Position numbers and translations under genes: made by a program. A DNA stretch of 64,000 bases from Oscillospiraceae bacterium (lineage in GTDB: Bacteria; Bacillota; Clostridia; Oscillospirales; Oscillospiraceae), in the NCBI GenBank assembly GCA_017508045.1, contig JAFVZT010000028.1:22666-86665 (forward strand), written 5' to 3'. This document shows, in pieces, positions 1 to 64,000 of the stretch. The notes under the pieces are model-generated. The model did not search any database and had not been told where the DNA came from. It saw only the letters and a program-made list of their open reading frames with translations. The number at the start of each line of letters is the position of its first letter. The stretch's first letter is position 1.

Positions 1-1
1 A

Positions 2-283
2 TACCGGGATGCCGTTTTGCCCTTTCAAAATATGATGACCGGCAGAATTATTACCTTCCAGTTTTTGCTGCAGGATCAGGCCGGTCTTTTATCCTCTATG
101 TTAAGTATATTGGCAGAACACAAGGCTAATATCCAAACCATCAATTCTATTATCCCCACCAACGGCTGTGCCGTTTTGACCATCTCCGCTGAAACCATGG
201 ATCTTACCATTTCATTAGAGGAGCTTTTGTCCCGTTTGAGCCACATTCCCGGTGTTATCAAAGCAGAAATTCTGGCAGGCTAG
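2..283 (+). CDS. ACT domain-containing protein, C-terminal part (PheB/UPF0735-like)
   Basis: The frame is open to the left window edge, so the true start lies outside. The visible part is about 93 residues. It begins with a short stretch (YRDAVLPFQ) like the link between the N-terminal helix-turn-helix-like part and the ACT domain in PheB/UPF0735 proteins, followed by one ACT domain (GRIITFQFLLQDQAGLLSSM ... VIKAEIL). ACT domains bind small ligands, usually amino acids, and PheB-type proteins are often linked to homoserine or aromatic amino acid metabolism. The specific role here is unknown. An internal TTG at 17 could serve as a start but would cut into the conserved lead-in. A hairpin terminator follows at 381. 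Confidence 0.8.
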   Translation, partial: YRDAVLPFQNMMTGRIITFQFLLQDQAGLLSSMLSILAEHKANIQTINSIIPTNGCAVLTISAETMDLTISLEELLSRLSHIPGVIKAEILAG

Positions 284-380
284 TCTGAGCGATATAGCCT
301 GAATTCGTTTGGATTATATTGCTCAGGCTAACAAACAGTTTTCCCAATTTGACCCAAAACATACCAACAAAGAACATAAA

Positions 381-410
381 AAACGGCGGGAAGTCCCGCC
401 GTTTCTTCTT
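381..410. terminator. Bidirectional terminator hairpin
   Basis: A 10-bp perfect stem (381-390 with 395-404, loop aagt) is followed by a T-rich run on the plus strand and preceded by A residues. It lies between convergent genes, the ACT protein (plus) and the ECF S component (minus), and can serve both. Confidence 0.8.
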
Positions 411-417
411 TTTTAAT

Positions 418-915
418 TCAGGGCAGACTGTAGCCCATTTTTTGATACAGTGTCTGCAGCAGCCTTCTCAGCGGCACAAACAGCACCAGAGCAATTACAA
501 AATTACCGACACAATGGGTCACATCAAAGCCGATACCTGCCAGCCACCAGCGAATGCCGTAACCAAAACCGTCCACAGCCATATACACAAAGGAGCATAA
601 AAAGCCAAAGGAAAGTCCGAACAAGCCCGACAATGCCGCCCACCACAGGGGATTTTGCAGTCTGCGCACAGCAATGGCTGCCAGCATCAAAATGAGCCAG
701 ACGTACAGATAGTTGATGTTCCAAAGCTGGATGCCGTAAAGCCATATCTCCAAAAACACGTACAGATAAATAGGATACAGCGCCTTCCAGCCGAACACCA
801 CGGCAAACAGCATCACCATCAGAGAAACCGGTTCAATATTGGGCAGACCACTCATTGCAACCTTGACACCGAAGGTCAGCGACCCCAGAATGCCAAACAG
901 AGCAATCTGCCGCAA
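418..915 (-). CDS. ECF transporter S component, probably for cobalamin
   Basis: This is a small, very hydrophobic protein of about 165 residues with five or six membrane segments, the size and pattern of a substrate-binding S component of an energy-coupling factor vitamin transporter. No ATPase or EcfT gene is nearby, which fits group II systems that share one energising module. I chose the TTG at 915, which has an aaagga site upstream and sits 10 nt after the stop of the preceding gene, so translation is probably coupled. The frame stays open to a GTG at 957. It shares a transcript with the DUF4430 lipoprotein behind a cobalamin riboswitch, so the substrate is inferred to be vitamin B12 or a precursor such as cobinamide. 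Confidence 0.75.
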   Translation of the reverse strand: MRQIALFGILGSLTFGVKVAMSGLPNIEPVSLMVMLFAVVFGWKALYPIYLYVFLEIWLYGIQLWNINYLYVWLILMLAAIAVRRLQNPLWWAALSGLFGLSFGFLCSFVYMAVDGFGYGIRWWLAGIGFDVTHCVGNFVIALVLFVPLRRLLQTLYQKMGYSLP

Positions 916-925
916 GGCAAGTCCT

Positions 926-1303
926 TTACGCAAGGGTATACACCAGCTTATACACACCGCCGTCTCTTATAGGGGTGGCGTCAATGCCCTGCAGGGCATA
1001 TTCCTCTCCCTCATAGATTGCCCAGTATGCCTTGTCCTCTGTATAGACAGCCTTTTCCCCGTCCACCGTGTGGATTTCCAGACCGTATTGCCCCATATTT
1101 CCGGCAATTAAGCCCTCTGCCTGAAGCACTTCGCCCACATAGGTCTTGTCCGAGGTGTAGGTAAAGTCCTTGGATGTGCCGTCCCTGTGTACCACAGTGA
1201 CGGTAAAGGTTTTTTGGCTTCCGTCGTTTTCTACCTTGGGCTGACAGCCGCAAAGGCACAAAAGCATAGTAAGTGCTAAAATCAAAGCCAGTAATTTTTT
1301 CAT
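926..1303 (-). CDS. DUF4430 lipoprotein, transcobalamin-like domain
   Basis: The 125-residue protein starts at an ATG eight bases after an aggaggt site. It opens with a lipoprotein signal peptide (MKKLLALILALTMLLCLCGC), whose lipobox cysteine should anchor it to the outer face of the membrane. The rest matches DUF4430 (TFTVTVVHRDGTSKDFTY ... AYWAIYEGEEYALQGIDATPI), a domain related to the C-terminal beta domain of the eukaryotic B12 carriers intrinsic factor and transcobalamin. It is the first gene after the cobalamin riboswitch and is followed by the ECF S component. The likely role is capturing corrinoids outside the cell and passing them to the S component. The frame stays open upstream to a GTG at 1390, but that reads through riboswitch sequence. 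Confidence 0.85.
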   Translation of the reverse strand: MKKLLALILALTMLLCLCGCQPKVENDGSQKTFTVTVVHRDGTSKDFTYTSDKTYVGEVLQAEGLIAGNMGQYGLEIHTVDGEKAVYTEDKAYWAIYEGEEYALQGIDATPIRDGGVYKLVYTLA

Positions 1304-1328
1304 ATATTTACCTCCTGAAAATAAAGAT

Positions 1329-1356
1329 GCTGCGGCACCCAAACGGGTGCCGCAGC
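1329..1356 (-). terminator. Riboswitch expression-platform hairpin
   Basis: A 12-bp perfect GC-rich stem (1329-1340 with 1345-1356, loop of four) lies between the cobalamin riboswitch and the DUF4430 ribosome binding site. On the minus strand it is followed by a moderately U-rich stretch (ATCTTTATTTTC). This is the position of a ligand-controlled terminator. The U tract is imperfect, so a role in masking the ribosome binding site cannot be excluded. Confidence 0.6.
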
Positions 1357-1384
1357 CGATTTTCTGCGACAACGCATCCTCCGT

Positions 1385-1615
1385 AAACACGCGAAGGAAG
1401 AAGAAACTCCATTCCGTAGGTCTTCTGACTCATGCCACAAAAGGAGGTTGCATCCTTTTTACAAGCCAGCCTTCCCGGGAATACCCCAGTGACCGGTTTT
1501 CACCAAAGGCTTGTTTTTTGGCACATACAGCGGCGGTACCGTCCGGGATTTTCACCCGGTTATCTTGTTCAGCAAGCAACGCCCTACGCCCTGCCTGCCA
1601 CGGAACGGATATTCG
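1385..1615 (-). promoter_or_regulatory. Cobalamin riboswitch
   Basis: Read on the minus strand, the conserved blocks appear in order: GGGTGAAAATCCCGG followed by ACGGTACCGCCGCTGTA (1520-1562), the B12-box region GGTCACTGGGG with GGGAAGGC (1466-1495), and GAGTCAGAAGACCT (1419-1435). This order and wording is that of the cobalamin riboswitch class. A consensus promoter lies just upstream at 1628-1656 and a GC-rich hairpin lies downstream. It should shut off the DUF4430/ECF genes when adenosylcobalamin or a related corrinoid is plentiful. Confidence 0.93.
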
Positions 1616-1627
1616 ATTGTCGGAATA

Positions 1628-1656
1628 ATTGTAGCACTGTCCTTTCCTTTTGTCAA
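1628..1656 (-). promoter_or_regulatory. SigA-type promoter of the cobalamin riboswitch unit
   Basis: On the minus strand TTGACA (1651-1656), a 17-bp spacer and TACAAT (1628-1633) make a near-consensus promoter. The -35 box lies within a few bases of the end of the upstream dnaJ-like gene, and transcription would begin just before the riboswitch. Confidence 0.8.
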
Positions 1657-1661
1657 CAGGC

Positions 1662-2297
1662 TCAGCAGCAGAAGAATCTGCCTCCGCAGCAAAACCACTG
1701 CGCCACCCAGCACAGGCACAGCTGCCATAAGCCGCCCCGCATCTGGAAACCCCGGAAGGAGCCTGCCTGCCGGCGATATGCCGCGCCGCCGTTCTGGATG
1801 TCCTCCAGTACCTGCAGATACTCCATATTGTCCGGCTCCATACTTACCGCCCGACGGATATGCTCCAAAGCCGTCACCTGATTGCCCAAGCCGTCATTAG
1901 CAAGGGCAGACAGATAATACCAACGGGCGGTTTTGTTGGGAGCACTCTGCAGAATATTCAGTGCCTCCCGATAGCGTCCGTAGAAAATGTATTGCTGCGC
2001 CGCCTGAAAATATTGGTCACCGGAATAGCTTTGCTGGTGATAGCCGCCAAATGGATCATAACCGTAACCGCTGTAGCTCTGTCCGCCATAACCGCCCTGG
2101 GTGCTTTGGCGGTAGGCATCGGGATTTTTAATCTGCTCATAGGCGGCGTTAATTTCCTGCATTTTTTGTGCCGCTGCCGCATCTCCGGGATTGCGGTCAG
2201 GATGATACTGCTTGGCAAGGCGGCGATAGGCCTTTTTTATGTCTTCATCCGAAGCGCCGGGACTGACGCCCAGCACCTTATAAGGATCTTCAATCAT
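1662..2297 (-). CDS. DnaJ-domain protein with C-terminal membrane segment
   Basis: The protein is 211 residues from an ATG that overlaps the stop of the upstream gene by 8 bases. A J domain fills about residues 1-65 (DPYKVLGVSPGASDEDIKKA, HPD motif in YHPDRNPGD). It is followed by a Gly/Tyr/Gln-rich linker, a TPR-like helical part (YFQAAQQYIFYGRYREALNI ... ALEHIRRAVSMEPDN), and a hydrophobic Cys/Trp-rich tail that may be a membrane anchor. It lacks the zinc-finger and C-terminal domains of true DnaJ, so it is a specialised Hsp70 co-chaperone of unknown client. Translational coupling to the DUF5685 gene suggests a shared job. The frame is open further upstream, but that part reads out of frame through the neighbour. 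Confidence 0.85.
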   Translation of the reverse strand: MIEDPYKVLGVSPGASDEDIKKAYRRLAKQYHPDRNPGDAAAAQKMQEINAAYEQIKNPDAYRQSTQGGYGGQSYSGYGYDPFGGYHQQSYSGDQYFQAAQQYIFYGRYREALNILQSAPNKTARWYYLSALANDGLGNQVTALEHIRRAVSMEPDNMEYLQVLEDIQNGGAAYRRQAGSFRGFQMRGGLWQLCLCWVAQWFCCGGRFFCC

Positions 2298-3126
2298 TGG
2301 AAACCTCCCGGGAAACGCCCCGTTTTCCCTGTCTTCTTCGATATTCCAGCCAAATTCCGCTGTACAAAATATTATCCAGTATTGCCTTGTCCTGTACCAG
2401 AGGCAGGCGCTCATAAAAATCGGTACACCGCCCCATAGCAAGAAGCAAATACTGCTCCCACTGCTCCCAGTTTTCCTCCATGCCCATTGCAAAAAAAGGA
2501 TTGTACCGGTTATGCTTTTTGTCCTGGCGAAAATCCACCGCTGCGTCGGCAAGATAAATATACCGTCCCAGCGCCATACCCATTTGCCGCAGAGTATCCG
2601 ACCACATATCCTCTTTACAGACAAGCAGCTCGCCCATAAGCTGCCCGAAGCAGGCAGCAGGCTCGTCGGGATTTTTACAGCACTCCTTTTCCAGTCGGGA
2701 GAGACGGGCAATACAGTCTTCAATTGCCTGACATTGCCGGGGCCATCGGGCGGCGATCTCCGGCAGCGCCTTGGAAAATACATTTGCCATTGCTTTTGCC
2801 GACCTTTTTCCCTCGTCCAAATAGTCGTCCATACAGTTATAATACGCAAGGGCCACATTCATATCCGCCCCGTAGGCGACATATTCGTTGTCTGCAAAGC
2901 ACCTTAAGGGATGGAGCATACAGGCATGCTTTCCGGATACCTCCTCCGGCTCATACAGGCTCATAAGCAGTAAGGATAAAAACGCCATATCGTAGCTTAG
3001 CCCCAGACGGGCGGTATTGCAGGTGCTCCGGCGGATTTGCCGGCAGATGCCGCAATAAACGGCGCTGTAGCGCGTCCGCTGCTCCTTATTAAGCTCCGGC
3101 AAATTTGCCATAACATAGCCAAACAC
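2290..3126 (-). CDS. DUF5685 family protein
   Basis: This 278-residue protein starts at a GTG eight bases after a gggagg site, reading MFGYVMANLPELN, the usual opening of DUF5685 proteins. It is helical and cysteine-rich, with a CGICRQIRR motif near the start, a stretch resembling prenyl-synthase-like helical proteins (NVALAYYNCMDDYLDEGKRS), and a second acidic motif (YLADAAVDFRQDKKHNRYNP). The function of the family is not known. It forms a two-gene unit with the J-domain protein downstream, which may be its partner. Confidence 0.8.
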   Translation of the reverse strand: MFGYVMANLPELNKEQRTRYSAVYCGICRQIRRSTCNTARLGLSYDMAFLSLLLMSLYEPEEVSGKHACMLHPLRCFADNEYVAYGADMNVALAYYNCMDDYLDEGKRSAKAMANVFSKALPEIAARWPRQCQAIEDCIARLSRLEKECCKNPDEPAACFGQLMGELLVCKEDMWSDTLRQMGMALGRYIYLADAAVDFRQDKKHNRYNPFFAMGMEENWEQWEQYLLLAMGRCTDFYERLPLVQDKAILDNILYSGIWLEYRRRQGKRGVSREVSND

Positions 3127-3195
3127 AAGCGTTCCTCCCTTTTTTCTCTCACTATACCACACTTGCGCCCCGCAAACAAGAAATATTCCAGAAAT

Positions 3196-4023
3196 TTACA
3201 CTTTGTTTTCCTTTTGCAGCAGCCATTGGTTCAGCGCACCACCGTAAAACACAATGGAAACACAGCAGTAAAGCCACAGCATGCTCAGCGCCACGCCATA
3301 GACAGAGCCGTACACATTGGAAAGACCGGCAAAACGCTCCACATACACAGAATATAAATCCGAAAACACAAGCCACCCCACCGATGCCAGCACCGCCCCG
3401 GGAAAGGAATCGGAAAGGGTATTTGCCTTGCTGGGCAGCACCATATACATGGCACAAAACAGGGCAGTTTGCAGAAATAACAGCAGAAAAAACCGAAAAT
3501 CCACAACATTTTCCAAAAAAACAAAAAAAGCACTGTCCTCCAGGAACAGCCACGCAGACATACTCTCCCCGAAAACGGCAAGCACCAGCGTCAGCAGCAA
3601 AACCAGTAAAAACAAAACCGTATACACCACGCTGATGAGCCTGTTTTGGAAATAGCCCCGTTTTTCTGTTGCGCCGTAAATAGCGTTTAGTCCCGTCACC
3701 AAGCCGTGAATTCCCCGACTTGCCGACCACAGCACCGCAACTGCGGAAATGGAAATCAGCGTACCGGAGGTGGAGTTGTAGGTGTTTAAAATCAGCCTTT
3801 GGGCCGCAGGCATCAGCGCCACGGGCAAAAAACCGTGTAAAAGCTCCGTTAAATATTCCACCTCCAAGCCGGTGTACCGCAAAAGGCTCAGCAGCAGCAC
3901 CAATAGCGGAAAGACCGCCAGCACGATAAAAAAACCGGCGTGAGAGGCGTATATCGGAATATGCAGCCCGGAAATATATCTGGCAAGTGGGAGAAGCTTT
4001 CTCCAGCCGGCGTTTTTGTGCAT
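3196..4023 (-). CDS. YihY/BrkB family integral membrane protein
   Basis: At 275 residues with six or so membrane segments, the protein matches the YihY/BrkB family once called ribonuclease BN. The typical early motif (ARYISGLHIPIYASHAGFFI) and the central SRGIHGLVTGLNAIYG segment are both present. A gaggggtgg site precedes the ATG. The family is widespread and its transport role, if any, is unsettled; the ribonuclease name is a historical error. It is transcribed on the same strand as its neighbours but separated by a 69-bp gap. Confidence 0.85.
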   Translation of the reverse strand: MHKNAGWRKLLPLARYISGLHIPIYASHAGFFIVLAVFPLLVLLLSLLRYTGLEVEYLTELLHGFLPVALMPAAQRLILNTYNSTSGTLISISAVAVLWSASRGIHGLVTGLNAIYGATEKRGYFQNRLISVVYTVLFLLVLLLTLVLAVFGESMSAWLFLEDSAFFVFLENVVDFRFFLLLFLQTALFCAMYMVLPSKANTLSDSFPGAVLASVGWLVFSDLYSVYVERFAGLSNVYGSVYGVALSMLWLYCCVSIVFYGGALNQWLLQKENKV

Positions 4024-4094
4024 TATCCACCCCTCGCTTTCTTACAAAACTTCTGATTTCATAGTATGCCCTGTTGCGGAAATATAACCCCAAA

Positions 4095-4129
4095 AAAAAG
4101 CACCGCAGAAGCCTTCTGCGGTGCTTTTT
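4095..4129. terminator. Terminator after fakA
   Basis: A 16-bp stem (4095-4110 with 4114-4129, loop gcc) has A-rich and T-rich outer arms, so it can act on either strand. It follows fakA on the minus strand. Confidence 0.85.
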
Positions 4130-4141
4130 GGGTATCTGGTT

Positions 4142-5773
4142 TTATTCTGCGGAAATGAGGTAATAATACACCGGCTGACCGCCTCGCAAAAGATTGACCT
4201 CTGCATCGGGGCAAATCTTTTGGAACAGATCTGCCGCCTTTTGGGCGTGCTTTTCCGTAATATCCTCACCATAGTAAATGGTGATGTACTCTTTCTCCTC
4301 GTCCCGAACCTTCTGGGCCAACGATTTTAAAAGCACCTTGATGTCCTTGCTTGTGCCAAACAGAGTACTTCCGAATATAGCAAGATAATCGCCTTCGTGG
4401 ATATCGTAGCCGTCAAAATCGGAATTCCGGGCAGCGTAGGTAATCTGCATGGTATCCACCGTGGAGAGTGCCTCGGTCAGGGCCTGGGTGTTTGCCTCTT
4501 CGGTGTCCTCGGGGTTAAAGCTCAGCATTGCGGTGATGCCCTGGGGTACGGTCTTGCTGGGAATAACCACCACGTGCTTGGGGGTCAGCGCATCCACCTG
4601 CTCCGCCGCCATAATAATGTTTTTATTGTTGGGCAGAACATACACGGTTTCCGCCGGCACCTTGTTAACCGCCTCCAGAATGTCCTGGGTACTGGGGTTC
4701 ATGGTCTGCCCGCCGGAAATAATACCGTCTACGCCCAAATTCATAAACACCTCTGCAAGACCGTCACCGGCACACACAGAAACCACGCCGAAGGTCTTTT
4801 CCGGCTCTGCGATTTTGGGAGCAAGCTCCTGCTCGCTAAGCACCTTTTCCGTATGCTGCAGACGCATATTTTCAATCTTAACGGTTACAAAGGAGCCGTA
4901 ATCAATAGCCTCGTGGAGGGCCTTGCCCGGGTCATTGGTGTGAACGTGGACCTTGATAATTTCCTCATCGTCCACCAGCACAAGGCTGTCGCCCAAGCTG
5001 TCCAAAAATGCCCGCAGCTGTTCCGGGTCCTTATCGTTTTCCCGGGAGATGATAAACTCGGTGCAGTAGGTAAAGGTGATGTCCTCGGGATTGTAATCAG
5101 AAAAATCCGCCTGCTGACGCAGCTCGGTGTCGCCATAGCCTTCGGGAACAACCACATCCTCGCCGCGAAGGGCGCTGAGCATAGCCTCCAGCACGAAGAC
5201 CCAGCCCTTACCGCCGGCATCCACCACTCCGGCTTTTTTCAAAACAGGATTTTGGTTAACGGTATTGGCAAGGGCAGCCTTTGCCTCCCCGATAGCGGCT
5301 TCCTGCACAAATTCGATGTGATTATTTTCCTTGGCCGCCTTGATTGCCGCCAAAGCTGCCATACGGGAGACCGTTAAAATCGTACCCTCGGCAGGCTTCA
5401 TAACTGCCTTATAGGCCGCATCCACGCCCTCTTGCAGGGCTGCTGCCCACAGCACGCCGTCACAAACCTCGCTGCCCTTTAATTTTCGGGAGATACCGCG
5501 AAACAGCAGGGACAGAATAACACCGGAGTTGCCTCTGGCGCCCCGCAGCATAGCAGAGGCGGTAATCGCCGCCGCCTTTTCCAAAGTGGGGTCCTCTGCC
5601 TTGCGCAGATCTCCTGCCGCAGCATTGATGGTCATAGACATATTGGTTCCGGTATCGCCGTCAGGCACCGGGAACACATTTAAATCATTTAACTGCTGCT
5701 TATGAATTTCAACAGAGGCAGCCGCGCTAATCGCCATCCGGCGAAAATCCGCGCCGTTAATTATCTGTCTCAA
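4142..5773 (-). CDS. fakA: DAK2-domain protein, fatty acid kinase catalytic subunit-like (YloV/FakA)
   Basis: The 543-residue length and layout fit FakA/YloV: an N-terminal DAK2 kinase domain with the metal and nucleotide motifs DGDTGTNMSMT and GARGNSGVILSLLFRG (within about residues 40-105), a middle domain, and a C-terminal DegV-like domain. In Firmicutes FakA phosphorylates fatty acids carried by FakB so that host or recycled fatty acids enter phospholipid synthesis. No fakB is in the window. The start is a TTG with an aggagg site upstream. The Asp23-like gene lies directly upstream, the same order as yloU-yloV in Bacillus. Confidence 0.88.
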   Translation of the reverse strand: MRQIINGADFRRMAISAAASVEIHKQQLNDLNVFPVPDGDTGTNMSMTINAAAGDLRKAEDPTLEKAAAITASAMLRGARGNSGVILSLLFRGISRKLKGSEVCDGVLWAAALQEGVDAAYKAVMKPAEGTILTVSRMAALAAIKAAKENNHIEFVQEAAIGEAKAALANTVNQNPVLKKAGVVDAGGKGWVFVLEAMLSALRGEDVVVPEGYGDTELRQQADFSDYNPEDITFTYCTEFIISRENDKDPEQLRAFLDSLGDSLVLVDDEEIIKVHVHTNDPGKALHEAIDYGSFVTVKIENMRLQHTEKVLSEQELAPKIAEPEKTFGVVSVCAGDGLAEVFMNLGVDGIISGGQTMNPSTQDILEAVNKVPAETVYVLPNNKNIIMAAEQVDALTPKHVVVIPSKTVPQGITAMLSFNPEDTEEANTQALTEALSTVDTMQITYAARNSDFDGYDIHEGDYLAIFGSTLFGTSKDIKVLLKSLAQKVRDEEKEYITIYYGEDITEKHAQKAADLFQKICPDAEVNLLRGGQPVYYYLISAE

Positions 5774-5790
5774 AGGCCTATCCTCCTAAA

Positions 5791-6138
5791 TTACATCATG
5801 GAATCGATATAGACGTTAACCGCCTTTACCTGTGTTCCCGTACAATTGTTAACCACATAGCGCACCTCGGAAATAATGGATGTGCCAACAGCGGTCAGGT
5901 TTACACCTGCATCCACAATAATATGCAAATCAATGGAAATGGTATCATCCTCATGAAACTCCACCTTCACGCCCTTGGACATGGATTCCTTGCGCAGCAG
6001 GTGATAGACACCGTCAGAAACAGACCGGGCAGCCATACCCTTAACGCCAAAGCAGTTGCTTGCCGCAACGCCGGCAATTTCGGTATAGACACCGGTGGAC
6101 ACCAGAACACTGCCGTTTTCATAATTGTGACGAATCAT
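5791..6138 (-). CDS. Asp23/Gls24 family protein (YloU-like)
   Basis: The 115-residue protein has the Asp23/Gls24 fold signature: GVYTEIAGVAASNCFGVKGM near the start and DLHIIVDAGVNLTAVG in the middle. The family includes envelope stress proteins and YloU. A clean aggaggt site precedes the ATG. It is the first gene of a two-gene unit with fakA, 17 bp apart, a pairing conserved across Firmicutes. The exact role of small YloU-type members is not established. Confidence 0.9.
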   Translation of the reverse strand: MIRHNYENGSVLVSTGVYTEIAGVAASNCFGVKGMAARSVSDGVYHLLRKESMSKGVKVEFHEDDTISIDLHIIVDAGVNLTAVGTSIISEVRYVVNNCTGTQVKAVNVYIDSMM

Positions 6139-6168
6139 TCGCGTACCTCCTGTCTTGATGAACGTTGC

Positions 6169-7731
6169 TTAAACCATGCTTTCTTCCCAACACTGGGGGG
6201 CAGTCAGGCCCATCATTTTTACCACAGTAGGCGCCACATTGGCAAGGCCGTAAGCACCCTCCCGGATTTCATAACGGGTATCAGTATCGTAAATAATGAA
6301 GGGAACAGGATTTAAAGAGTGGGCAGTCCGGACAGCCACCTTGCCCTTTTTGGTTTCGGTCATCTGGTCGGCATTGCCGTGGTCAGCTGTAATCAAAACG
6401 GTATAGCCATACTTTTCGGCTGCTTCCAAAATGGCTTTCAGGCTGTTATCCACGCACTCCATAGCATAGACTACCGCATCCATAGCGCCGGTGTGACCCA
6501 CCATATCGCCGTTGGGATAATTACAGCGCAAAAATTCATATTTCTTGGAGGCCATAGCCGCTACCAACGCCTCGGTAATCTCCTTGGACTTCATGGCAGG
6601 TGCCTGCTCGAAGGGGATAACATCCGAGGGAATCTCCAAATACTCCTCCAGCTTTTCGTCCACCTTACCGGAACGGTTGCCGTTCCAGAAATAGGTAACG
6701 TGGCCGTACTTCTGCGTTTCGGACACGGCAAACTCCCGGACGCCTGCCTGACACAGCACCTCTGTCAGGGTGTTGGTAATGACAGGGGGCTGCACCAGAT
6801 AGCGCTCGGGGATGTTTAAATCTCCGTCGTACTGGAGCATACCGGCAAACTTCACACCGGTGTAATCCCCCCGGTCGAATTTATCAAATTCCTTACGGTC
6901 AAAAGCAAGGGAAATTTCCTGTGCCCGGTCGCCACGGAAATTGAACAAAATTACGCTGTCGCCGTTTTCAATTTTGGCAACAGGCTGACCCTGTCTTGCC
7001 ACCACGAAAGCAGGCAGATCCTGGTCAATCACACCGGTTTCGGCGCGGTAGGTTTCAATTGCCTCGGCAGCAGATGCAAACTGTCTGCCCAAGCCCTGAA
7101 CATGGGTGCGCCAGCCGGCCTCAACCATACCCCAGTTGGCCTCATACCGATCCATTGTCACCTGCATACGGCCGCCGCCGGAGGCAATGGCATAGTCACA
7201 GCCCTCGGTGTTCAGCTCCTTAAGAACAGCCTCTAATTGACCCACATATTCCAATGCGGAGGTGGCAGGCACATCCCGGCCATCCAGAAGAATATGGCAG
7301 TATGCCTTTTTTACGCCGGCAGCCTTGGCTGCCTTCAAAAGGGCAATCAGGTGGGCAATATTGGAGTGAACATTGCCGTCGGACAAAAGGCCCAGAAAAT
7401 GCATGGCCTTACCGGACTTGGCGTTTTCCACCAAATCCTGCCAGACACTTGACGCAAACAGCGCGCCGTTTTCGATGGATTCGCCCACCAATTTCGCGCC
7501 CTGAGAATAGACCTGACCGCAGCCTAAAGCGTTGTGACCTACCTCTGAGTTGCCCATATCCTCATCCGAGGGCAAACCGACGGCAGTTCCGTGAGCCTTC
7601 AAATAGGTATGGGGGCAGGTTGCCAGCAAATGATCCAAGGTGGGGGTTTTTGCAACTGCAACTGCGTCACCGCTGCCGCCGTCGCCCTTGCCCACACCGT
7701 CCATAACAACTAATACAATTGGTTTTTCCAT
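6169..7731 (-). CDS. gpmI: 2,3-bisphosphoglycerate-independent phosphoglycerate mutase
   Basis: The 520-residue enzyme interconverts 3-phosphoglycerate and 2-phosphoglycerate in glycolysis using manganese. It carries the metal site MDGVGKGDGG near the N terminus, the nucleophile serine in DMGNSEVGHNALG, the substrate loop ILLDGRDVPATSA, and the late metal ligands LITADHGNADQM and RTAHSLNPVPFI. The ATG at 7731 is eight bases after a ggagga site; the frame extends six codons further without a site. It stands alone, with Asp23-FakA downstream on the same strand. Confidence 0.95.
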   Translation of the reverse strand: MEKPIVLVVMDGVGKGDGGSGDAVAVAKTPTLDHLLATCPHTYLKAHGTAVGLPSDEDMGNSEVGHNALGCGQVYSQGAKLVGESIENGALFASSVWQDLVENAKSGKAMHFLGLLSDGNVHSNIAHLIALLKAAKAAGVKKAYCHILLDGRDVPATSALEYVGQLEAVLKELNTEGCDYAIASGGGRMQVTMDRYEANWGMVEAGWRTHVQGLGRQFASAAEAIETYRAETGVIDQDLPAFVVARQGQPVAKIENGDSVILFNFRGDRAQEISLAFDRKEFDKFDRGDYTGVKFAGMLQYDGDLNIPERYLVQPPVITNTLTEVLCQAGVREFAVSETQKYGHVTYFWNGNRSGKVDEKLEEYLEIPSDVIPFEQAPAMKSKEITEALVAAMASKKYEFLRCNYPNGDMVGHTGAMDAVVYAMECVDNSLKAILEAAEKYGYTVLITADHGNADQMTETKKGKVAVRTAHSLNPVPFIIYDTDTRYEIREGAYGLANVAPTVVKMMGLTAPQCWEESMV

Positions 7732-7854
7732 GTGGAAATTCCTCCGCAATGTGTAGTATATGTAAAATTGACATCTTATGAGTCATACTATTTTACATCA
7801 TTTTTTGCAAACTTACAACCTATTTTTGAAATTTTTTGTAACCGAAGCTAAAAC

Positions 7855-8055
7855 AGCCCTGTCCTTCAAGGTGTACGGCAAGCTTTGGCAGTGCTGCAAA
7901 GGCTCCCCTTGCAGGGGCGCTGGCATTTGCGAAGCGCGAGCAAATGACTGAGGGGTGTTAACGGCGATGCCTGTTTTTCCGGATATCGTTCCTCCGTACA
8001 CCCCTCCGGGTCACCGCAGGTGACCCACCTCCCCTACAGAGGAGGCTTTGAGTAC
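7855..8055. repeat. Dispersed palindromic intergenic repeat
   Basis: The gap between gpmI and recG holds no gene. It contains a C/T-rich composite with the phrases GGCTCCCCTTGCAGGGGCGC, GCATTTGCGAAGCGCGAGC and GGGTCACCGCAGGTGACCC, ending in CCTCCCCTACAGAGGAGG. These self-complementary phrases resemble those at 48530-48700 (GGGTGTCAGCGCAGCTGAC, GGGTCACCCTC). This is the look of multicopy palindromic repeats of Clostridia. No open frame with coding character covers it. Confidence 0.6.
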
Positions 8056-8074
8056 AAGTGCGGTAAAATTGCCG

Positions 8075-10123
8075 TCAATTCATCGTACCCTGCGCCCGCA
8101 AAAACAGCTGTCCGATTCGGGCGCGCAGGGCTGCTCCCTCCGGAGTATCCGCCGTACCCTCTGCTTCAATCCACTCCTTCGAGGCCTGCTGGGCCTGCTG
8201 GAGCGTCTGTAAGTCACAGCTCAGGTTTGCCACCCGGAACACCGGCAGTCCCGACTGCCGTGAGCCGAAAAAGTCCCCGGGACCTCTCAGCTTTAAGTCC
8301 TCCTGGGCAATTCGGAAGCCGTCGGTTGTCTTACACAGCGCCTTTAACCGGGCAACGGTTTCGGGATTTTTATTATGGGTGGTTAAAATACAGTAGCTTT
8401 TGCTGTCGCCTCTGCCCACCCGGCCCCGAAGCTGGTGAAGCTGGGAAAGTCCGAACCGGTCCGCATCCTCAATCACCATCAAGGTGGCATTGGGTACATC
8501 CACGCCTACCTCGATAACCGTAGTGGCCACCAGAACATCCGCCTCGCCTCTGGCAAAGGCTGCCATAACCTGTTCTTTTTCTGTGGACTTCATCTGTCCG
8601 TGAAGCAGTGCTACCTGTAAATCCGGAAAGACTGTTTGCTGCAAGGTCTCTGCCCAGACTGTGGCAGCCTTTAAATCCAAATCTCCGTTTTCCCCCACCG
8701 CAGGACAAACCACATAGCACTGATGCCCCATATCCACCTGCTTGCGGATAAAGGCATTAATCCGGGCGCGGTAGCTCTCCCCTACCAAGAAGGTGTCAAT
8801 CTGCTGACGGCCGGGGGGCAATTCATCCAATACGCAGACCTCTAAATCTCCGTACATTAAAAGCGCCAGCGTTCTGGGAATGGGGGTTGCGGACATCACC
8901 AGAAGATGGGGGGCTTCGCCCTTTGCAGACAGCGCCGACCGCTGGGCAACGCCAAAGCGGTGCTGTTCATCTGCCACCACCAGTCCCAAATCCCGAAATT
9001 GCGTGCTGTCTGTCACCAGCGCGTGCGTGCCGATAACGAAATCCGTCTGTCCGTCGGCAATAAGCTGTCGGGCATCCTTTTTCTGCTTCGGAGTAAGTCC
9101 TCCGGTAAGAAGGCAAACCCGGATACCCAAAGGTGTCAGGAGCTTGGAAAGAGATTTATAATGCTGCTCCGCCAATATTTCCGTAGGCGCCATTAACGCC
9201 GCCTGCTTGCTGTTTTTCACCGTCAGATAGGCAGCCGCAACCGCTACCATAGTTTTACCGCTGCCCACATCTCCCTGTACCAGACGGTTCATAGGGGTGC
9301 CCCGGCGCAAATCTGCCACAATCTCTCCGATAGCCCGACTTTGCGCTCCGGTAAGAGAAAAGGGCAGCGCCTGATAAAATTCTTTCAAGTCCGTATGCTT
9401 ATAAGCAGGGGTGGTCTTTCCCGCCCGGGCAGCGCGCATCAGGGAAAGCCCTGCGGAAAATACGAAAAACTCCTCAAAAATCAACCGCCGCTTGGCAAGC
9501 TCCGCCTCCTCCATAGAACTGGGGGCATGAATGGCATAGTATGCCCGCTGTGCCGGCAGGATACCGTATTTCTGCCGCACCGACTGGGGCAAAATCTCCG
9601 CCGGAACGTCGCAGATTGCCAGAGCCTGCTCCACCGCCTTGACCACCGCTACGTTGGAAAGCCCGGCAGTTAAAGGATAAATGGGCAGCACCCGCCGGGT
9701 GGTCACCGGAGGTGCATTCAGCTCTTCAAACACAGGGGTGGCCATATTGTAGCCGATAAAATCTCCCGACACCGCCCCGTAGAAAATATATTCCTTGCCG
9801 TATTGCAGCCGGTCTGTGGTGAATTTCTGATTAAAAAAGGTCAGATTTAATCTTCCCGTATGGTCGGCCACCTGCACCTTGGTCACATCCAAGCCCTTGC
9901 GGATATGGGCAGTTCTGGGGGTATTCATCACCATAGCCTTAAAGCAGGCAGGTCGGTCCACCTCCAGCTTTTCAATGGTCACCAGCCGGGTGCGGTCCTC
10001 ATAGCCTCTGGGAAAATGGCAGATCAAATCCTCCAGAGTAAAAATATTCAATGCGGCAAACTGCTTTGCCTTGGTAGGCCCCACGCCCTTTAAGATTGTC
10101 ACCGGGTCGGAAAGTCTTGCCAT
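8075..10123 (-). CDS. recG: ATP-dependent DNA helicase RecG
   Basis: The 682-residue length is typical of RecG, which remodels stalled replication forks and branch-migrates Holliday junctions. In order: the N-terminal wedge/OB domain (DPVTILKGVGPTKAKQFAAL), Walker A in LVQGDVGSGKTMVAVA, motif II VVADEQHRFGVAQR, motif III VMSATPIPRTLALL, motif V ATTVIEVGVDVPNATLM and motif VI QLHQLRGRVGRG, then the RecG-type C-terminal part (GDFFGSRQSGLPVFRVA). The ATG follows a gggggtg site. Confidence 0.97.
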   Translation of the reverse strand: MARLSDPVTILKGVGPTKAKQFAALNIFTLEDLICHFPRGYEDRTRLVTIEKLEVDRPACFKAMVMNTPRTAHIRKGLDVTKVQVADHTGRLNLTFFNQKFTTDRLQYGKEYIFYGAVSGDFIGYNMATPVFEELNAPPVTTRRVLPIYPLTAGLSNVAVVKAVEQALAICDVPAEILPQSVRQKYGILPAQRAYYAIHAPSSMEEAELAKRRLIFEEFFVFSAGLSLMRAARAGKTTPAYKHTDLKEFYQALPFSLTGAQSRAIGEIVADLRRGTPMNRLVQGDVGSGKTMVAVAAAYLTVKNSKQAALMAPTEILAEQHYKSLSKLLTPLGIRVCLLTGGLTPKQKKDARQLIADGQTDFVIGTHALVTDSTQFRDLGLVVADEQHRFGVAQRSALSAKGEAPHLLVMSATPIPRTLALLMYGDLEVCVLDELPPGRQQIDTFLVGESYRARINAFIRKQVDMGHQCYVVCPAVGENGDLDLKAATVWAETLQQTVFPDLQVALLHGQMKSTEKEQVMAAFARGEADVLVATTVIEVGVDVPNATLMVIEDADRFGLSQLHQLRGRVGRGDSKSYCILTTHNKNPETVARLKALCKTTDGFRIAQEDLKLRGPGDFFGSRQSGLPVFRVANLSCDLQTLQQAQQASKEWIEAEGTADTPEGAALRARIGQLFLRAQGTMN

Positions 10124-10165
10124 AAATGCACCCCCTTTCGCTGATTATCCACATTATAACATATA

Positions 10166-10267
10166 AATGGAGAATTGAAAATTGAAAATTGAGAATTGTT
10201 GTAGTTGCCTTACAAATGGTTTTGATCCACCGCCAATGCTGACACATTCCTTCTTAATTCTCTATTG
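10166..10267. repeat. Small MITE-like repeat
   Basis: About 100 bp between recG and the rpsT terminator begins with AATGGAGAATTGAAAATTGA, tandem GAAAATT units, and ends with TTCTTAATTCTCTATT. The end is an imperfect inverted copy of the beginning, giving about 16-bp terminal inverted repeats. It has no coding capacity and looks like a non-autonomous element. Confidence 0.5.
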
Positions 10268-10280
10268 TGCGCCAAAATGA

Positions 10281-10313
10281 AAAAACGCCCGGGTGTCTAA
10301 GCAACACCGGGCG
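10281..10313 (-). terminator. rpsT terminator
   Basis: A GC-rich stem (10286-10296 with 10304-10313, one bulge) is followed on the minus strand by a run of T. It lies 16 bases after the rpsT stop. Confidence 0.85.
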
Positions 10314-10328
10314 ATATTTTCAGAGAAA

Positions 10329-10592
10329 TCAGGCCAGCTTGTTCAACCGCAGGGTCATGCTGCTCTTTTTCCGGGCAGCAGTATTCTTGTGCAGAATACC
10401 CTTTGTGACAGCCTTATCCACAATCTGGATTGCGTCCTTGTAAGCAACCTCCGCAGCAGCGCGGTTGCCTTCCGCCAGAGAAGCTTCATACTTCTTGATG
10501 ACGGTCTTCATCTCAGATTTGTCAGCCTTGTTCTTCTCGTAAGCAATCTTGGAACGGATGACATCCTTCTTAGAGGACTTGATATTGGGCAT
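10329..10592 (-). CDS. rpsT: 30S ribosomal protein S20
   Basis: The 87-residue basic protein has the S20 pattern MPNIKSSKKDVIRSKIAYEK and a helical C terminus (ILHKNTAARKKSSMTLRLN). S20 binds 16S rRNA early in small-subunit assembly. A ggaggtg site precedes the ATG. It is monocistronic, with its own terminator. Confidence 0.97.
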   Translation of the reverse strand: MPNIKSSKKDVIRSKIAYEKNKADKSEMKTVIKKYEASLAEGNRAAAEVAYKDAIQIVDKAVTKGILHKNTAARKKSSMTLRLNKLA

Positions 10593-11203
10593 AGTTACAC
10601 CTCCTGTTCTGCATTCTTTTTTACGCAGTTACCAATTATAACGCGACTTTTCCATAAAATCAATACCTATTTTTATTTTTTTCCAAAAACAGAGTTTTAC
10701 ACAGGATTTTGCGGCACATTATCTTGTCAAGACCTTTTTTTCCGTCACAATTTTTCTTTATTGTCATTTTGATTATAGGCGAAAAAGTGGGAATTGTGTC
10801 TTCCATTGTCGAATTAACTTATGTTAACCAAAATGCATATAACAGCCATTGCCTGCCCCTTGTGGAAAAGTCTGTGGATAATGTGGAAAAGTCAAGGTAT
10901 TCAACCGAAATTTTCCAATTCGTCCTGACAAAACCCCAAAAAAGCCTGTATAAAAACCTGCATAACCCATACCGTAATTTCCGATTATTTCGCGTTATGT
11001 CGCCGGTAACCACCCGGTCGTTTTTTAAAACTTTTTGCCCGGAAAGTTGGAAATTCTTCCTAATTGGGTTTATTTTCCCCCAGCCTTTTGCCATGGACCT
11101 TTAAAATATTTGTTGAACTTTCACAAATTTTAAATCTGTATGTTTTTCCCTGTTCCGGAAATAATGAACTCATCAACATTTCTAATAAGCAAAGGGGAAC
11201 ACC
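10593..11203. other. AT-rich gene-less region between rpsT and sigG, with DnaA-box-like cluster
   Basis: About 610 bp without a convincing gene. The frames open here have no ribosome binding site and low-complexity translations. The main feature is three tandem same-orientation 9-mers: TGTGGAAAA (10861), TGTGGATAA (10873, the exact complement of a DnaA box TTATCCACA) and TGTGGAAAA (10882). The rest is AT-rich and should include the rpsT and sigG promoters, which I cannot place with confidence. Confidence 0.5.
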
Positions 11204-11977
11204 ATGCAGGGTAAAGTAGAATTAAGCGGTGTGAACACCGCCCGGCTGAAGGTCCTGTCCCAGGTTGAAATGGATATGCTGCTCCGCAGAGCAAAGGAAG
11301 GGGACGAAAATGCCCGGCAGCAGCTCATCGAAGGAAATTTGCGTCTTGTGCTTTCCGTTATTCAGCGCTTTGACAAGCGGGGAGAATCCCCCGACGATTT
11401 ATTTCAGGTGGGCTGTATTGGCCTAATTAAGGCAATTGCCAATTTTGATCCCACCAAGCAGGTAAAATTTTCCACCTACGGCGTTCCGATGATTGCCGGC
11501 GAGGTGCGCCGCTACCTGCGGGATAATTCCGCCATCCGGGTATCCCGGTCTATCCGGGACGTGGCATATCGTGTGCTGCAATGCAAGGAAAGCCTTATGG
11601 CAGCTATGGGTCGGGAGCCGACTCTAGAGGAAATTGCCAACACCTTGGATTTGGATGTGGGGGAGGTCAGTGAAGCGCTGGACGCGGTTTGCGCCCCCTT
11701 GAGCCTGTACGATCCCGTTTACGCCGACGGCGGCGACCCCCTGACGGTGATGGATCAGGTGAAAGACACAAAAAACACAGAGGCCCACTGGCTGGAGCAT
11801 ATTGCCCTGAACACCGCCTTCCGGGCCCTTTCTCCCCGGGAAAAGCAAATTCTCTCATTGCGGTTTGTAGGGGGTAAGACCCAAATGGAGGTCGCCTCCC
11901 TGGTGGGCATCTCCCAGGCTCAGGTCTCCCGGCTGGAAAAAAGCGCTCTGGGCAGTCTGCGGAAGAATATCAGCTGA
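11204..11977 (+). CDS. sigG: RNA polymerase sporulation-specific sigma factor SigG
   Basis: This 257-residue sigma-70 family protein has the hallmark SigG opening (KVELSGVNTARLKVLSQVEM), region 2 (NLRLVLSVIQRFDKRGESPD, DLFQVGCIGLIKAIANFD), the -10 contact segment VKFSTYGVPMIAGEVRRYLR, and region 4 helix-turn-helix (GKTQMEVASLVGISQAQVSR). SigG directs late gene expression in the forespore. The start ATG follows an aaagggg site. The next gene is a YlmC/YmxH protein, a frequent neighbour of sigG in Clostridia. SigF is the alternative, but the opening residues favour SigG. Confidence 0.92.
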   Translation: MQGKVELSGVNTARLKVLSQVEMDMLLRRAKEGDENARQQLIEGNLRLVLSVIQRFDKRGESPDDLFQVGCIGLIKAIANFDPTKQVKFSTYGVPMIAGEVRRYLRDNSAIRVSRSIRDVAYRVLQCKESLMAAMGREPTLEEIANTLDLDVGEVSEALDAVCAPLSLYDPVYADGGDPLTVMDQVKDTKNTEAHWLEHIALNTAFRALSPREKQILSLRFVGGKTQMEVASLVGISQAQVSRLEKSALGSLRKNIS

Positions 11978-12013
11978 AGGTTTTGCATACCTTGCACTAA
12001 GGGAGGGCTGGGT

Positions 12014-12295
12014 ATGTGCTGTAAATTTACAGACCTGCATTGTAAAGAGGTCATCTGTATCTGTGACGGGCGGCGGCTGGGCTTTATTTCCGATGCGAAA
12101 ATCGATTTGTGTGACGGCAGGGTCATTGCTATTGTTGTACCGGGACCCTGTCGGCATTTCGGTGTTTTGGGACATCGGGACGATTTTGTGATTCCCTGGA
12201 ATTGCATCCGGCAAATCGGACCGGACATCGTTTTGGTGGATGTCAAGCCCGATGAATGCCGCGTTCCACGGATTAAAAATCTTCTTCCCTTTTAA
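12014..12295 (+). CDS. YlmC/YmxH family sporulation protein (PRC-barrel)
   Basis: The 93-residue protein has the PRC-barrel pattern of YlmC/YmxH: DLHCKEVICICDGRRLGFIS, DAKIDLCDGRVIAIVVPGP and WNCIRQIGPDIVLVDVKP. Members are conserved in spore formers and linked to sporulation by genome context; their biochemical role is unknown. It lies 36 bp after sigG on the same strand with a gggaggg site and is probably co-transcribed with it. Confidence 0.85.
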   Translation: MCCKFTDLHCKEVICICDGRRLGFISDAKIDLCDGRVIAIVVPGPCRHFGVLGHRDDFVIPWNCIRQIGPDIVLVDVKPDECRVPRIKNLLPF

Positions 12296-12331
12296 AAGTC
12301 AAAAAACTTTTAAATTTTTCCAAAAAAACAC

Positions 12332-12360
12332 TTGCAAAATAAAAACTATTCCTATATAAT
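12332..12360 (+). promoter_or_regulatory. rpsB-tsf promoter
   Basis: TTGCAA (12332-12337), a 17-bp spacer and TATAAT (12355-12360) give a strong SigA-type promoter about 130 bp before rpsB. Confidence 0.85.
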
Positions 12361-12397
12361 TATTCGGCACGGGATTTTTTCCGTAGTATTTCAAAAC

Positions 12398-12466
12398 CAC
12401 ACACCCGGTGATTGCGCCCTCACGTGTCCTTTGGGACGGGCAGCGCAAGATGAACGGGGTGGAGGA
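12398..12466 (+). promoter_or_regulatory. Structured 5' leader of rpsB
   Basis: The untranslated leader folds on paper into nested helices: CACCCG-region (12402-12408) with CGGGGTGG (12455-12462), TTGCGC (12412-12417) with GCGCAA (12443-12448), and an inner GTCC/GGGAC hairpin near 12426-12437. Nesting this regular suggests an autoregulatory ribosomal-protein leader, possibly bound by S2. Assignment to a named leader family was not possible by eye. Confidence 0.55.
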
Positions 12467-12489
12467 AAAAACAAAAGGAGAAACAAAAA

Positions 12490-13239
12490 ATGAGTGTTGT
12501 ATCTATGAAACAACTGCTGGAGGCCGGCGTTCACTTCGGTCACCAGACCCGCCGCTGGAACCCAAAAATGGCTCCCTACATCTACACGGAGCGCAACGGT
12601 ATCTACATCATCGACCTGCAAAAGACCGTTAAGAAGCTGGAAGAGGCTTACAGCTTCGTCCGTGAGATTTCCGCCAACGGCGGTAACGTCCTGTTTGTCG
12701 GCACCAAGAAGCAGGCTCAGGATGCCATTAAGGAAGAAGCTGCTCGCTGCGGCGGCTACTATGTTAACGCCCGCTGGCTGGGCGGTATGCTGACCAATTT
12801 CCGCACCATGCGTACCCGTATCGACCGTCTGGCTCAGCTGCGCAAGATGGAAGCTGACGGCACCTTCGCTATGCTGCCTAAGAAGGAAGTTATCAAGCAT
12901 CAGGCCGAAATCGAAAAGCTGGAGAAGTATCTGGGCGGCGTTAAGGAAATGAAGAAGATTCCCGCCTGCCTGTTTATCGTTGACCCCCGCAAGGAGCGCA
13001 ACGCCATTGCCGAGGCTCAGAAGCTGAACATTCCCATCGTTGCCATTGTTGACACCAACTGTGACCCCGATGAAATCGACTACGTCATCCCCGGCAACGA
13101 CGACGCTATCCGCGCCATCCGTCTCATCGCCGCCGCTATGGCAAGCGCTGCCATCGAAGGCCGTCAGGGCGAGGACGCCGCTGTTGAGGCTGTAGAAGCT
13201 GTGGAAGCTGAAGCTGCAGAGGCTGTTGAGGCTGAATAA
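12490..13239 (+). CDS. rpsB: 30S ribosomal protein S2
   Basis: A 249-residue S2 protein with the family start [20 protein letters not shown] and the signatures [33 protein letters not shown] and [20 protein letters not shown]. The last 25 residues are an acidic Ala/Val/Glu tail of near-repeats ([19 protein letters not shown]), common in Clostridia. S2 joins the head of the small subunit late in assembly. Codon use is strongly biased, as expected for high expression. An aaaggag site precedes the ATG, and tsf follows in the same operon. Confidence 0.98.
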
Positions 13240-13250
13240 TTGAAAATATT

Positions 13251-13274
13251 ATGGCACCCGGCTACGGGTGCCAT
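13251..13274 (+). promoter_or_regulatory. Hairpin between rpsB and tsf
   Basis: A perfect 10-bp stem (13251-13260 with 13265-13274, loop gcta) lacks a T tract, so it is not an efficient terminator. It may be a processing or partial attenuation element that sets the S2 to EF-Ts ratio. Confidence 0.55.
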
Positions 13275-13302
13275 CTACAAAAGATTATAGGAGGATACGA
13301 AT

Positions 13303-14226
13303 ATGGCATTTACTGCTTTGGATGTTAAGAAGCTCCGTGAAATGACCAACGTTGGCATGATGGACTGCAAGGCTGCCCTGACTGCTACCGATGGCGATAT
13401 GGAGAAGGCTGTTGACTGGCTCCGCGAAAAGGGCCTGGCTAAGGCTGCCAAGAAGGCTGACCGCATTGCTGCAGAAGGCGTTGCTTATGCTGCTGTTATT
13501 AACGGTGTGGGCGTTGTAATCGAAGTCAACTCCGAAACCGACTTTGCTGCAAAAACCGATTCCTTCATGGATTTGGTTAAGAATTTGGCTAGCGTTGTCG
13601 CTACCGATGCTCCGGCAGACGTAGAGGCTCTGAAGGCCTGCAAGTACCCCAACTCCAATCTGACCGTCACCGAGATTATGCAGGAGAAGGTCATGTCCAT
13701 CGGTGAGAATATGCAGATCCGCCGCTTTGACCGTTACGCCACCGGCACCAACGTTGCTTACGTCCACATGGGCGGCAGCCACGGTGTTCTGGTTAATCTG
13801 GAGGCTGACGTGGACGCTACCGAGATCGGTAAGAACGTAGCTATGCAGATTGCTGCTATGAATCCCAAGTACTGGGATAAGGCTCAGGTTCCCCAGGAGG
13901 ATGTGGACAGAGAGCTGGCCGTTCAGGTTGCTCTTATGGACAACGATCCCAAGATGGCTTCCAAGCCCGCCGCTGTTAAGGAAAAGATTGCTGCCGGCAA
14001 GCTTGCCGCTTTCTATAAGGAAAGCTGCCTGCTGCAGCAGGATTTCGTCCGCAGCGACCTGTTCAAGGGCGATGTGGCCGGTTATATTGCCGATGCTGCC
14101 AAGAAGCTGGGCGGCAATGTAAAGTTCGTCAGCGCTTACCACTACATTAAGGGTGAGGGCATCGAGAAGAAGGAAGAAAACTTTGCCGATGAGGTTGCCG
14201 CACAGATTGCCGGCGCTGCAAAGTAA
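13303..14226 (+). CDS. tsf: Translation elongation factor Ts
   Basis: The 307-residue protein is the nucleotide exchange factor for EF-Tu. It has the N-terminal UBA-like domain (FTALDVKKLREMTNVGMMDC), the core TDFAAKTDSFMDLV, and the family motif MAFTALDVKKLREMTNVGMM at the start. A taggagg site precedes the ATG. It follows rpsB as usual, but the usual downstream genes pyrH and frr are absent and a strong terminator comes next. Confidence 0.97.
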   Translation: MAFTALDVKKLREMTNVGMMDCKAALTATDGDMEKAVDWLREKGLAKAAKKADRIAAEGVAYAAVINGVGVVIEVNSETDFAAKTDSFMDLVKNLASVVATDAPADVEALKACKYPNSNLTVTEIMQEKVMSIGENMQIRRFDRYATGTNVAYVHMGGSHGVLVNLEADVDATEIGKNVAMQIAAMNPKYWDKAQVPQEDVDRELAVQVALMDNDPKMASKPAAVKEKIAAGKLAAFYKESCLLQQDFVRSDLFKGDVAGYIADAAKKLGGNVKFVSAYHYIKGEGIEKKEENFADEVAAQIAGAAK

Positions 14227-14242
14227 TTTTAAGAATAAGCCG

Positions 14243-14277
14243 AAAGCACTCCAACCGATTGGTTGGAGTGCTTTTTT
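14243..14277 (+). terminator. rpsB-tsf terminator
   Basis: A 14-bp perfect stem (14243-14256 with 14261-14274, loop gatt) ends in a run of seven T residues. It is a textbook intrinsic terminator. Confidence 0.95.
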
Positions 14278-14335
14278 TGGATAAAAACCGCACTTTTGCC
14301 CAATAGTATAGATATGTATTTTGGGAGGTGCGCCT

Positions 14336-16204
14336 ATGAAAAAATTTATATGCTGGCTGGGAGTTTTTGTTTTGGCAATCGGCCTGCTCTCCGGCTGCAA
14401 AAACAGTTCCTCCTCCGGAAACGGAAGTCGGGATACCCTTGTAATCGGTACAAAAAACTTTGACGGAAAGTTTTCTCCGTTCTTTTACACCAACGCTTAC
14501 GAAAATGAAGTGTTAAGCCTTGTCCATCTGTCTCTTTTGGGTACGGACCGGGAGGGTGCGGTGGTGCTTCGGGGCATTGAGGGCGAGGTACGCCCCTATA
14601 ACGGCACAGACTACACCTACACCGGCATTGCCGACTGTGTCATTACGGAAAACCCCGACGGACGGGTATTTTACGATATTACCCTGCGGGAGGGCATTGT
14701 CTTTTCCGACGGTCTGCCGGTTACCATTGATGATGTAATTTTCTCGCTTTACGTTCCCTTAGACCCCAGCTATGACGGTATTATGACCTTGTACTCCCTG
14801 CCCATTGAGGGTCTTGACGCATACCGCAACGGCAACGCCCCCAACATCTCCGGCATACAAAAAACCGGGGATAACAGCCTGCGGATTGTTTTGACGGAGG
14901 TATCCGCCACCGCCATTTACTCCCTTGCCACAGCGGTAGTACCTATGCACTATTACGGTGACGAAGGCGCCTACGACTACGAGCAAAACCGCTTTGGCTT
15001 TCCCAAGGGGGATTTGTCCCGGGTTCGTTCCGTCACTACCAAGCCGGTAGGCGGTGGACCTTACCAATTTGTCAGTTACACTGCCGGTACGGTTACCCTT
15101 CAGGCAAATCCCCGATACTGGAAGGGTGAGCCGAAAATTCAAACCATTTTGTTCCGGGAGGGACAGGATGCGGACAAGGTCTCCGGTTTGATTGCCGGCA
15201 CCATTGATATTACCGATCCCTCCTACTCCACGGAAACGGCAAAAGCAATCCAGCAGGCAAACGGCGGCGCGCTTTCCGGTGACGTTATCACCACCCGTAT
15301 GGTCGCCAATTTAGGCTACGGCTATGTGGGCATCAACGCCAAAAATGTCTGTATCGGCGGCAAGCCCGGCTCGGATGCTTCAAAAAATCTCCGAAAGGCA
15401 CTGGCAACAGTGATCGCGGTGTATCGGGATGTGGCGGTAAACTCCTATTACGGAGAATATGCCAACATCATCCACTACCCCATTTCCGACACCTCCTGGG
15501 CTGCCCCCCGGGTTACCGATGAGGGGTATCGCACTGCCTTTTCCGTATCTGTCACCGACGCACCTATTTACACCGCCGATATGACCCCTCAGGAACGTTA
15601 CGATGCCGCCAAAAATGCTGCACTGGAGTATTTAAAAGCCGCCGGCTATACCATTACGGGCGGTAAAGCTACCGCCGCCCCCAAGGGTGGAAAACTGGAA
15701 TATGAGGTGCTGGTAGGCGCCGGAGGCACCGGCGACCACCCCACCTTTATGGCCTTGAGCATGGCCTCCAAGGCGCTGCAGGAGCTGGGGCTTCGGCTGA
15801 TTGTCACAGACCTTTCCAACTTCTCTCAGCTAAGCAATGCGGTAAACGGCGGTACGGCTGAGCTGTTTGCTATGGCTTGGGGGGCCTCCGCCGACCCGGA
15901 TATGTATCAGGTCTATCACTCTCAGGGCAGCTCCAACGAAAAAGCCTATTTTATTAAAGACGACCGACTGGACGAGCTGATTCTCCTTGCCCGACAGTCC
16001 ACCGACCAGACCTACCGAAAAACTTTGTATCGGGAATGTCTGGAGATTATCGCCGATTGGGCGGTGGAAATTCCCATTTATCAGCGGCAAAACGTCATTG
16101 CGATTTCTCCCCGGCGGGTCAATCTCAATACCCTGACGCCGGATATTACCACCTTCTGGGGCTGGCAGAACGATATTGAACGTCTGGAGCTGAATAATGA
16201 CTAG
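14336..16204 (+). CDS. Peptide ABC transporter substrate-binding lipoprotein (SBP family 5)
   Basis: The 622-residue protein starts at an ATG after a gggaggtg site and opens with a lipoprotein signal peptide (VLAIGLLSGCK). The body has the family 5 binding-protein pattern: TLVIGTKNFDGKFSPFFYTN, YDITLREGIVFSDGLPVTID and VGGGPYQFVSYTAGTVTLQA, ending in WAVEIPIYQRQNVIAISPRR. It should capture oligopeptides or a similar solute outside the cell. It is the first of five genes, and its stop overlaps the first permease by 8 bases. The exact ligand cannot be told from the sequence. Confidence 0.92.
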   Translation: MKKFICWLGVFVLAIGLLSGCKNSSSSGNGSRDTLVIGTKNFDGKFSPFFYTNAYENEVLSLVHLSLLGTDREGAVVLRGIEGEVRPYNGTDYTYTGIADCVITENPDGRVFYDITLREGIVFSDGLPVTIDDVIFSLYVPLDPSYDGIMTLYSLPIEGLDAYRNGNAPNISGIQKTGDNSLRIVLTEVSATAIYSLATAVVPMHYYGDEGAYDYEQNRFGFPKGDLSRVRSVTTKPVGGGPYQFVSYTAGTVTLQANPRYWKGEPKIQTILFREGQDADKVSGLIAGTIDITDPSYSTETAKAIQQANGGALSGDVITTRMVANLGYGYVGINAKNVCIGGKPGSDASKNLRKALATVIAVYRDVAVNSYYGEYANIIHYPISDTSWAAPRVTDEGYRTAFSVSVTDAPIYTADMTPQERYDAAKNAALEYLKAAGYTITGGKATAAPKGGKLEYEVLVGAGGTGDHPTFMALSMASKALQELGLRLIVTDLSNFSQLSNAVNGGTAELFAMAWGASADPDMYQVYHSQGSSNEKAYFIKDDRLDELILLARQSTDQTYRKTLYRECLEIIADWAVEIPIYQRQNVIAISPRRVNLNTLTPDITTFWGWQNDIERLELNND

Positions 16205-17186
16205 GTATATTTTAAAACGGTTGGGAATTTCCGTTATCATTTTGCTTTTTGTTGTGTTTATCATCTATGTTTTGATGCGGTGTCTGCCTGCCTCCTATGT
16301 GGAAAATATGGCGCTGCAGCTATCCCAAGCGCCGGGAGCAAAGCCCTATGAGGAGTGGGTGCGCCAGTTAAACGCCCAATACGGCTTGGATGTGGGCATT
16401 GTGCAGGGATATTTCATTCAGCTGAAAAACCTTGTAACCTTAAATTTCGGCGACAGTTGGAAATTTACTGTTCCGGTTTTGGAAAAATTCTCAGAGGTGA
16501 TTTGGGTGTCTGTAGCTATGGGGGCAATCGCCCTTGCATTGGAGTTAATTATCGCCATTCCCCTTGGAATTTTGGCCGCCACCCGGCAATACTCTCTTAC
16601 GGATTATGCCGTGACCACCGGCGCTCTGGTGGGGATTTCTCTGCCCACCTTCTTTTTTGCCACCTTACTAAAGCTGGTATTTTCCGTAAAGCTGGGGTGG
16701 TTTGACCTTTACGGATTGGTGGGACGCAATCACCTGAGCCTAGACCCTTGGGGGAAATTCTGGGATATCGCCGCCCATCTGGTGCTGCCCATTATCACCT
16801 TGGTGGTGGTGTCTGTGGGTTCTCTGATGCGCTATACCCGCACCAATATGCTGGAGGTATTAAACGCCGACTATATCCGCACCGCCCGGGCAAAGGGTCT
16901 TCCCGAGAGGCGCGTGGTGTATTCCCACGCCTTTCGCAACACCTTAATCCCTCTGGTGACTCTGATCGGGGGAAGTCTTCCCAGCCTGTTTGCCGGCGCG
17001 TTGATTACGGAAACCTTATTTGCCATTCCCGGCATCGGCTACACCTCCTATCAGGCTATGATCGCCGGAGATATCCCCTTTTCCATGTTCTATTTAACCT
17101 TTTTGGCGGCGCTTACCCTGCTGGGCAATCTGCTTTCCGATATTGCCTACAGCCTGGTTGACCCCCGGGTGAGGGTTGGCACATGA
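16197..17186 (+). CDS. Peptide ABC transporter permease, OppB/DppB type
   Basis: The 329-residue protein has the OppB topology of six membrane segments. An N-terminal segment is followed by a roughly 60-residue outside loop, then FGDSWKFTVPVLEKFSEVIW and the EAA loop TNMLEVLNADYIRTARAKGL that contacts the ATPases. The C-terminal motif LFAGALITETLFAIPGIGY is also typical. Start and stop overlap both neighbours, so the operon is tightly coupled. Confidence 0.93.
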   Translation: MTRYILKRLGISVIILLFVVFIIYVLMRCLPASYVENMALQLSQAPGAKPYEEWVRQLNAQYGLDVGIVQGYFIQLKNLVTLNFGDSWKFTVPVLEKFSEVIWVSVAMGAIALALELIIAIPLGILAATRQYSLTDYAVTTGALVGISLPTFFFATLLKLVFSVKLGWFDLYGLVGRNHLSLDPWGKFWDIAAHLVLPIITLVVVSVGSLMRYTRTNMLEVLNADYIRTARAKGLPERRVVYSHAFRNTLIPLVTLIGGSLPSLFAGALITETLFAIPGIGYTSYQAMIAGDIPFSMFYLTFLAALTLLGNLLSDIAYSLVDPRVRVGT

Positions 17187-18637
17187 AAAAACAACCCACT
17201 CAGTCCCTCGCCAATTTGACAGCCCGTCGGTTTTTCCGTAATCGGCTGGCTGTTTTTGGCTTGGGCATCCTGCTTTTTATGTTTTTATTCTCCTTTTTAG
17301 GCGGCGCTGTCAGTCCCTATTCCCAGGATCAGGTGTTTTATCGGGACGAACAGCAGGTAAAGGAGCTTGCAGGCGTCACCCGAAACGAAAGCTATCGCTT
17401 TGCTGCAGAAAATTCTTCTGCCTTCACCACGGTGGTGCAAGCGCTGTTTGCCCGATATCTGGGTAAACAGGACAGCTTTACCCACGAAAATAAGACCTAC
17501 GAAATTCGCTTGGAAGGCCAAAATCTTTACGGCCTGTACACCCAAGGCAAGCTGGTGGGTATTGCCTTTCTGGACATCCTCTCCCCCTCCGGAAGCTTCG
17601 GCTTTACCTACGCCGCGCTGAAAGCCTACTGCAACAGCCGGCCCGACTTTTTGTATGACGGAAAAACCTATGCATTAGACCCTCAAGGAAGCATTTATTC
17701 CGAGGATGAAGAGGTTGGTTTTATCAGCCGGCTGATTATTCGGGGCGCACAGGGGCAGACGGAGCTTCCCCAGTGGTTTCGCCCGGCTGTTACCGAGGCA
17801 ATTACCCAAGGGAATACAACCTTTCAAGGACCCGACGGGCAGCAGCTGTCTTTGTTTTACAATGCTGCCGGCAGGCTCTGGTCTGTTCGACAGGTAAGCT
17901 TGACCCGAGTCTGGGATTCCTACGCCTCTCCCTCCCAAAAGCACCTGCTGGGTACGGACAAAAACGGTATGGATATGCTCACCCGGCTGATGTACGGCGG
18001 TCGCGTTTCTCTGGTTATCGGGTTTCTTGTTGTGCTGATTTCCTCATTTTTGGGGGTTATATTTGGAGGAATTGCCGGCTATTTCGGCTCTTATATAGAC
18101 AATTTAATTATGCGTCTGGTAGACATTTTCTACTGTGTCCCATCCACTCCACTGCTGATTATTCTCGGTGCGGTCATGGACGGTATGCGCATTGACCCAA
18201 AGCTTAGAATGGTAGGGCTCATGCTTATACTGGGCTTTTTGGGATGGCCTGGAATTGCCCGGCTTGTCCGAGGTCAGATTTTAAGCCTGCGGGAACAGGA
18301 GTTTATGACAGCGGCGGAGGCATTGGGGCTAAAAACCTCCCGACGGATTTTCAGACACCTGCTTCCCAATGTAATCCCCCAGCTCATCGTCAATTGCACT
18401 ATGAGTCTGGGCAGTACCATTTTGACAGAGGCGACCTTATCCTTTTTAGGCTTGGGTGTCAAATTTCCCTTCGCCTCCTGGGGCAATATTATCAACGACG
18501 CCGCCAACGCCCACGTGCTGACCTCCTATTGGTTTGTTTGGATTCCTGCCGGCGTGTGTCTGGTAATGTCGGTGCTGGGATTTAACTTTTTGGGAGACGG
18601 ACTGCGGGATGCCTTTGACCCGAAAATGAGGAGGTAG
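17183..18637 (+). CDS. Peptide ABC transporter permease, OppC type, with large external insert
   Basis: The 484-residue protein is much longer than usual for OppC (about 300). Residues 1-50 carry the first membrane segment, and the usual OppC signature (SQKHLLGTDKNGMDMLTRLM, YGGRVSLVIG) begins only near residue 252. Between them is an approximately 190-residue soluble domain that should face outward. The EAA loop is present (SLREQEFMTAAEALGLKTSR), as is the C-terminal ILTEATLSFLGLGVKFPFAS. The start overlaps the OppB gene by 4 bases. The inserted domain was not recognised and may help receive the substrate from the binding protein. Confidence 0.9.
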   Translation: MKKQPTQSLANLTARRFFRNRLAVFGLGILLFMFLFSFLGGAVSPYSQDQVFYRDEQQVKELAGVTRNESYRFAAENSSAFTTVVQALFARYLGKQDSFTHENKTYEIRLEGQNLYGLYTQGKLVGIAFLDILSPSGSFGFTYAALKAYCNSRPDFLYDGKTYALDPQGSIYSEDEEVGFISRLIIRGAQGQTELPQWFRPAVTEAITQGNTTFQGPDGQQLSLFYNAAGRLWSVRQVSLTRVWDSYASPSQKHLLGTDKNGMDMLTRLMYGGRVSLVIGFLVVLISSFLGVIFGGIAGYFGSYIDNLIMRLVDIFYCVPSTPLLIILGAVMDGMRIDPKLRMVGLMLILGFLGWPGIARLVRGQILSLREQEFMTAAEALGLKTSRRIFRHLLPNVIPQLIVNCTMSLGSTILTEATLSFLGLGVKFPFASWGNIINDAANAHVLTSYWFVWIPAGVCLVMSVLGFNFLGDGLRDAFDPKMRR

Positions 18638-18640
18638 CCT

Positions 18641-19732
18641 ATGAATAAGCAGCAAATACGCAGCTACACCAAGCTTTTGGAGCGTCAGCGCAGAAAAACC
18701 AATGTTCCGGAGCGCTGCTACCGCACCCAAATGAAGGACACCGGAAACGCCGTGGAATTTGACAACCTGCAGGTGCAGTTTTTTACCGATAACGGGATTG
18801 TTAAGTCCGTAGACGGGGTCAGCTTTTGCGTGCCCACCGGCAAGGTGGTGGGGGTCGTGGGAGAATCCGGCTGTGGAAAATCCGTTACCAGCCTTGCCCT
18901 TATGCAGCTGCTGCAGCGGCCACAAGGACAAATCGTGGGCGGCGAAATCCGGCTGAATTTACAGGACAAGGCCTACGACATTGCCAAAACGCCGGAAGCA
19001 GTTATGCGTCAGCTTCGTGGCAGCGCGGTATCTATGATTTTTCAGGAGCCAATGACCGCCCTTAACCCGGTATTTACCGTGGGCAGGCAGATTGAGGAGG
19101 TTATTTCCTTCCACGACCGGCGCTATGCTACAGCGCAGGAGATAAAAAATCGCACACTGGAGCTTTTGGAGCTGGTGGGCATCCCCAACCCACAGGGAGT
19201 ATATGGAATGTATCCCCATCAACTCTCCGGCGGTATGCGGCAACGGGTGATGATCGCCATTGCCATTGCCTGCAATCCCCGACTGGTAGTTGCCGACGAA
19301 CCCACCACTGCCCTGGATGTAACCATACAGGCGCAAATCTTAGAGCTGCTTGCTTCTCTGCGGGATAAGCTGGGTACGGCCATTTTGCTCATCACCCACG
19401 ATTTGGGTGTGGTGGCCGGCATTGCGGATTTGGTGGTAGTAATGTATGCCGGACGGGTGGTGGAACAGGGTACTGTTCAGGAAATCCTTTCCTGCCCTGC
19501 CCATCCTTACACCATCGGCCTGCTTGCCTCCAAGCCGGTGGTAGGAAAGAAAACGGATTCCCTTTTTTCCATTCCCGGAAGCGTTCCCGACCCTGTAAAT
19601 CTTCCAAAGCATTGTTATTTTCACAGCCGCTGCTCCCACGCCACCCAAGCCTGCACCGGAGAATATCCGGCAGAAATTCAGCTAAGTCCCACTCACAAGG
19701 TCAGCTGCTACAAGGAGAACACCCATGGATGA
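18641..19732 (+). CDS. Peptide ABC transporter ATPase, OppD type
   Basis: A 363-residue ATPase with Walker [19 protein letters not shown], signature [16 protein letters not shown], Walker [15 protein letters not shown] and the H-loop ITHDLGVV. The C-terminal oligopeptide-transporter extension carries the [14 protein letters not shown] cysteine motif that may hold an iron-sulfur cluster. There is an extra basic N-terminal stretch of about 35 residues before the ABC domain. It follows oppC by 3 bp. Confidence 0.93.
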
Positions 19733-20696
19733 TATTCTGTCGGTAAAAAATCTAAAAAAATATTTCCCCTCCCCCAACGGTCTTGTTAAGGCGGTGGATG
19801 ATGTAAGCTTTTCCGTGAAACGGGGAACGACCATGGGACTGGTGGGGGAATCCGGCTGCGGAAAATCCACCACCGGGCGGTGTGTTCTGCGGCTTTCCGG
19901 CGGTCTCACCGGCGGGCAGGTGTTATTCCAAAACCAAGATTTATACAAGCTCAGCAAAAAAGCCCTTCGGGCGCTGCGCCCGAAGCTGCAAATCATTTTT
20001 CAAGACCCCTTTTCCAGCTTATCCCCCCGACTGACAGTGGGGGAGCTTATGAAAGAGGCTGTACGGGAGCATCGCATTGTGCCAGCCGGGGAGCTGGAAC
20101 ATCACATCGATAAAATTATGGAAAACTGCGGACTGAAAACCTCCTATAAAAGCCGCTATCCCCACGAATTTTCCGGCGGACAGCGGCAGCGAATCTGTAT
20201 TGCCCGGGCATTGGCATTAAACCCGGATTTTGTGTTGTGTGATGAGCCGGTTTCGGCGTTGGATGTGTCCATTCAGGCGCAGATTGTCAACCTTTTGCAA
20301 AAGCTGCAGCAGGAGTACGGACTTACCTACCTGTTTATCTCCCACGATTTATCGGTAGTAGAACACATTTGTGACACCGTGGCAGTGATGTATTTGGGAA
20401 AAATTGTGGAATACGCCCCTACCAAGGCTCTGTTTGACAAGCCCCTGCACCCCTATACCCAAGCCCTGTTTTCTGCCATTCCCGTACCCGACCCCAATCA
20501 TAAGCTGCAGCGGATTTTGCTTCAGGGGAACATCCCCTCTCCCATCGATCCGCCCTCCGGATGCCGGTTTCACCCCCGATGCCCCCACGCTATGGACATC
20601 TGCAGTCGGGTTGTGCCGGTGCTGGCAAAGGTGGACGCAGACCACACCTGCGCCTGCCACCTGTACCATCAGGTACGGGAAGCCTCCAAAGAGTAA
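19725..20696 (+). CDS. Peptide ABC transporter ATPase, OppF type
   Basis: This 323-residue partner ATPase has Walker [20 protein letters not shown], signature FSGGQRQRICIARALALNPD, Walker B FVLCDEPVSALDVS and the C-terminal CRFHPRCPHAMDIC motif. Its start overlaps the OppD gene by 8 bases. Together with the four preceding genes it completes one importer. Confidence 0.93.
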   Translation: MDDILSVKNLKKYFPSPNGLVKAVDDVSFSVKRGTTMGLVGESGCGKSTTGRCVLRLSGGLTGGQVLFQNQDLYKLSKKALRALRPKLQIIFQDPFSSLSPRLTVGELMKEAVREHRIVPAGELEHHIDKIMENCGLKTSYKSRYPHEFSGGQRQRICIARALALNPDFVLCDEPVSALDVSIQAQIVNLLQKLQQEYGLTYLFISHDLSVVEHICDTVAVMYLGKIVEYAPTKALFDKPLHPYTQALFSAIPVPDPNHKLQRILLQGNIPSPIDPPSGCRFHPRCPHAMDICSRVVPVLAKVDADHTCACHLYHQVREASKE

Positions 20697-20712
20697 TCCT
20701 CTCTAAACACAT

Positions 20713-20759
20713 CGTGCCGGAGCTTTCGCTCCGGCACGAGTTCACAATTATTCTTTTTT
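20713..20759 (+). terminator. Opp operon terminator (also usable on the minus strand)
   Basis: An 11-bp perfect stem (20713-20723 with 20728-20738, loop tttc) is followed by an AT-rich stretch ending in TTCTTTTTT. A very similar hairpin with the same flanking tail occurs at 51507-51541. Confidence 0.8.
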
Positions 20760-20896
20760 AAGCCTGCCCAAACGATTGACATCGCTTCTAGCTATGGCGT
20801 TTTTGCTTTCGCAAACGGCCTCTTGTGCATCTATAATCTGCTGATCCCTATCGTCACCGGCAAATCGACCCACACGAATCACGCCAATAATTATAA
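20748..20896 (-). pseudogene. Remnant of a gene 3' end
   Basis: Between the opp terminator and the next gene, the minus strand keeps a protein-like frame of about 49 codons without a start or ribosome binding site: GVIRVGRFAGDDRDQQIIDA, then QEAVCESKNAIARSDVNRLG. The composition and the pattern of a strand followed by helix look like a real C-terminal piece, perhaps of an esterase-like enzyme, but I cannot name the family. It runs in a different frame from the gene at 20909, so it is not simply that gene's continuation. It was probably left by a deletion. Confidence 0.4.
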
Positions 20897-20908
20897 TATC
20901 AATATTTT

Positions 20909-22807
20909 TTATCGTTTTTCCAATTCATCAATAGCCAGCATCATCCACATCAGACGGCACATTGCGCTTACATTGGGACTCCAGGGTACGTAGTAGGGCT
21001 GACCAATCACGATGCGCTCCATCATACAGTACTCTTCTGTCACAGTATACTTACGCTGGGTACGCAAGATCTCACGGGCCTTTTCGTAATCGCCAATCTG
21101 CATCCACAGCTGGAACCAGGAAATTTCCGCAGCGGAAATATACCAGACACCGCCCTCCTTAAGCACAGGGGTACGTCCGTAGAAAACACCGTTGGAACGG
21201 TTGGAGTTAATCAGCCAGCGGAAGATCTTATCGCTGTACGCCACATCCAGTGCACCGATCAAAATAAACTTAGGATAGTGGTACATAGGATAATCGTCCC
21301 GGACCAGTTCTTTATCATTTCCGTCGGGGCGCAGAGGAATGTACAATTCATCCGAATCCTTTTGTTCATCCAGATAAGGCTGCAGGTGGAACTTGATCGC
21401 TTCCACATACTGCTCCATCTCCTGCTGTATTTCGTCAGCCCGGGAATCTCCAAACATTCTTGCCGCTTCCAAATACGGCTTCATATTCATAATGTTGTAG
21501 CAGTCTGTAATCTGCCAGTTTTGGTAGACCTGCTCATAGTCACAGGCACGCAGCGGCGGGAACAGGCCTCTTGCAAGGTCATCACTGTCGGCTGTCTCAG
21601 CTCGGGTATTTTTAATCCACCGGAAGCCTGCATAGGCCTTATCCTTATATTTGTGGTAGAAGCGCTCTCCGGCTTCTGCGCTGTATTTACAATAGTTACC
21701 GAAGGAAGACAAAATGGTGGAAGTGATCATCGCCCAGTAGATGCCGATATTGACAATCTCGCCGCTGTCTTTCTGCATAACATTGAAATATGTATCAAAC
21801 AGAGGTTCCAGATAGTCTGCAAAATCACCTATTCTGGGCAGAACATCAAACGCCCACATAGTATCTCCCGGGAAGCCGATGCAGCGCAGACCGCCCTGCC
21901 GGATAAACAGATAGTCCTTGCCCTCATTATAGGTAATATGCTGCAAAATCTGTGCAACCATATGCCGAACCATTTTCAGTGTCTCCGGGTCATCTTGCCA
22001 GCTTTTGGGCAGCTTGTTCAGACGGGTGAGCTCCTTACGCCAGAACTTCTCGGTAATCTCTTTCTCTGCATTGTAATTTCCGGAAGTGGCTTCGCCCTTG
22101 TTGATAACAAAAATAAGCTGCGTGGTTTCTCCGGCAGCCAGAGTCAGCTCCCAGTCAAGAACGCCGTCCTGCGTGTTCAAAACAGGCCGCTTTTCGCCGG
22201 AAACTGTCATAATATGGGTTCCGTCTGTAAAGTGATCGCCCTCTATGCGCCAGGTGTTCGGTGCCTGTTCCTTCCAGCGCTGCAAATGCCGGTGCGGCGC
22301 ATAGGAATGGTACTGGTCCGGAGAAATGATCAGCAAAGGCTCTTTTGCGGTACGCAGCATAAAGCCAAGCTTTTGTGTTGCAGTTTCAGCACCGGTATTT
22401 GTCACATTCACTTTCAAGAAGCAAGTGGATTTGCGCTGGGTATCGCAAAAGGCTTCCATTTCAATGGCAAAGGTATCCAAACGATGCTTCAGCCCGTGAA
22501 CCGGAACACCGTCCTCCGTAGTAACATTTTCCGCATCGTGGAAATCGAACTGCTCCCGATCATCGCCATGAAGCAGCCACATTCCAAAGGTAACCTCATC
22601 GTTCCAGTACTCGTGACCGTTCTTCTTATCTTCCACATCACTGCCGTCATAGACTCTGCCGTAAAGAAGTTTTCCGTCAATCCACAGGGAAATCAACCGT
22701 TCAGATTTGGGCGGCTGCAAATTTCTGTGGGTAGTTCTGGGCTTTTCCCATAAGCTGGGGTCCAGATCCTTTTCGTCCAGAGGGCGTAATTTAGAATACT
22801 CGTACAT
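20909..22807 (-). CDS. Uncharacterised protein with glycosidase-like helical C-terminal domain
   Basis: The 632-residue cytoplasmic protein (no signal peptide) has a beta-rich N-terminal half (SERLISLWIDGKLLYGRVYD, YWNDEVTFGMWLLHGDD). The helical C-terminal half looks like an (alpha/alpha)6 toroid of glycosidase type (GFPGDTMWAFDVLPRIGDFA, YYVPWSPNVSAMCRLMWMML). This layout is known for inverting glycosidases and phosphorylases, but the family is not recognised and no catalytic pair can be fixed. The second ATG (22807) is preferred, eight bases after an aaaggag site; the first (22813) is too close to it. It is on the same strand as the TIM-barrel protein and AraC regulator upstream. Confidence 0.7.
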   Translation of the reverse strand: MYEYSKLRPLDEKDLDPSLWEKPRTTHRNLQPPKSERLISLWIDGKLLYGRVYDGSDVEDKKNGHEYWNDEVTFGMWLLHGDDREQFDFHDAENVTTEDGVPVHGLKHRLDTFAIEMEAFCDTQRKSTCFLKVNVTNTGAETATQKLGFMLRTAKEPLLIISPDQYHSYAPHRHLQRWKEQAPNTWRIEGDHFTDGTHIMTVSGEKRPVLNTQDGVLDWELTLAAGETTQLIFVINKGEATSGNYNAEKEITEKFWRKELTRLNKLPKSWQDDPETLKMVRHMVAQILQHITYNEGKDYLFIRQGGLRCIGFPGDTMWAFDVLPRIGDFADYLEPLFDTYFNVMQKDSGEIVNIGIYWAMITSTILSSFGNYCKYSAEAGERFYHKYKDKAYAGFRWIKNTRAETADSDDLARGLFPPLRACDYEQVYQNWQITDCYNIMNMKPYLEAARMFGDSRADEIQQEMEQYVEAIKFHLQPYLDEQKDSDELYIPLRPDGNDKELVRDDYPMYHYPKFILIGALDVAYSDKIFRWLINSNRSNGVFYGRTPVLKEGGVWYISAAEISWFQLWMQIGDYEKAREILRTQRKYTVTEEYCMMERIVIGQPYYVPWSPNVSAMCRLMWMMLAIDELEKR

Positions 22808-23116
22808 AGTCATAACTCCTTTTGCGTTAGTATTGATTATTTAAATTGATTATTCAATATATCAAAGCGCCCCAGCTTGCTGATCGCGAAGCGCAACTGA
22901 TCCGTTTCCTGCTACCAACACAATCGCGCTGTGGGTAATGAATCTGATTCTGCCCCCGGCAATACGGGTTATGCAGTCGATACATGCCCTCATTGGCGGT
23001 TTTTGCGATATGCTCGGGAAGACTGGACTACGAAATTACGATTGCATTGCAAAATGTTCATATCACATTAAACTCCTTGCCTGAATTATATCACAGGAAA
23101 AAATAAAGTCAACCAA
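22808..23116. other. Gene-less spacer with possible coding debris
   Basis: About 300 bp between two minus-strand genes. On the minus strand there is a possible -10 (GATATAATTC) and an AAGGAG-like site before a short frame that stops after about 26 codons. Another frame, open for about 40 codons further on, has no start signal. This may be decayed sequence. The stretch nearest 22808 should hold the promoter of the downstream gene. Confidence 0.35.
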
Positions 23117-23144
23117 AAAAGGCTTACCATCCGGCAAGCCTTTT
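23117..23144 (-). terminator. Terminator after the TIM-barrel hydrolase gene
   Basis: A 12-bp stem with one mismatch (23117-23128 with 23133-23144, loop atcc) is followed on the minus strand by a T run. It separates the two hydrolase-like genes into distinct transcripts. Confidence 0.8.
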
Positions 23145-23174
23145 CAGTATAGGTTGATAAACGAGGTAACGTGA

Positions 23175-25238
23175 TCAATAGGTAATATATACCACATCAA
23201 AGAGATCAAGTTTGTCAATTGTCAGGTGCAGGAATTGCTCCTTAATTTTCCAGGATACATTTCTGCCCAGTGTGGTGTATATTTCCTTCGGCTGCACATC
23301 CAGCTTCAGGGAGAACTCCAAATTGTACAGAGGAACGATTTTCTTTACATTTTGGCTGTTCAAAAGGGATACGGTGTAGCAGCGCTTCTGGGGATTGTGG
23401 CGCAATACGTGGGACAGATATTCTGTTTCCTCACATTGCAGTGTCAGTCCGCCATTTTCTTCCAGCAGATTGCAAATCCATTTATTGAAGACCTCAATGT
23501 TGCAGTCCATCTTGTTTTGCTCAATAGGCGCGCAGCTATACAAGCAGGCACCTTTACCGTAGCGGTGATATACCACTGCAGGTATGTCGGTTACTCTGCC
23601 GGGGGGATTGCTGATGGCAGAGGAATACCGCCGGAAATCCCGGGCATCGGTTAGGGGATAAGTAAGTGTTGCCAACACCTGTGCGGTATCGGAAATTTGT
23701 GTGGCAGTGGGAACGGCAAAGGGGAGCATTTGCGGATATTCGGCGGTAAAGCCGGGGAACCAAGGTTCGCCGGACTGTGTCGGTGCTAAATAGATCGGTT
23801 GTGTATCCACAAAGGCATCGTATTCTACGCCCATTACCTTTGATAGCATAAAACGGTCTTTGTTTGTGCCGTCTGTGGACAAGGCACTGGATGCGCCGCT
23901 GATATAAAGCCGTCCGCCCTGGGCAACATACTCTGCCAGCTTTTCACATTCGGATTGGGACATACGGTACAGATCCGGTACCACCACAACCTTGTAATCC
24001 GAAAGCCTGTGGATGTTTTTCTCCGTCAGGATGTCATAATCAATGTGAGCCCGGGAGAAGTTCAGATTGATTTGCTCCAGATTTAAAGCAATGTCCCGGT
24101 AATCCCCTATGCGGTGACTGGGTTGCCCCTCCGCGGTCCGCTGGGTGTAGGAGTCAAAATTGATATACACAGCAACATCCCGCAGAATTTTCGCATCATG
24201 GTCCACTGCTTTATAAAATGGCATCAATTCGCGCTTGATGTCGCCCATGGTGTGATATAACGCCTCTTGCAGCTTGCCGTTGGGATCGATGGCATCAATG
24301 AACAGGAAGCTGCCGCCGCAAAGCAGCGCAGTACAAGCCTGGTGCAACAGCTCATTCTTGCTTTTTAGACCCGTGTGATAGGACAGGTGGGGTGCCCGGG
24401 AGACCATATACTCAAAGGGCATATTCTCGCTCAGGTTGGGCAGTATCCGACAGATTACCTCTGTTTTATGCCGGGATGCATAAAAATCACCGGAAACGTA
24501 ATCCATAGTACGGTAGTAGTCATCATGCAGACCGTAATCCATTGCACGGTTCCAGCCGGCACATTGGAAGGACACACTAATGCCGGGGCGTGCCTTTTTT
24601 GCGGTATCGGAAACCTCCTGTGCGTATTGGCTAACGCTGTCGAATTTGAAGCGGACGTAATTTATAAAATTGGGATCTGTCCAGTTGATGGTGTCCGGAA
24701 GTTCCTGACCGGTCTGTGCCTTATACTTTTCCCGGCACCATTTACAGGTGCAATCCGGTGCGAAAAAGCCAATCATATCCACCCAGAAACCGTCAATGTC
24801 ATAGGTAGATACCATTTCGTGGACCATAGCCAGGAAATGATCCCGGAAAGGACTGTTGGGGCAGCAAGTACCAAAACGGGTATGCTCACCACGAATAAAA
24901 CCGTTGCTGGAAACAATCTGCCAATCCGGATGCCGCTTGGCGGCTTCCGTGTTCCAACTGTTGAGATAACCGACGACGCCGATACCACGCTTGCGCAACG
25001 CTTTCACAGTTTCACCGAAAATATCTCGTTTCTCTGTGATGGTATGTCGATAACCTACCTTGCTGGGATATAGGCAAAGACCCAAACAGTTGGACGCATA
25101 AACATAGGCCGTTTCTACTCCGGCAATCTCCATACATTTTGCATACTGCTCCGGATCAAATTCTTCCAGATAGCCTTCTCCGTTGGGAATGTGCATATCC
25201 ACAAGATTGCGGAACATACTGCGTTTATACCACTGCAT
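23175..25238 (-). CDS. Putative glycoside hydrolase (TIM barrel plus beta-galactosidase trimerisation-like domain)
   Basis: The 687-residue protein has an N-terminal alpha/beta-barrel region with the strand motif DIDGFWVDMIGFFAPDCTCK, where the Asp/Asp pair resembles a catalytic strand. A CxCxxC group (CTCKWC) and PNSPFRDHFLAMVHEMVSTY are also seen, as in the hypothetical glycosyl hydrolase 6 and fucosidase-like groups. The middle region (YKVVVVPDLYRMSQSECEKL, AEYVAQGGRLYISG) resembles the amidotransferase-like trimerisation domain of GH42 beta-galactosidases, and a beta-sandwich ends the chain. No signal peptide is present, so it acts on imported substrate. The second ATG, eight bases after an aggagg site, is taken as start. 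The AraC gene directly upstream suggests it is the regulated enzyme. Confidence 0.75.
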   Translation of the reverse strand: MQWYKRSMFRNLVDMHIPNGEGYLEEFDPEQYAKCMEIAGVETAYVYASNCLGLCLYPSKVGYRHTITEKRDIFGETVKALRKRGIGVVGYLNSWNTEAAKRHPDWQIVSSNGFIRGEHTRFGTCCPNSPFRDHFLAMVHEMVSTYDIDGFWVDMIGFFAPDCTCKWCREKYKAQTGQELPDTINWTDPNFINYVRFKFDSVSQYAQEVSDTAKKARPGISVSFQCAGWNRAMDYGLHDDYYRTMDYVSGDFYASRHKTEVICRILPNLSENMPFEYMVSRAPHLSYHTGLKSKNELLHQACTALLCGGSFLFIDAIDPNGKLQEALYHTMGDIKRELMPFYKAVDHDAKILRDVAVYINFDSYTQRTAEGQPSHRIGDYRDIALNLEQINLNFSRAHIDYDILTEKNIHRLSDYKVVVVPDLYRMSQSECEKLAEYVAQGGRLYISGASSALSTDGTNKDRFMLSKVMGVEYDAFVDTQPIYLAPTQSGEPWFPGFTAEYPQMLPFAVPTATQISDTAQVLATLTYPLTDARDFRRYSSAISNPPGRVTDIPAVVYHRYGKGACLYSCAPIEQNKMDCNIEVFNKWICNLLEENGGLTLQCEETEYLSHVLRHNPQKRCYTVSLLNSQNVKKIVPLYNLEFSLKLDVQPKEIYTTLGRNVSWKIKEQFLHLTIDKLDLFDVVYITY

Positions 25239-25256
25239 AATCATTTCCTCCTTGCG

Positions 25257-26117
25257 TTATTGCAAAATAGATTTCTTGTATGCGGTAGGGGTCATATGTG
25301 CATATTTTTTGAAAACCTTTGTAAAGTAGGTTGGGCTTTCAAAGTTCAACTGCACGGCAACAATTGCCACAGGCATATTTTTGCGAAGCAGCTTTTTGGC
25401 TTCCTGGATTTTCAGCATCGTGTAATACTTCATGATGGGCATGCCTGTGTTTTTCTTGAAGATGCCGTTAAGGAAGGTTTTGCTGTAGAAGGTTTGCTGA
25501 CTGACCTGTTCCAGCGTGATCTCGTCATAAATATGCGACTTGAGCAGTTTAATAATATCGTTGCTGAGGCTGTGCTCCAACTCGATACTGTTCATAACAA
25601 ACACAATATCGCGGTCTTCACTGATACGGGCGCGAATCAGATGAATCAACAGCTTCTCAAGACCGTTTTCCACCATTTGCTGGGCTCCGATCATAGGCTT
25701 TGGCAGCAGCTTAAGCTTTTTTTCAAAGGGGAAGACGAAGGCGTTTTTCGCCTCCCTAATGATTTCGGAAATGATGCGCTTTGTGTCCTTGTCCAGAGGG
25801 ATCTTCTGATCCAGAATGGACAGATATTCCGAACGGCTGCGAAAGCAAATGATAAAAATAGTGGCGCTTTGGTCACAGGCGGCACTGTAGGCATGCTGAC
25901 GCAGTGGGGGGATCAGAAGAAAGTCGCCCTGCTGCAGGGTGGTTGTGCCGCAGTCTGCTTTGCACACAATGATGCCGGAGTCGATGTATGCGAGCTCGTA
26001 AAATTCGTGAATTTCCTCCGGATAGGAAAAATCCGGGGAGATGTCTAAGGTTTCTACGGTGATCAGGTTTTGCACCGTCACCTCTTTTTTGATTTGGTAG
26101 CTGAAATACTTTTTCAT
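25257..26117 (-). CDS. AraC family transcriptional regulator
   Basis: The 286-residue protein has an N-terminal cupin-like ligand domain (IHEFYELAYIDSGIIVCKAD, LQQGDFLLIPPLRQHAYSAA) and a C-terminal double helix-turn-helix of AraC/XylS type (ITLEQVSQQTFYSKTFLNGI, FESPTYFTKVFKKYAHMTPT). The ATG at 26117 follows an aaggtgg site. It lies 18 bp upstream of the hydrolase gene on the same strand and is divergent from the M81 gene, so it probably controls both directions through the inverted repeat at 26150-26194. Confidence 0.92.
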   Translation of the reverse strand: MKKYFSYQIKKEVTVQNLITVETLDISPDFSYPEEIHEFYELAYIDSGIIVCKADCGTTTLQQGDFLLIPPLRQHAYSAACDQSATIFIICFRSRSEYLSILDQKIPLDKDTKRIISEIIREAKNAFVFPFEKKLKLLPKPMIGAQQMVENGLEKLLIHLIRARISEDRDIVFVMNSIELEHSLSNDIIKLLKSHIYDEITLEQVSQQTFYSKTFLNGIFKKNTGMPIMKYYTMLKIQEAKKLLRKNMPVAIVAVQLNFESPTYFTKVFKKYAHMTPTAYKKSILQ

Positions 26118-26149
26118 AAGACACCACCTTTTAAATATCATAGCACAAA

Positions 26150-26194
26150 AAAACCAAAAAACAAAGATATGGAAAAAAATGTTTTTGTGGTTTT
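26150..26194. promoter_or_regulatory. Inverted-repeat operator candidate between araC-type gene and M81 gene
   Basis: The divergent intergenic region has a large imperfect palindrome: AAAACCAAAAAACA (26150-26163) and TGTTTTTGTGGTTTT (26180-26194), spaced by 16 bp. It lies 33 bp from the AraC start and about 120 bp before the M81 start, the place expected for an AraC-type operator. Confidence 0.5.
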
Positions 26195-26315
26195 ATTATT
26201 TTATTTTTTACCATTTTCCCGTTGTTTTCTACCTTGTTGCCAGAAGCGATTGTGCTATCATAAATTTGTATAGCCTGACCAAGCTTGGGCAGGTTCAGAT
26301 TAGGGAGGTGTATTT

Positions 26316-27710
26316 ATGAAAATTATTGTTGCATCTTTTCAATGTGAATCCAATACAAGAGCAAGCCTGCATCCGGGAAAAAGTGATTTCGAATATTTTT
26401 CCGGGGAGGATATCTATAAAAAATTGGTGGTTAAGGATATCTTTGCCCGGAACGGATTTGAAGTCATTCCTTCGATTTATGCAAATGCGCTCCCCTCCGC
26501 TACAGTGGAACGGGATGTTTATGAATTTTATAAGGAGCAAATTCTCGACACAGTCCGGGCGCATCGGGATGCGGCGGGTATTTATCTGTATGTCCACGGC
26601 AGTATGGAGGTTGATGGCATCGGCAGTGGCGAACTGCAGCTTGTCAAAGAAATTCGGCAGCTTGTCAGCCGGGATTGTCTGATTGCCTTTACAATGGACC
26701 TGCATGCCAATATCACAGATGAGCTGGGGCAGTATGTAGATATTATTTGCGGATATAAGACAGCGCCCCATATCGACCAGGATGAAAGTCAGCGCCGGGC
26801 AGCTACAGCATTGGCGTATTGCTTGAAAAACGGCATAAAGCCGCACACCTATGTCCAGAAAATCCCGATGCTGGTCAAAGGTGATACAATGCTGACCCAG
26901 TTAGAACCGCTGCGTTCCTTGGAAGCAGAAACAGCACAGCTGGAGCAGCAAGAGGATATTTTCGGTGCCAACCTGTTTTTCGGGCATTGCTGGATCGATG
27001 CGCCCAATACCAGTGCATCTGCAGTTGTCAGTGCAGCAGATGCCCAAACAGCAAAGCAGTGGGCGCAAACGCTTGCCAATAAGCTTTGGGCCACAAGAAA
27101 GGAATACCGATTCCGGATCGAAGCGGAGCTTCCTGAGGAATGTGTACGACGGGCTTTGCAGGGAAATGAAAAGCGCATTTTCATTACGGACAGCGGCGAC
27201 AACACAACTGCCGGTGCAGAGGGAAATACCCAGGAGCTCCTCAAGCTTTTCTTGCAGGCAGAGCCAAATAAGAAAACCTGCGTAGCAGGTATCACAGATT
27301 TTGATACGGTGGATTCTCTTTGGGACCAACCGGACGGAGCATTCGTTACTGTCCCCGGCCTGGGGCAGAAAGGTATCATTAAGACCCACGGTGAAATTTT
27401 AGGCTGGGCAAAGGAAATCATCGGCAGATGCCTTACCATTACTTTTGGAAATGTAGATGCAATTTTCACCGAAAAAAGAAGCGGCTTTATTGAAAAAGGA
27501 AATTTCGATAAGGCAAATGTGGATTTGCTTGGTTATGAAATTGTGGTGGTGAAGCTGGGATATTTGTTTGAAGAACTCAAGCCCTATGCTGACAGAGAAC
27601 TGTTTGCACTGACCGATGGCGCCAGTTGCGTGGAGCTTTCCCGGTTAAATCTAAAAAATATTGTACGTCCGATGTATCCTCTTGAGGATTTTGATTGGGC
27701 TGCAAAATAA
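26316..27710 (+). CDS. M81 family metallopeptidase-like protein (MlrC-like)
   Basis: The 464-residue protein matches the M81/MlrC family throughout. The N-terminal domain has FQCESNTRASL, HGSMEVDGIGSGE (about residue 94), the probable zinc motif DLHANIT (128-134) and GYKTAPHIDQDE (147-157). The C-terminal domain has DSGDNTTAGAEGN (292-304). MlrC acts last in microcystin degradation, cleaving a linear peptide product, but most family members sit in catabolic operons with unknown substrates. A gggaggtg site precedes the ATG. It is the first gene of a plus-strand unit with a creatinase-like gene, an ASRT gene and an MFS carrier, suggesting breakdown of an imported amide- or peptide-like compound. 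Confidence 0.88.
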   Translation: MKIIVASFQCESNTRASLHPGKSDFEYFSGEDIYKKLVVKDIFARNGFEVIPSIYANALPSATVERDVYEFYKEQILDTVRAHRDAAGIYLYVHGSMEVDGIGSGELQLVKEIRQLVSRDCLIAFTMDLHANITDELGQYVDIICGYKTAPHIDQDESQRRAATALAYCLKNGIKPHTYVQKIPMLVKGDTMLTQLEPLRSLEAETAQLEQQEDIFGANLFFGHCWIDAPNTSASAVVSAADAQTAKQWAQTLANKLWATRKEYRFRIEAELPEECVRRALQGNEKRIFITDSGDNTTAGAEGNTQELLKLFLQAEPNKKTCVAGITDFDTVDSLWDQPDGAFVTVPGLGQKGIIKTHGEILGWAKEIIGRCLTITFGNVDAIFTEKRSGFIEKGNFDKANVDLLGYEIVVVKLGYLFEELKPYADRELFALTDGASCVELSRLNLKNIVRPMYPLEDFDWAAK

Positions 27711-27731
27711 AACAATAAGGAGTATATCATT

Positions 27732-28910
27732 ATGGCTTATTACAACGAGCAGGAAACCAAAAACAGAATTCAGAAGGTTGTAACTCTTTTAAATGAAAAG
27801 GATGCGGATATTGCGGTCATCTATTTTGATGAGCTCAATATTGCCAACGGCTGGTATTTGACCGGTTGGTGCGGTCAGTTTGAGAAAGGTGCGGTTTTGG
27901 TCGGCAGAGACGGCACAACAATGTTGCTGGGCGGTCCCGAGAGTGAACCTTTTGCAAAACAGTCTTCTGCCATCAGCGACACGCGCTGCTTCAAAGTATT
28001 TATGGTTCCGGATGAGGAATATCCCCTTGCTACCATCATTGGCTTCCCGGAGCTGTTTGCTGAGCTTAATCAGAAATTCCCCGTCAAAAAGGTTGCCCTT
28101 GTTGGTACCACCGATATGCCCTATGCAGTACATCAGGACCTGGTTGCCGGCTTCAGCGGCTGTGAAATCATTGACCTGACCGAGGAGTATCTGAAGTTCC
28201 GCTATGTAAAGAGCGATTGGGAAGTGGAACAGGCCAGAAAGGCAACCATGCTTTGTCACGATGCCTATAAGGCAATGGCCGCCAAGGTTAAAGCCGGTGC
28301 AAAGGAATATGAAGTGGCCGCAGCCGGTGAGGCTGTTTGCCGCGCCAACGGTGCCAACAGCTTTGCTTACCAGACCATCGTTGGCAGCGGTGTGCGTTCC
28401 AACGCGGTCGTTCCCACAGCTACCGATAAGGTAATGGAAAATGGCGAAATGGTTATGCTTGGCATTGCGCCCCGCATCAACGGTTATGCCGGTACTTTCG
28501 GTCATACTGTTCCTGTTAGCGGAGAGTACACTCCGGATCAGAAGAAGTGCCTGACCGATATGATCGAAGTAATGCAGGTGGTCAAAGGTATGCTGAAGAT
28601 CGGCAATACCGGCAGACAGATCGATGCAGAAGGCCGGAAGCTGTATGATAAAGGCGGTTACTTAAAGTACATTGTTTGTCCTTTTGCACACACTATGGGT
28701 CTTATGGAAGCGGAAGCTCCTTTCTTCGGCCCCAACAGTGATGACGTCCTGGAGAAAAATATGATCGTTAATGTGGACGTGTCCTTCTTTGGTCATCCCA
28801 CACTGAATGGTCTGCGTGTGGAAACCTGCTATGTGATCACAGAAAACGGCGCTGAGCCCCTGTGCCCTGCGTTTGAAAAAGAATTGTTTGACTACGTGCA
28901 AAATCACTAA
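27732..28910 (+). CDS. Creatinase/prolidase (M24) fold protein with degenerate metal site
   Basis: The 392-residue protein has the two-domain layout of prolidases and creatinase: an N-terminal domain (residues 1-155) and a pita-bread domain (about 160-392) with EVEQARKATMLCHDAYKAM, SFAYQTIVGSGVRSN and VETCYVITENGAEPL. Of the five metal ligands of M24 peptidases, both aspartates are missing (positions near 244 and 255, MLGIAPRINGYAGTFGH) and the first glutamate is Asp349. His320 and Glu364 remain. This is the creatinase-like condition, so a metal-independent C-N hydrolase is more likely than a peptidase. It follows the M81 gene by 21 bp. Confidence 0.88.
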   Translation: MAYYNEQETKNRIQKVVTLLNEKDADIAVIYFDELNIANGWYLTGWCGQFEKGAVLVGRDGTTMLLGGPESEPFAKQSSAISDTRCFKVFMVPDEEYPLATIIGFPELFAELNQKFPVKKVALVGTTDMPYAVHQDLVAGFSGCEIIDLTEEYLKFRYVKSDWEVEQARKATMLCHDAYKAMAAKVKAGAKEYEVAAAGEAVCRANGANSFAYQTIVGSGVRSNAVVPTATDKVMENGEMVMLGIAPRINGYAGTFGHTVPVSGEYTPDQKKCLTDMIEVMQVVKGMLKIGNTGRQIDAEGRKLYDKGGYLKYIVCPFAHTMGLMEAEAPFFGPNSDDVLEKNMIVNVDVSFFGHPTLNGLRVETCYVITENGAEPLCPAFEKELFDYVQNH

Positions 28911-28923
28911 GGAGGAAATAAAT

Positions 28924-29286
28924 ATGTACGGTAAAAAGAATTGGGTATTTTGTGACGGCGATCTGCCTCCTTCCGGCAACAATCCGAATTTCCCCGGCCA
29001 TGAGGCTTTAATGATCACCAACGTTTCTGATGTGGATGCCAACATCCGTATTAAGATCCTCTTTGTGGATCAGCCCCCTTATGATAAAATCACAATGGAG
29101 CTGAAGGCAGAGCGCACCTGCTGTCTGCGTTTGGATGGCCCCATTGGCAATGAAGGATATCAGATTCCTTTTGGTCAGTACGCGATCCACGTGATCTCCG
29201 ATGTGCCGGTGGTCGCTTGCTTCGGCAGATTGGATGTGCGTCAGGATAATATGGCATATTACAGTCCGGCAGGCTACGGCTTCTAA
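28924..29286 (+). CDS. ASRT family protein (Anabaena sensory rhodopsin transducer-like)
   Basis: The 120-residue protein shows the ASRT/PF07100 pattern from end to end: NWVFCDGDLPPSGN at the start, GHEALMITNVSDVDANIRIK, the DQPPYDKITMELKAERTCCL strand pair, and DVPVVACFGRLDVRQ near the end. ASRT is a small tetrameric beta-sandwich protein first found as the soluble partner of a cyanobacterial sensory rhodopsin. Relatives occur in many bacteria without rhodopsin and are suspected to bind a small ligand. No rhodopsin gene is present here. The start ATG follows an aaggagg site, 13 bp after the M24 gene, so it is part of the catabolic operon. Confidence 0.85.
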   Translation: MYGKKNWVFCDGDLPPSGNNPNFPGHEALMITNVSDVDANIRIKILFVDQPPYDKITMELKAERTCCLRLDGPIGNEGYQIPFGQYAIHVISDVPVVACFGRLDVRQDNMAYYSPAGYGF

Positions 29287-29291
29287 AAACC

Positions 29292-29319
29292 TTGACATTG
29301 CGAAAATGTATGGTATAAT
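29292..29319 (+). promoter_or_regulatory. Consensus promoter between ASRT and MFS genes
   Basis: TTGACA (29292-29297), a 16-bp spacer and TATAAT (29314-29319), the latter preceded by TGG, form one of the best SigA-type promoters in the window. It begins 5 bp after the ASRT stop. Confidence 0.85.
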
Positions 29320-29325
29320 GGGATA

Positions 29326-29523
29326 ACTTAAAAAATGAAGGTATGCCTTATTTTAAAGTTAACCAAGTGCGAATTTGCCGACATGCTTCTGGCGGACATT
29401 ACCCCGTTATAAGTTAGAATGGATGTATGCTCCGCTAATTAAAGAAGCTTGACACCGTTGCAAAACAGGTTGCGTATAAAACACATTGGCTGGCTCCAAA
29501 AGGAAAAGGCCAATGTGTTTTTT
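29326..29523 (+). promoter_or_regulatory. Terminator-ended leader or small RNA of unknown type
   Basis: Downstream of the promoter lie about 150 nt with local pairing: AATGAAGG/CCTTATT around 29333-29355 and TAACTTA (from about 29324) with TAAGTTA (from about 29411). These are followed by a perfect 13-bp stem (29478-29490 with 29509-29521) that runs into six or more T. The MFS gene starts about 80 bp later. This is the arrangement of an attenuated leader or of a short terminated RNA. It matches no riboswitch class I can recognise. Confidence 0.55.
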
Positions 29524-29604
29524 GCGGCCGAATGTACTGTTCATAGCCAGCCTGGGTAACGACTGTTATGTTGACGCCACAGAAAAAAGGAAGGATAAGG
29601 GTTC

Positions 29605-30870
29605 ATGAAAACACTTGTACGGAAGCATTATCACTGGCTTGTTGCCGCAATCATATTCTGCGAGATGTTTGTATACGGAGGCATCGTCACCAGCATCAGT
29701 ATTTATACCATTCCGATTACGGAAGGACTTTCTGTTGACCGCGGTCCGTTTACACTCACGGAAATACCCTACGGTGTGCTTTCTTTCATAAGCGCAATGG
29801 GTACGGGATGGCTGTTGCGCAAATTCGGCTATAAAACGCTTACAATCGGTTCCCTTATGCTTACCTCCGCAGGCTTGATGATAATGGGTGTTTCGCCGGA
29901 TTTGGTGGGACAAGGTATCGGCCGTGGTTTAATCGGTCTTGGTTACGGTGCGTGTTTTACTGCAGGCTGCGTATGGATTATCAAACAATGGTTTCATGGT
30001 CGGCAGGGCCTGGTTGTGGGTGCGGTTTCTATGGCGTCCGGTTTTGGCGGCAGCGCGATGTCATTCGTATTTTCCCGGGTGATTGTGAAATTTGGCTGGC
30101 GCACAGCACTATTAATTGAGGGCACTTTACCCATTGCGATTGCTTTTCTGTACCTGTTAATCTATAATGCTCCGGAAAAAATAGGACTGTTGCCTTACGG
30201 AAAAATGGAAAAGGTAACGAAGAAAATGCGGCAAGAGAGCAACTGGGAAGGCTTTTCAATGAAAGAGCAATACCGAAACCCGTTGCTGTATATTATGTGC
30301 GCAGCAACACTGCTGAGTGCGATGTGCGTTTATGCAACGCATACTGTACTGAACCCCCATTTTCAAGATAACGGCTATTCTCAAACGGCAGCAGCAAGCT
30401 ACAGCAGTATGCTTATGCTGATTGTTGCTTTTGTAAAATTGTTGTTAGGCTGGATAAGCGATCGCTACGGTGCAAAGCTGGTAGCGCTAATGTGCTTGGG
30501 ATGTGCGGCTGTTGGCCAATGGATGCTGTCTGATGTGTCAAACCCCGTATTGTCTTACATAGGTGTTGGCTTGTTTGCTGTTGGCCTCTGCTTGACATCA
30601 ATTGCGATTCCTCTTATCGCATTTCCATTATTTGGATATTGGGGAAGCGCAGAGGTGAACGGTATTGTTGTGGGAATGGCTTCACTGGCACACTTGATCA
30701 CTGCACCGATTTGTAATTTTATATTTGACTATATTGGAAGCTATAGCCCGTCTTTTAGGGTTGCCGCAATATTAGAGGTCTGTCTTATTCCTGTATATTT
30801 AATTATGTTCGCTATGGCAGACAAACAAAGAAAAAAAGAATTAGACAGAAAAAACATCGGCTGCCCCTAA
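29605..30870 (+). CDS. MFS transporter
   Basis: The 421-residue protein has 12 predicted membrane segments in two six-helix halves. The first cytoplasmic loop motif region is GWLLRKFGYKTLTIGSLMLT, and the second half has the matching LLLGWISDRYGAKLVALMCL. The overall look is that of the oxalate/formate antiporter-like group of MFS carriers for small organic acids. It ends the catabolic cluster and probably brings the substrate in or a product out. An aaggataagg site precedes the ATG. Confidence 0.88.
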   Translation: MKTLVRKHYHWLVAAIIFCEMFVYGGIVTSISIYTIPITEGLSVDRGPFTLTEIPYGVLSFISAMGTGWLLRKFGYKTLTIGSLMLTSAGLMIMGVSPDLVGQGIGRGLIGLGYGACFTAGCVWIIKQWFHGRQGLVVGAVSMASGFGGSAMSFVFSRVIVKFGWRTALLIEGTLPIAIAFLYLLIYNAPEKIGLLPYGKMEKVTKKMRQESNWEGFSMKEQYRNPLLYIMCAATLLSAMCVYATHTVLNPHFQDNGYSQTAAASYSSMLMLIVAFVKLLLGWISDRYGAKLVALMCLGCAAVGQWMLSDVSNPVLSYIGVGLFAVGLCLTSIAIPLIAFPLFGYWGSAEVNGIVVGMASLAHLITAPICNFIFDYIGSYSPSFRVAAILEVCLIPVYLIMFAMADKQRKKELDRKNIGCP

Positions 30871-30896
30871 TAGGGGTGGCCGATGTGCCTTTTTTC
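30854..30896 (+). terminator. Terminator after the MFS gene
   Basis: A 15-bp stem (30854-30868 with 30872-30886) is followed by CC and a T run. It closes the catabolic cluster. Confidence 0.9.
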
Positions 30897-30975
30897 TTTA
30901 CGAATAAGCTGACTGCAGAATTTATCGAATCCAAGGCCGTTGCGATAGCAGGAAACCGGCGGAAAGCAGCTTCCG

Positions 30976-31218
30976 TTATGCATCATACTTGATTATATCG
31001 GAGATTTCGCAGTTTAAAATATAGCAGAATCGAGCCAGTACATCAGAATCAATTCTCTCCACTGTGCCGGAACACCATTTTTCCACCACCTCAAACCGGG
31101 TGTCAGCCAGCTTGGCAAGGCGGTAGCGGGTAATCCCTCTTTCTTCAATTAGCTGCTTCAAGTGAATGGAAACATTTCCGTAGGAGCTTAAGTTTACAAC
31201 ACTGCGAAGGTCTTTCAT
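30976..31218 (-). CDS. Small helix-turn-helix (Cro/C1-type) regulator
   Basis: The 80-residue protein is a stand-alone HTH domain: VSIHLKQLIEERGITRYRLA, ADTRFEVVEKWCSGTVERID and FCYILNCEISDIIKYDA, the phage-repressor-like pattern ending in the usual SDIIKY. The ATG at 31218 has only a weak site (ggtgat); the frame extends 15 codons further. It is divergent from the leucine-rich-repeat lipoprotein, and a perfect palindrome lies over that gene's -10 box, so it may repress it and itself. Confidence 0.85.
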   Translation of the reverse strand: MKDLRSVVNLSSYGNVSIHLKQLIEERGITRYRLAKLADTRFEVVEKWCSGTVERIDSDVLARFCYILNCEISDIIKYDA

Positions 31219-31256
31219 AATTATCACCGTAAATATTTTACCCAAGGAATTACATA

Positions 31257-31295
31257 TTGACAATTACGATAAAAACCGATACTATGTATATAGTA
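31257..31295 (+). promoter_or_regulatory. Promoter of the LRR lipoprotein gene with overlapping palindrome
   Basis: TTGACA (31257-31262), a 17-bp spacer and TACTAT (31280-31285) form the promoter. The -10 box is the left arm of a perfect palindrome TACTAT-GTAT-ATAGTA (31280-31295), a likely binding site for the divergent HTH regulator. Confidence 0.65.
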
Positions 31296-31372
31296 TTATG
31301 TTAGGGCATTTTATCTTGCCACACAGAACTTTTTGTGCTATGCTAATAAAAAAGCGACAGGAGAGGGTTTTT

Positions 31373-33634
31373 ATGAAAAAGGTTTTTGCATTTGCTATGT
31401 CAGTCCTTATTGTGTTTGCCTTATGCAGTTGCGGCATCACAACGAGTGCTTCCGAAAATAAGGACGCTGATTCTAACCAGTCCGGTAATATCTCCTCCAA
31501 CAAGAATCAGACCTTGGAAGATAAAACAACCTCTGAAGATGCCAAGGACTGTTCCCATTTGTGGTCACAATGGGAAGAAAAAACGAAGGCCACCTGTCAG
31601 ATTGCCGGCATTAAGGAACGGGTCTGCCAAAACTGTAACGCCACCGAAAGCGAAACCGTCAAAGCAACCGACCACACAGAAAGTGACTGGATTGTAGAAA
31701 AGGAAGCCAAGGTTGGGCAAGACGGCCTGAAATATAAAAAGTGCACCCACTGCGGCAAACGGATGCAGGAGGAAACGCTCCCTGCTCTCAAGGAAGACCA
31801 CCGCCATGCAGTTGCCCAATGGGTTGTCACCAAGTCCCCCGACTGTACAAATAACGGCTCTCAAAACGGCATTTGCGCCTGCGGTCAGGTACTGGAAACC
31901 AAGGTCATTTCCAAGCTGGGCCATTCTCCTGTGACAGACAAGAGCGTTGCCGCCACCTGTACCGCAAGCGGCCTGACGGACGGCAGCCACTGCTCTGTCT
32001 GCAGCACAGTGCTTACCGCCCAAGAAGTTGTCACTGCCCAAGGCCACAGCTTATCCTTCAAAACGGTTGCCGCCAACGGCGGCAAAGAGGCACATAAGCT
32101 TTATTCCTGCGCAAACTGTACCTACTCTTATGAAGAAGTTATCGATTCCACGGCGGTGCTTAAATTCCTTAGCAACAACGACGGCACCTGCAGGGTGACA
32201 GGAACTACAGACAAAACCGTCACAACCCTTATCATTCCGGAAAAGAGTCCAGCCGGCGATACAGTGGTTGCCATCGGCGGCGAAGCCTTTAAAAACTGCG
32301 ACGCCCTTGAAGCTGTGGTGCTTCCGGACACCGTTGTAAAAATTTTCTACGATGCGTTTTACAGCTGCGACAAGCTAAAAACCGTTGTTTTCCCCAAAAA
32401 CGGCGCGCAAAACCTTGAACTAAATTATCAATGCTTTGCTTTTTGCGGCTTTGAGGAGCTTGATCTGACAAATGTAACGATGGAAACCGTTGGACAGCAT
32501 GCTTTTTACGGCTGTAAGAGTCTGAAAACTGTAAAGCTGGGGGCGGTTACAACCATTGATAACTTTGCCTTTGCCGAATGCTCCGAGCTGGTTTCTTTGA
32601 TCCACGCGGGCAATCTGGTCACCATCGGCGAGCGCTCCTTTGACGGCTGCAAGAAGCTGACCGAGCTTCGGGGAAAGAACTCCCAGCACAATCTGGACAC
32701 CGTTCTGCAGTTTTCTTACCACTCCTTCTACGGCTCCGGTATTCGGGACATTGTTTTCAACAAAAATCTCAAAGGCACAAATAATGCCTTCGAGGGCTGT
32801 AAAAATCTGGGAACGGTGGATTTTTCCCAGGTCAGCTCAAAATTTGCATCCTTTTTCGGGTCTAAGATCGAGAAGCTCATTTTCCCCAGTTCTTTGTCAA
32901 GAATTCCCGACAACTGTTTCCGCAACGCTACCATAGATTCCCTTGTGCTGCCCAGTTCGGTTACAGAAATCGGAAACGGCGCTTTTGCGGAAGCAAGGAT
33001 TGGCAAGCTCACCTTTGGCTCCGGGTTGACCCGTATTGGCGCAAACGCCTTCAACGGCACACAGGCTACCTATGATTTTTCCCGGGTGACCCGCCCTCTC
33101 ACCATTGATTATGAGGCCTTTGCCAACAATGATTTTACATCATTTGCCTTCCCTGAATCCACAGTTTTCATTGGTGCAGGCGCGCTGATGGGCTGCAATA
33201 AGCTGCAGATTTTGTCCATTCCCTTCATTGGTGAGGATGCGGAGGCCGGCAACGCGTCCACCCATTGTTTCGCATGGCTTTTCGGCAGGGATGTGAACTG
33301 CTGGGATCAAACCTCGGTGGTGCCGACTACGCTGAAAACCGTAATTCTCCACGGAGAAAATCCGGATGTCAGAGCCTTTATGGGTGTAAAAATAACTGCC
33401 CTTGTGGTGGGTAAGGATATTACTGCCATCGGCAACGAGAATTTTAACTCCAGCAGCAGCCTGACCCGGGTGTACTACGAAGGCACGCAGCAGGAGTGGA
33501 ATGCAATCACAAAAGGCACTTACGATAACCAAAAGCTTTCCTCTGCTGATAAGTATTTCTATTCTGAAACGCAGCCACCAACGGAAGGCAACTTCTGGCA
33601 TTACGACGCAAACGGCGCCATTACCCTTTGGTAA
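31373..33634 (+). CDS. Leucine-rich-repeat surface lipoprotein (BspA-type)
   Basis: The 753-residue protein begins with a lipoprotein signal (MKKVFAFAMSVLIVFALCSC). Residues 60-260 hold three to four copies of a short cysteine module seen in clostridial surface proteins: ATCQIAGIKERVCQNCNATE, KYKKCTHCGKRMQEETLPAL, NGICACGQVLETKVISKLGH. The rest is a BspA-type LRR_5 array (FKNCDALEAVVLPDTVVKIF, FYGCKSLKTVKLGAVTTIDN). Such proteins mediate binding to hosts or other bacteria. The ATG follows a ggagaggg site; an upstream ATG at 31298 would disrupt the signal peptide. Confidence 0.9.
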   Translation: MKKVFAFAMSVLIVFALCSCGITTSASENKDADSNQSGNISSNKNQTLEDKTTSEDAKDCSHLWSQWEEKTKATCQIAGIKERVCQNCNATESETVKATDHTESDWIVEKEAKVGQDGLKYKKCTHCGKRMQEETLPALKEDHRHAVAQWVVTKSPDCTNNGSQNGICACGQVLETKVISKLGHSPVTDKSVAATCTASGLTDGSHCSVCSTVLTAQEVVTAQGHSLSFKTVAANGGKEAHKLYSCANCTYSYEEVIDSTAVLKFLSNNDGTCRVTGTTDKTVTTLIIPEKSPAGDTVVAIGGEAFKNCDALEAVVLPDTVVKIFYDAFYSCDKLKTVVFPKNGAQNLELNYQCFAFCGFEELDLTNVTMETVGQHAFYGCKSLKTVKLGAVTTIDNFAFAECSELVSLIHAGNLVTIGERSFDGCKKLTELRGKNSQHNLDTVLQFSYHSFYGSGIRDIVFNKNLKGTNNAFEGCKNLGTVDFSQVSSKFASFFGSKIEKLIFPSSLSRIPDNCFRNATIDSLVLPSSVTEIGNGAFAEARIGKLTFGSGLTRIGANAFNGTQATYDFSRVTRPLTIDYEAFANNDFTSFAFPESTVFIGAGALMGCNKLQILSIPFIGEDAEAGNASTHCFAWLFGRDVNCWDQTSVVPTTLKTVILHGENPDVRAFMGVKITALVVGKDITAIGNENFNSSSSLTRVYYEGTQQEWNAITKGTYDNQKLSSADKYFYSETQPPTEGNFWHYDANGAITLW

Positions 33635-33645
33635 CCAAGCTCACA

Positions 33646-33676
33646 AAAAAACCGGGCGAAAACCGCCCGGTTTTTA
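33646..33676. terminator. Bidirectional terminator after the LRR gene
   Basis: A GC-rich stem (33651-33658 with 33664-33671) is extended by A on the left and T on the right. It lies between convergent genes. Confidence 0.85.
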
Positions 33677-33678
33677 TT

Positions 33679-33861
33679 CTATATAGTTCCATTTGCCAGA
33701 GATGCAACAAGAGAATACATTTCCTTTTCACTGCGGACATTGTGGGACTTGTTCAGAATGTCCTGTTTTTGCTCTTTGGTCAGGTGGGCATAGCGGGTCA
33801 TTGCCGCAGTGTTTTGTGAAAGTGCCAAGCCAAAGCCAATGGGAACTTTGTAGAAATCCAT
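33679..33861 (-). CDS. Small conserved-looking hypothetical protein
   Basis: The 60-residue protein (MDFYKVPIGFGLALSQNTAA ... LTKEQKQDILNKSHNVRSEK) has an aggagaa site seven bases before the ATG and ends right before a terminator. The amphipathic middle part with repeated Lys/Glu spacing looks helical. I believe similar 55-65 residue proteins occur in other Clostridia, but I cannot assign a function. Confidence 0.65.
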   Translation of the reverse strand: MDFYKVPIGFGLALSQNTAAMTRYAHLTKEQKQDILNKSHNVRSEKEMYSLVASLANGTI

Positions 33862-33889
33862 GATTTTTCTCCTTTCGTTTGGGGACAGA

Positions 33890-34008
33890 TTCCTCGGCGC
33901 GCTACGCTAGCTCGGAATGACAGAGGAAGTAGGATAGTCGCTGCAACCACCATTCATCTCTGTCATCCTGAGCGCAGTGCGAAGCACGAAGTCGAAGGAT
34001 CCGTTCTC
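33890..34008. repeat. Dispersed GGATTCCTC / TGTCATCCTGAGCG repeat pair
   Basis: Two facing units are seen: AGATTCCTCGGCGCGCTACG running to CTCGGAATGACAG, and TGTCATCCTGAGCGCAGTGC running to GTCGAAGGATCCG. They are inverted versions of one motif, and a third copy lies at 48432-48482 (TGTCATCCTGAGCGACCCGG ... GAAGGATCCG). This motif is typical of multicopy palindromic repeats in Clostridia. Confidence 0.65.
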
Positions 34009-34011
34009 TTT

Positions 34012-34134
34012 TTATGCGGCGGCGTCCAGCATGTTTTTAATGAAGATGCCATATCCGGTGGTAGGATCGTTAACAAGGACATGGGTTACTGCGCCCACCA
34101 GTTTGCCGTTTTGAATGATGGGGCTACCCGACAT
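34012..34134 (-). pseudogene. Truncated spoIVB 3' fragment, copy 1
   Basis: An intact 40-codon frame from ATG to TAA reads [20 protein letters not shown] and on to MLDAAA. It is nearly identical to the last 40 residues of the full SpoIVB at 36666-37634, starting at the methionine of GMSGSP. The catalytic serine motif is kept, but the PDZ domain and the histidine are absent, so it cannot be an active protease. Upstream of the ATG the sequence departs completely from spoIVB. It is either a relic or a captured mini-gene. Confidence 0.8.
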
Positions 34135-34139
34135 TTCTG

Positions 34140-34330
34140 TGTCAAGTGTGGGACAAAAGAATTTTGTGTTTTTCTGCGGAATTTATGCGTTTTTGCAGGT
34201 AAAAGGCAGGTTTTCACTCACCGCAAATGCAGTCCTTAAGTTGACATAGATGAATTGTCGAAAATACCGCTTTTCAAACATTCTCGATTTTTCGACAAAT
34301 TCTAATATTTGCCGGACCGTCGGTGATTAT
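34140..34330 (-). repeat. Duplicated region upstream of spoIVB fragment, with Spo0A-like boxes (copy 1)
   Basis: This stretch is closely repeated at 36099-36288. Shared blocks are GTCAAGTGTGGGACAAAAGA, TTATGCGTTTTTGCAGG, TAAGTTGACATAGATGAA and ACCGTCGGT. It contains TTGTCGAA (34255-34262) and TTCGACAA (34291-34298), both matching the Spo0A box and inverted to each other, and an ACAAAA-GAA-TTTTGT hairpin. Confidence 0.7.
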
Positions 34331-34336
34331 TGATGA

Positions 34337-34380
34337 GAAAAATCCGTGTGATCTTAAAAAACACACGGATTTTTCTTTTA
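34337..34380. terminator. Terminator after the SPFH gene
   Basis: A 14-bp stem (34337-34350 with 34362-34375) has an A-rich left arm and T-rich right arm, so it works on both strands. It follows the SPFH gene on the minus strand. Confidence 0.85.
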
Positions 34381-34391
34381 CAAGTATGGAC

Positions 34392-35372
34392 TTATCTGCC
34401 TAAAATAGCCTTCTTTTCGGCATCAAACTCTTCTTGTGTTAGAATGCCTTCATCAAGCAGAGCTTTCAGCTCTCTTAATTGCTCCGCTTTACTCGTTTCT
34501 TGTTTTGGAGTATTTGTGGTTTCTTGAATGTTTTTTGCCATTGTGTTGCCTAATGCCATACCTGCACCCAATCCTGCCAAGCCACCCTTTTGTTTAGCGG
34601 CATCACGCATGGCTCGCGCTGTCTGATATTGCATAAAAGTACCCATATCACGACTTGCCATTCCAATTCCAGACTGCTCGTCGATTAGCTTTTCCACTTC
34701 TTCCGGAAGCGTGATGTTCTCGATGAGAATATCGCTGAATTGCACGCCAATGGCCGCAACTTGCTCGTTGAGCTTTTCTTGAATTGCAGTGGAAAGATTC
34801 CGGTATTCTGTAACTAGATCAAGTACGGCCATTTGGGATTCGCCTACAGTGACAGCAAATGCTTCTGTAACCAGAGATGACAGATATTCCACAATATCAT
34901 ATGTCATTACGATTCCCTTTGATCCAAAGACCTCCCGCATAAAGGTCGCAACATCCGTAATTCGGAAAGAAAACTTTCCGAAGGCACGCAGACGAACCAT
35001 ATTAAATTCGCCATCGCGTTTCATTATAGGATTCTTTGTTCCCCATTTATTGTCGATAAACTGTCTTGTGCTGACAAAATACAGGTCAGCAATTACCGGA
35101 GATGCGAACAAGAAAGGAAATGCCTTTAATGAGGACAAAACAGGCAGGTTGTCGGTTGTTAATGTGTGTGTACCAGGGGAAAGAATATCAGCTAGCTGGC
35201 CGCCTTTTAAGAATACAGCGCACTGACCCTCCCTTACAATGACTTTAGACCCCTGCTTTAACTCGTTGTTTCCGCTTTCTCTCTGAAACTTAAAAACGAT
35301 AAGTTTATTGCTTATATCTTCGAATTCAATTACATCTAAAAATTGATCTTTTACAAAGTCTAACAGTCCCAT
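34392..35372 (-). CDS. SPFH domain protein with SHOCT tail
   Basis: The 326-residue protein has a virion-core/YdjI-like SPFH domain: SKVIVREGQCAVFLKGGQLA, LSPGTHTLTTDNLPVLSSLK and EKLNEQVAAIGVQFSDILIE. A Gly/Ala-rich linker follows, then a C-terminal SHOCT-like motif (QLRELKALLDEGILTQEEFD). In Bacillus YdjI relatives work with a zinc-ribbon or phage-shock type partner in membrane stress. A zinc-ribbon TM2 protein gene lies 9 bp upstream on the same strand and is its likely partner. Confidence 0.88.
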   Translation of the reverse strand: MGLLDFVKDQFLDVIEFEDISNKLIVFKFQRESGNNELKQGSKVIVREGQCAVFLKGGQLADILSPGTHTLTTDNLPVLSSLKAFPFLFASPVIADLYFVSTRQFIDNKWGTKNPIMKRDGEFNMVRLRAFGKFSFRITDVATFMREVFGSKGIVMTYDIVEYLSSLVTEAFAVTVGESQMAVLDLVTEYRNLSTAIQEKLNEQVAAIGVQFSDILIENITLPEEVEKLIDEQSGIGMASRDMGTFMQYQTARAMRDAAKQKGGLAGLGAGMALGNTMAKNIQETTNTPKQETSKAEQLRELKALLDEGILTQEEFDAEKKAILGR

Positions 35373-35381
35373 ATTTGCTCC

Positions 35382-35756
35382 TTATTTCTTCAGCGGTAGA
35401 TTGTTGCTGTCGGTAAACTTACCAATAGCGATACAAACCAAATCAATCAACCAACCAATGCAGAACAAGCCGCCGGTAAACAAGTAGAGAATGCCCTTAC
35501 CTGTTCTACCGACATAGAAATAGTGTCCGCCAAACACGCCAAGGAAATAACAAATTGCCAAAGCTGCCCATCTGCTCTTGGGACTAATACTTGCCTGCGT
35601 GGGTGCAGACTGTGTATTAACAAAGATCTGTGTAACCACAGCTGCAGCAGTTTTTCCGCCAGTGGAATTAGAGACGGTGGGATTTGTTTGAGGGGTGTAT
35701 CCGCAGTAATCGCATGTGCTGCTTTCCATAGGGGCTCCGCATTTTGGACATTTCAT
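35382..35756 (-). CDS. Zinc-ribbon TM2 domain membrane protein
   Basis: The 124-residue protein has an N-terminal four-cysteine zinc ribbon (MKCPKCGAPMESSTCDYCGY), a Thr/Ser/Gln linker, and a TM2 domain with two membrane segments (LAICYFLGVFGGHYFYVGRT, GKGILYLFTGGLFCIGWLID). TM2 proteins are widespread and poorly understood. It is the first gene of a pair with the SPFH protein, suggesting a shared membrane function. An aaggagag site precedes the ATG. Confidence 0.88.
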   Translation of the reverse strand: MKCPKCGAPMESSTCDYCGYTPQTNPTVSNSTGGKTAAAVVTQIFVNTQSAPTQASISPKSRWAALAICYFLGVFGGHYFYVGRTGKGILYLFTGGLFCIGWLIDLVCIAIGKFTDSNNLPLKK

Positions 35757-35861
35757 AAAAAGCTCTCTCCTTATGTTTGATTTTTGTTATTTTATCATGG
35801 ATTTATCTGTTAATCAAGCGACAAGAGAGTTTTTATGTAACGAACGGTCTATGACCGTCCG

Positions 35862-36096
35862 TTATGCTGCTGCATTCAGCATATTCTCTATAAATATCCC
35901 ATACCCCGTCGTAGGATCGTTAACAAGGACATGGGTTACTGCGCCCACCAGTTTACCTGTTGCGGTGCCCGATAAAATCTTCAGGCTTTTGCTTCTCCTC
36001 GATTTTATCGACCGCTGCCACTCGCTCAGCTCCCTTCCTCCGCCACCGGCGGCGGTCGCATCGCTCCCCGTCCTGGATGATGGGACTGCCGCTCAT
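35862..36096 (-). pseudogene. Truncated spoIVB 3' fragment, copy 2, disrupted by an insertion
   Basis: The minus strand begins with ATG and MSGSPIIQD as in copy 1, then is interrupted by about 112 bp. It resumes as [20 protein letters not shown] in a different frame and ends in NMLNAAA. The insertion is not a multiple of three, so the frame is broken. Confidence 0.8.
35958..36069. mobile_element. 112-bp insertion inside the spoIVB fragment
   Basis: Comparison with copy 1 and intact spoIVB defines an insert of about 112 bp. It includes GATAAAATC and GATTTTATC as inverted arms around a loop of about 20 nt, and GC-rich stems such as CCGCCACCGGCGGCGG. It has no coding capacity and looks like a small palindromic element. 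Confidence 0.6.
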
Positions 36097-36098
36097 GC

Positions 36099-36288
36099 TG
36101 ATGTCAAGTGTGGGACAAAAGAATTTTGTGTTTTTCTGCGCTTTTTATGCGTTTTTGCAGGCAAACGGAAGGTTTTTGCATACATCACCCGGAATCCCTA
36201 AGTTGACATAGATGAAATGTCAAAACCAGTCGCTTTTAAATTTCCTCTCACTTTCGACAAATTCCGAACAATACCGAACCGTCGGTTT
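36099..36288 (-). repeat. Duplicated region upstream of spoIVB fragment (copy 2)
   Basis: It is the second copy of the 34140-34330 segment. It keeps one exact Spo0A-like box, TTCGACAA (36253-36260), and a decayed partner ATGTCAAA (36217-36224). Similarity stops just after ACCGTCGGT, as in copy 1. Confidence 0.7.
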
Positions 36289-36388
36289 ATTTGCTCCCGG
36301 TACTTTTATTTGGACGGAATCTATGATACGTTATATTTATATAATAGTTGGCGAAGTTTTTTGAATGTGCTACAAAAGGAGTGGGAAT

Positions 36389-36625
36389 ATGTATCACTTT
36401 CGTGATGTTATCTGCTATAAATGCAAACATAAATTTCTTCACATGAAAGACTGCGGGCCCGTCGGTTCTGAATTTTATGAATACTATTTAGAAAATAAAG
36501 ATGAGTTGCTAGTGTACGCAACATGCCCTAAATGTTCAGCTGAAATGGTTCTTATTGGAGAATCACATATTGGTGTAGATCCCAATAGTGACGGGATAAA
36601 AAAGGAACGAGTTCATGGCATATAG
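36389..36625 (+). CDS. Small zinc-ribbon protein
   Basis: The 78-residue protein has two CxxC-type pairs, CYKCKHKFLHMKDC near the start and CPKCSAEMVLIGESHIGVDP in the second half, so it probably binds one zinc. The central acidic segment (FYEYYLENKDELLVYA) is unlike known ribosomal zinc proteins. An aaaggag site precedes the ATG at 36389. It lies alone between the decayed spoIVB copy and the convergent intact spoIVB. Function unknown. Confidence 0.7.
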   Translation: MYHFRDVICYKCKHKFLHMKDCGPVGSEFYEYYLENKDELLVYATCPKCSAEMVLIGESHIGVDPNSDGIKKERVHGI

Positions 36626-36631
36626 GTCGTA

Positions 36632-36664
36632 AAGAATACCCACACCATTGGTGCGGGTATTCTT
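36632..36664. terminator. Convergent terminator between zinc-ribbon gene and spoIVB
   Basis: A 14-bp stem with one mismatch (36632-36645 with 36651-36664) has AAGAATA/TATTCTT outer arms, so both strands are served. Confidence 0.75.
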
Positions 36665-36665
36665 G

Positions 36666-37634
36666 TTATGCGGCTGCATCCAGCATGTTCTCGATGAAGA
36701 TGCCGTAGCCCATGGTGGGGTCATTGACCAAAACGTGGGTCACCGCGCCGATGAGCTTGCCGTTTTGAATGATGGGGCTACCCGACATGCCCTGCACGAT
36801 GCCGCCGGTGGCGGCTAAAAGTGCGGGGTCGGTAATTTTTATCAGCATGTTCCGGTTGCGGCTGCCGGTGTTGGCATAGATTTTGAGAATCTCCACAGAA
36901 TATTCGCGTAAGGTTGTGCCGCCTACGGTGCTGCGAATGGTGGCGCTGCCGGTTTTAATTTCATTTGCCTTCGCTACGGGCATGGCATCCCCTGCCACTG
37001 CTGCGGCAGATGCGCCAAAAACACCCCGGTCAGTATTTTTCTTCAAGGTTCCCACAGGCGTTTGGGAGGTTACCGACCCCAACAGCTGTCCCGGCGTGCC
37101 GGGTTTTCCTTTTTTTACTGAAAAAACATTGGCAGAGAAAATTCTACCGGCTTCCAGACGAACCAGCTCCCCGGCAGAGGTATTCACCCCATGCCCCAGG
37201 GCAGCGAAGGTGTGGGTTTCCGGATCATAATAGGTGACCGTACCCAGACCGGTTGTGCCTTGCCGCAAATACACGCCCAAACGAGGACCTTCCTGGGTCA
37301 GCGGCGGGGTGAGAGTGAGGGTTTTGGTTTTTGCGCCGCGAACAATGGACAGCTTGACCTGCCCATCGGAACAGGCTAGTGCCTTTCGCACATCCTCGGC
37401 GGTATGAACCGGTGTGTTGTCAATTTTTAAAATCTTGTCCCCCTGGGCAAGCCCTGCGGCCTTGGCGGCATCACCTAGGTTTTCGTCAAAAGCGGCGATG
37501 GTGACGGTGTTATCCAGAAGCTCCAAGCCGATTACCTGTCCACCGGGAATTAAGGTAGTAACGCCACAGACGCTGGTGGCGCAGATACCGATTATACAAA
37601 GCAAAATCAGCGATCGTACACAAAAGCGTTTCAT
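36666..37634 (-). CDS. spoIVB: SpoIVB peptidase (S55 family)
   Basis: The 322-residue protein has an N-terminal membrane signal, a PDZ domain (about 35-110, AGLAQGDKILKIDNTPVHTA) and the S55 serine peptidase domain. The catalytic histidine lies in FAALGHGVNTS (148) and the serine in [16 protein letters not shown] (282 on). SpoIVB is secreted by the forespore and triggers SpoIVFB and late mother-cell sigma-K activation. The third start option at 37634 is best placed, nine bases after a ggagg site. Spo0A, its usual downstream neighbour, is missing here. Confidence 0.95.
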   Translation of the reverse strand: MKRFCVRSLILLCIIGICATSVCGVTTLIPGGQVIGLELLDNTVTIAAFDENLGDAAKAAGLAQGDKILKIDNTPVHTAEDVRKALACSDGQVKLSIVRGAKTKTLTLTPPLTQEGPRLGVYLRQGTTGLGTVTYYDPETHTFAALGHGVNTSAGELVRLEAGRIFSANVFSVKKGKPGTPGQLLGSVTSQTPVGTLKKNTDRGVFGASAAAVAGDAMPVAKANEIKTGSATIRSTVGGTTLREYSVEILKIYANTGSRNRNMLIKITDPALLAATGGIVQGMSGSPIIQNGKLIGAVTHVLVNDPTMGYGIFIENMLDAAA

Positions 37635-37726
37635 AAAAATCATCCTCCTTGCCTTGTTAATATTCCAAAACTCATGATTTGTAACCGATGAAAAAGCCGA
37701 AAATTTTGTAAAATCTTTCCTGCCTA

Positions 37727-37769
37727 TTGACTTTATAGGTAAACGGTGTTATATTACCCATAAAGTTAG
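37727..37769 (+). promoter_or_regulatory. nifS operon promoter with large inverted-repeat operator
   Basis: TTGACT (37727-37732), a 17-bp spacer and TATATT (37750-37755) form the promoter. An inverted repeat, TTGACTTTATAGGTAA (37727-37742) and TTACCCATAAAGTTAG (37754-37769), agrees at 13 of 16 positions and brackets it. The Rrf2 regulator encoded in the same operon is the likely binder. Confidence 0.7.
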
Positions 37770-37817
37770 TAGGTAATTAAAATTTGTTGCTTTTTAAATA
37801 AGCTTGGGAGGAAATTT

Positions 37818-39005
37818 ATGTTTGTATACGCAGACAATGCCGCCACGACGAAAATGAGCAAAACCGCCATTTCCGCCATGACGGATTACTATGAAAATAT
37901 TTATGCCAATCCCTCCAGTTTGCACACTGCAGGACAGCAGGCAAAGGAGGCATTGGAGGACGCCAGAGCCAGAGTTGCCGCCTGCCTGGGCTGCGAGGCG
38001 CGGGAGATTTATTTCACCTCCGGCGGCAGCGAGGCAGACAATCAGGCCATTCTCTCTGCCGCAAAGCTGGGGGCAATGAAGGGCAAAAAGCACATCATTT
38101 CCACCGCCTTTGAGCATCACGCGGTGCTGCATACCTTAAATAAGCTGGAAAAAGAGGGCTATGAAATTACCCTTTTGGATGTTTCTCAGGGTCACAATGT
38201 AACAGCCGGTCAAGTCGCCGAAGCCATTCGTCCCGATACCTGTCTGGTAACCTGCATGTACGCCAACAATGAGATCGGCTCTGTTTTGCCCGTTGCCGAA
38301 ATCGGCAAGGTGTGCAAGGAAAAGGGCGTACTGTTTCATACCGACGCGGTGCAGGCTGTCGGCCATTTGGAAATTGATGTAAAAAAGCAAAACATTGATA
38401 TGCTGAGCCTGTCCGGCCACAAGTTCCACGGACCTAAAGGCGTGGGCGCGCTGTATGTCCGCCGGGGTGTGATGCTCTCCAACCTGATTGAGGGCGGCGC
38501 ACAGGAACGGGGTAAGCGCGCCGGCACAGAAAACATCCCCGGTATCCGGGGTCTGGCGGCGGCTTTGGAAGAGGCCTGCGCCAATATGGAAGAAAATAAC
38601 AAAAAGGTGGTTGCCCTGCGGGATAAGCTGATTGCCGGTCTTTCCCAAATTCCCCACAGCGCCTTAAACGGCGACCCGGTAAACCGCCTGCCCGGCAATG
38701 TCAGCTTCTGCTTTGAGGGCATCGAGGGTGAGAGCCTGCTTTTAATGCTGGATGCTTTGGGCATTTGCGCCTCCTCCGGCTCTGCCTGCACCTCCGGCTC
38801 TTTAGACCCCAGCCATGTGCTTCTGGCAATCGGGCGGGTGCATGATGTGGCTCACGGCTCTTTGCGGCTGTCTGTGTGCCACTACAATACGGAAGAGGAA
38901 ATAGAGCATATTCTTGCCTGTGTCCCCAAGGTGGTACAGAATCTGCGGAATATGAGTCCTGTCTGGCGTGACCTGCAAACCGGCAAAAGAGAATATATTT
39001 TGTAA
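37818..39005 (+). CDS. nifS: Cysteine desulfurase (NifS/IscS type)
   Basis: This 395-residue PLP enzyme takes sulfur from cysteine for iron-sulfur clusters. Motifs include the start VYADNAATTKMSKTAISAMT, the PLP lysine region SLSGHKFHGPKGVGALYVRR, and the active cysteine loop ICASSGSACTSGSLDPSHVL. A gggagg site precedes the ATG. It is followed by nifU and an Rrf2 regulator, a standard clostridial Fe-S operon. Confidence 0.95.
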   Translation: MFVYADNAATTKMSKTAISAMTDYYENIYANPSSLHTAGQQAKEALEDARARVAACLGCEAREIYFTSGGSEADNQAILSAAKLGAMKGKKHIISTAFEHHAVLHTLNKLEKEGYEITLLDVSQGHNVTAGQVAEAIRPDTCLVTCMYANNEIGSVLPVAEIGKVCKEKGVLFHTDAVQAVGHLEIDVKKQNIDMLSLSGHKFHGPKGVGALYVRRGVMLSNLIEGGAQERGKRAGTENIPGIRGLAAALEEACANMEENNKKVVALRDKLIAGLSQIPHSALNGDPVNRLPGNVSFCFEGIEGESLLLMLDALGICASSGSACTSGSLDPSHVLLAIGRVHDVAHGSLRLSVCHYNTEEEIEHILACVPKVVQNLRNMSPVWRDLQTGKREYIL

Positions 39006-39026
39006 AAGTGAAAAAGGAGAAAAACT

Positions 39027-39458
39027 ATGGCATTATACAGCGAAGTGGTTATGGACCATTTTATGAACCCCCGGAATGTGGGCATTATTGAAAACGCTGA
39101 CGGCGTTGGCGAGGTAGGCAACGCCAAGTGCGGCGATATTATGAAAATCTATTTAAAGATTGAAAACGACATCATCGAGGATGTGAAGTTTGAGACCTTT
39201 GGCTGCGGCAGCGCCATTGCCTCCTCCTCTATGGCTACCGAGATGATTAAGGGCAAGTCCATTGAAAACGCCCTGAGCCTGACCAACAAGGCTGTTGCCG
39301 AGGCGCTGGAGGGTCTGCCTGCCCACAAGATGCACTGCTCCGTTTTGGCGGAGGAGGCCATTAAGTCGGCGCTGAAAAATTACTACGAAAAGAACAACAT
39401 TCCCTATGACAAGAGCCAGTTTCCCGACTGTGAAAACTGCGCTCACTGTCACGAATAA
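39027..39458 (+). CDS. nifU: NifU/IscU-like iron-sulfur cluster scaffold
   Basis: The 143-residue protein has the scaffold cysteines at GNAKCGDIMKIYLK, TFGCGSAIASSSM and MHCSVLAEEAI, the three-cysteine arrangement of IscU/NifU N-domains. The C-terminal tail FPDCENCAHCHE adds a further cysteine cluster. It follows nifS by 21 bp and receives sulfur from it. Confidence 0.95.
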   Translation: MALYSEVVMDHFMNPRNVGIIENADGVGEVGNAKCGDIMKIYLKIENDIIEDVKFETFGCGSAIASSSMATEMIKGKSIENALSLTNKAVAEALEGLPAHKMHCSVLAEEAIKSALKNYYEKNNIPYDKSQFPDCENCAHCHE

Positions 39459-39461
39459 GCC

Positions 39462-39869
39462 ATGATAGTGTCGACAAAAGGGCGGTATGCCCTGCGGGTG
39501 ATGGTCTATTTTGTCCTGCATGGCTCACAGGAGTATATTCCTCTGAAGCAAATTGCGGAGGCGGAGGACATTTCCCAGAAATATCTGGAATCCATTATGA
39601 CCACCTTAAGTAAGGCCGGCTTTGTGGATGCAATCCACGGCAAGGGCGGCGGCTACCGGCTCAATCGCAAGCCGGAGGAGTATACGGTTGGAAGCATTTT
39701 AAAGCTCACAGAGGGAAGCCTCAATACAGTTTCCTGCACCACCCAGGGAGCGGGCGCCTGTAACCGGGCAACCTGCTGTCATACCCTGCCTATGTGGGAA
39801 AAGCTGGACGCTATGGTGGAGGATTTCTTTGAGGGAATCACCTTAAAGGATTTATTGGAACAAAAATGA
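39462..39869 (+). CDS. Rrf2 family regulator (IscR-like)
   Basis: The 135-residue protein has the Rrf2 winged helix (STKGRYALRVMVYFVLHGSQ, LKQIAEAEDISQKYLESIMT) and a dimer helix. A cysteine group (SCTTQGAGACNRATCCH) could hold an iron-sulfur cluster. It lies 3 bp after nifU and probably represses the operon when clusters are plentiful. CymR is an alternative name for similar Rrf2 proteins, but the cysteines and context favour an IscR role. Confidence 0.92.
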   Translation: MIVSTKGRYALRVMVYFVLHGSQEYIPLKQIAEAEDISQKYLESIMTTLSKAGFVDAIHGKGGGYRLNRKPEEYTVGSILKLTEGSLNTVSCTTQGAGACNRATCCHTLPMWEKLDAMVEDFFEGITLKDLLEQK

Positions 39870-40549
39870 AAAAGAAAGCAACAAAAATTACATCTATTAT
39901 CCTTGTTGTGTGCCTTGCCCTGTGTCTTTTGGCGGGGGCGGCGCTTTTGGGCATCAACGCCTATGTGGTCAATTGGAGCAAAAATTGGATTTTATCTCCG
40001 GAGGATGCCGCAAAACTCACAGGCGCAGACTGCATTTTGGTGTTAGGCTGTCAGGTCAAAGCAGGCGGAGTTCCCAGTCATATGCTGGAGGATCGGCTGC
40101 GCCGGAGCGTGGAGCTGTTTCAAGCAGGCGCTGCGCCAAAGCTTCTGATGTCCGGCGACCACGGAACTGCCGACTATAACGAGGTGGGCGCGATGAAGCA
40201 GTATGCTCTGGATGCCGGAATCGGCTCGTCCGATGTATTTATGGACCATGCAGGCTTTTCCACTTACGAAAGCATGTACCGGGCAAAGGAAATCTTCGGG
40301 GTGAAAAAGCTTGTAATTGTCACCCAGCAGTATCACCTGTACCGGGCTGTGTACATTGCCCATGCCCTGGGCATGGAGGCCTACGGCGTTGCCTGTGATT
40401 ACCGCAGCTATTCGGGGCAGACCGCCCGGGATATTCGGGAGATTTTAGCAAGAAACAAGGACTTTCTCACCGGTATTTTAAAGCCGCAACCCACCTATTT
40501 AGGCCCAACCGTCCCCATTTCCGGTGACGGAGATGTAACAAACGATTAA
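39866..40549 (+). CDS. SanA/YdcF-like DUF218 membrane protein
   Basis: The 227-residue protein has one N-terminal membrane segment and a DUF218 domain (ADCILVLGCQVKAGGVPSHM, KLLMSGDHGTADYNEVGAMK, HAGFSTYESMYRAKEIFGVK). E. coli SanA affects envelope permeability. Its start overlaps the Rrf2 stop by 4 bases, so it is the last gene of the nifS operon, though unrelated by function. Confidence 0.88.
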   Translation: MKKKATKITSIILVVCLALCLLAGAALLGINAYVVNWSKNWILSPEDAAKLTGADCILVLGCQVKAGGVPSHMLEDRLRRSVELFQAGAAPKLLMSGDHGTADYNEVGAMKQYALDAGIGSSDVFMDHAGFSTYESMYRAKEIFGVKKLVIVTQQYHLYRAVYIAHALGMEAYGVACDYRSYSGQTARDIREILARNKDFLTGILKPQPTYLGPTVPISGDGDVTND

Positions 40550-40552
40550 TGG

Positions 40553-40581
40553 TTGCTCCCCAACCAAAACTGTGCTATAAT
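40553..40581 (+). promoter_or_regulatory. lrgAB promoter
   Basis: TTGCTC (40553-40558), a 17-bp spacer and TATAAT (40576-40581) begin 4 bases after the preceding stop. Confidence 0.75.
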
Positions 40582-40611
40582 GGCGACAGCTTTTGTTTGG
40601 GGGGCAATTTT

Positions 40612-40971
40612 TTGAAATACATAAAACAAGTGTTTATCATTCTTGCCTTTTGCCTGCTGGGGGAGCTTTTGGCAAAAATCATTCCGCTTCCAATCCCGGC
40701 GGCGATTTACGGTTTATTAGGACTTTTTATCGCCCTTTGTACAGGACTTGTAAAACAGAGCGCCATTGCCGAAACTGCGAACTTTCTCATCTCCGGAATG
40801 GGCATTTTGTTTGTCGCGCCGGCGGTGAACATTCTGGCATATTATAAGCTCATCGCTCCGGCACTGGCAAGCATTTGCAGCATTGTCATTTTTACCACCT
40901 TTGTGGTGTTTGTGGTTGCGGGACTGGTAACCCAGGTGCTGCGGAAAAAGGAGGGCAAAGAAAATGGCTGA
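40612..40971 (+). CDS. lrgA: CidA/LrgA family holin-like protein
   Basis: The 119-residue protein has four membrane segments and the family motifs LGELLAKIIPLPIPAAIYGL and FLISGMGILFVAPAVNILAY. The chosen start is TTG at 40612, eight or so bases after a GGGGGGC site and after the promoter; the frame extends back to 40549 but that would precede the promoter. Relatives control murein hydrolase activity or transport pyruvate. It overlaps lrgB by 8 bases. Confidence 0.88.
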   Translation: MKYIKQVFIILAFCLLGELLAKIIPLPIPAAIYGLLGLFIALCTGLVKQSAIAETANFLISGMGILFVAPAVNILAYYKLIAPALASICSIVIFTTFVVFVVAGLVTQVLRKKEGKENG

Positions 40972-41656
40972 TTTTCTGGAAGGTCTTTCCTTGTTCCCTC
41001 TGGCGCTGACCTTTGGAACATACCAATTCGGGTTGTGGTGTCATAAAAAGTGGAAAACGCCCCTTCTTAATCCCATTTTGGTTTCTGTTTTTTTAATAAT
41101 CGGTGTGATTTTGATTTTCGGAATTGATTTGGGCAGCTATCAGGCAGGAATGAAGGGAATTTCCTGGCTGCTGACCCCGGCCACCGTGTGTCTTGCCCTG
41201 CCCCTTTACAATCAGTTAAAGACCCTGAAAAAGAACATGGGCGCAATTTTGGCAGGCGTTTTTGCAGGTACGCTTACCAGTATGCTTTCTGTTTTGGCGT
41301 TGTGTATTTTGTTCCGATTGGATACAGAAGTGACCGTTTCCCTGCTGCCCAAATCCGTTACCACCGCCATTGGTATCGTGCTGGCGGAGCAAAGCGGGGG
41401 CATCGGAGCATTGGCAACCGCAGCGATTGTGATAACCGGCAATTTGGGCTGTCTGGTAGGCTCTGCCCTATGCAAGCTTTTTAAAATCCATGATCCGGTT
41501 GCTCAGGGTGTTGCCTTTGGCACAGCCTCCCATGTAGTGGGTACTACCCGGGCAAATGAGCTGGGTCAGCTGCAGGGGGCGGTAAGCAGCCTGTCTCTGG
41601 TGCTTGCCGGACTCATTACCGTTGTGCTGCTTCCCATTGTTTGTATGTTTTTATAA
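40964..41656 (+). CDS. lrgB: LrgB/CidB family protein
   Basis: The 230-residue membrane protein carries the LrgB signature (LTPATVCLALPLYNQLKTLK, SVTTAIGIVLAEQSGGIGAL, GVAFGTASHVVGTTRANELG). It works with LrgA. A terminator follows. Confidence 0.93.
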   Translation: MADFLEGLSLFPLALTFGTYQFGLWCHKKWKTPLLNPILVSVFLIIGVILIFGIDLGSYQAGMKGISWLLTPATVCLALPLYNQLKTLKKNMGAILAGVFAGTLTSMLSVLALCILFRLDTEVTVSLLPKSVTTAIGIVLAEQSGGIGALATAAIVITGNLGCLVGSALCKLFKIHDPVAQGVAFGTASHVVGTTRANELGQLQGAVSSLSLVLAGLITVVLLPIVCMFL

Positions 41657-41682
41657 GAAAAATCCTTCCATACATATACAAT

Positions 41683-41722
41683 GCCCCGGGTTGTGCTTTT
41701 GGCACAACCCGGGGCTGCTTTT
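41683..41722. terminator. Terminator between lrgB and guaB
   Basis: A perfect 14-bp GC-rich stem (41683-41696 with 41702-41715) is followed by CTTTTG. The genes on either side converge. Confidence 0.85.
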
Positions 41723-41729
41723 GTGTTGT

Positions 41730-43235
41730 TTATTTCACCGCATTGGTGGAGCGCAAAGTGACATCGTGAGCGCCGCCTTCTACAATGGAAACGGAGGACA
41801 CCAAAGTCAGCTTGGCATTTTTCTGCAGGTCGGGGATGTTGGTCTCGCCCACATTACACATAGTGGATTTGACCTTGTACAGGCTGGCCTCCACATTATC
41901 GTGCAAGGAGCCGGCATAGGTGACATAGGAGTCAACGCCCTCTTCAAAGCTCAGCTTTGTCTTGCCGCCTAAGTCGTAACGCTGCCAGTTCCGGGCGCGG
42001 TTAGAGCCTTCGCCCCAGTATTCCTTCATATACGCGCCGTTGACCATAACCTTTTGTGTGGGGCTTTCGTCAAACCGTGCAAAATAACGACCCAGCATCA
42101 TAAAGTCCGCGCCCATAGCCAGAGCCAGGGTCATGTGGTAATCGTGAACGATGCCGCCGTCGGAGCAGATAGGCACATAGATACCGGTTTCTTTAAAATA
42201 CTCGTCCCGGGCTGCTGCAACCTCAATCAGTGCGGTAGCCTGTCCGCGGCCGATACCCTTGGTCTCACGGGTAATGCAGATAGAGCCGCCGCCGATGCCG
42301 ACTTTAATAAAGTCTGCGCCAGCCTTTGCCAGGAACATAAAGCCGTCCCGGTCCACGACATTGCCGGCGCCGATTTTTACGGAGTCGCCGTAATGCTCCC
42401 GAACCCATGCAATGGTGTTTTTCTGCCAGCAGGAGTAGCCCTCGGAGGAGTCAATGCACAAAACATCCGCGCCTGCCTCCAAAAGGGCAGGAACACGCTG
42501 AGCATAGTCCCGGGTGTTGATGCCTGCGCCCACCAGATAGCGTTTCTTGTCATCCAAAAGCTCCAGCGGGTGCGCCTTATGGGCAGCGTAATCCTTACGG
42601 AACACAAAGTACAGCAAATGGTCGTTTTCATCCACAACCGGCAGGGAGTTCAGCTTATGCTCCCAAATAATATCGTTTGCGCCCTTCAAGGTGGTGTCAG
42701 CCGGGGCGGTAATCAGCTTTTCCCGGGGGGTCATGAAGGTGGATACCTTTTCGCTGCCGTCCATACGGCTGACCCGGTAGTCACGACCGGTAACCAGGCC
42801 CAAAAGCTTGCCGGTGGCAGTGCCGTCGTCAGTGATGGCCACAGTAGAGAAGCCGTTTTGCTCCTTCAGTGCCAGAACATCGGCCAAGGTTGCGTCGGGG
42901 GTAAGATTGGAGGCAGATACCACAAAGCCTGCCTTATGGCTCTTGACCCGTGCCACCATAGCTGCCTGAGACTCGATGGACTGAGAGCCGTAAATAAAGC
43001 TCAAGCCGCCCTCTTTTGCCAAGGCGATTGCCAAAGTATCGTTGGAAACAGACTGCATAATAGCAGAGGTCATGGGAATATTCAAAGAGATTGCCGGCTC
43101 TTCTGCACCCTTGCGGTATTTGGTCAAGGGGGTGCGCAGAGATACCCGATCCGGGATACACTCCTCGGAAGAGTAGCCGGGAATCAGCAGGTATTCACTA
43201 AAGGTGCGGCTGGGTTCGGTACAGTAATGGGCCAT
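41730..43235 (-). CDS. guaB: IMP dehydrogenase
   Basis: The 501-residue enzyme makes XMP from IMP in guanine nucleotide synthesis. The N-terminal barrel part ([20 protein letters not shown]) is followed by two CBS motifs (about 100-220), then the catalytic half with [13 protein letters not shown] and the cysteine loop [20 protein letters not shown] (Cys320). The loop differs from the common GIGPGSICTTR form. The flap has [20 protein letters not shown]. An aggagg site precedes the ATG. Confidence 0.92.
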
Positions 43236-43411
43236 GGGTCATTCCTCCTGCAAAATGTAAAATAGGATAATTTATTTGGTACGGTTACGCTGCGAACCGC
43301 CATAAAGGCATCCATATATATTATCTAACATCATACCACACCCGTTTTCGTCGGTCAAGGGTTGGAATGGACAGAATGCGGGATATTTTTTAAGAATCTT
43401 TGTGAACTTTA

Positions 43412-43440
43412 TTGCAAAGGGCTTTTTTGTGTGATATATT
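43412..43440 (+). promoter_or_regulatory. typA promoter
   Basis: TTGCAA (43412-43417), a 17-bp spacer and TATATT (43435-43440), 38 bp before the typA start. Confidence 0.75.
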
Positions 43441-43478
43441 TCTAAACTGAGAAGATATGCACGACAAGGAGATATACG

Positions 43479-45308
43479 ATGTCTAAGCAAGAAAACATTC
43501 GCAACATTGCCATTATCGCCCACGTTGACCACGGCAAAACCACCTTGGTTGACGAGCTGCTGAAGCAGGGCGGTATTTATCGGGAAAATCAGGCTACCCA
43601 GGATCGGGTTATGGACTCCGGAGATTTGGAACGGGAACGGGGTATTACTATTCTTGCAAAAAACACCGCCGTCCAATATAAAGACACCAAGATTAACATT
43701 GTGGACACCCCGGGTCACGCGGATTTCGGCGGCGAGGTAGAGCGTATTTTAAAAATGGTCAACGGCGTTTTGCTTTTGGTGGATGCCGCAGAGGGTCCTA
43801 TGCCCCAAACCCGGTTTGTGCTGCAAAAGGCCTTGGAATTAGGTCACAAGGTCATTGTGGTGGTGAACAAGATCGACAAGCCCGATGCCCGTATCCATGA
43901 GGTTATGGACGAGGTTTTGGAGCTTTTGCTGGATTTGAACGCCACCGACGAGCAGTTTAATTCCCCCACCGTGTTCTGCTCCGGAAGACAAGGCACTGCT
44001 GCTTACGGACCGGACGAGGTAGGTACGGATTTGGTGCCGCTTTTTGAAACCATTGTTAAGTATATCCCCGCCCCCGAGGGAGATGAAAACGCTCCCTTGC
44101 AGCTTCTGGTTTCCTCTATCGACTACAACGAATATGTAGGCCGGATTGCCGTGGGTCGCGTGGAGCGCGGAACGATTAAGGTAAATCAAGAGGTTACCAT
44201 TTGCGACTATCACAACCCGGAAATTCGTCAAAAGGGCAAGGTGGTTGCCCTGTATACCTACGACGGATTGGGTAAGGCTGCCGTACAGGAGGCCTCTGCC
44301 GGAGAAATCGTGGCGCTTTCCGGAATGGCGGATATTACCATCGGCAGAACCCTCTGCGCTCCCGAGGCAGTAGAGCCGCTGCCCTTTGTGAAAATCTCCG
44401 ACCCCACCATTGAAATGACCTTTGCTGTCAACGATTCCCCCTTTGCCGGCAAAGAGGGCAAGTTTGTCACCTCCCGCAATCTCCGGGACCGGCTGGAAAA
44501 GGAGCTTTTGAAGGACGTTTCTTTGCATGTTACCGAGGCGACAACAGATTCCTTTAATGTTGCCGGTCGCGGCGAAATGCATCTTTCTATCCTTATGGAA
44601 ACCATGCGTCGGGAGGGCTATGAGTTCTCCGTGTCTACCCCCCGTGTGCTGACCAAGGAGATTGACGGCAAGCTTTGCGAGCCGATTGAACGGATGGTCG
44701 CCGATGTACCAGAGGAATGTATGGGCGCGGTGATTGAGAAAATGGGCCGCCGCAAAGGCGATTTACTGGGTATGACCCCTATGGGTAACCGTTACCGTTT
44801 GGAGTTTTTGGTTCCCTCCCGGGGCTTATTCGGCTACCGCAATGAATTTTTGACCGACACCCGGGGCGAGGGCATTATGTCCAGCGTTCTGGACAGCTAT
44901 GCGCCTATGAAGGGTGAAATTGAGCGCCGTCTGACAGGCTCTTTAATCTCCTTTGAAACCGGCGAGGCCTGTTCCTACGGTCTGTTTAACGCCCAGGAGC
45001 GCGGCGCGCTGTTCATCGGCGCCGGTACGCCGGTATATGCAGGCATGGTCGTGGGCATTTGCAGCCGAAACGAGGATATGACCGTTAATGTCTGCAAGAA
45101 AAAGCAGCTGACCAACATGCGCGCCTCCGGCTCGGATGAGGCGCTGCGTCTGGTGTCTCCCAGAAAATTCTCTTTGGAGCAGTGTCTGGAATTTTTGGCA
45201 GACGATGAGCTTTTGGAATGTACGCCCCAAAGTCTGCGTATCCGCAAGCGGGAGCTGGATCATGCCCTGCGTATGCGGAATTTGATGAAAAAACGCAATC
45301 AGGAGTAA
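43479..45308 (+). CDS. typA: GTP-binding protein TypA/BipA
   Basis: The 609-residue ribosome-associated GTPase has G1 [21 protein letters not shown]2/G3 [20 protein letters not shown] with [15 protein letters not shown], and G4 [12 protein letters not shown]. The C-terminal BipA domain has [20 protein letters not shown]. It aids ribosome assembly and stress adaptation. It is followed after 4 bp by a pyridoxal kinase gene. Confidence 0.97.
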
Positions 45309-45312
45309 GCCT

Positions 45313-46119
45313 ATGAAACAGGTTCTGACTGTGCAGGATTTGTCCTGTGTGGGAAAATGCAGTTTGACGGTGGCGCTGCCGGTGCTTTCCGCCATGGGCT
45401 GCGCCTGCTCGGTGCTGCCTACTGCCCTGCTTTCCACCCACACCGGCTTTGAAAAGCCCTATGTCCGGAGCTTGACGAAGGACATTAACCCCATCTGCGC
45501 CCATATACAAGCTACCGGCATCCGGTTTGATGCCGTTTCCGTAGGTTATCTTTCCGATCCGGAGCAGGTTGCGCAGGTGATTGCTTTGGCTGACCGGTTT
45601 TCCGCAACCACAATCGTTGACCCGGCTATGGGAGATAACGGTAAGCGCTATAGCGGCATAACCGAAGGCCATGTGCAGGCGATGGCAGTGCTTTGTAAAA
45701 AGGCAGATTATCTGCTTCCCAATGTGACAGAGGCGGCGCTTCTTACCGGCATGCCCTATGAAAAGACTCAGGATATTGGCTATTATCGGGAGCTTTTGCA
45801 GGCGCTCTGCGATTTTGGGGCAAAGACAGCTGTTTTGACCGGCATTTCTTATCCTCAGGAACAGACCGGCTTTATGCTTATGGAAAAAGACAACGAGGTG
45901 TTTGAATACCGGGCAGATAAAATACCGGGGTCTTTTCACGGCACAGGGGATTTATTTTCCGCAGTATTTACCGGCGGTCTGTTAAAAGAAAAAACCGCCC
46001 CGGAGGCGGCTGAATTGGCGGCGGGCTTTGTAGAGCGCGTGGTGGCGCATACCCCCAAGGCAACACCCTTTGGGGTGGAATTTGAAGCCCAGCTTCCCTG
46101 GCTGTGGGAGAATTTATAA
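45313..46119 (+). CDS. Pyridoxal/pyridoxamine kinase
   Basis: The 268-residue ribokinase-fold protein starts VLTVQDLSCVGKCSLTVALP and has the pyridoxal kinase motifs VDPAMGDNGKRYSGITEGHV, PNVTEAALLTGMPY and the catalytic GSFHGTGDLFSAVF. It phosphorylates vitamin B6 forms in salvage. A caggag site overlaps the end of typA, giving a two-gene unit. Confidence 0.9.
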   Translation: MKQVLTVQDLSCVGKCSLTVALPVLSAMGCACSVLPTALLSTHTGFEKPYVRSLTKDINPICAHIQATGIRFDAVSVGYLSDPEQVAQVIALADRFSATTIVDPAMGDNGKRYSGITEGHVQAMAVLCKKADYLLPNVTEAALLTGMPYEKTQDIGYYRELLQALCDFGAKTAVLTGISYPQEQTGFMLMEKDNEVFEYRADKIPGSFHGTGDLFSAVFTGGLLKEKTAPEAAELAAGFVERVVAHTPKATPFGVEFEAQLPWLWENL

Positions 46120-46160
46120 GGCAGCGGGAGTAAAACCCAATGCCACTACTTTTGTTTTTA

Positions 46161-46187
46161 TTGCCACGCCCCTGTGGGGCGTGGCAA
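46161..46187. terminator. Hairpin between convergent genes
   Basis: A perfect 12-bp stem (46161-46172 with 46176-46187, loop tgt) has weak T tracts on both sides. It is probably a terminator for the pyridoxal kinase transcript. Confidence 0.55.
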
Positions 46188-46205
46188 TTACACGTTTTAT
46201 GCCGG

Positions 46206-46946
46206 TTAATCCAATGCCGGGGCAAAATAAGAAGGAAGTGCGGTGTTATCTGTAAAGCTTCGATACATAGCTTGTTTTTCCCCTGCTCCGGACAAACGAA
46301 GAACGCCGGTTTCCGCCTCCAAGGTTTTTACTACATCGGGTAAGTGCTTCAGGTCTGCCAAGTATTCTTGAAAGTAGATGGTATCCTTTTGTCTGGCAAA
46401 ACAAAATATTCCCTGAGCACCTTCATAAAATGCCCCGTAGGTTGCCAAATAAGAAAAAGCCTCTTTTCCTGCAACCACGCTGTTTTCCGGAATGTACTGC
46501 AGCCGCTGGGTCAAGTATTCTGTCAAAGAAAGCTTGCGCAAGGCTATGTCCTTTTTTCCTGCTGTCACCTGTGTGACTGTCCCGGGAAAAAATCCCCGAT
46601 AGCCGAATTTTTCATACATAGCAAAAAGCGCCGGTGAGCCGGGTACCAAAACCGCCCCCACATAGCCCTGCTTTTGCAAATGAATGTGGGTTTTTTCCAT
46701 CAGCCGACGGCATAGACCCTTTCCGCGAAAGCCTTTTTCCGTGGCAACGGCGTAAATATAGGCAACCTTTTGCCCCTGCCAAAGGCAGTCAAACCAATAT
46801 AGTGCTGCTGCCAAAAGACTGTCTTCATATAGGCATTGACATCGGGTTTTATCAAAGCCGGTGGCGAAGAAGCCGTCGATAACCGCCATTTCATCTCCAA
46901 ATGCCTGCTGCCACAGCCGTTTCATAGCAGGAATATCAATAGTCAT
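46206..46946 (-). CDS. GNAT family N-acetyltransferase
   Basis: The 246-residue protein has a GNAT core with the acetyl-CoA loop VATEKGFRGKGLCRRLMEKT and the following LVPGSPALFAMYEKFGYRGF, plus a C-terminal extension of about 100 residues. The substrate is unknown. The ATG at 46946 is six bases after a ggagg site inside the preceding gene, so translation is coupled; the upstream ATG at 46952 abuts that site. Confidence 0.85.
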   Translation of the reverse strand: MTIDIPAMKRLWQQAFGDEMAVIDGFFATGFDKTRCQCLYEDSLLAAALYWFDCLWQGQKVAYIYAVATEKGFRGKGLCRRLMEKTHIHLQKQGYVGAVLVPGSPALFAMYEKFGYRGFFPGTVTQVTAGKKDIALRKLSLTEYLTQRLQYIPENSVVAGKEAFSYLATYGAFYEGAQGIFCFARQKDTIYFQEYLADLKHLPDVVKTLEAETGVLRLSGAGEKQAMYRSFTDNTALPSYFAPALD

Positions 46947-47847
46947 AGCCATCCTCCAACAGGCAGGCCCAGCTTTTTTCCACCAAATGATGGGGGTTGT
47001 AGCTCAGCTTTGCCTTCCGCAGACCCTCAATGCCCATATCGTCCTCCCGGTTTAAATACCGTATGTGGGGATACTTTTCCCGGAGGTACACAGCAAAGCC
47101 GTTGTTAATGGCGGCATATGCTCCATCTACATTATCCAGCGCCTTTTCAAAGTGAATATCGAAGGTATCCTCGCTGAGAAGCGAACCCATGGTCATAGCA
47201 ACCAAGCCCTCCTTGGTGCGCAGGGCAAGCCCCTCCAGCCCCAGCTCACTTTGCTGTTCCAATGCCTTTTTTAATGCCGCCCGTTCCATATGAAAATCCG
47301 CATGGGGTTGGGCTTTCTGGTGCTGCTCGTACCATAGGTTTACCATCTGCTGCACCTGATGCACATTTTCTTTGGTAATCGGCTCTAAAGAATAGTCGGG
47401 ATGTCGCAGACGGAAGCCATTCAGGTGATTTCGCTTTTTCTGAAACTTTTTACCTTTTAAATCCGCCAAATCGTTAATATCATATACATAATCAAAAGAA
47501 TCCCGGTCGAAATGGTAGCGCAGTCTGCCGGGGTACAGCCGTTCCAAAAGGGCGCAGTCCTCCTGAAGTAGTCCTACAAGCCGACAGGGTATTCCCCGCA
47601 TAGCCGCATCGTGTATAATTGCGTCCAGTACCGGTTTTTTGTCCGCCTGCCCCACAGGAAACAGGTACACACTTTTTCGGTTAAACTGACTAAAAAAAAC
47701 CAAGCCATCCTCCATAAGCGCCGCCTTCTGGCGACCCCAGAGGTATAGATTGACAAAGCTGTACTCACAGCCCCGGGTGCCCTCCCGGCGGAGAAACGTC
47801 TCGTATATGTCCTTTTGCTGAATATCCAGAGCCTTAAATTCTATCAT
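46936..47847 (-). CDS. DUF2156 protein (phosphatidylglycerol lysyltransferase C-domain-like)
   Basis: The 303-residue protein has the double-GNAT fold of DUF2156: CEYSFVNLYLWGRQKAALME, DYVYDINDLADLKGKKFQKK (the typical KGKKFQKKRNHLN motif) and FDIHFEKALDNVDGAYAAIN. MprF uses this domain to transfer lysine to lipid, but stand-alone members without membrane segments probably modify other acceptors. The ATG at 47847 is eight bases after an aaggag site. Confidence 0.88.
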   Translation of the reverse strand: MIEFKALDIQQKDIYETFLRREGTRGCEYSFVNLYLWGRQKAALMEDGLVFFSQFNRKSVYLFPVGQADKKPVLDAIIHDAAMRGIPCRLVGLLQEDCALLERLYPGRLRYHFDRDSFDYVYDINDLADLKGKKFQKKRNHLNGFRLRHPDYSLEPITKENVHQVQQMVNLWYEQHQKAQPHADFHMERAALKKALEQQSELGLEGLALRTKEGLVAMTMGSLLSEDTFDIHFEKALDNVDGAYAAINNGFAVYLREKYPHIRYLNREDDMGIEGLRKAKLSYNPHHLVEKSWACLLEDGYDY

Positions 47848-47892
47848 CTCTACCACTCCTTAAACAGAGTTTACCACACTTTCCAGGAATTA

Positions 47893-48396
47893 TCAATCAA
47901 ACAGGTTTTGAAGCTTTCGGGTGTTCAGCGCATAAAACAGTACGCTTCCCAGGGTTGCAAGCACCGCCAATTCCCCCACAGCAACATATAAGGCATTGAG
48001 CCAGAAGCCGCCGCCTATATACACCGCTAGCTCTAAGCCAACCAAAATGCCGTTAAACAGTGCCGGCAGCAGCATTGCGAGCAACGGATAACCCTTAACT
48101 GTTAGGTTTCGGCAGTGATACATCCCCAAGGTGGCCAAAACGGTAGCGGCAGTACCCAATACCGTATCCAGGGGTAACGCGGCGGAGTAGCTTAGATTGA
48201 ACAAAAAACAGCCGATGCTCAGCCCGGGGATGGCTGCAGGGGTGAATAAAGCAAGCACACACAGCGCCTCCGATGCCCGAAACTGGATTGCCCAGGTGGC
48301 AGAGTCGGGAATGAGCATATTTTGCAGGTAGGTCAAGGTCACATACAGCGCAGCTATCAGCGCTGCGTGGGTAATAAAACGGCTCTTTTTTGTCAT
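47893..48396 (-). CDS. queT: QueT family ECF S component (queuosine precursor)
   Basis: The 167-residue membrane protein has the QueT opening ITHAALIAALYVTLTYLQNM, IQFRASEALCVLALFTPAAI and GLSIGCFLFNLSYSAALPLD. QueT proteins bring in queuosine precursors through the shared ECF module. No preQ1 riboswitch was seen before it. The ATG at 48396 is eight bases after an aaggag site. Confidence 0.9.
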   Translation of the reverse strand: MTKKSRFITHAALIAALYVTLTYLQNMLIPDSATWAIQFRASEALCVLALFTPAAIPGLSIGCFLFNLSYSAALPLDTVLGTAATVLATLGMYHCRNLTVKGYPLLAMLLPALFNGILVGLELAVYIGGGFWLNALYVAVGELAVLATLGSVLFYALNTRKLQNLFD

Positions 48397-48431
48397 GGAA
48401 AACACTCCTTTTTCGGAACAGTAAGTTAGTA

Positions 48432-48775
48432 TGTCATCCTGAGCGACCCGGAGCTTAGCGAAGGGAAGCTGAAGGATCCGCTTCCCTTAAGCGCGTAAGG
48501 AAGGAAGAGGAATACAGCCCCCCTAATATCCCCTCCCAGGGAGGGGGTGTCAGCGCAGCTGACGGGGGGTGGAACGCGGGCAACAACATAACAAATGGTA
48601 CGATGTAAATACTTCCATCTGCCCGTCACATTTCGCCATTCCACACCCGCCCCTTCGGGTCACCCTCTCCCCGGGAGAGGGTATTGCGCAGCTTCGCGCA
48701 GAATGACAACAAAAGTGTTTCACTCCCCGACAACCCCCCTGGGCAACAACAAAAAATGGACGCACTGCGTCCATA
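48432..48775. repeat. Cluster of dispersed palindromic repeats
   Basis: The region holds no gene. It contains a TGTCATCCTGAGCG-type unit (48432-48482) and then two facing units with CCCTCCCAGGGAGGGGGTGT, GTCAGCGCAGCTGACGGG and GGGTCACCCTCTCCCCGGGA, ending with ATTGCGCAGCTTCGCGCAGA. The units resemble those at 7855-8055 and 33890-34008. Confidence 0.65.
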
Positions 48776-48792
48776 GTTTCCCTAGTTTTGAT

Positions 48793-49073
48793 TAAGCAGA
48801 GAGGACCCGAATCCCAACAGCCTCTCAGCGGTTATTTTTGCCGCTTTTTGTCTTGTCTTCCTTGCCTTGCGTCAGCAAGGCTGTGTCATCCGCACCAAAA
48901 ATCAATCAAAACTTTCTCGCCGAGAGGTGCTTCGCAGTTTTAAGCCTTCTGCTTTTTTCAAGACAAAGAAAATTATGCAGGGAATACCCGTTGGTATTTT
49001 CAAAGGATTTTCTGCCGTATTGGGAAAAGCAGAAGGCCTAAAACCTATTGGGGTTCGAGACCTCTCTGCTTTA
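48793..49073. mobile_element. Approximately 280-bp element with inverted termini and internal stems
   Basis: The ends (48793-48820 and 49045-49073) are about 27-bp inverted repeats with four mismatches; the shared core is AAGCAGAGAGG. Directly inside them lie two more inverted pairs, CCTCTCAGCGG (48821) with CCGAGAGG (about 48920), and a 23-bp arm at 48937-48959 with 49022-49044 (20 of 23 match). A perfect small hairpin GCCTTGC-GTCA-GCAAGGC sits at 48864-48881. The whole could fold as a three-way junction. It is a MITE or a structured RNA; open frames across it look spurious. Confidence 0.6.
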
Positions 49074-49218
49074 GACAGGATGGTCGCGAACTGTCTTATA
49101 AAATTATAAGGATTATACATAAAAATCTGATTTTTGTCAATCCTGCCTACATAATTATCTAATCGTCCAATATAACCCATGGGGCGGCTACCAACCGCCC
49201 GTTATTGTCCATTAAAAA

Positions 49219-49247
49219 AAGGTCCTGCGGAAATTCCGCAGGACCTT
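49219..49247 (-). terminator. Terminator of the secreted protein/small peptide unit
   Basis: A 12-bp perfect stem (49219-49230 with 49236-49247, loop aaatt) is followed on the minus strand by a T run. It comes 12 bp after the small peptide stop. Confidence 0.9.
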
Positions 49248-49259
49248 CACTTTGTTTTC

Positions 49260-49421
49260 TTAGACGGCTACTTCGATGTCGGGCAGGCTGCCTGCTTCTG
49301 CAGGAGTGTATGCAGTGCCGTTGAAGCCGGCGTCAAAATCAACATATTCGCCAGCGGCGATACCCTCAACGGGTGCCAGGCAAATCAGTTCCAGTTCAGG
49401 AGAAGTGTAGTTCATTTTCAT
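49260..49421 (-). CDS. Small acidic peptide gene (53 residues)
   Basis: The frame of 53 codons begins at an ATG eight bases after a strong gggagg site and ends just before a terminator, so it looks like a true gene. The product begins MKMNYTSPELELICLAPVEG and continues IAAGEYVDFDAGFNG; it is very acidic with only one lysine and one cysteine. It has no export signal. The form (charged, ELELICL core, Gly/Ala break, small-residue tail) recalls short clostridial peptides of unknown function and also RiPP precursors, but no modification enzyme is nearby. It lies 19 bp after the secreted 590-residue protein gene on the same transcript. Confidence 0.8.
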   Translation of the reverse strand: MKMNYTSPELELICLAPVEGIAAGEYVDFDAGFNGTAYTPAEAGSLPDIEVAV

Positions 49422-49440
49422 TGTCAATTCCTCCCTTTTC

Positions 49441-51213
49441 TTACTTAATGTTGGTCAGACCAAGGTCTTCAATGCGGTTGCCGCTTGCGCCCTTGCCCTT
49501 CCACTGTGCGAAGAAGGACTTAGCGTTTGCCTGCGCCTTAGCATTGTAGGAAGACCACTTGGTATCGATAGCCTTCAGAACGTCAGCTGCGCTGGCGCTT
49601 ACACCTTCACCGAACATCTCAACGGGTTCGGAGGTAGCATCCTTCTGCAGGGTGACATAGGCCTTAGCATAAATCTTGGTTTCGCTGCGGGTCTTGTTGG
49701 TAGCATCCGCTGCGTCCTTGAAAATGTTCTTTACCAATGCGGAGTTGGTGTAGACAATACCCTTGGAGTTGGGGGTGAAGTCAAGCTTGGTGAAAGCATT
49801 GTGTGCCTCAACAACAGCGGTGGGAGCGTCGGTGTTGCTGACAACAACGCCACAGCTCTTGATCATAGCGCCCAGAACCTCGTCAGCTCCGATTTTAGCC
49901 TTGAAGAGCAGGCCGTTTTCGCTGGTTCTCAGAACAGCGTCGGTAATGTCGATGGTCAGAAGGTGTGCAGTATGAGCCCCGGAGGTTGCGTCCTTCAAAG
50001 TGAGGTAACGCTTGCCGCCAACAGTCACATCATCCTTAATAGTAACGGTGCTGCCGTCTTCAATGGTAGCCTGGCCGCACTTGGTAGCGTCATAAGTATC
50101 GTTGGCGCTGTCCAGCAGATAAACAGTACCAGCACCGCCGACCTTAGTAGCATTGAAGCCGTTCAGGTCGATGTAGTAGGACTGACCTGCTACGGTAGGC
50201 AGAGAAGAACCAGCTGCGCAGTAGGACTTAATGACTACGCCATCGGTGAAGTTCTGTGCGGTATAGGCGGTAACAGCAGCGCCCAGAGTGCCGTACCAGG
50301 TTTCGCCGATCGTAGCGCGGCCAATCATGATGGTTGCGCCATCGCTGGTGACATATCTGCCGCGCTTTGTTAATACTCCATTAACGACGGTTTCAAGGGC
50401 CAGTGTGCCGGTGTATTTGCCGGTAGCCACCCATGTGGCCAGTTGAGTGGGATCTTTAATCACGGTTGCCGTGCCGGTCCAGCTTGCGTCAACGGTCAAC
50501 TTGCCACCTGTAACCGCCAGCTTGTCAGTAGTTGCTTTCTCTTTCAATATAACATGGGCGGCTGGTGCGTCATTAGCATGAGCAGCATTGGGAACTTGGA
50601 TTTCGGATTCGAACTTTGCAGTGCCGGAAATGGTCAGGTCGCCACGGCCAATATAAACGCCTAGGTCAGTAACGCCTGTGCCGAGCTTCCATGTGCCGCC
50701 GTAAATGTTAACGATTGAGTTGGCAGTGGCGTTGCCGTTCAAATACATACCGCATTTTACACCGGCACCACCAGCGCCTAATCCAAGGTAAGTCACATTG
50801 CCGTTACCCATAACATTGAGGGTTGTTCCCGTGGCTACCATCATAACGTTACCATAGCTCAGGTTCTTGCCGTTTAAGTGGAGGCAAATTTTTGTACCAT
50901 TAGTGCCCTCCAAGTACCGAGAGGTACTCGTAACGTTCACGTCCTCTGCCATGTAGTAATGATGCTCGCCTGCGGCGACGTTACCGATAACGCTGTTCTT
51001 TGACAGAGCTGTCCAAGTCTTTACCGCACTGTCACCGTTTGCTGCGCAGTGGGGGCAGACAGCCTGCATTCCTGCAGTGCTTTTGTTTGCGTCTTTAAGA
51101 TTTGCGTTGTTAAAGGTTGCTGCCTCGGCTTCAGTTGCAGGCAGACCGACCATGGGAATCATGGACAGAGCCAGTGCCAAAACAACCAAAACGCTAAGTA
51201 GTTTTTTGCTCAT
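49441..51213 (-). CDS. Secreted surface-like protein of unknown function
   Basis: The 590-residue protein has a classical signal peptide (MSKKLLSVLVVLALALSMIP, cut probably after AEAA). A CPHCAANG motif follows. Next are many short beta-strand repeats rich in Gly, Asn and Thr (YLEGTNGTKICLHLNGKNLS, MVATGTTLNVMGNGNVTYLG, VNIYGGTWKLGTGVTDLGVY) as in right-handed parallel beta-helix proteins. The C-terminal part is helical and Lys/Ala-rich. No cell-wall anchor was seen. An aggagg site precedes the ATG. It leads a two-gene transcript with the small peptide gene. Confidence 0.82.
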   Translation of the reverse strand: MSKKLLSVLVVLALALSMIPMVGLPATEAEAATFNNANLKDANKSTAGMQAVCPHCAANGDSAVKTWTALSKNSVIGNVAAGEHHYYMAEDVNVTSTSRYLEGTNGTKICLHLNGKNLSYGNVMMVATGTTLNVMGNGNVTYLGLGAGGAGVKCGMYLNGNATANSIVNIYGGTWKLGTGVTDLGVYIGRGDLTISGTAKFESEIQVPNAAHANDAPAAHVILKEKATTDKLAVTGGKLTVDASWTGTATVIKDPTQLATWVATGKYTGTLALETVVNGVLTKRGRYVTSDGATIMIGRATIGETWYGTLGAAVTAYTAQNFTDGVVIKSYCAAGSSLPTVAGQSYYIDLNGFNATKVGGAGTVYLLDSANDTYDATKCGQATIEDGSTVTIKDDVTVGGKRYLTLKDATSGAHTAHLLTIDITDAVLRTSENGLLFKAKIGADEVLGAMIKSCGVVVSNTDAPTAVVEAHNAFTKLDFTPNSKGIVYTNSALVKNIFKDAADATNKTRSETKIYAKAYVTLQKDATSEPVEMFGEGVSASAADVLKAIDTKWSSYNAKAQANAKSFFAQWKGKGASGNRIEDLGLTNIK

Positions 51214-51339
51214 TTTCTGGTTTCCTCCTAATAAATATTATTTTGGGATTTGCGCGTTTGTTATACGGAGCTTGGTCCATATGTTCAAGTTGGCCCATAG
51301 AAGACATATGTCCTCCTCCCAGAACCATCTGTTATTATT

Positions 51340-51368
51340 TATATCACTTATTTTAAGAAAATGCAAGA
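51340..51368 (-). promoter_or_regulatory. Promoter of the secreted protein gene
   Basis: On the minus strand TTGCAT (51363-51368), a 17-bp spacer and TATAAA (51340-51345). The leader to the start codon would be about 120 nt. The rest of the 51214-51628 gap holds this leader and the terminator at 51507, and nothing else I can see. Confidence 0.6.
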
Positions 51369-51506
51369 GTTTTTTGTACATTATTTATAATTTTTTATAT
51401 TTATTCGTTGCATAACAAAAACCCCGGAAGCAGGTAATGGACCAGAGACCAAAACCAATATTAGTTGTCCACAATTTAAAAATTGAATTCTGCTGGACTG
51501 CGCATA

Positions 51507-51541
51507 AAAATCGTGCCGGAACGAAGGCTCCGGCACGATTT
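51507..51541 (-). terminator. Terminator after the DUF4886 gene
   Basis: A 12-bp stem (51509-51520 with 51529-51540) is followed on the minus strand by T residues. The hairpin and about 45 bp on its upstream side closely match 20713-20790. Confidence 0.8.
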
Positions 51542-51628
51542 CGGAATTATTTTTGTTTTGCCTCAACGATTAACATAAAAGCTCTTATATAATGTAAGCT
51601 TCTATCCCGTATTTTCTCCGGGCATTCA

Positions 51629-52654
51629 TTATGGGTATACCAGAATTGCTTCAGAACGGGCGGTCTGCGGCGGGACTTCATTGGGGTGCTTTAGGGCATA
51701 GTTGACGCTGGCAATGATAGCATCCTTATGCTTCTGGGTAATCTCCAAATCACCAAACAGCTGCTCCAGGCTGGAATAACGCATTTTTTGTTTGATTAAG
51801 TCCACATTTACCGCCTTCAGCTCAGTCAAGCCGAAGATTTGGGCATACACCTGATAGGCTACCAGCAGTCTGCCGAAGTCCGACAGGTGAACATAGTCAC
51901 GGTACAGCTCGTAGTCACGAAGCAGGTCTGCCTCCGGCACACCGTGGGTCTCACTGGCGTACTGGATGGCCGTTCCGGTATGGAACACGTAGTCAAATTC
52001 CTCATTGGTTTCGATGTATTTTTTGATATTGGCGCAGACCTTATCGTAATAAAGATTTCTCCTGCCACCAAAAACACTCTTAAACCGCAAAAGTACATCC
52101 GTCTGCGGTGCTGTCCGATCGTTGCCCCAGAGCATAGGATCCGTGGGGTTTGCCCATGTTGCATTATAGGCCAGCTTGACACCGGGCTTTGTGTTTTCCT
52201 TTATGTAATTGATCATAAAGGCGTGGTCGCCATCCTTAAACTCATACTCCTGGGTAGTAGGATAGGTGGCATCATTGAAAATAACCAAATCCCACCACTC
52301 ATCCTGCAGCGCAGAGAGAATTGTAACATCTTCTGTCTTCTTAAAACCGTTGTCGTCAAACTTATAGTACCAGTAAACAGCGGCATTGTTCTCAATATTT
52401 CTCCGGTGGTCGCCCAATGCCAGGGATTTGTAAATATCCGCAACCAAAAATTCTCTGTCAGGCATTTCGGTTTTCATAACCTGCTGCAAGAACCATACCG
52501 TATCCTGACCAAGACTCTGACCGATGAGCAGCACCTTGAAAACCTTTTCCTCTTCAGGGGGCTGGGTGGGCTGGTTTGTGCTTTGGGGCGTACACCCGGC
52601 AAAGCTCAGCAGCACGGTGATAACCGCCATAAAAAGACACAAAAACTTTTTCAT
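51629..52654 (-). CDS. DUF4886 lipoprotein (SGNH hydrolase-like)
   Basis: The 341-residue protein has a lipoprotein signal (VITVLLSFAGCTPQS) and a DUF4886 domain: FKVLLIGQSLGQDTVWFLQQ at the start, where the family usually has GNSFSQD, WWDLVIFNDATYPTTQEYEF in the middle, and DYVHLSDFGRLLVAYQVYAQ with the late histidine. DUF4886 resembles SGNH esterases, so it may remove acyl groups from surface glycans. The first catalytic serine is kept though the surrounding block is altered. An aaaggag site precedes the ATG. Confidence 0.85.
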   Translation of the reverse strand: MKKFLCLFMAVITVLLSFAGCTPQSTNQPTQPPEEEKVFKVLLIGQSLGQDTVWFLQQVMKTEMPDREFLVADIYKSLALGDHRRNIENNAAVYWYYKFDDNGFKKTEDVTILSALQDEWWDLVIFNDATYPTTQEYEFKDGDHAFMINYIKENTKPGVKLAYNATWANPTDPMLWGNDRTAPQTDVLLRFKSVFGGRRNLYYDKVCANIKKYIETNEEFDYVFHTGTAIQYASETHGVPEADLLRDYELYRDYVHLSDFGRLLVAYQVYAQIFGLTELKAVNVDLIKQKMRYSSLEQLFGDLEITQKHKDAIIASVNYALKHPNEVPPQTARSEAILVYP

Positions 52655-52842
52655 AAGAACATTCTCCTTTTCCGCTTATCGGTATCTGTTTGTAAAAATT
52701 TAATACTGTATAAGCACAGCATATTATAAAGCAAGTTTAAAGAAATTGCAAGGGAAATTATTCCTTATCAGCGCATTGCAACAAATTTTTTCTTCCATAG
52801 CGCATATACTGTTAAGGATATCCCATCGGAAAGGAAGATGCT

Positions 52843-53292
52843 ATGGAAACCATTGACTCCGCAAAGGCAGCCCGGGTATGGCAAAAGGTACAGGCAAACA
52901 TTCCCCAACCCAACCGGGAGCAGGGTCTGCCGGAGCTTTTAACTCAGCAGTGGAACGATGCCGCCACATACCTGCGGCTTTCCCGCCTGTTTCAGGGGCG
53001 GCAAAATGCCCTGCTGCGCAGACTGTTTGAGGAGGAGCAAGCGCAAACCGCCTGCATAAAGGGAATTTATACCTTACTTACCGGCAACCGTCCCAAAATT
53101 GCCGCAACCCCTGTCCCCCAAGAGCCGCCGGAGCTGATTTTGCGCAAATGCTACGGACGGGAGATGCGGTGTCTTGCCCAGTACGAGCAGCGTTCCTCCG
53201 ATCCGGAATACGGGCCGGTATTTGCCCGTCTTGCCGTTCAAAAACGGGACCACTGCCGTATGATTCTGGAGCTTCTGGGCAATATGAAATAG
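52843..53292 (+). CDS. Ferritin-like helical protein
   Basis: The 149-residue protein has four helices with a rubrerythrin-like arrangement (LTQQWNDAATYLRLSRLFQG, FEEEQAQTACIKGIYTLLTG, CYGREMRCLAQYEQRSSDPE, LAVQKRDHCRMILELLGNMK). Some expected iron ligands are replaced (EEEQ in place of EEEH), so metal binding is doubtful. An aaaggaag site precedes the ATG. It stands alone, convergent with hemW. Function unknown. Confidence 0.7.
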   Translation: METIDSAKAARVWQKVQANIPQPNREQGLPELLTQQWNDAATYLRLSRLFQGRQNALLRRLFEEEQAQTACIKGIYTLLTGNRPKIAATPVPQEPPELILRKCYGREMRCLAQYEQRSSDPEYGPVFARLAVQKRDHCRMILELLGNMK

Positions 53293-53357
53293 TAATGCCC
53301 TAATCGTACCTGCAATGGTATTTGTGGGAGCCCGGTCTTTACATCGTTCGCCGCAGA

Positions 53358-53401
53358 ATATAAACAGGAGGCGCTGCAAATGCAGTGCCTTCTGTTTATA
53401 T
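53358..53401. terminator. Strong convergent terminator hairpin
   Basis: An approximately 20-bp stem (53358-53377 with 53382-53401, tetraloop) with A/T outer arms lies between the ferritin-like gene and hemW and can stop both transcripts. Confidence 0.8.
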
Positions 53402-53411
53402 ATATTCCTTA

Positions 53412-54608
53412 TTATCTTCTTTTTCCGGAAAGGGGCTTGCATTTTTCCTGAATCACAAGCAAGTCGGAAATTATCGTGTTGGACAGCAAAAAGCCCTCCG
53501 GGGTTAAATGCCACCGACCGTCATAGGTTTTCTGGGCCAGCTTTTGCTCCCGGAACCGGTTAAGCACACTTTCCAGCGGTCCAAAAGGCAGTAAAAACTT
53601 GCTTTCATACTCCTTGGGGTCCAATCCGGAGGACAGCCGCAGCCGCATCATCAAATACTCCCCGGCGCGCTCCCGGTTCGGTACCTCCTGCACCTCACGC
53701 AGAACCTGTCCGCCCTCCCGGATGCCATTGATATAGTCCTGTAAATCCCGAACAATGGCAAACCGCCGGCCGGCAAAATCCGAGCTGGCGTCCGGTCCGA
53801 AGCCGAGATACTCCCCACCTGTCCAATACTTTAAATTATGCCGGGAGATGTTGCCCCTTCTGCAGAAATTGGAAATCTCGTATTGGCGGTAGCCGAAGCT
53901 TTGTAAAATTTCAACAGCAGACAAATACATATCCGCCTGGGTATCGTCGTCAGCCAGATTATAAAACTGCTGATAGGCATACAAAGGTGTCCCCTCCTCC
54001 ACCTTCAGTCCGTAGCAGCTGATATGCTCCGGCGAAAGGGCAAGAACATTTTTCAGGGTTTTTTCCCAGTCCTGCAGACTCTGTCCCGGCAGTCCGTACA
54101 TCAGATCGACAGATAAATTCCGAAAGCCTGCCTTTCGAATCCGCTTCACCGCGTTGACCGCCTGCTCATAATTGTGGGGTCTGCCGATTTTCTTCAAAAT
54201 CACATCGTCATCGCATTGGACGCCCAGACTGACCCGATTAAAGCCCTCGCTGCGCAGCCGGCGCAGCAGCCGGTCGGACACAGAATCGGGATTTGCCTCA
54301 AAGGTAATCTCCGCGCTGGGTGCCACATCAAAGCTTTTGCGCACCACGGATAAAATCGCCGCCAGCCCCTCGGCACCGAAAAAGCTGGGTGTGCCGCCGC
54401 CAAAGTACACCGTGTCCACCAGATAGCCGGGAGCCAGCATACCCGCCTCCTGAATGTGGGAGCAAACCGCGTCCAGATAGCCGTCTAACACCCGGTCCTC
54501 CTTGCAGGTGACGGAGTAAAAGTCGCAATACTGGCATTTGCTCCGGCAAAAAGGTACATGGATATATATGCCCAAGGGCGTTTTGTTGTTCCGTGACAAA
54601 AAGGGCAT
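53412..54608 (-). CDS. hemW: Radical SAM heme chaperone HemW
   Basis: The 398-residue protein has the radical SAM cysteines in HVPFCRSKCQYCDFYSVTC (Cys21, 25, 28), the SAM loop YFGGGTPSFF and the HemW pattern FNRVSLGVQCDDDVILKKIG, with LMYGLPGQSLQDWEKTLKNV. HemW inserts heme into target proteins. It was long mislabelled as coproporphyrinogen III oxidase. It follows lepA by 19 bp, a common pairing in Firmicutes. Confidence 0.93.
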   Translation of the reverse strand: MPFLSRNNKTPLGIYIHVPFCRSKCQYCDFYSVTCKEDRVLDGYLDAVCSHIQEAGMLAPGYLVDTVYFGGGTPSFFGAEGLAAILSVVRKSFDVAPSAEITFEANPDSVSDRLLRRLRSEGFNRVSLGVQCDDDVILKKIGRPHNYEQAVNAVKRIRKAGFRNLSVDLMYGLPGQSLQDWEKTLKNVLALSPEHISCYGLKVEEGTPLYAYQQFYNLADDDTQADMYLSAVEILQSFGYRQYEISNFCRRGNISRHNLKYWTGGEYLGFGPDASSDFAGRRFAIVRDLQDYINGIREGGQVLREVQEVPNRERAGEYLMMRLRLSSGLDPKEYESKFLLPFGPLESVLNRFREQKLAQKTYDGRWHLTPEGFLLSNTIISDLLVIQEKCKPLSGKRR

Positions 54609-54627
54609 ACAAACCTCCGTAAAGTAT

Positions 54628-56436
54628 TTAGTCCTCGTCTAATTTCAGCACTGCCATAAAGGCCTCTGAGGGCACAGAAACCGTACCGAAGGTACGCATC
54701 CGCTTTTTACCCTCTTTTTGCTTTTCCAAAAGCTTCTTCTTTCGGGTGATGTCGCCGCCGTAGCATTTGGCAAGCACATCCTTGCGCAAGGCCTTAATGG
54801 TCTCCCGGGCAATAATCTTACCGCCGATAGCTGCCTGCACGGGAATTTCGAACTGGGCGCGGGGGATATTTTCCTTCAGCTTTTCGCAAATTTTTCTGGC
54901 TCTGGGATAGGCATTGTCCGCAAAGAGAATAAAGCTCAAAGCATCCACCACATCTCCGTTGAGGAGAATATCCAGCTTCACCAGCCGGCTGGGGCGGTAG
55001 CCGATGAGCTCATAGTCCAAAGAGCCGTAGCCCCGGGTGCGGGACTTCAGCGCATCAAAGAAATCGTAAATAATTTCATTTAAGGGCATCTCATAATGCA
55101 ATTCTACCCGGTTTGCGTCCAGATAGACCATGTCCTTAAATTCGCCCCGGCGGGAGGTGGCCAAATCCATCATATTGCCCACATATTCCTGAGGCGCAAT
55201 CAGGCTGATTTTTACAAAGGGCTCTTCCGCCAGCTGAATTTCCATGGGGTCGGGATAGTCCAGAGGGTTGTCCACCATAAGCACCTGTCCGTCGTTTTTG
55301 GTGATCCGGTAAACAACGTTGGGGGCGGTGGTAATCAAATCCAGATTGTATTCCCGTTCCAGGCGCTCCTGAATGATTTCCATATGCAAAAGTCCCAAAA
55401 ATCCGCACCGGAAGCCAAAGCCCAAAGCAATGGAGCTTTCCAGCTCATAGGACATGGAGGCATCGTTAAGCTTTAGCTTTTCCAGCGCCTCCCGCAAGTC
55501 CTGATACTTTGCGCCGTCGGCAGGATACACACCGGAGTAGACCATAGGCTGTACCGGACGATAGCCGGGCAGCGCTTCCGTTGCGGGGTTTTCCGCCGTG
55601 GTGATGGTGTCGCCCACCTGGGTATCGGCAACGGTCTTTATGGAGGCGGTAATATAGCCAACCTCGCCGGCGCCCAAGGCATCCTTGGGAATCAGACCCA
55701 TAGGACTCATGGTGCCTACCTCTACTACCCGATAAGCAGCGCCGGTAGCCATCATTTTAATCTCCTGTCCGGCACAAACCGTACCCTGCTTAATCCGCAC
55801 ATACACAATAACACCCCGGTAGGAATCGTACTGGCTGTCGAAAATCAGCGCCTGCAAAGGCGCAGAACGGTCGCCCACGGGAGCAGGCACATCTTTGACA
55901 ATCATCTCCAGAACGGAGTGGATGTTAATGCCGTTTTTGGCGGAAATTTCCGGAGAATCCTCAGCAGGGATGCCGATAATATCCTCCACCTCCGCCTTGA
56001 CCTCCTTAGGGCGGGCAGAGGGCAGGTCAATTTTATTGATAACCGGCAAAACCTCCAGACCTGCGTCAATAGCCAGATAGGTGTTTGCCAGGGTCTGTGC
56101 CTCCACACCCTGGGAAGCATCCACCACCAGCACCGCGCCCTCACAGGCAGCCAGGCTGCGGCTGACCTCGTAGTTAAAGTCCACATGGCCTGGGGTGTCG
56201 ATTAAATTTAAGGCATAGGTATCCCCGTCGTCAGCGGTATAGGTCAGCTGAACGGCAGTGGCTTTTATGGTAATGCCCCGTTCCCGTTCCAGCTCCATGG
56301 AATCGAGCATCTGCTGTTCCATCTGGCGCCGGTCCACCGCGTCACACTCCTCCAGCAGTCGGTCTGCCAAGGTAGACTTGCCGTGGTCAATATGGGCAAT
56401 AATGGAAAAATTGCGAATTTTTGAAAGGTCGGTCAT
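54628..56436 (-). CDS. lepA: Elongation factor 4 (LepA)
   Basis: The 602-residue GTPase has G1 [21 protein letters not shown]2/G3 [15 protein letters not shown] and [21 protein letters not shown]4 [11 protein letters not shown], and the LepA C-terminal domain ([20 protein letters not shown]). It back-translocates or re-sets ribosomes. The ATG at 56436 follows a gaggtg site; the longer frame to 56562 has no site. Confidence 0.96.
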
Positions 56437-56589
56437 TGGCTGCACCTCAGTTAATAAGCTGTTTAAATTATAACGAAGTTTCCCGAAAAAGGCAACTGTA
56501 TGTTTTTCGGTTTTTCGGGGAATACTTTGGCTTGTACCGACAAAAAACGCCCAAAGGTGCATTTTTTAAAAATTTTTTCGTAAAAACCC

Positions 56590-56618
56590 TTGTCAAAATG
56601 CCGGAATAGGGCTATAGT
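56590..56618 (+). promoter_or_regulatory. rpoD promoter
   Basis: TTGTCA (56590-56595), a 17-bp spacer and TATAGT (56613-56618), 33 bp before the rpoD start. Confidence 0.75.
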
Positions 56619-56651
56619 TAGCTGACAATATAAAAAAAGGGAATAGGAACT

Positions 56652-57806
56652 ATGAGTACTGTAAAAAACCCACAAAAAAATCCCGAAGATGTCCAGAGTG
56701 TTCTGCAGGCATTGATTGCTCAGGGACGAAAAGACGGTATGATCCGCACTGCCGACTTAAATGCACAGTTGGAAAAGCTGGATTTGTCCCCGGAAAAAAT
56801 CGAAGATATTTATGACCGTCTGGAGGCTATGAACATTCAGATAGTCAGCGCCGACTTGGATTTGGATCTGGGGGATGACCTGGATTTGGATTTAACCGAC
56901 GATTTGGACGGAGAAATGGACCTGTCCAATCTGGAGGAAGAGGAACTGGTTGACCCGGTTGATCTTGCCGCCGAGTATAATCTGGATGACCCGGTGCGGA
57001 TGTATTTAAAGGAAATCGGTCAGATTAAGCTGCTTTCCGCCGAGGAGGAAATCGACCTTGCCAAGCGTGTCTGCGAGGGCGACCAGACGGCAAAAAACAA
57101 GCTGACAGAGGCAAACCTCCGGCTTGTGGTATCCATTGCCAAAAAGTATTCCGGCCGCGGCCTGCATATTCTGGACTTAATTCAAGAGGGCAACACCGGT
57201 CTTATCCGGGCAGTGGACAAGTTTGACTGGACAAAGGGAAACAAATTCTCTACATATGCTACCTGGTGGATTCGGCAGGCCATTACCAGAGCCATCGCCG
57301 ATCAGGCACGAACCATTCGTGTGCCGGTGCATATGGTAGAGGTTATCAACAAGGCCACCCGCTGTAACCGGAAGCTGGTGCAGGAGCTGGGCCGTGAGCC
57401 TACTGTGGAGGAAATTGCCGCAGAGCTGAATTTGCCTGTGGAAAAAATCATTGAGGCAAACCGCACCGCGGCAGATACCCTGTCCTTGGACACCCCGGTG
57501 GGCGACGAGGAGGACACCTCCATCGGCTCCTTCGTGGAGGATGACCGCACCCCCGGTCCTGCGGACGCCACCTCCAATGCCCTGCTTGCCGAGGCTTTAA
57601 AGGAAATTCTGGACACCCTCACCGAACGGGAAGCAGATGTGCTGCGTATGCGCTTCGGTATGTACGACGGCCGCACCCACACCCTGGAAGAGGTAGGTCA
57701 GATTTTCGGCGTTACCCGGGAACGTATCCGCCAGATTGAGAACAAGGCAATCCGGAAGCTGCGTCATCCCAGCCGCGCCAAGAAGATTAAGGATTTCTAC
57801 TGCTAA
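56652..57806 (+). CDS. rpoD: Primary RNA polymerase sigma factor RpoD (SigA)
   Basis: The 384-residue protein has region 1.1-like N terminus, a run of Asp/Leu repeats ([20 protein letters not shown], about 74-93), region 1.2 [20 protein letters not shown], region 2 ([60 protein letters not shown]), region 3, and region 4 ([13 protein letters not shown]-type segment and [20 protein letters not shown]). Its usual upstream partner dnaG is absent; lepA lies divergent upstream instead. Confidence 0.96.
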
Positions 57807-57810
57807 AATT

Positions 57811-57843
57811 AAGAGCTGTTGCGGTTTGCAACAGCTCTTTTTT
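57811..57843 (+). terminator. rpoD terminator
   Basis: A perfect 12-bp stem (57811-57822 with 57828-57839) ends in a T run. Confidence 0.93.
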
Positions 57844-57941
57844 ATTGCAGCATCGTAACCTTTTTGTCATTGCCGCTGATGTGGCGATGTCCGCGATGGG
57901 ATTTGTACGGACAGCAGCGTTCAGCCCTCCACTGCTTTTGG

Positions 57942-59165
57942 TTATTTGCCGTTGACACGGGCTTCAATTCGCTTTAAGGCGTAGTCCATGGCATCGTAGC
58001 TTTCCTTGGAAATGCGGTCGATATAATTTTCCTCGTAGGCCTTCATCGCCTCTTTAATGCGCACTACCCGCAGAGGTTGGTCTGCTTCGTTTAAGATAAA
58101 AATAGGGGTATAGCGGTAGTTGGTAATTTTGGTTTCGCCGGTAAGGTTGTTTTTGGTGATTTCCAAATTCAGAATTATGGAGTATTCCGAGCCGGCGCGC
58201 TGGGCATCTGACATAAAGTCACCCAGAGAGTAGGCAATAAACTGTCCGGTGGAACGGTCAAATTCGATTTTCTGAACATAATGGGAGTGGGTTCCGATGA
58301 TGGCATCCACGCCCTTGGATTGCATCAGCTTGGCGATTTGTGTTTGGGTATCGCTGATATTGTCGTTAAATTCGCTGCCCCAGTGTACCAGCGCAACGGT
58401 CAAATCGGGCTGCTCCTTGGCGGCGGCCTCCAAAACCCTGGAAATGCCCTTGGTATCCACCTTGCGGTAGTCGGTGGAATAGTCGGTGTACAAAAGGTTG
58501 ACACAGCCCTCGTTGCCGGGGGGCAGCGCCATACCGTCCATACCCTTGGTAAAGGCCACAAAGGCGATTTTAACGCCCCGGATATTACACAGGGTATAGC
58601 CCTTACCCTCCTGTGCCTGCTGATAAGTGCCGTAGACGCCCAGAGGGGTCATACCGGCAAGGCGCACCGCGTCAATGGTGGTACGCAGACCGTCCATGCC
58701 CTTATAGATAGAGAAAGAATTTGCCAGCTGAAGATAGTCCACGCCGGCTGCCGCCAGTGCCTGTGCCAGCTCCTGAGGGGCTGACCGGTCCGAGCCGTAG
58801 GGCGCACCGTAAAAATTACCCTCAAAGTTCAGCATGGACACATCCGCGTCGGCAAACAAATGGGCAACATCCATCAGCGCCTTGGTATAGTCCCGACCTG
58901 CGCCGCCGGCATTGACCACCGCCTCGTTGACATTCAGATCCCCTGCGGCGGCAAGGTGGATAACGGTGGTTTCCTCGGTGACCTCTCCGGTGGGCTTGGT
59001 AGAGCCGGGAAGCTCTATACGGGGCAGAAGAAAGATCAGAACAAGGACAAGACACGCTGCCGGAAGGGCAATGCCAAGCACAGTTCGCAGAAGCTTACCG
59101 CGCTGCTGCTTCCGCCGCTGCTGCTGACGGACCTTCCGCTGCTGTTTTCGTTCTTCCGGTGTCAT
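57942..59165 (-). CDS. CapA family protein (poly-gamma-glutamate synthesis-like)
   Basis: The 407-residue protein has a strongly basic N-terminal tail, one membrane segment (RTVLGIALPAACLVLVLIFL), and an outside CapA/PgsA metallophosphatase-like domain: VIHLAAAGDLNVNEAVVNAG, VSMLNFEGNFYG, ALVHWGSEFNDNISDTQTQI and IIGTHSHYVQKIEF with YSLGDFMSDAQ. The usual CapB and CapC partners are absent, so a role in capsule synthesis is unproven; many Clostridia have stand-alone copies. An aaaggag site precedes the ATG. Confidence 0.88.
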   Translation of the reverse strand: MTPEERKQQRKVRQQQRRKQQRGKLLRTVLGIALPAACLVLVLIFLLPRIELPGSTKPTGEVTEETTVIHLAAAGDLNVNEAVVNAGGAGRDYTKALMDVAHLFADADVSMLNFEGNFYGAPYGSDRSAPQELAQALAAAGVDYLQLANSFSIYKGMDGLRTTIDAVRLAGMTPLGVYGTYQQAQEGKGYTLCNIRGVKIAFVAFTKGMDGMALPPGNEGCVNLLYTDYSTDYRKVDTKGISRVLEAAAKEQPDLTVALVHWGSEFNDNISDTQTQIAKLMQSKGVDAIIGTHSHYVQKIEFDRSTGQFIAYSLGDFMSDAQRAGSEYSIILNLEITKNNLTGETKITNYRYTPIFILNEADQPLRVVRIKEAMKAYEENYIDRISKESYDAMDYALKRIEARVNGK

Positions 59166-59314
59166 ACACTTTCTCCTTTATTAGTGGAAAGCTGCGGTAT
59201 CATTGCGATGCCGGTTTGCGATACTTCTTGGCAATGGCACCGTAACTTTCAACTTAAATGTTTTTAGAATATTGTACACCATTTTATTTCATTTCACAAC
59301 CCCCAAAACGATAC

Positions 59315-59343
59315 TTGCGAACACAGTGTCGGGGGTGTATAAT
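59315..59343 (+). promoter_or_regulatory. CYTH-exonuclease unit promoter
   Basis: TTGCGA (59315-59320), a 17-bp spacer and TATAAT (59338-59343), 22 bp before the CYTH start. Confidence 0.75.
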
Positions 59344-59365
59344 AGGGAAAAAGGAGGGCGTGGCG

Positions 59366-59968
59366 ATGGGCGTTGAGTTTGAACTGAAATTTCAGGCAAC
59401 CGAGGAAAGCCTTGCGGCTATCCGTAAGGGTATGTCTGTTCCGGAGCAGGTGATTTCTATGCAGACCTTGTACTACGACACCCCGGATGGAACGCTGTCC
59501 GCCCAGGGACTGACCTTAAGAAAACGGACGGAAAACGGTCGGGTTGTCTGCACCCTGAAAACCCCTGCCGGGGCGCTGGGCCGGGGAGAGTTTGAGCTGG
59601 AGTGTGACCGGATTGAAGATGCTGTTCCCCAGCTGTGCAGGGAAAGCGGCATTGCGGAGCCGGAAGCGCTGACTCAACAAAAGCTTATGGTGGTATGCGG
59701 CGCCCGGTTTACCCGGTATGCCTATGGGGTCTGTGTTCCCGGAGGCAAGGTGGAGGTAGCGCTGGATACCGGTATTTTATCCGGCGGCGGCCGGGAAATT
59801 CCTCTGTGTGAGGTTGAAGTGGAGTTGAAGGAGGGCACCCGGGAGGCAACTGTTGCCTATGCTATGGACCTTGCCGGCATCCACGGCCTGCAAAGCCAGC
59901 CGAAAAGCAAATTCCGCAGAGCCTTGGCGCTGTATCGCGCAGGCTGTCGAGGTGAAAGCAATGAGTGA
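59366..59968 (+). CDS. CYTH domain protein (triphosphate tunnel enzyme)
   Basis: The 200-residue protein begins with the CYTH ExExK motif (GVEFELKFQA) and has YYDTPDGTLSAQGLTLRKRT and VALDTGILSGGGREIPLCEV as beta-barrel strands. CYTH enzymes hydrolyse triphosphates, inorganic or nucleoside. The ATG is eight bases after an aaggaggg site and follows the promoter closely; the longer frame is not used. It overlaps the exonuclease gene by 8 bases. Confidence 0.9.
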   Translation: MGVEFELKFQATEESLAAIRKGMSVPEQVISMQTLYYDTPDGTLSAQGLTLRKRTENGRVVCTLKTPAGALGRGEFELECDRIEDAVPQLCRESGIAEPEALTQQKLMVVCGARFTRYAYGVCVPGGKVEVALDTGILSGGGREIPLCEVEVELKEGTREATVAYAMDLAGIHGLQSQPKSKFRRALALYRAGCRGESNE

Positions 59969-60653
59969 TTTGAGAAATCTGTTTCTGAAATATGACCGGC
60001 TGGTGGTCTTCGACACGGAAACCACCGGACTGAATTTTGAACGGGACGAAATCATCGAGTTTGCCGCGGTGGTGATTGAGCCGGGTGAGGACGAGGCGCA
60101 AATCGCAGAGCAGTACGATGAGCTGGTGGCCTTAAGTCCTGTGGGGCATCTGCCCCGGGAAATTGTGGAGCTTACCGGCATTACCCCCGAGGATCTGGAG
60201 CAGCGGGGCATAAGAAAGGATAAGCTCTGTCAGGATATTGCCCGGCTGTTTGCGGGAAACACCCTTTTGATTGCCTACAATGCCCATTTTGATTTGAGCT
60301 TTTTGTACTACCTTTTGTTCGGCTTCGGGGATGTGGAGGTGCTGAAGGGCAAGGACAAGCTGGATTTGCTCACGGTGTACAAAGACCGCCGCAGCTATCC
60401 CCACAAGCTTGCCCACGCTATCAAAGCCTATGATTTGGAGGACTTGGTGGTAAACTCCCACCGGGCGATTGCCGATGTGCTGGCAACCTGCGCGGTGATG
60501 GCGGCAATGTATCGGGAGAAATGCGATTTGGACAGTTATATAAACCTGTTTGGCTACAACCCCAAGTATGGGGTTTCCGGAAAACGCATCAGCTCGGTTA
60601 CATACAAGCCCCAGCGGTTTGACCCCTGGTTTCCCCTGTATAAAACAAAGTAG
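59961..60653 (+). CDS. 3'-5' exonuclease (DnaQ-like, DEDDh)
   Basis: The 230-residue protein has the three exonuclease motifs: RLVVFDTETTGLNFERDEII, LLIAYNAHFDLSFLYYLLFG, and VVNSHRAIADVLATCAVMAA with the His of DEDDh. It resembles the PolC exonuclease domain or DNA polymerase III epsilon. The ATG at 59961 follows a gaggtg site inside the CYTH gene. Confidence 0.92.
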   Translation: MSDLRNLFLKYDRLVVFDTETTGLNFERDEIIEFAAVVIEPGEDEAQIAEQYDELVALSPVGHLPREIVELTGITPEDLEQRGIRKDKLCQDIARLFAGNTLLIAYNAHFDLSFLYYLLFGFGDVEVLKGKDKLDLLTVYKDRRSYPHKLAHAIKAYDLEDLVVNSHRAIADVLATCAVMAAMYREKCDLDSYINLFGYNPKYGVSGKRISSVTYKPQRFDPWFPLYKTK

Positions 60654-60662
60654 GAGGTAATT

Positions 60663-61835
60663 ATGTACAATCATACTGCTTTTGCTCTTGGAGCAAATCG
60701 CTCCTGTATTCGGGAGCTGTTTGAATACGGTCGGATGCGCGCCGGCATTGTAGGCGCGGAAAATGTGCTGGATTTCAGTCTGGGAAATCCCAGCATCCCC
60801 TCTCCGCCGGAGGTAAATCAGGCGATTGAGGAGATTTTAAAGGACACCGACTCCCTGCTTGTCCACGGCTATACCTCAGCGGTGGGCGATTTGCAGACCC
60901 GGCAGGCCATTGCCGCGGATTTAAATGAACGCTATGACGCGTCCGTTGCCCCGGAGGATTTGTTTATCGGCTGCGGCGCTGCGCCGGAGCTGACGGCGGT
61001 ATTGCACGCCCTTGCCATTCCCCAGGGCGAGGTTGTGGTAATTGCGCCATTTTTCCCGGAATATCGCCCCTTTGTAGAGGGTGCGGGGATGACGCTGCGG
61101 ATTGTGCCGGCGGACATTCCGGATTTTCAAATTGATATGGCGGCGCTGGAGGGGTGTATCAATTCCCATACCCAAGCCGTGATTATCAACTCCCCCAACA
61201 ATCCGGCAGGCACGGTGTACACCGAAAAGACCCTGCAGGCGCTGGCATCGCTTTTGAGGAAGAAATCCGAGGAATTCGGGCATCCTGTGTATATCATTTC
61301 CGACGAGCCTTATCGGGAGCTGGTTTACGATGGGGCAAAGGCGGCGTTTATCCCCCTGATTTATGAAAATACCATTGTGTGCTATTCTTATTCCAAATCT
61401 TTGTCCCTGCCGGGTGAGCGTATTGGCTATGTGTATGTGCCTAAGGCCGCGGCGGACAGCGCGCAGGTATATGCCGCCGTGTGCGGTGCGGCCCGGAGGC
61501 TGGGACACGTGTGCGCCCCGTCGCTGATGCAAAAGGTAATTGCCCGGTGCGCCCAACTGCGCCCGGATTTGCAGGCCTATGACCGCAACCGCAAAGCTCT
61601 TTGGCAGGGTCTTGTGGATGCCGGCTATGAGGTTGCCAAGCCGGAAGGCGCGTTTTACCTCTTTGTCAAGGCCCCGGGTGGGGACGCCAAGGCGTTTTCC
61701 GAAAAGGCGAAGGCCCGGGATTTGCTGGTAGTACCGGGAGATGATTTTGGCTGTGGGTCTTATTTCCGCCTGTGCTACTGCGTAAGCTATGAGCAAATTC
61801 AAAAAAGCTTGCCGATTTTCCGGGAGCTGATATAG
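60663..61835 (+). CDS. PLP-dependent aminotransferase (class I/II)
   Basis: The 390-residue fold-type I enzyme has NVLDFSLGNPSIPSPPEVNQ, the PLP motif LFIGCGAAPELTAVLHALAI, NSPNNPAGTVYTEKTLQALA and the lysine loop CYSYSKSLSLPGERIGYVYV. The substrate may be aspartate or an aromatic amino acid; it cannot be told. It follows the exonuclease by 9 bp with a taggagg site. Confidence 0.9.
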   Translation: MYNHTAFALGANRSCIRELFEYGRMRAGIVGAENVLDFSLGNPSIPSPPEVNQAIEEILKDTDSLLVHGYTSAVGDLQTRQAIAADLNERYDASVAPEDLFIGCGAAPELTAVLHALAIPQGEVVVIAPFFPEYRPFVEGAGMTLRIVPADIPDFQIDMAALEGCINSHTQAVIINSPNNPAGTVYTEKTLQALASLLRKKSEEFGHPVYIISDEPYRELVYDGAKAAFIPLIYENTIVCYSYSKSLSLPGERIGYVYVPKAAADSAQVYAAVCGAARRLGHVCAPSLMQKVIARCAQLRPDLQAYDRNRKALWQGLVDAGYEVAKPEGAFYLFVKAPGGDAKAFSEKAKARDLLVVPGDDFGCGSYFRLCYCVSYEQIQKSLPIFRELI

Positions 61836-61924
61836 ACGAGTACGCCCCCGCGGTTAATCACGGGGGCATGTTCGTTGTAAGAGCAAAGAAATACGGGTAA
61901 ATTCAAAAACAGGCTTTTCTTTTT

Positions 61925-61938
61925 CGTTCATATGTGCT
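61925..61938. promoter_or_regulatory. Possible LexA operator
   Basis: CGTTCATATGTGCT matches the Gram-positive LexA site CGAACATATGTTCG at 10 of 14 positions and lies just before a possible -10 box (TATTAT), 27 bp from the lexA start. This is the position for autoregulation. Confidence 0.4.
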
Positions 61939-61964
61939 ATTATAAATGAAAAGGAGGGCGAATT

Positions 61965-62543
61965 ATGGCAAGAACAAGCAACAAAGCGCAGCTGATACTG
62001 GATTTTGTAAATCGGTTTGTACAGGACAACGGCTATGCCCCCTCTGTCCGGGAGATTGGTGCGGCTGTGGGATTAAACTCTACCGCCTCCGTCAGCTATC
62101 ATTTGCAGCAGCTTCAGCAAAAGGGGCTGTTGCTGTCCCCCGGGGAAAAGGGTCGCAAGCGGGCAGTGGTAACCGCCCAGCGTCCGGGGCAGATTCCGGT
62201 TGTGGGTGTTGTTACCGCCGGTATGCCCATTTTAGCTTTTGAAAATATCGAAGGTACGATGCCCTGGGAGGGCGACTCCTCCTGCTTTGCCCTGCGGGTA
62301 CGGGGCGACAGTATGGTGGGTGCCGGCATTCTCAGTGGAGATAAAGTGGTGGTGCGCCCTCAAGCCACTGCTGAGGACGGGCAGATTGTGGTTGCCCGGA
62401 TTGGGGACGAGGCCACAGTGAAACGCCTTTCCCGAAAGCAGGGGCAGGTTTGGCTTCTGCCGGAAAATCCGGAGTATCCTCCCATTGACGGTCAAAACGC
62501 AGAGCTTGTGGGCGTGGTAAAGGCGGTCTTAAGAGAATACTGA
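61965..62543 (+). CDS. lexA: LexA repressor
   Basis: The 192-residue SOS repressor has a winged helix (NGYAPSVREIGAAVGLNSTA), the Ala-Gly cleavage site in GVVTAGMPIL (85-86), the catalytic serine in RVRGDSMVGAGI (116) and lysine in GDEATVKRLSRK (153). An aaggaggg site precedes the ATG. Confidence 0.96.
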   Translation: MARTSNKAQLILDFVNRFVQDNGYAPSVREIGAAVGLNSTASVSYHLQQLQQKGLLLSPGEKGRKRAVVTAQRPGQIPVVGVVTAGMPILAFENIEGTMPWEGDSSCFALRVRGDSMVGAGILSGDKVVVRPQATAEDGQIVVARIGDEATVKRLSRKQGQVWLLPENPEYPPIDGQNAELVGVVKAVLREY

Positions 62544-62660
62544 TGACAGATGGGATCGCCTTTTTCGGGTGTTTCTTGACACTGTGAAACAAAAGGCGTG
62601 GGCAACCATGCCTTTTGCTTGTTTAAAACCTGCAAAAACCGGAAAAATTTGCAAAATCAA

Positions 62661-62689
62661 TTGCATTTTTGAATTAAGTGTGCTATACT
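62661..62689 (+). promoter_or_regulatory. ppdK promoter
   Basis: TTGCAT (62661-62666), a 17-bp spacer and TATACT (62684-62689), about 85 bp before ppdK. The sequence just before it (AAAAATTTGCAAAATC) is an inverted version of the -35 region. Confidence 0.75.
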
Positions 62690-62772
62690 ATCCGGGCATT
62701 ATAGAAAGAAATATCAAATAATACAAATAAGGCAGAAGAAAGCTGTCTAAAAAATGAAAGGGGTATTCCATA

Positions 62773-64000
62773 ATGTCTCACAAATATGTTTACCTGTTTA
62801 CCGAGGGCAATGGCTCCATGCGGGAGCTGCTGGGCGGCAAGGGCGCTAACCTGGCGGAAATGACCAACATCGGTCTGCCTGTCCCTCAGGGCTTCACCAT
62901 TTCTACCGAAGCCTGCACCAAGTACTATGAAGATGGCCGTATGATCAATGCCGACATTCAGGCTGAGATTATGCAGTATGTTGAAAAGCTGGAGGAAATC
63001 ACCGGCAAGAGGTTCGGCGATAAGGAGAATCCTCTGCTGGTTTCCGTTCGTTCCGGCGCTCGCGCTTCTATGCCCGGCATGATGGATACCATTTTGAACC
63101 TGGGTCTGAACGAAGAGGTTGTTGAGGTTCTGGCTGCCAAGTCCGGCAATCCCCGTTGGGCTTACGACTGCTACCGCCGTTTCATCCAGATGTACTCCGA
63201 CGTTGTTATGGAAGTGGGCAAGAAGTACTTTGAGGTCCTCATCGACGAGATGAAGGAGCGCAAGGGCGTTACCCAGGACGTTGAGCTGACCGCTGAAGAC
63301 CTGAAGGAGCTGGCTAACCAGTTTAAGGCTGAGTACAAGAGCAAGATCGGCACCGACTTCCCCTCCGATCCTGTTGAGCAGCTGATGGGCGCTGTCAAGG
63401 CTGTTTTCCGCAGCTGGGACAACCCCCGTGCTAATATCTACCGCCGCGAAAACGACATCCCCTACTCCTGGGGTACTGCCGTTAACGTTCAGTCCATGGC
63501 CTTCGGCAACATGGGTGACGACTGCGGCACCGGTGTTGCTTTCACCCGTGACCCCGCTACCGGCGCTAAGGGCCTGATGGGCGAGTTCCTGACCAACGCC
63601 CAGGGCGAAGACGTGGTTGCCGGCGTTCGTACACCTATGCCCATCTCCGAGATGGCTGACAAGTTCCCCGAGGCATTTGCCCAGTTTGAGAAGGTCTGCG
63701 CAATCCTGGAGGACCACTACCGCGATATGCAGGATATGGAGTTCACCATCGAAGAAGGCAAACTCTACATGCTGCAGACCCGTAACGGTAAACGCACCGC
63801 GAAAGCCGCTCTGAAGATCGCTTGCGATCTGGTGGCCGAGAACATGATCGACAAGAAACAGGCTGTGGCCATGATCGATCCTCGTAACCTCGACACCCTG
63901 CTCCACCCGCAGTTCGACGCCAAAGCTCTGAAAGCCGCTACCCCCATGGGCAAAGGTCTGGGCGCTTCTCCCGGTGCTACCTGCGGTAAAGTGGTGTTCA
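62773..64000 (+). CDS. ppdK: Pyruvate phosphate dikinase, 5' part
   Basis: The frame is open from ATG at 62773, with an aaagggg site, to the right edge; 409 residues are visible of the roughly 880 expected. Motifs include VYLFTEGNGSMRELLGGKGA, LPVPQGFTISTEACTKYYED, VSVRSGARASMPGMMDTILN and GDDCGTGVAFTRDPATGAKG of the ATP-grasp domain, reaching the swivel domain start (KGLGASPGATCGKVVF). PPDK interconverts pyruvate and phosphoenolpyruvate using ATP and phosphate, often in glycolysis of anaerobes. Lysine codon use changes from AAG to AAA near 63755. Confidence 0.96.
   Translation, partial: MSHKYVYLFTEGNGSMRELLGGKGANLAEMTNIGLPVPQGFTISTEACTKYYEDGRMINADIQAEIMQYVEKLEEITGKRFGDKENPLLVSVRSGARASMPGMMDTILNLGLNEEVVEVLAAKSGNPRWAYDCYRRFIQMYSDVVMEVGKKYFEVLIDEMKERKGVTQDVELTAEDLKELANQFKAEYKSKIGTDFPSDPVEQLMGAVKAVFRSWDNPRANIYRRENDIPYSWGTAVNVQSMAFGNMGDDCGTGVAFTRDPATGAKGLMGEFLTNAQGEDVVAGVRTPMPISEMADKFPEAFAQFEKVCAILEDHYRDMQDMEFTIEEGKLYMLQTRNGKRTAKAALKIACDLVAENMIDKKQAVAMIDPRNLDTLLHPQFDAKALKAATPMGKGLGASPGATCGKVVF

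Follow-up and report, generated by a model that had tools for sequence, protein, structure and literature searches.

The window, the stretch of 64,000 nucleotides of Oscillospiraceae DNA analysed here, carries two divergent groups of genes. The minus strand holds the gene of an AraC-family regulator (25257..26141), located 12 bp ahead of the gene for a 689-residue GHL6/alpha-L-fucosidase-like glycoside hydrolase (23175..25244), and the gene for a 634-residue protein that has no Pfam or NCBIfam match (20909..22813). On the plus strand lie the genes for an M81 (MlrC-like) zinc hydrolase (26316..27710), an M24 (pita-bread) protein devoid of the bidentate metal ligands (27732..28910), a small ASRT protein (PF07100; 28924..29286), predicted to bind a sugar (Pfam; accessible part of PMC2739507), and an MFS carrier (29605..30870). 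This is the arrangement reported in an earlier note on this DNA, including the gaps of 21 bp between M81 and M24 and 13 bp between M24 and ASRT. Four Opp-type genes (16197-20696) adjoin the set.

The 634-residue and MFS genes both lie beyond terminator-like hairpins, and each has its own promoter-like sequence in the window. Ahead of the former there is a TTGACT-16-TATAAT (23085..23112, minus strand), a consensus match only (11/12), and a terminator-like hairpin (23117..23144, minus strand) follows the 689-residue gene. Between ASRT and MFS, a perfect promoter-like TTGACA-16-TATAAT (29292..29319, plus strand; consensus 12/12) is accompanied by a terminator-like hairpin (29473..29526, plus strand). 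Two more such hairpins, both consensus matches only, are found between oppF and the 634-residue gene (20712..20739, minus strand, 12-bp stem) and at the end of the MFS gene (30854..30886, plus strand, 15-bp stem). The terminator scan as a whole shows no excess, with 12 sites vs. a shuffle mean of 11.6.

Conservation and putative regulation of the core unit

Conservation of the set was assessed at 30 genome loci, all of them containing an orthologue of M81 (65-89%). An orthologous M24 gene adjoins M81 in 29 of them, ASRT is present in 25 of the 27 assessable loci, and AraC in 24 of 29; two genomes (L016 and L017) carry the operon with no AraC homologue at E ≤ 1e-30. This recurrence rules out a chance neighbourhood for the core, and the divergent AraC | M81-M24-ASRT arrangement is a real conserved unit. 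The concern that the genes might rarely occur together, raised in the earlier note, is thus removed for the core at the M81 loci. The conserved core comprises only AraC, M81, M24 and ASRT. The two large proteins and the MFS carrier are accessory, and most loci have other genes in their place; among the 30 loci the full set is complete in only one other, L019. As families, ASRT and M81 do not co-occur in the phylum sample outside this genome, and the link therefore concerns the orthologous unit, not the two families in general. The combination had been called unrecognised, and no paper naming it was found in the open-licence literature among the matches listed.

The core unit seems to move horizontally, as suggested by sequence distances, since M24 is more conserved than RplB (median 87% vs. 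69%) and does not follow it (r = 0.16, 109/999 permutations). The M81 and M24 distances correlate with each other (r = 0.80, 0/999 permutations), and the ASRT distances track those of M81 and M24 weakly (r = 0.32 and 0.25, respectively). It seems that a small gene set travels as a unit between ruminant-gut bacteria.

A large inverted repeat, described in the earlier note between the divergent genes, was not confirmed. The best clean pair in the AraC-M81 gap has arms of only 13 nt (26136-26148 / 26250-26262) and resembles a pair of extended -10 boxes set back to back, the left arm being the mirrored -10 of AraC (26136-26148); longer inverted pairs in the gap match at 72-80% in A/T-rich sequence. 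The conserved feature of this gap is a direct repeat with a 21-bp spacing. In the window, two direct half-sites (26198..26237, plus strand), 21 bp from ACC to ACC, precede the M81 operon, the second one running into the -35 of a promoter-like TTGTTG-16-TATCAT with an extended -10 (26234..26261, plus strand), which was recognised by sequence and is absent from the output of the consensus scan. In AraC-activated promoters, half-sites in direct repeat lie next to the -35 with a spacing of about 21 bp, and the repeat matches this layout, making it a candidate AraC-type operator. It scores 41.9 bits, as compared to 4.4 for the next best site in the window and a maximum of 5.5 in six shuffles. In leave-one-out scoring, 23 of 24 sites reach at least 31 (the exception, L036, scores 0.4). 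Strong sites also turned up outside the model (L016, 43.0; L022, 40.8; L035, 32.1), and in L033, where ASRT leads, a strong site lies ahead of ASRT.

Neither the window nor the loci showed a second strong copy of the operator at accessory genes. In the 36 loci scanned, the highest scores apart from the sites preceding the operon were 17.9, upstream of an oxidoreductase gene in L045, and 12.2, within a gene in L028; no other exceeded 11.3.

The M81 and M24 proteins

The M81 protein has both Pfam domains of its family above their cut-offs (PF07364, 255.4 bits; PF07171, 77.8 bits). Its H94, D128, H130, H152 and D295 align with H133, D167, H169, H191 and D332 of MlrC (PDB 7ylq), and E11 corresponds to E39 by motif alone; the six residues are all invariant in 31/31 rows. 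According to the accessible part of PMC9982164, the zinc ligands of MlrC are E39, D167, H169 and H191, the enzyme is inactive when H133 or D332 is changed, the general base is E70, and D341 binds the substrate. As far as mapped, E70 lying outside the mapping, the M81 protein appears to keep the zinc site and the catalytic residues. The two proteins are distant (66.6 bits over 288 residues), and the substrate-binding D341 corresponds to a variable position 304 (18 D, 6 E, 5 T, 1 K and 1 N in 31 rows). The NCBIfam exception model for microcystinase MlrC (NF041767) gives 69.4 bits, well below its cut-off of 999. Unlike that of MlrC, the operon context of the M81 protein is sugar-linked.

Eight outside M81 relatives were opened, and their settings contain GH20, ROK, SDR or sugar ABC genes. 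A GH20 gene lies directly upstream of M81 in six cases and is absent in the other two. The six GH20-M81 operons come from Rhizobiaceae (five) and Paracoccaceae (one) and are not six independent events. In the tree, seven of the eight relatives group with the ruminant M81s (support 0.917), the rhizobial and Paracoccus operons together with Pantoea forming the sister group of the core-unit M81. The Rhizobiaceae operons have the order SDR-GH20-M81-MFS; GH20 is adjacent in all six, MFS is present in 5/6, the M81 identity is 30-31%, and no match to M24 or ASRT was obtained at E 1e-8. No description of these operons was found in the open-licence literature among the matches listed. These contexts connect one clade of M81 'metallopeptidases' with GH20 hexosaminidases and not with peptides; near the core unit itself, GH20 occurs in only 3 of 30 loci.

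The M24 domain (PF00557) is matched over the whole model with E 2.3e-32. In 1pv9, D209 and D220 are the bidentate metal aspartates, and H284, E313 and E327 are further metal ligands. Both bidentate aspartates are lost in the M24 protein, being replaced by G244 and T255; H320 and E364 are kept, D349 takes the place of E313, and the histidine corresponding to H192 of 1pv9 is also missing, each in 28/28 rows. The protein has the PF00557 domain and lacks the complete prolidase-type set of metal ligands. It is nevertheless very strongly conserved, 241 of its 392 positions being the same in all 28 rows, and H320, E326, E328, D349, R362 and E364 are invariant across nine diverse members; this charged set could be an active site. 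Creatinase (1chm), ectoine hydrolase (6twk) and Spt16 of FACT match the M24 profile, prolidases doing so better than creatinase; what 1chm and 6twk have in common with the protein is the M24 fold, by profile match only. Creatinase and ectoine hydrolase are not known to need a metal, and Spt16 has the M24 fold and is not known to have peptidase activity. In the M24 protein the peptidase metal ligands are gone, and C-N cleavage stays putative. The protein marks a branch of this fold that is linked to sugars and has lost its metal site. The plasmid settings of several further matches, to M24 (H2, H5, H7, H8 and H14) and to ASRT (H21 and H22), are mixed: sugar, hydantoin, amino-acid or unrelated. 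The M24 match H2 (L068), the sole aligned one of those five, keeps both aspartates.

These data bear on a possible peptide system, in which M81 and M24 would be peptidases, their substrate being an unusual peptide, glycosylated perhaps, that Opp (16197-20696) or MFS imports. Such a system would accord with the four Opp-type genes next door, with a distant M81 (21%) near an Opp cassette in L122, and with the cleavage of linearised microcystin by the characterised M81 enzyme compared (accessible part of PMC9982164). We consider it quite unlikely, given the M24 residues missing in all 28 rows, the sugar-related company of the outside M81 relatives, and the 21-kb L019 locus, where no Opp relative was detected at E 1e-5. 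The Opp transporter was also dropped as a part of the system, since the L019 locus shares the rest of the set and gave no Opp relative at that threshold. The catabolic system suggested in the earlier note survives as a catabolic-looking, glycoside-linked gene set; its peptide-type context does not, the nearest outside M81 relatives opened being in GH20 and sugar settings.

ASRT and the parallel operons

The ASRT protein exceeds the PF07100 cut-off (89 bits), and its W7, H26 and N33 are invariant in 26/26 rows. The binding-cleft cysteine of the SHEshChhN signature (C29 of TM1070), which was placed by that signature, is replaced by M30 in 26/26. De Souza, Iyer and Aravind (2009; accessible part of PMC2739507) noted ASRT in bacteria without rhodopsin and posed its role as an open question. 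They describe it beside genes for sugar isomerases, aldolases and kinases or monosaccharide ABC transporters, predict a sugar sensor, and propose action through protein-protein contact. That part of the paper names no M81, M24 or creatininase partner for the sugar-linked ASRT/ASRAH operons, whereas such partners are recurrent here. The accessible part of a paper on rhamnose regulons (PMC3870299) makes no mention of TM1070, sensory rhodopsin, RhaX or M81.

A parallel triad of a metal-less M24, ASRT and a creatininase family protein was detected in the same genome and in four others. In G880, ASRT lies beside a metal-less M24 with LacI and an ABC transporter that has a Peripla_BP_4 binding protein. 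M81 and creatininase family proteins thus alternate beside M24 and ASRT, which is what would be expected of ring opening followed by clean-up, as in the conversion of creatinine to creatine to sarcosine. A cyclic amide or ketone of sugar or cyclitol origin would be opened by M81 or the creatininase, and the product would then be hydrolysed by M24 without metal, in the manner of creatinase. IolN, a creatininase-family enzyme, acts on a cyclic inositol diketone, and the profile matches to creatinase and ectoine hydrolase point the same way. However, prolidases match that profile better than creatinase (a profile match with no residue alignment), and the GH20 link of the M81 relatives favours glycosides over cyclitols, so that this scheme appears unlikely.

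It may also be supposed that M24 and ASRT are non-catalytic, the metal-less M24 serving together with ASRT as a scaffold or sensor that regulates the zinc hydrolase. The very strong conservation of M24 despite its lost ligands, its match to Spt16 and the contact proposal for ASRT (PMC2739507, in its accessible part) would agree with such a role. The charged residues invariant in nine diverse members argue against it, and we regard it as rather doubtful.

Accessory genes and proposed function

Relatives of the 634-residue protein share 24-35% with it in other Clostridia and 91% in L019. No credible Pfam domain was found for the eight members of its alignment A1 (best E 0.12), neither the A1 profile nor that of alignment A3 found a match in the PDB, and profile comparison with single proteins annotated as GH15, GH78 or arabinofuranosidase gave at most 5% probability. 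Hence, no Pfam or PDB glycoside hydrolase family could be assigned to it. The best PDB relative of the 689-residue protein is 6tvk, presumably GH151, with three weak stretches and a whole-sequence E of 1.4e-12. The carrier is related to monocarboxylate and oxalate-formate carriers, below the curated cut-offs, and has a 77% relative in L019. Among 50 neighbours of core loci scanned, the glycoside-active ones include GH2, GH106, GH78, GH20, GHL6 and DUF4838, and many others are unrelated or match nothing. The 290 bp between the 689- and 634-residue genes were considered as a repeated element and turned out to be single-copy in the genome.

The explanation that we favour, with a probability of roughly 0.55, is a catabolic operon that moves horizontally, is induced by its substrate and handles a sugar-derived compound, probably one with an amide or comparable hydrolysable bond. 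The compound would be supplied by accessory glycosidases (GHL6 and perhaps the 634-residue protein here; GH20, GH2, GH78/106 and others elsewhere) and a carrier, MFS in this case. AraC would bind the compound or its product and switch on M81-M24-ASRT via the direct-repeat operator. The zinc enzyme M81 may then hydrolyse the amide-type bond, the metal-less M24 may act on the same or the next intermediate, and ASRT would bind a sugar ligand and gate or assist the enzymes. A link to amino sugars (N-acetylhexosamine) is conceivable.

More speculatively, and with little expectation that all of it holds, the metal-less M24 and ASRT might form a novel type of enzyme or sensor complex that deals with sugars, coupled to M81 or creatininase zinc hydrolases in two parallel pathways of the same gut Clostridia. 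Glycosidases would free an N-acetylhexosamine conjugate, which would lose its N-acyl or glycosyl-amide group in the M81 version of the pathway, and ASRT, if this is true, would be the sugar-gated subunit of the enzyme complex. Since ASRT has enzyme partners that recur in two parallel operons, together with a candidate operator, its ligand, complex and pathway are now directly testable. M81 was also considered as a replacement for NagA, or a general N-acetylhexosamine deacetylase, and this was rejected: NagA passes its cut-off in 26 of the 31 genomes.

Gene layout and recurrence of the core

The AraC gene and the divergent M81-M24-ASRT genes form a real unit. Window annotation and domain searches recovered all seven genes that the earlier note had assigned to one catabolic system, each in its assigned place, and the 13-21 bp spacing it gave holds, with 21 bp from M81 to M24 and 13 bp from M24 to ASRT. 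The gene of the 689-aa GHL6-like protein lies 12 bp downstream of AraC, both on the minus strand. Between it and the 634-aa gene there are a hairpin (23117-23144) and, at 23112-23085, a promoter-like site, and a second hairpin (29473-29526), with a perfect-consensus promoter-like site ahead of it (29292-29319), occupies the gap between ASRT and the MFS gene. These sites point to four likely transcription units: AraC with the 689-aa gene, M81-M24-ASRT, the 634-aa gene alone, and MFS. Promoter-like sites in the region total 19 against a shuffle mean of 17.4, and terminator-like sites 12 against 11.6; since neither is in excess, every such site here is to be taken as a candidate. The stretch 29292-29526, where the strong hairpin follows the promoter by ~150-200 nt with no ORF of annotated size between, is possibly a small RNA or an MFS leader; it matches no Rfam family at the gathering threshold.

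Searching the genome_contigs collection with the M81 protein gave relatives of 65-89% identity at no fewer than 30 distinct loci (numbered L below); being based on six short peptides, the scan is not exhaustive and captures close relatives only. In 29 of the 30, the next gene after M81, at a spacing of 18 to 316 bp and in the same orientation, is an orthologous M24 (83-98%); the exception, L020, has a different M24 (28%), truncated by the contig end, in that position. ASRT was found in 25 of the 27 loci with sufficient contig reach (the contigs of L020, L031 and L039 end too early); L023 and L030 lack it next to the module. It lies downstream of M24 in 24 loci, in L022 at a distance of 1,146 bp, and is the first gene of the operon in L033; a separate contig of the L031 genome carries an M24 end followed by ASRT. 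The divergent AraC gene is present in 23 of 29 assessable loci, plus a contig-end fragment in L022 (the L035 contig starts too late to count). It is not beside the module in L016, L017, L028, L030 and L045, and among eight module genomes searched, those of L016 and L017 gave no AraC homologue at E<=1e-30. A ruminant and gut site are recorded for 21 of the 30 loci; the remaining nine name no host.

The core recurs across the 30 M81 loci, but the full window set, with MFS and the 634- and 689-aa proteins, was found again only in L019. There, 18 bp separate the 634- and 689-aa genes, and MFS lies beyond the former; the corresponding window gap (22814-23110) is ~300 bp long and single-copy in its own genome. 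Accessory gene content varies between loci. A 35% relative of the 634-aa protein occurs in L038, and proteins distantly related to the 689-aa one (26-28%) in L026, L029 and L032. A 711-aa family lies near the core in six of the 30 loci (L016, L017, L027, L034, L036 and L043); the one member scanned has no Pfam match, and the family profile matches an L038 protein at 81.5% probability and a DUF4838 protein weakly, at 30%.

Regulation and probable spread

In the AraC-M81 gap the best clean inverted pair is 13 nt long; the large inverted repeat that the earlier note placed between the divergent genes did not turn up there. A 40-bp motif, GTTTTATTTTTTACCATTTT...TTTTTTACCTTG, is common to 23 of 24 AraC-M81 intergenic stretches, including that of the window. 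In its consensus, the ACC-to-ACC distance is 21 bp and the 3' end is the TTG of a -35-like hexamer; this conserved direct-repeat/-35 arrangement ahead of M81 has the layout of an AraC-family activator site. Leave-one-out scores were at least 31 at the 23 sites and 0.4 at L036. With a model built without it, the window operator candidate scores 41.9 bits, the next best site in the 64 kb 4.4, and the maximum in six dinucleotide shuffles was 5.5. Strong sites also turned up at L016 (43.0), L022 (40.8) and L035 (32.1), none of which entered the model. In L033 the motif stands upstream of ASRT, the leading gene there; L045 scores 17.9 upstream of an oxidoreductase gene and 12.6 upstream of M81, and L017, L028 and L030 have no strong site upstream of M81. 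AraC is the least conserved core member.

RplB was recovered from 18 of 31 genomes and from none of the other 13, the window's own among them. Counting rows that cover at least 90% of the window protein, median pairwise identities are 69% for RplB (18 rows), 71% for M81 (31), 87% for M24 (28), 86% for ASRT (26) and 50% for AraC (23). Distance correlations are 0.80 for M81-M24 (reached by 0 of 999 permutations), 0.56 for M24-AraC (0/999), 0.36 for M81-AraC (6/999), 0.32 for M81-ASRT (0/999), 0.25 for M24-ASRT (4/999) and 0.19 for ASRT-AraC (38/999). Against RplB they are 0.39 for M81 (3/999), 0.18 for AraC (121/999), 0.17 for ASRT (61/999) and 0.16 for M24 (109/999). Synonymous positions are close to saturated (median pS 0.78-0.86), with pN/pS of 0.11 for M24, 0.13 for ASRT and 0.24 for M81. 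We read these values as suggesting old, repeated horizontal transfer under strong constraint, with M81 and M24 as the tightest pair. In a same-family sample of 200 genomes, five had any M81 match and only the window's own had the orthologue. In a phylum-wide sample of 398 genomes, 20 have ASRT (PF07100) and 22 have M81 (PF07364), with the two together only in the window's own.

Enzyme residues and the ASRT-M24 pair

Residues H133, D167, H169, H191 and D332 of MlrC, a characterised M81 microcystinase, align with H94, D128, H130, H152 and D295 of the window M81. None of these varies among the 31 rows, and neither does E11, which is equated with MlrC E39 by motif only. The roles of the MlrC residues follow passages of PMC9982164, which print H196 once where other places give H191.

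Compared with the prolidase structure 1pv9, M24 has G244 for D209, T255 for D220, D349 for E313 and V227 for H192 in 28 of 28 rows, and retains H284 and E327 as H320 and E364. Both Asp are also missing in M24 relatives of L028, L055 (two), L056-L059, L116, L165-L168 and L171, and present in those of L061, L068, L040b and L041b; the L060 protein has no letter at the compared columns apart from the histidine. Nine M24 proteins without both Asp share invariant H320, E326, E328, D349, R362 and E364; their profile matches prolidases best and creatinase, ectoine hydrolase and Spt16 as well. The window ASRT retains W7, H26 and N33; a passage of the 2009 ASRT paper (PMC2739507) describes a cleft cysteine, whereas the window protein has M30 at that position.

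A second locus of the window's own genome (L116; contig C9 of G000, 5382-11199) encodes ASRT, a metal-less M24 23% identical to that of the window, a creatininase-family protein (PF02633) and a 716-aa protein; an AraC gene precedes them. ASRT was found in seven of eight module genomes searched. Four of these have the order M24-ASRT-creatininase (L165, L166, L167, L171), their M24 being 62-67% identical to that of L116; in a fifth (L168), ASRT lies downstream of a 30% M24 relative. In another genome, G880, M24 (48% identity) and ASRT (50%) are neighbours, and their cluster also encodes LacI, a two-domain ABC ATPase, a permease and a Peripla_BP_4 protein. An adjoining cluster there has a further such M24 with creatininase. 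In the phylum sample, M24 lies within the 1.5 kb flanks of 4 of 21 ASRT loci (17 without), two of the four being from the window's own genome and one only a contig-end M24 fragment. The recurring pair here is therefore ASRT with a metal-less M24, the adjoining zinc hydrolase being M81 or creatininase.

Neighbouring genes and the possible substrate

A Pfam scan of 50 hand-picked neighbours, many of them negative or unrelated, placed near the core GH2 (L016, L018), GH106 (L016, weak), GH78 (L029; weaker in L025), GH20 (L019, L024, L045), GHL6 (L026), DUF4838 (L027, L028), Gfo/Idh/MocA oxidoreductases (L027, L032), PfkB (L029) and ABC permeases (L016). No glycosidase was among the one to three proteins scanned per locus in L021, L037, L040, L041 and L044, and those scanned in L020, L023, L030 and L033 had no Pfam match.

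M81 matches occur in 403 plasmid records, of which the best 15 were considered and eight examined in detail, four lacking a gene table and read by tblastn. In six of these eight the gene immediately before M81 is GH20: five from Rhizobiaceae, with SDR and MFS genes too, and one from Paracoccus, with SIS, ROK, KbaZ-type and amidohydrolase genes. The Pantoea (ROK and ABC genes) and Haladaptatus (Gfo/Idh/MocA and a sugar ABC transporter) stretches have no GH20. In a midpoint-rooted tree of 36 M81 sequences, for which 10 of the 31 module rows were used, the GH20 group together with Pantoea forms the sister lineage of the ruminant M81s, with support 0.917; Haladaptatus and the 15 other sampled Firmicutes M81s fall outside.

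These GH20 contexts and the tree position are the purely contextual reason for an amino-sugar reading, in which M81 might hydrolyse an amide on an N-acetylhexosamine-type conjugate. The best-supported explanation, at odds slightly better than even (about 0.55), is a mobile operon, inducible and catabolic, that acts on a sugar-derived compound. Less likely rivals are peptide catabolism, a creatinine-like ring-opening pathway and a non-catalytic M24-ASRT sensor. Literature searches limited to open-licence papers showed no description of the gene combination among the papers listed.

A plasmid of Paenibacillus cellulositrophicus (L155, 8860-17443) carries an M24 beside sugar ABC, two proline racemase family, FAD oxidoreductase, dihydrodipicolinate synthase-type, aldehyde dehydrogenase and beta-L-arabinofuranosidase genes, a cluster that looks like one for hydroxyproline arabinoside use, judging by gene content. 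Elsewhere in the window, a cobalamin riboswitch lies at 1398-1620 on the minus strand (RF00174, 72.2 bits). A 778-aa protein (31298-33634) has a lipoprotein-like start and, by eye, repeats like those of leucine-rich BspA-type surface proteins. A 484-aa OppC-like permease (17183-18637) has OppC_N at residues 11-54 and its permease domain only at 291-484, with ~230 residues between the two.
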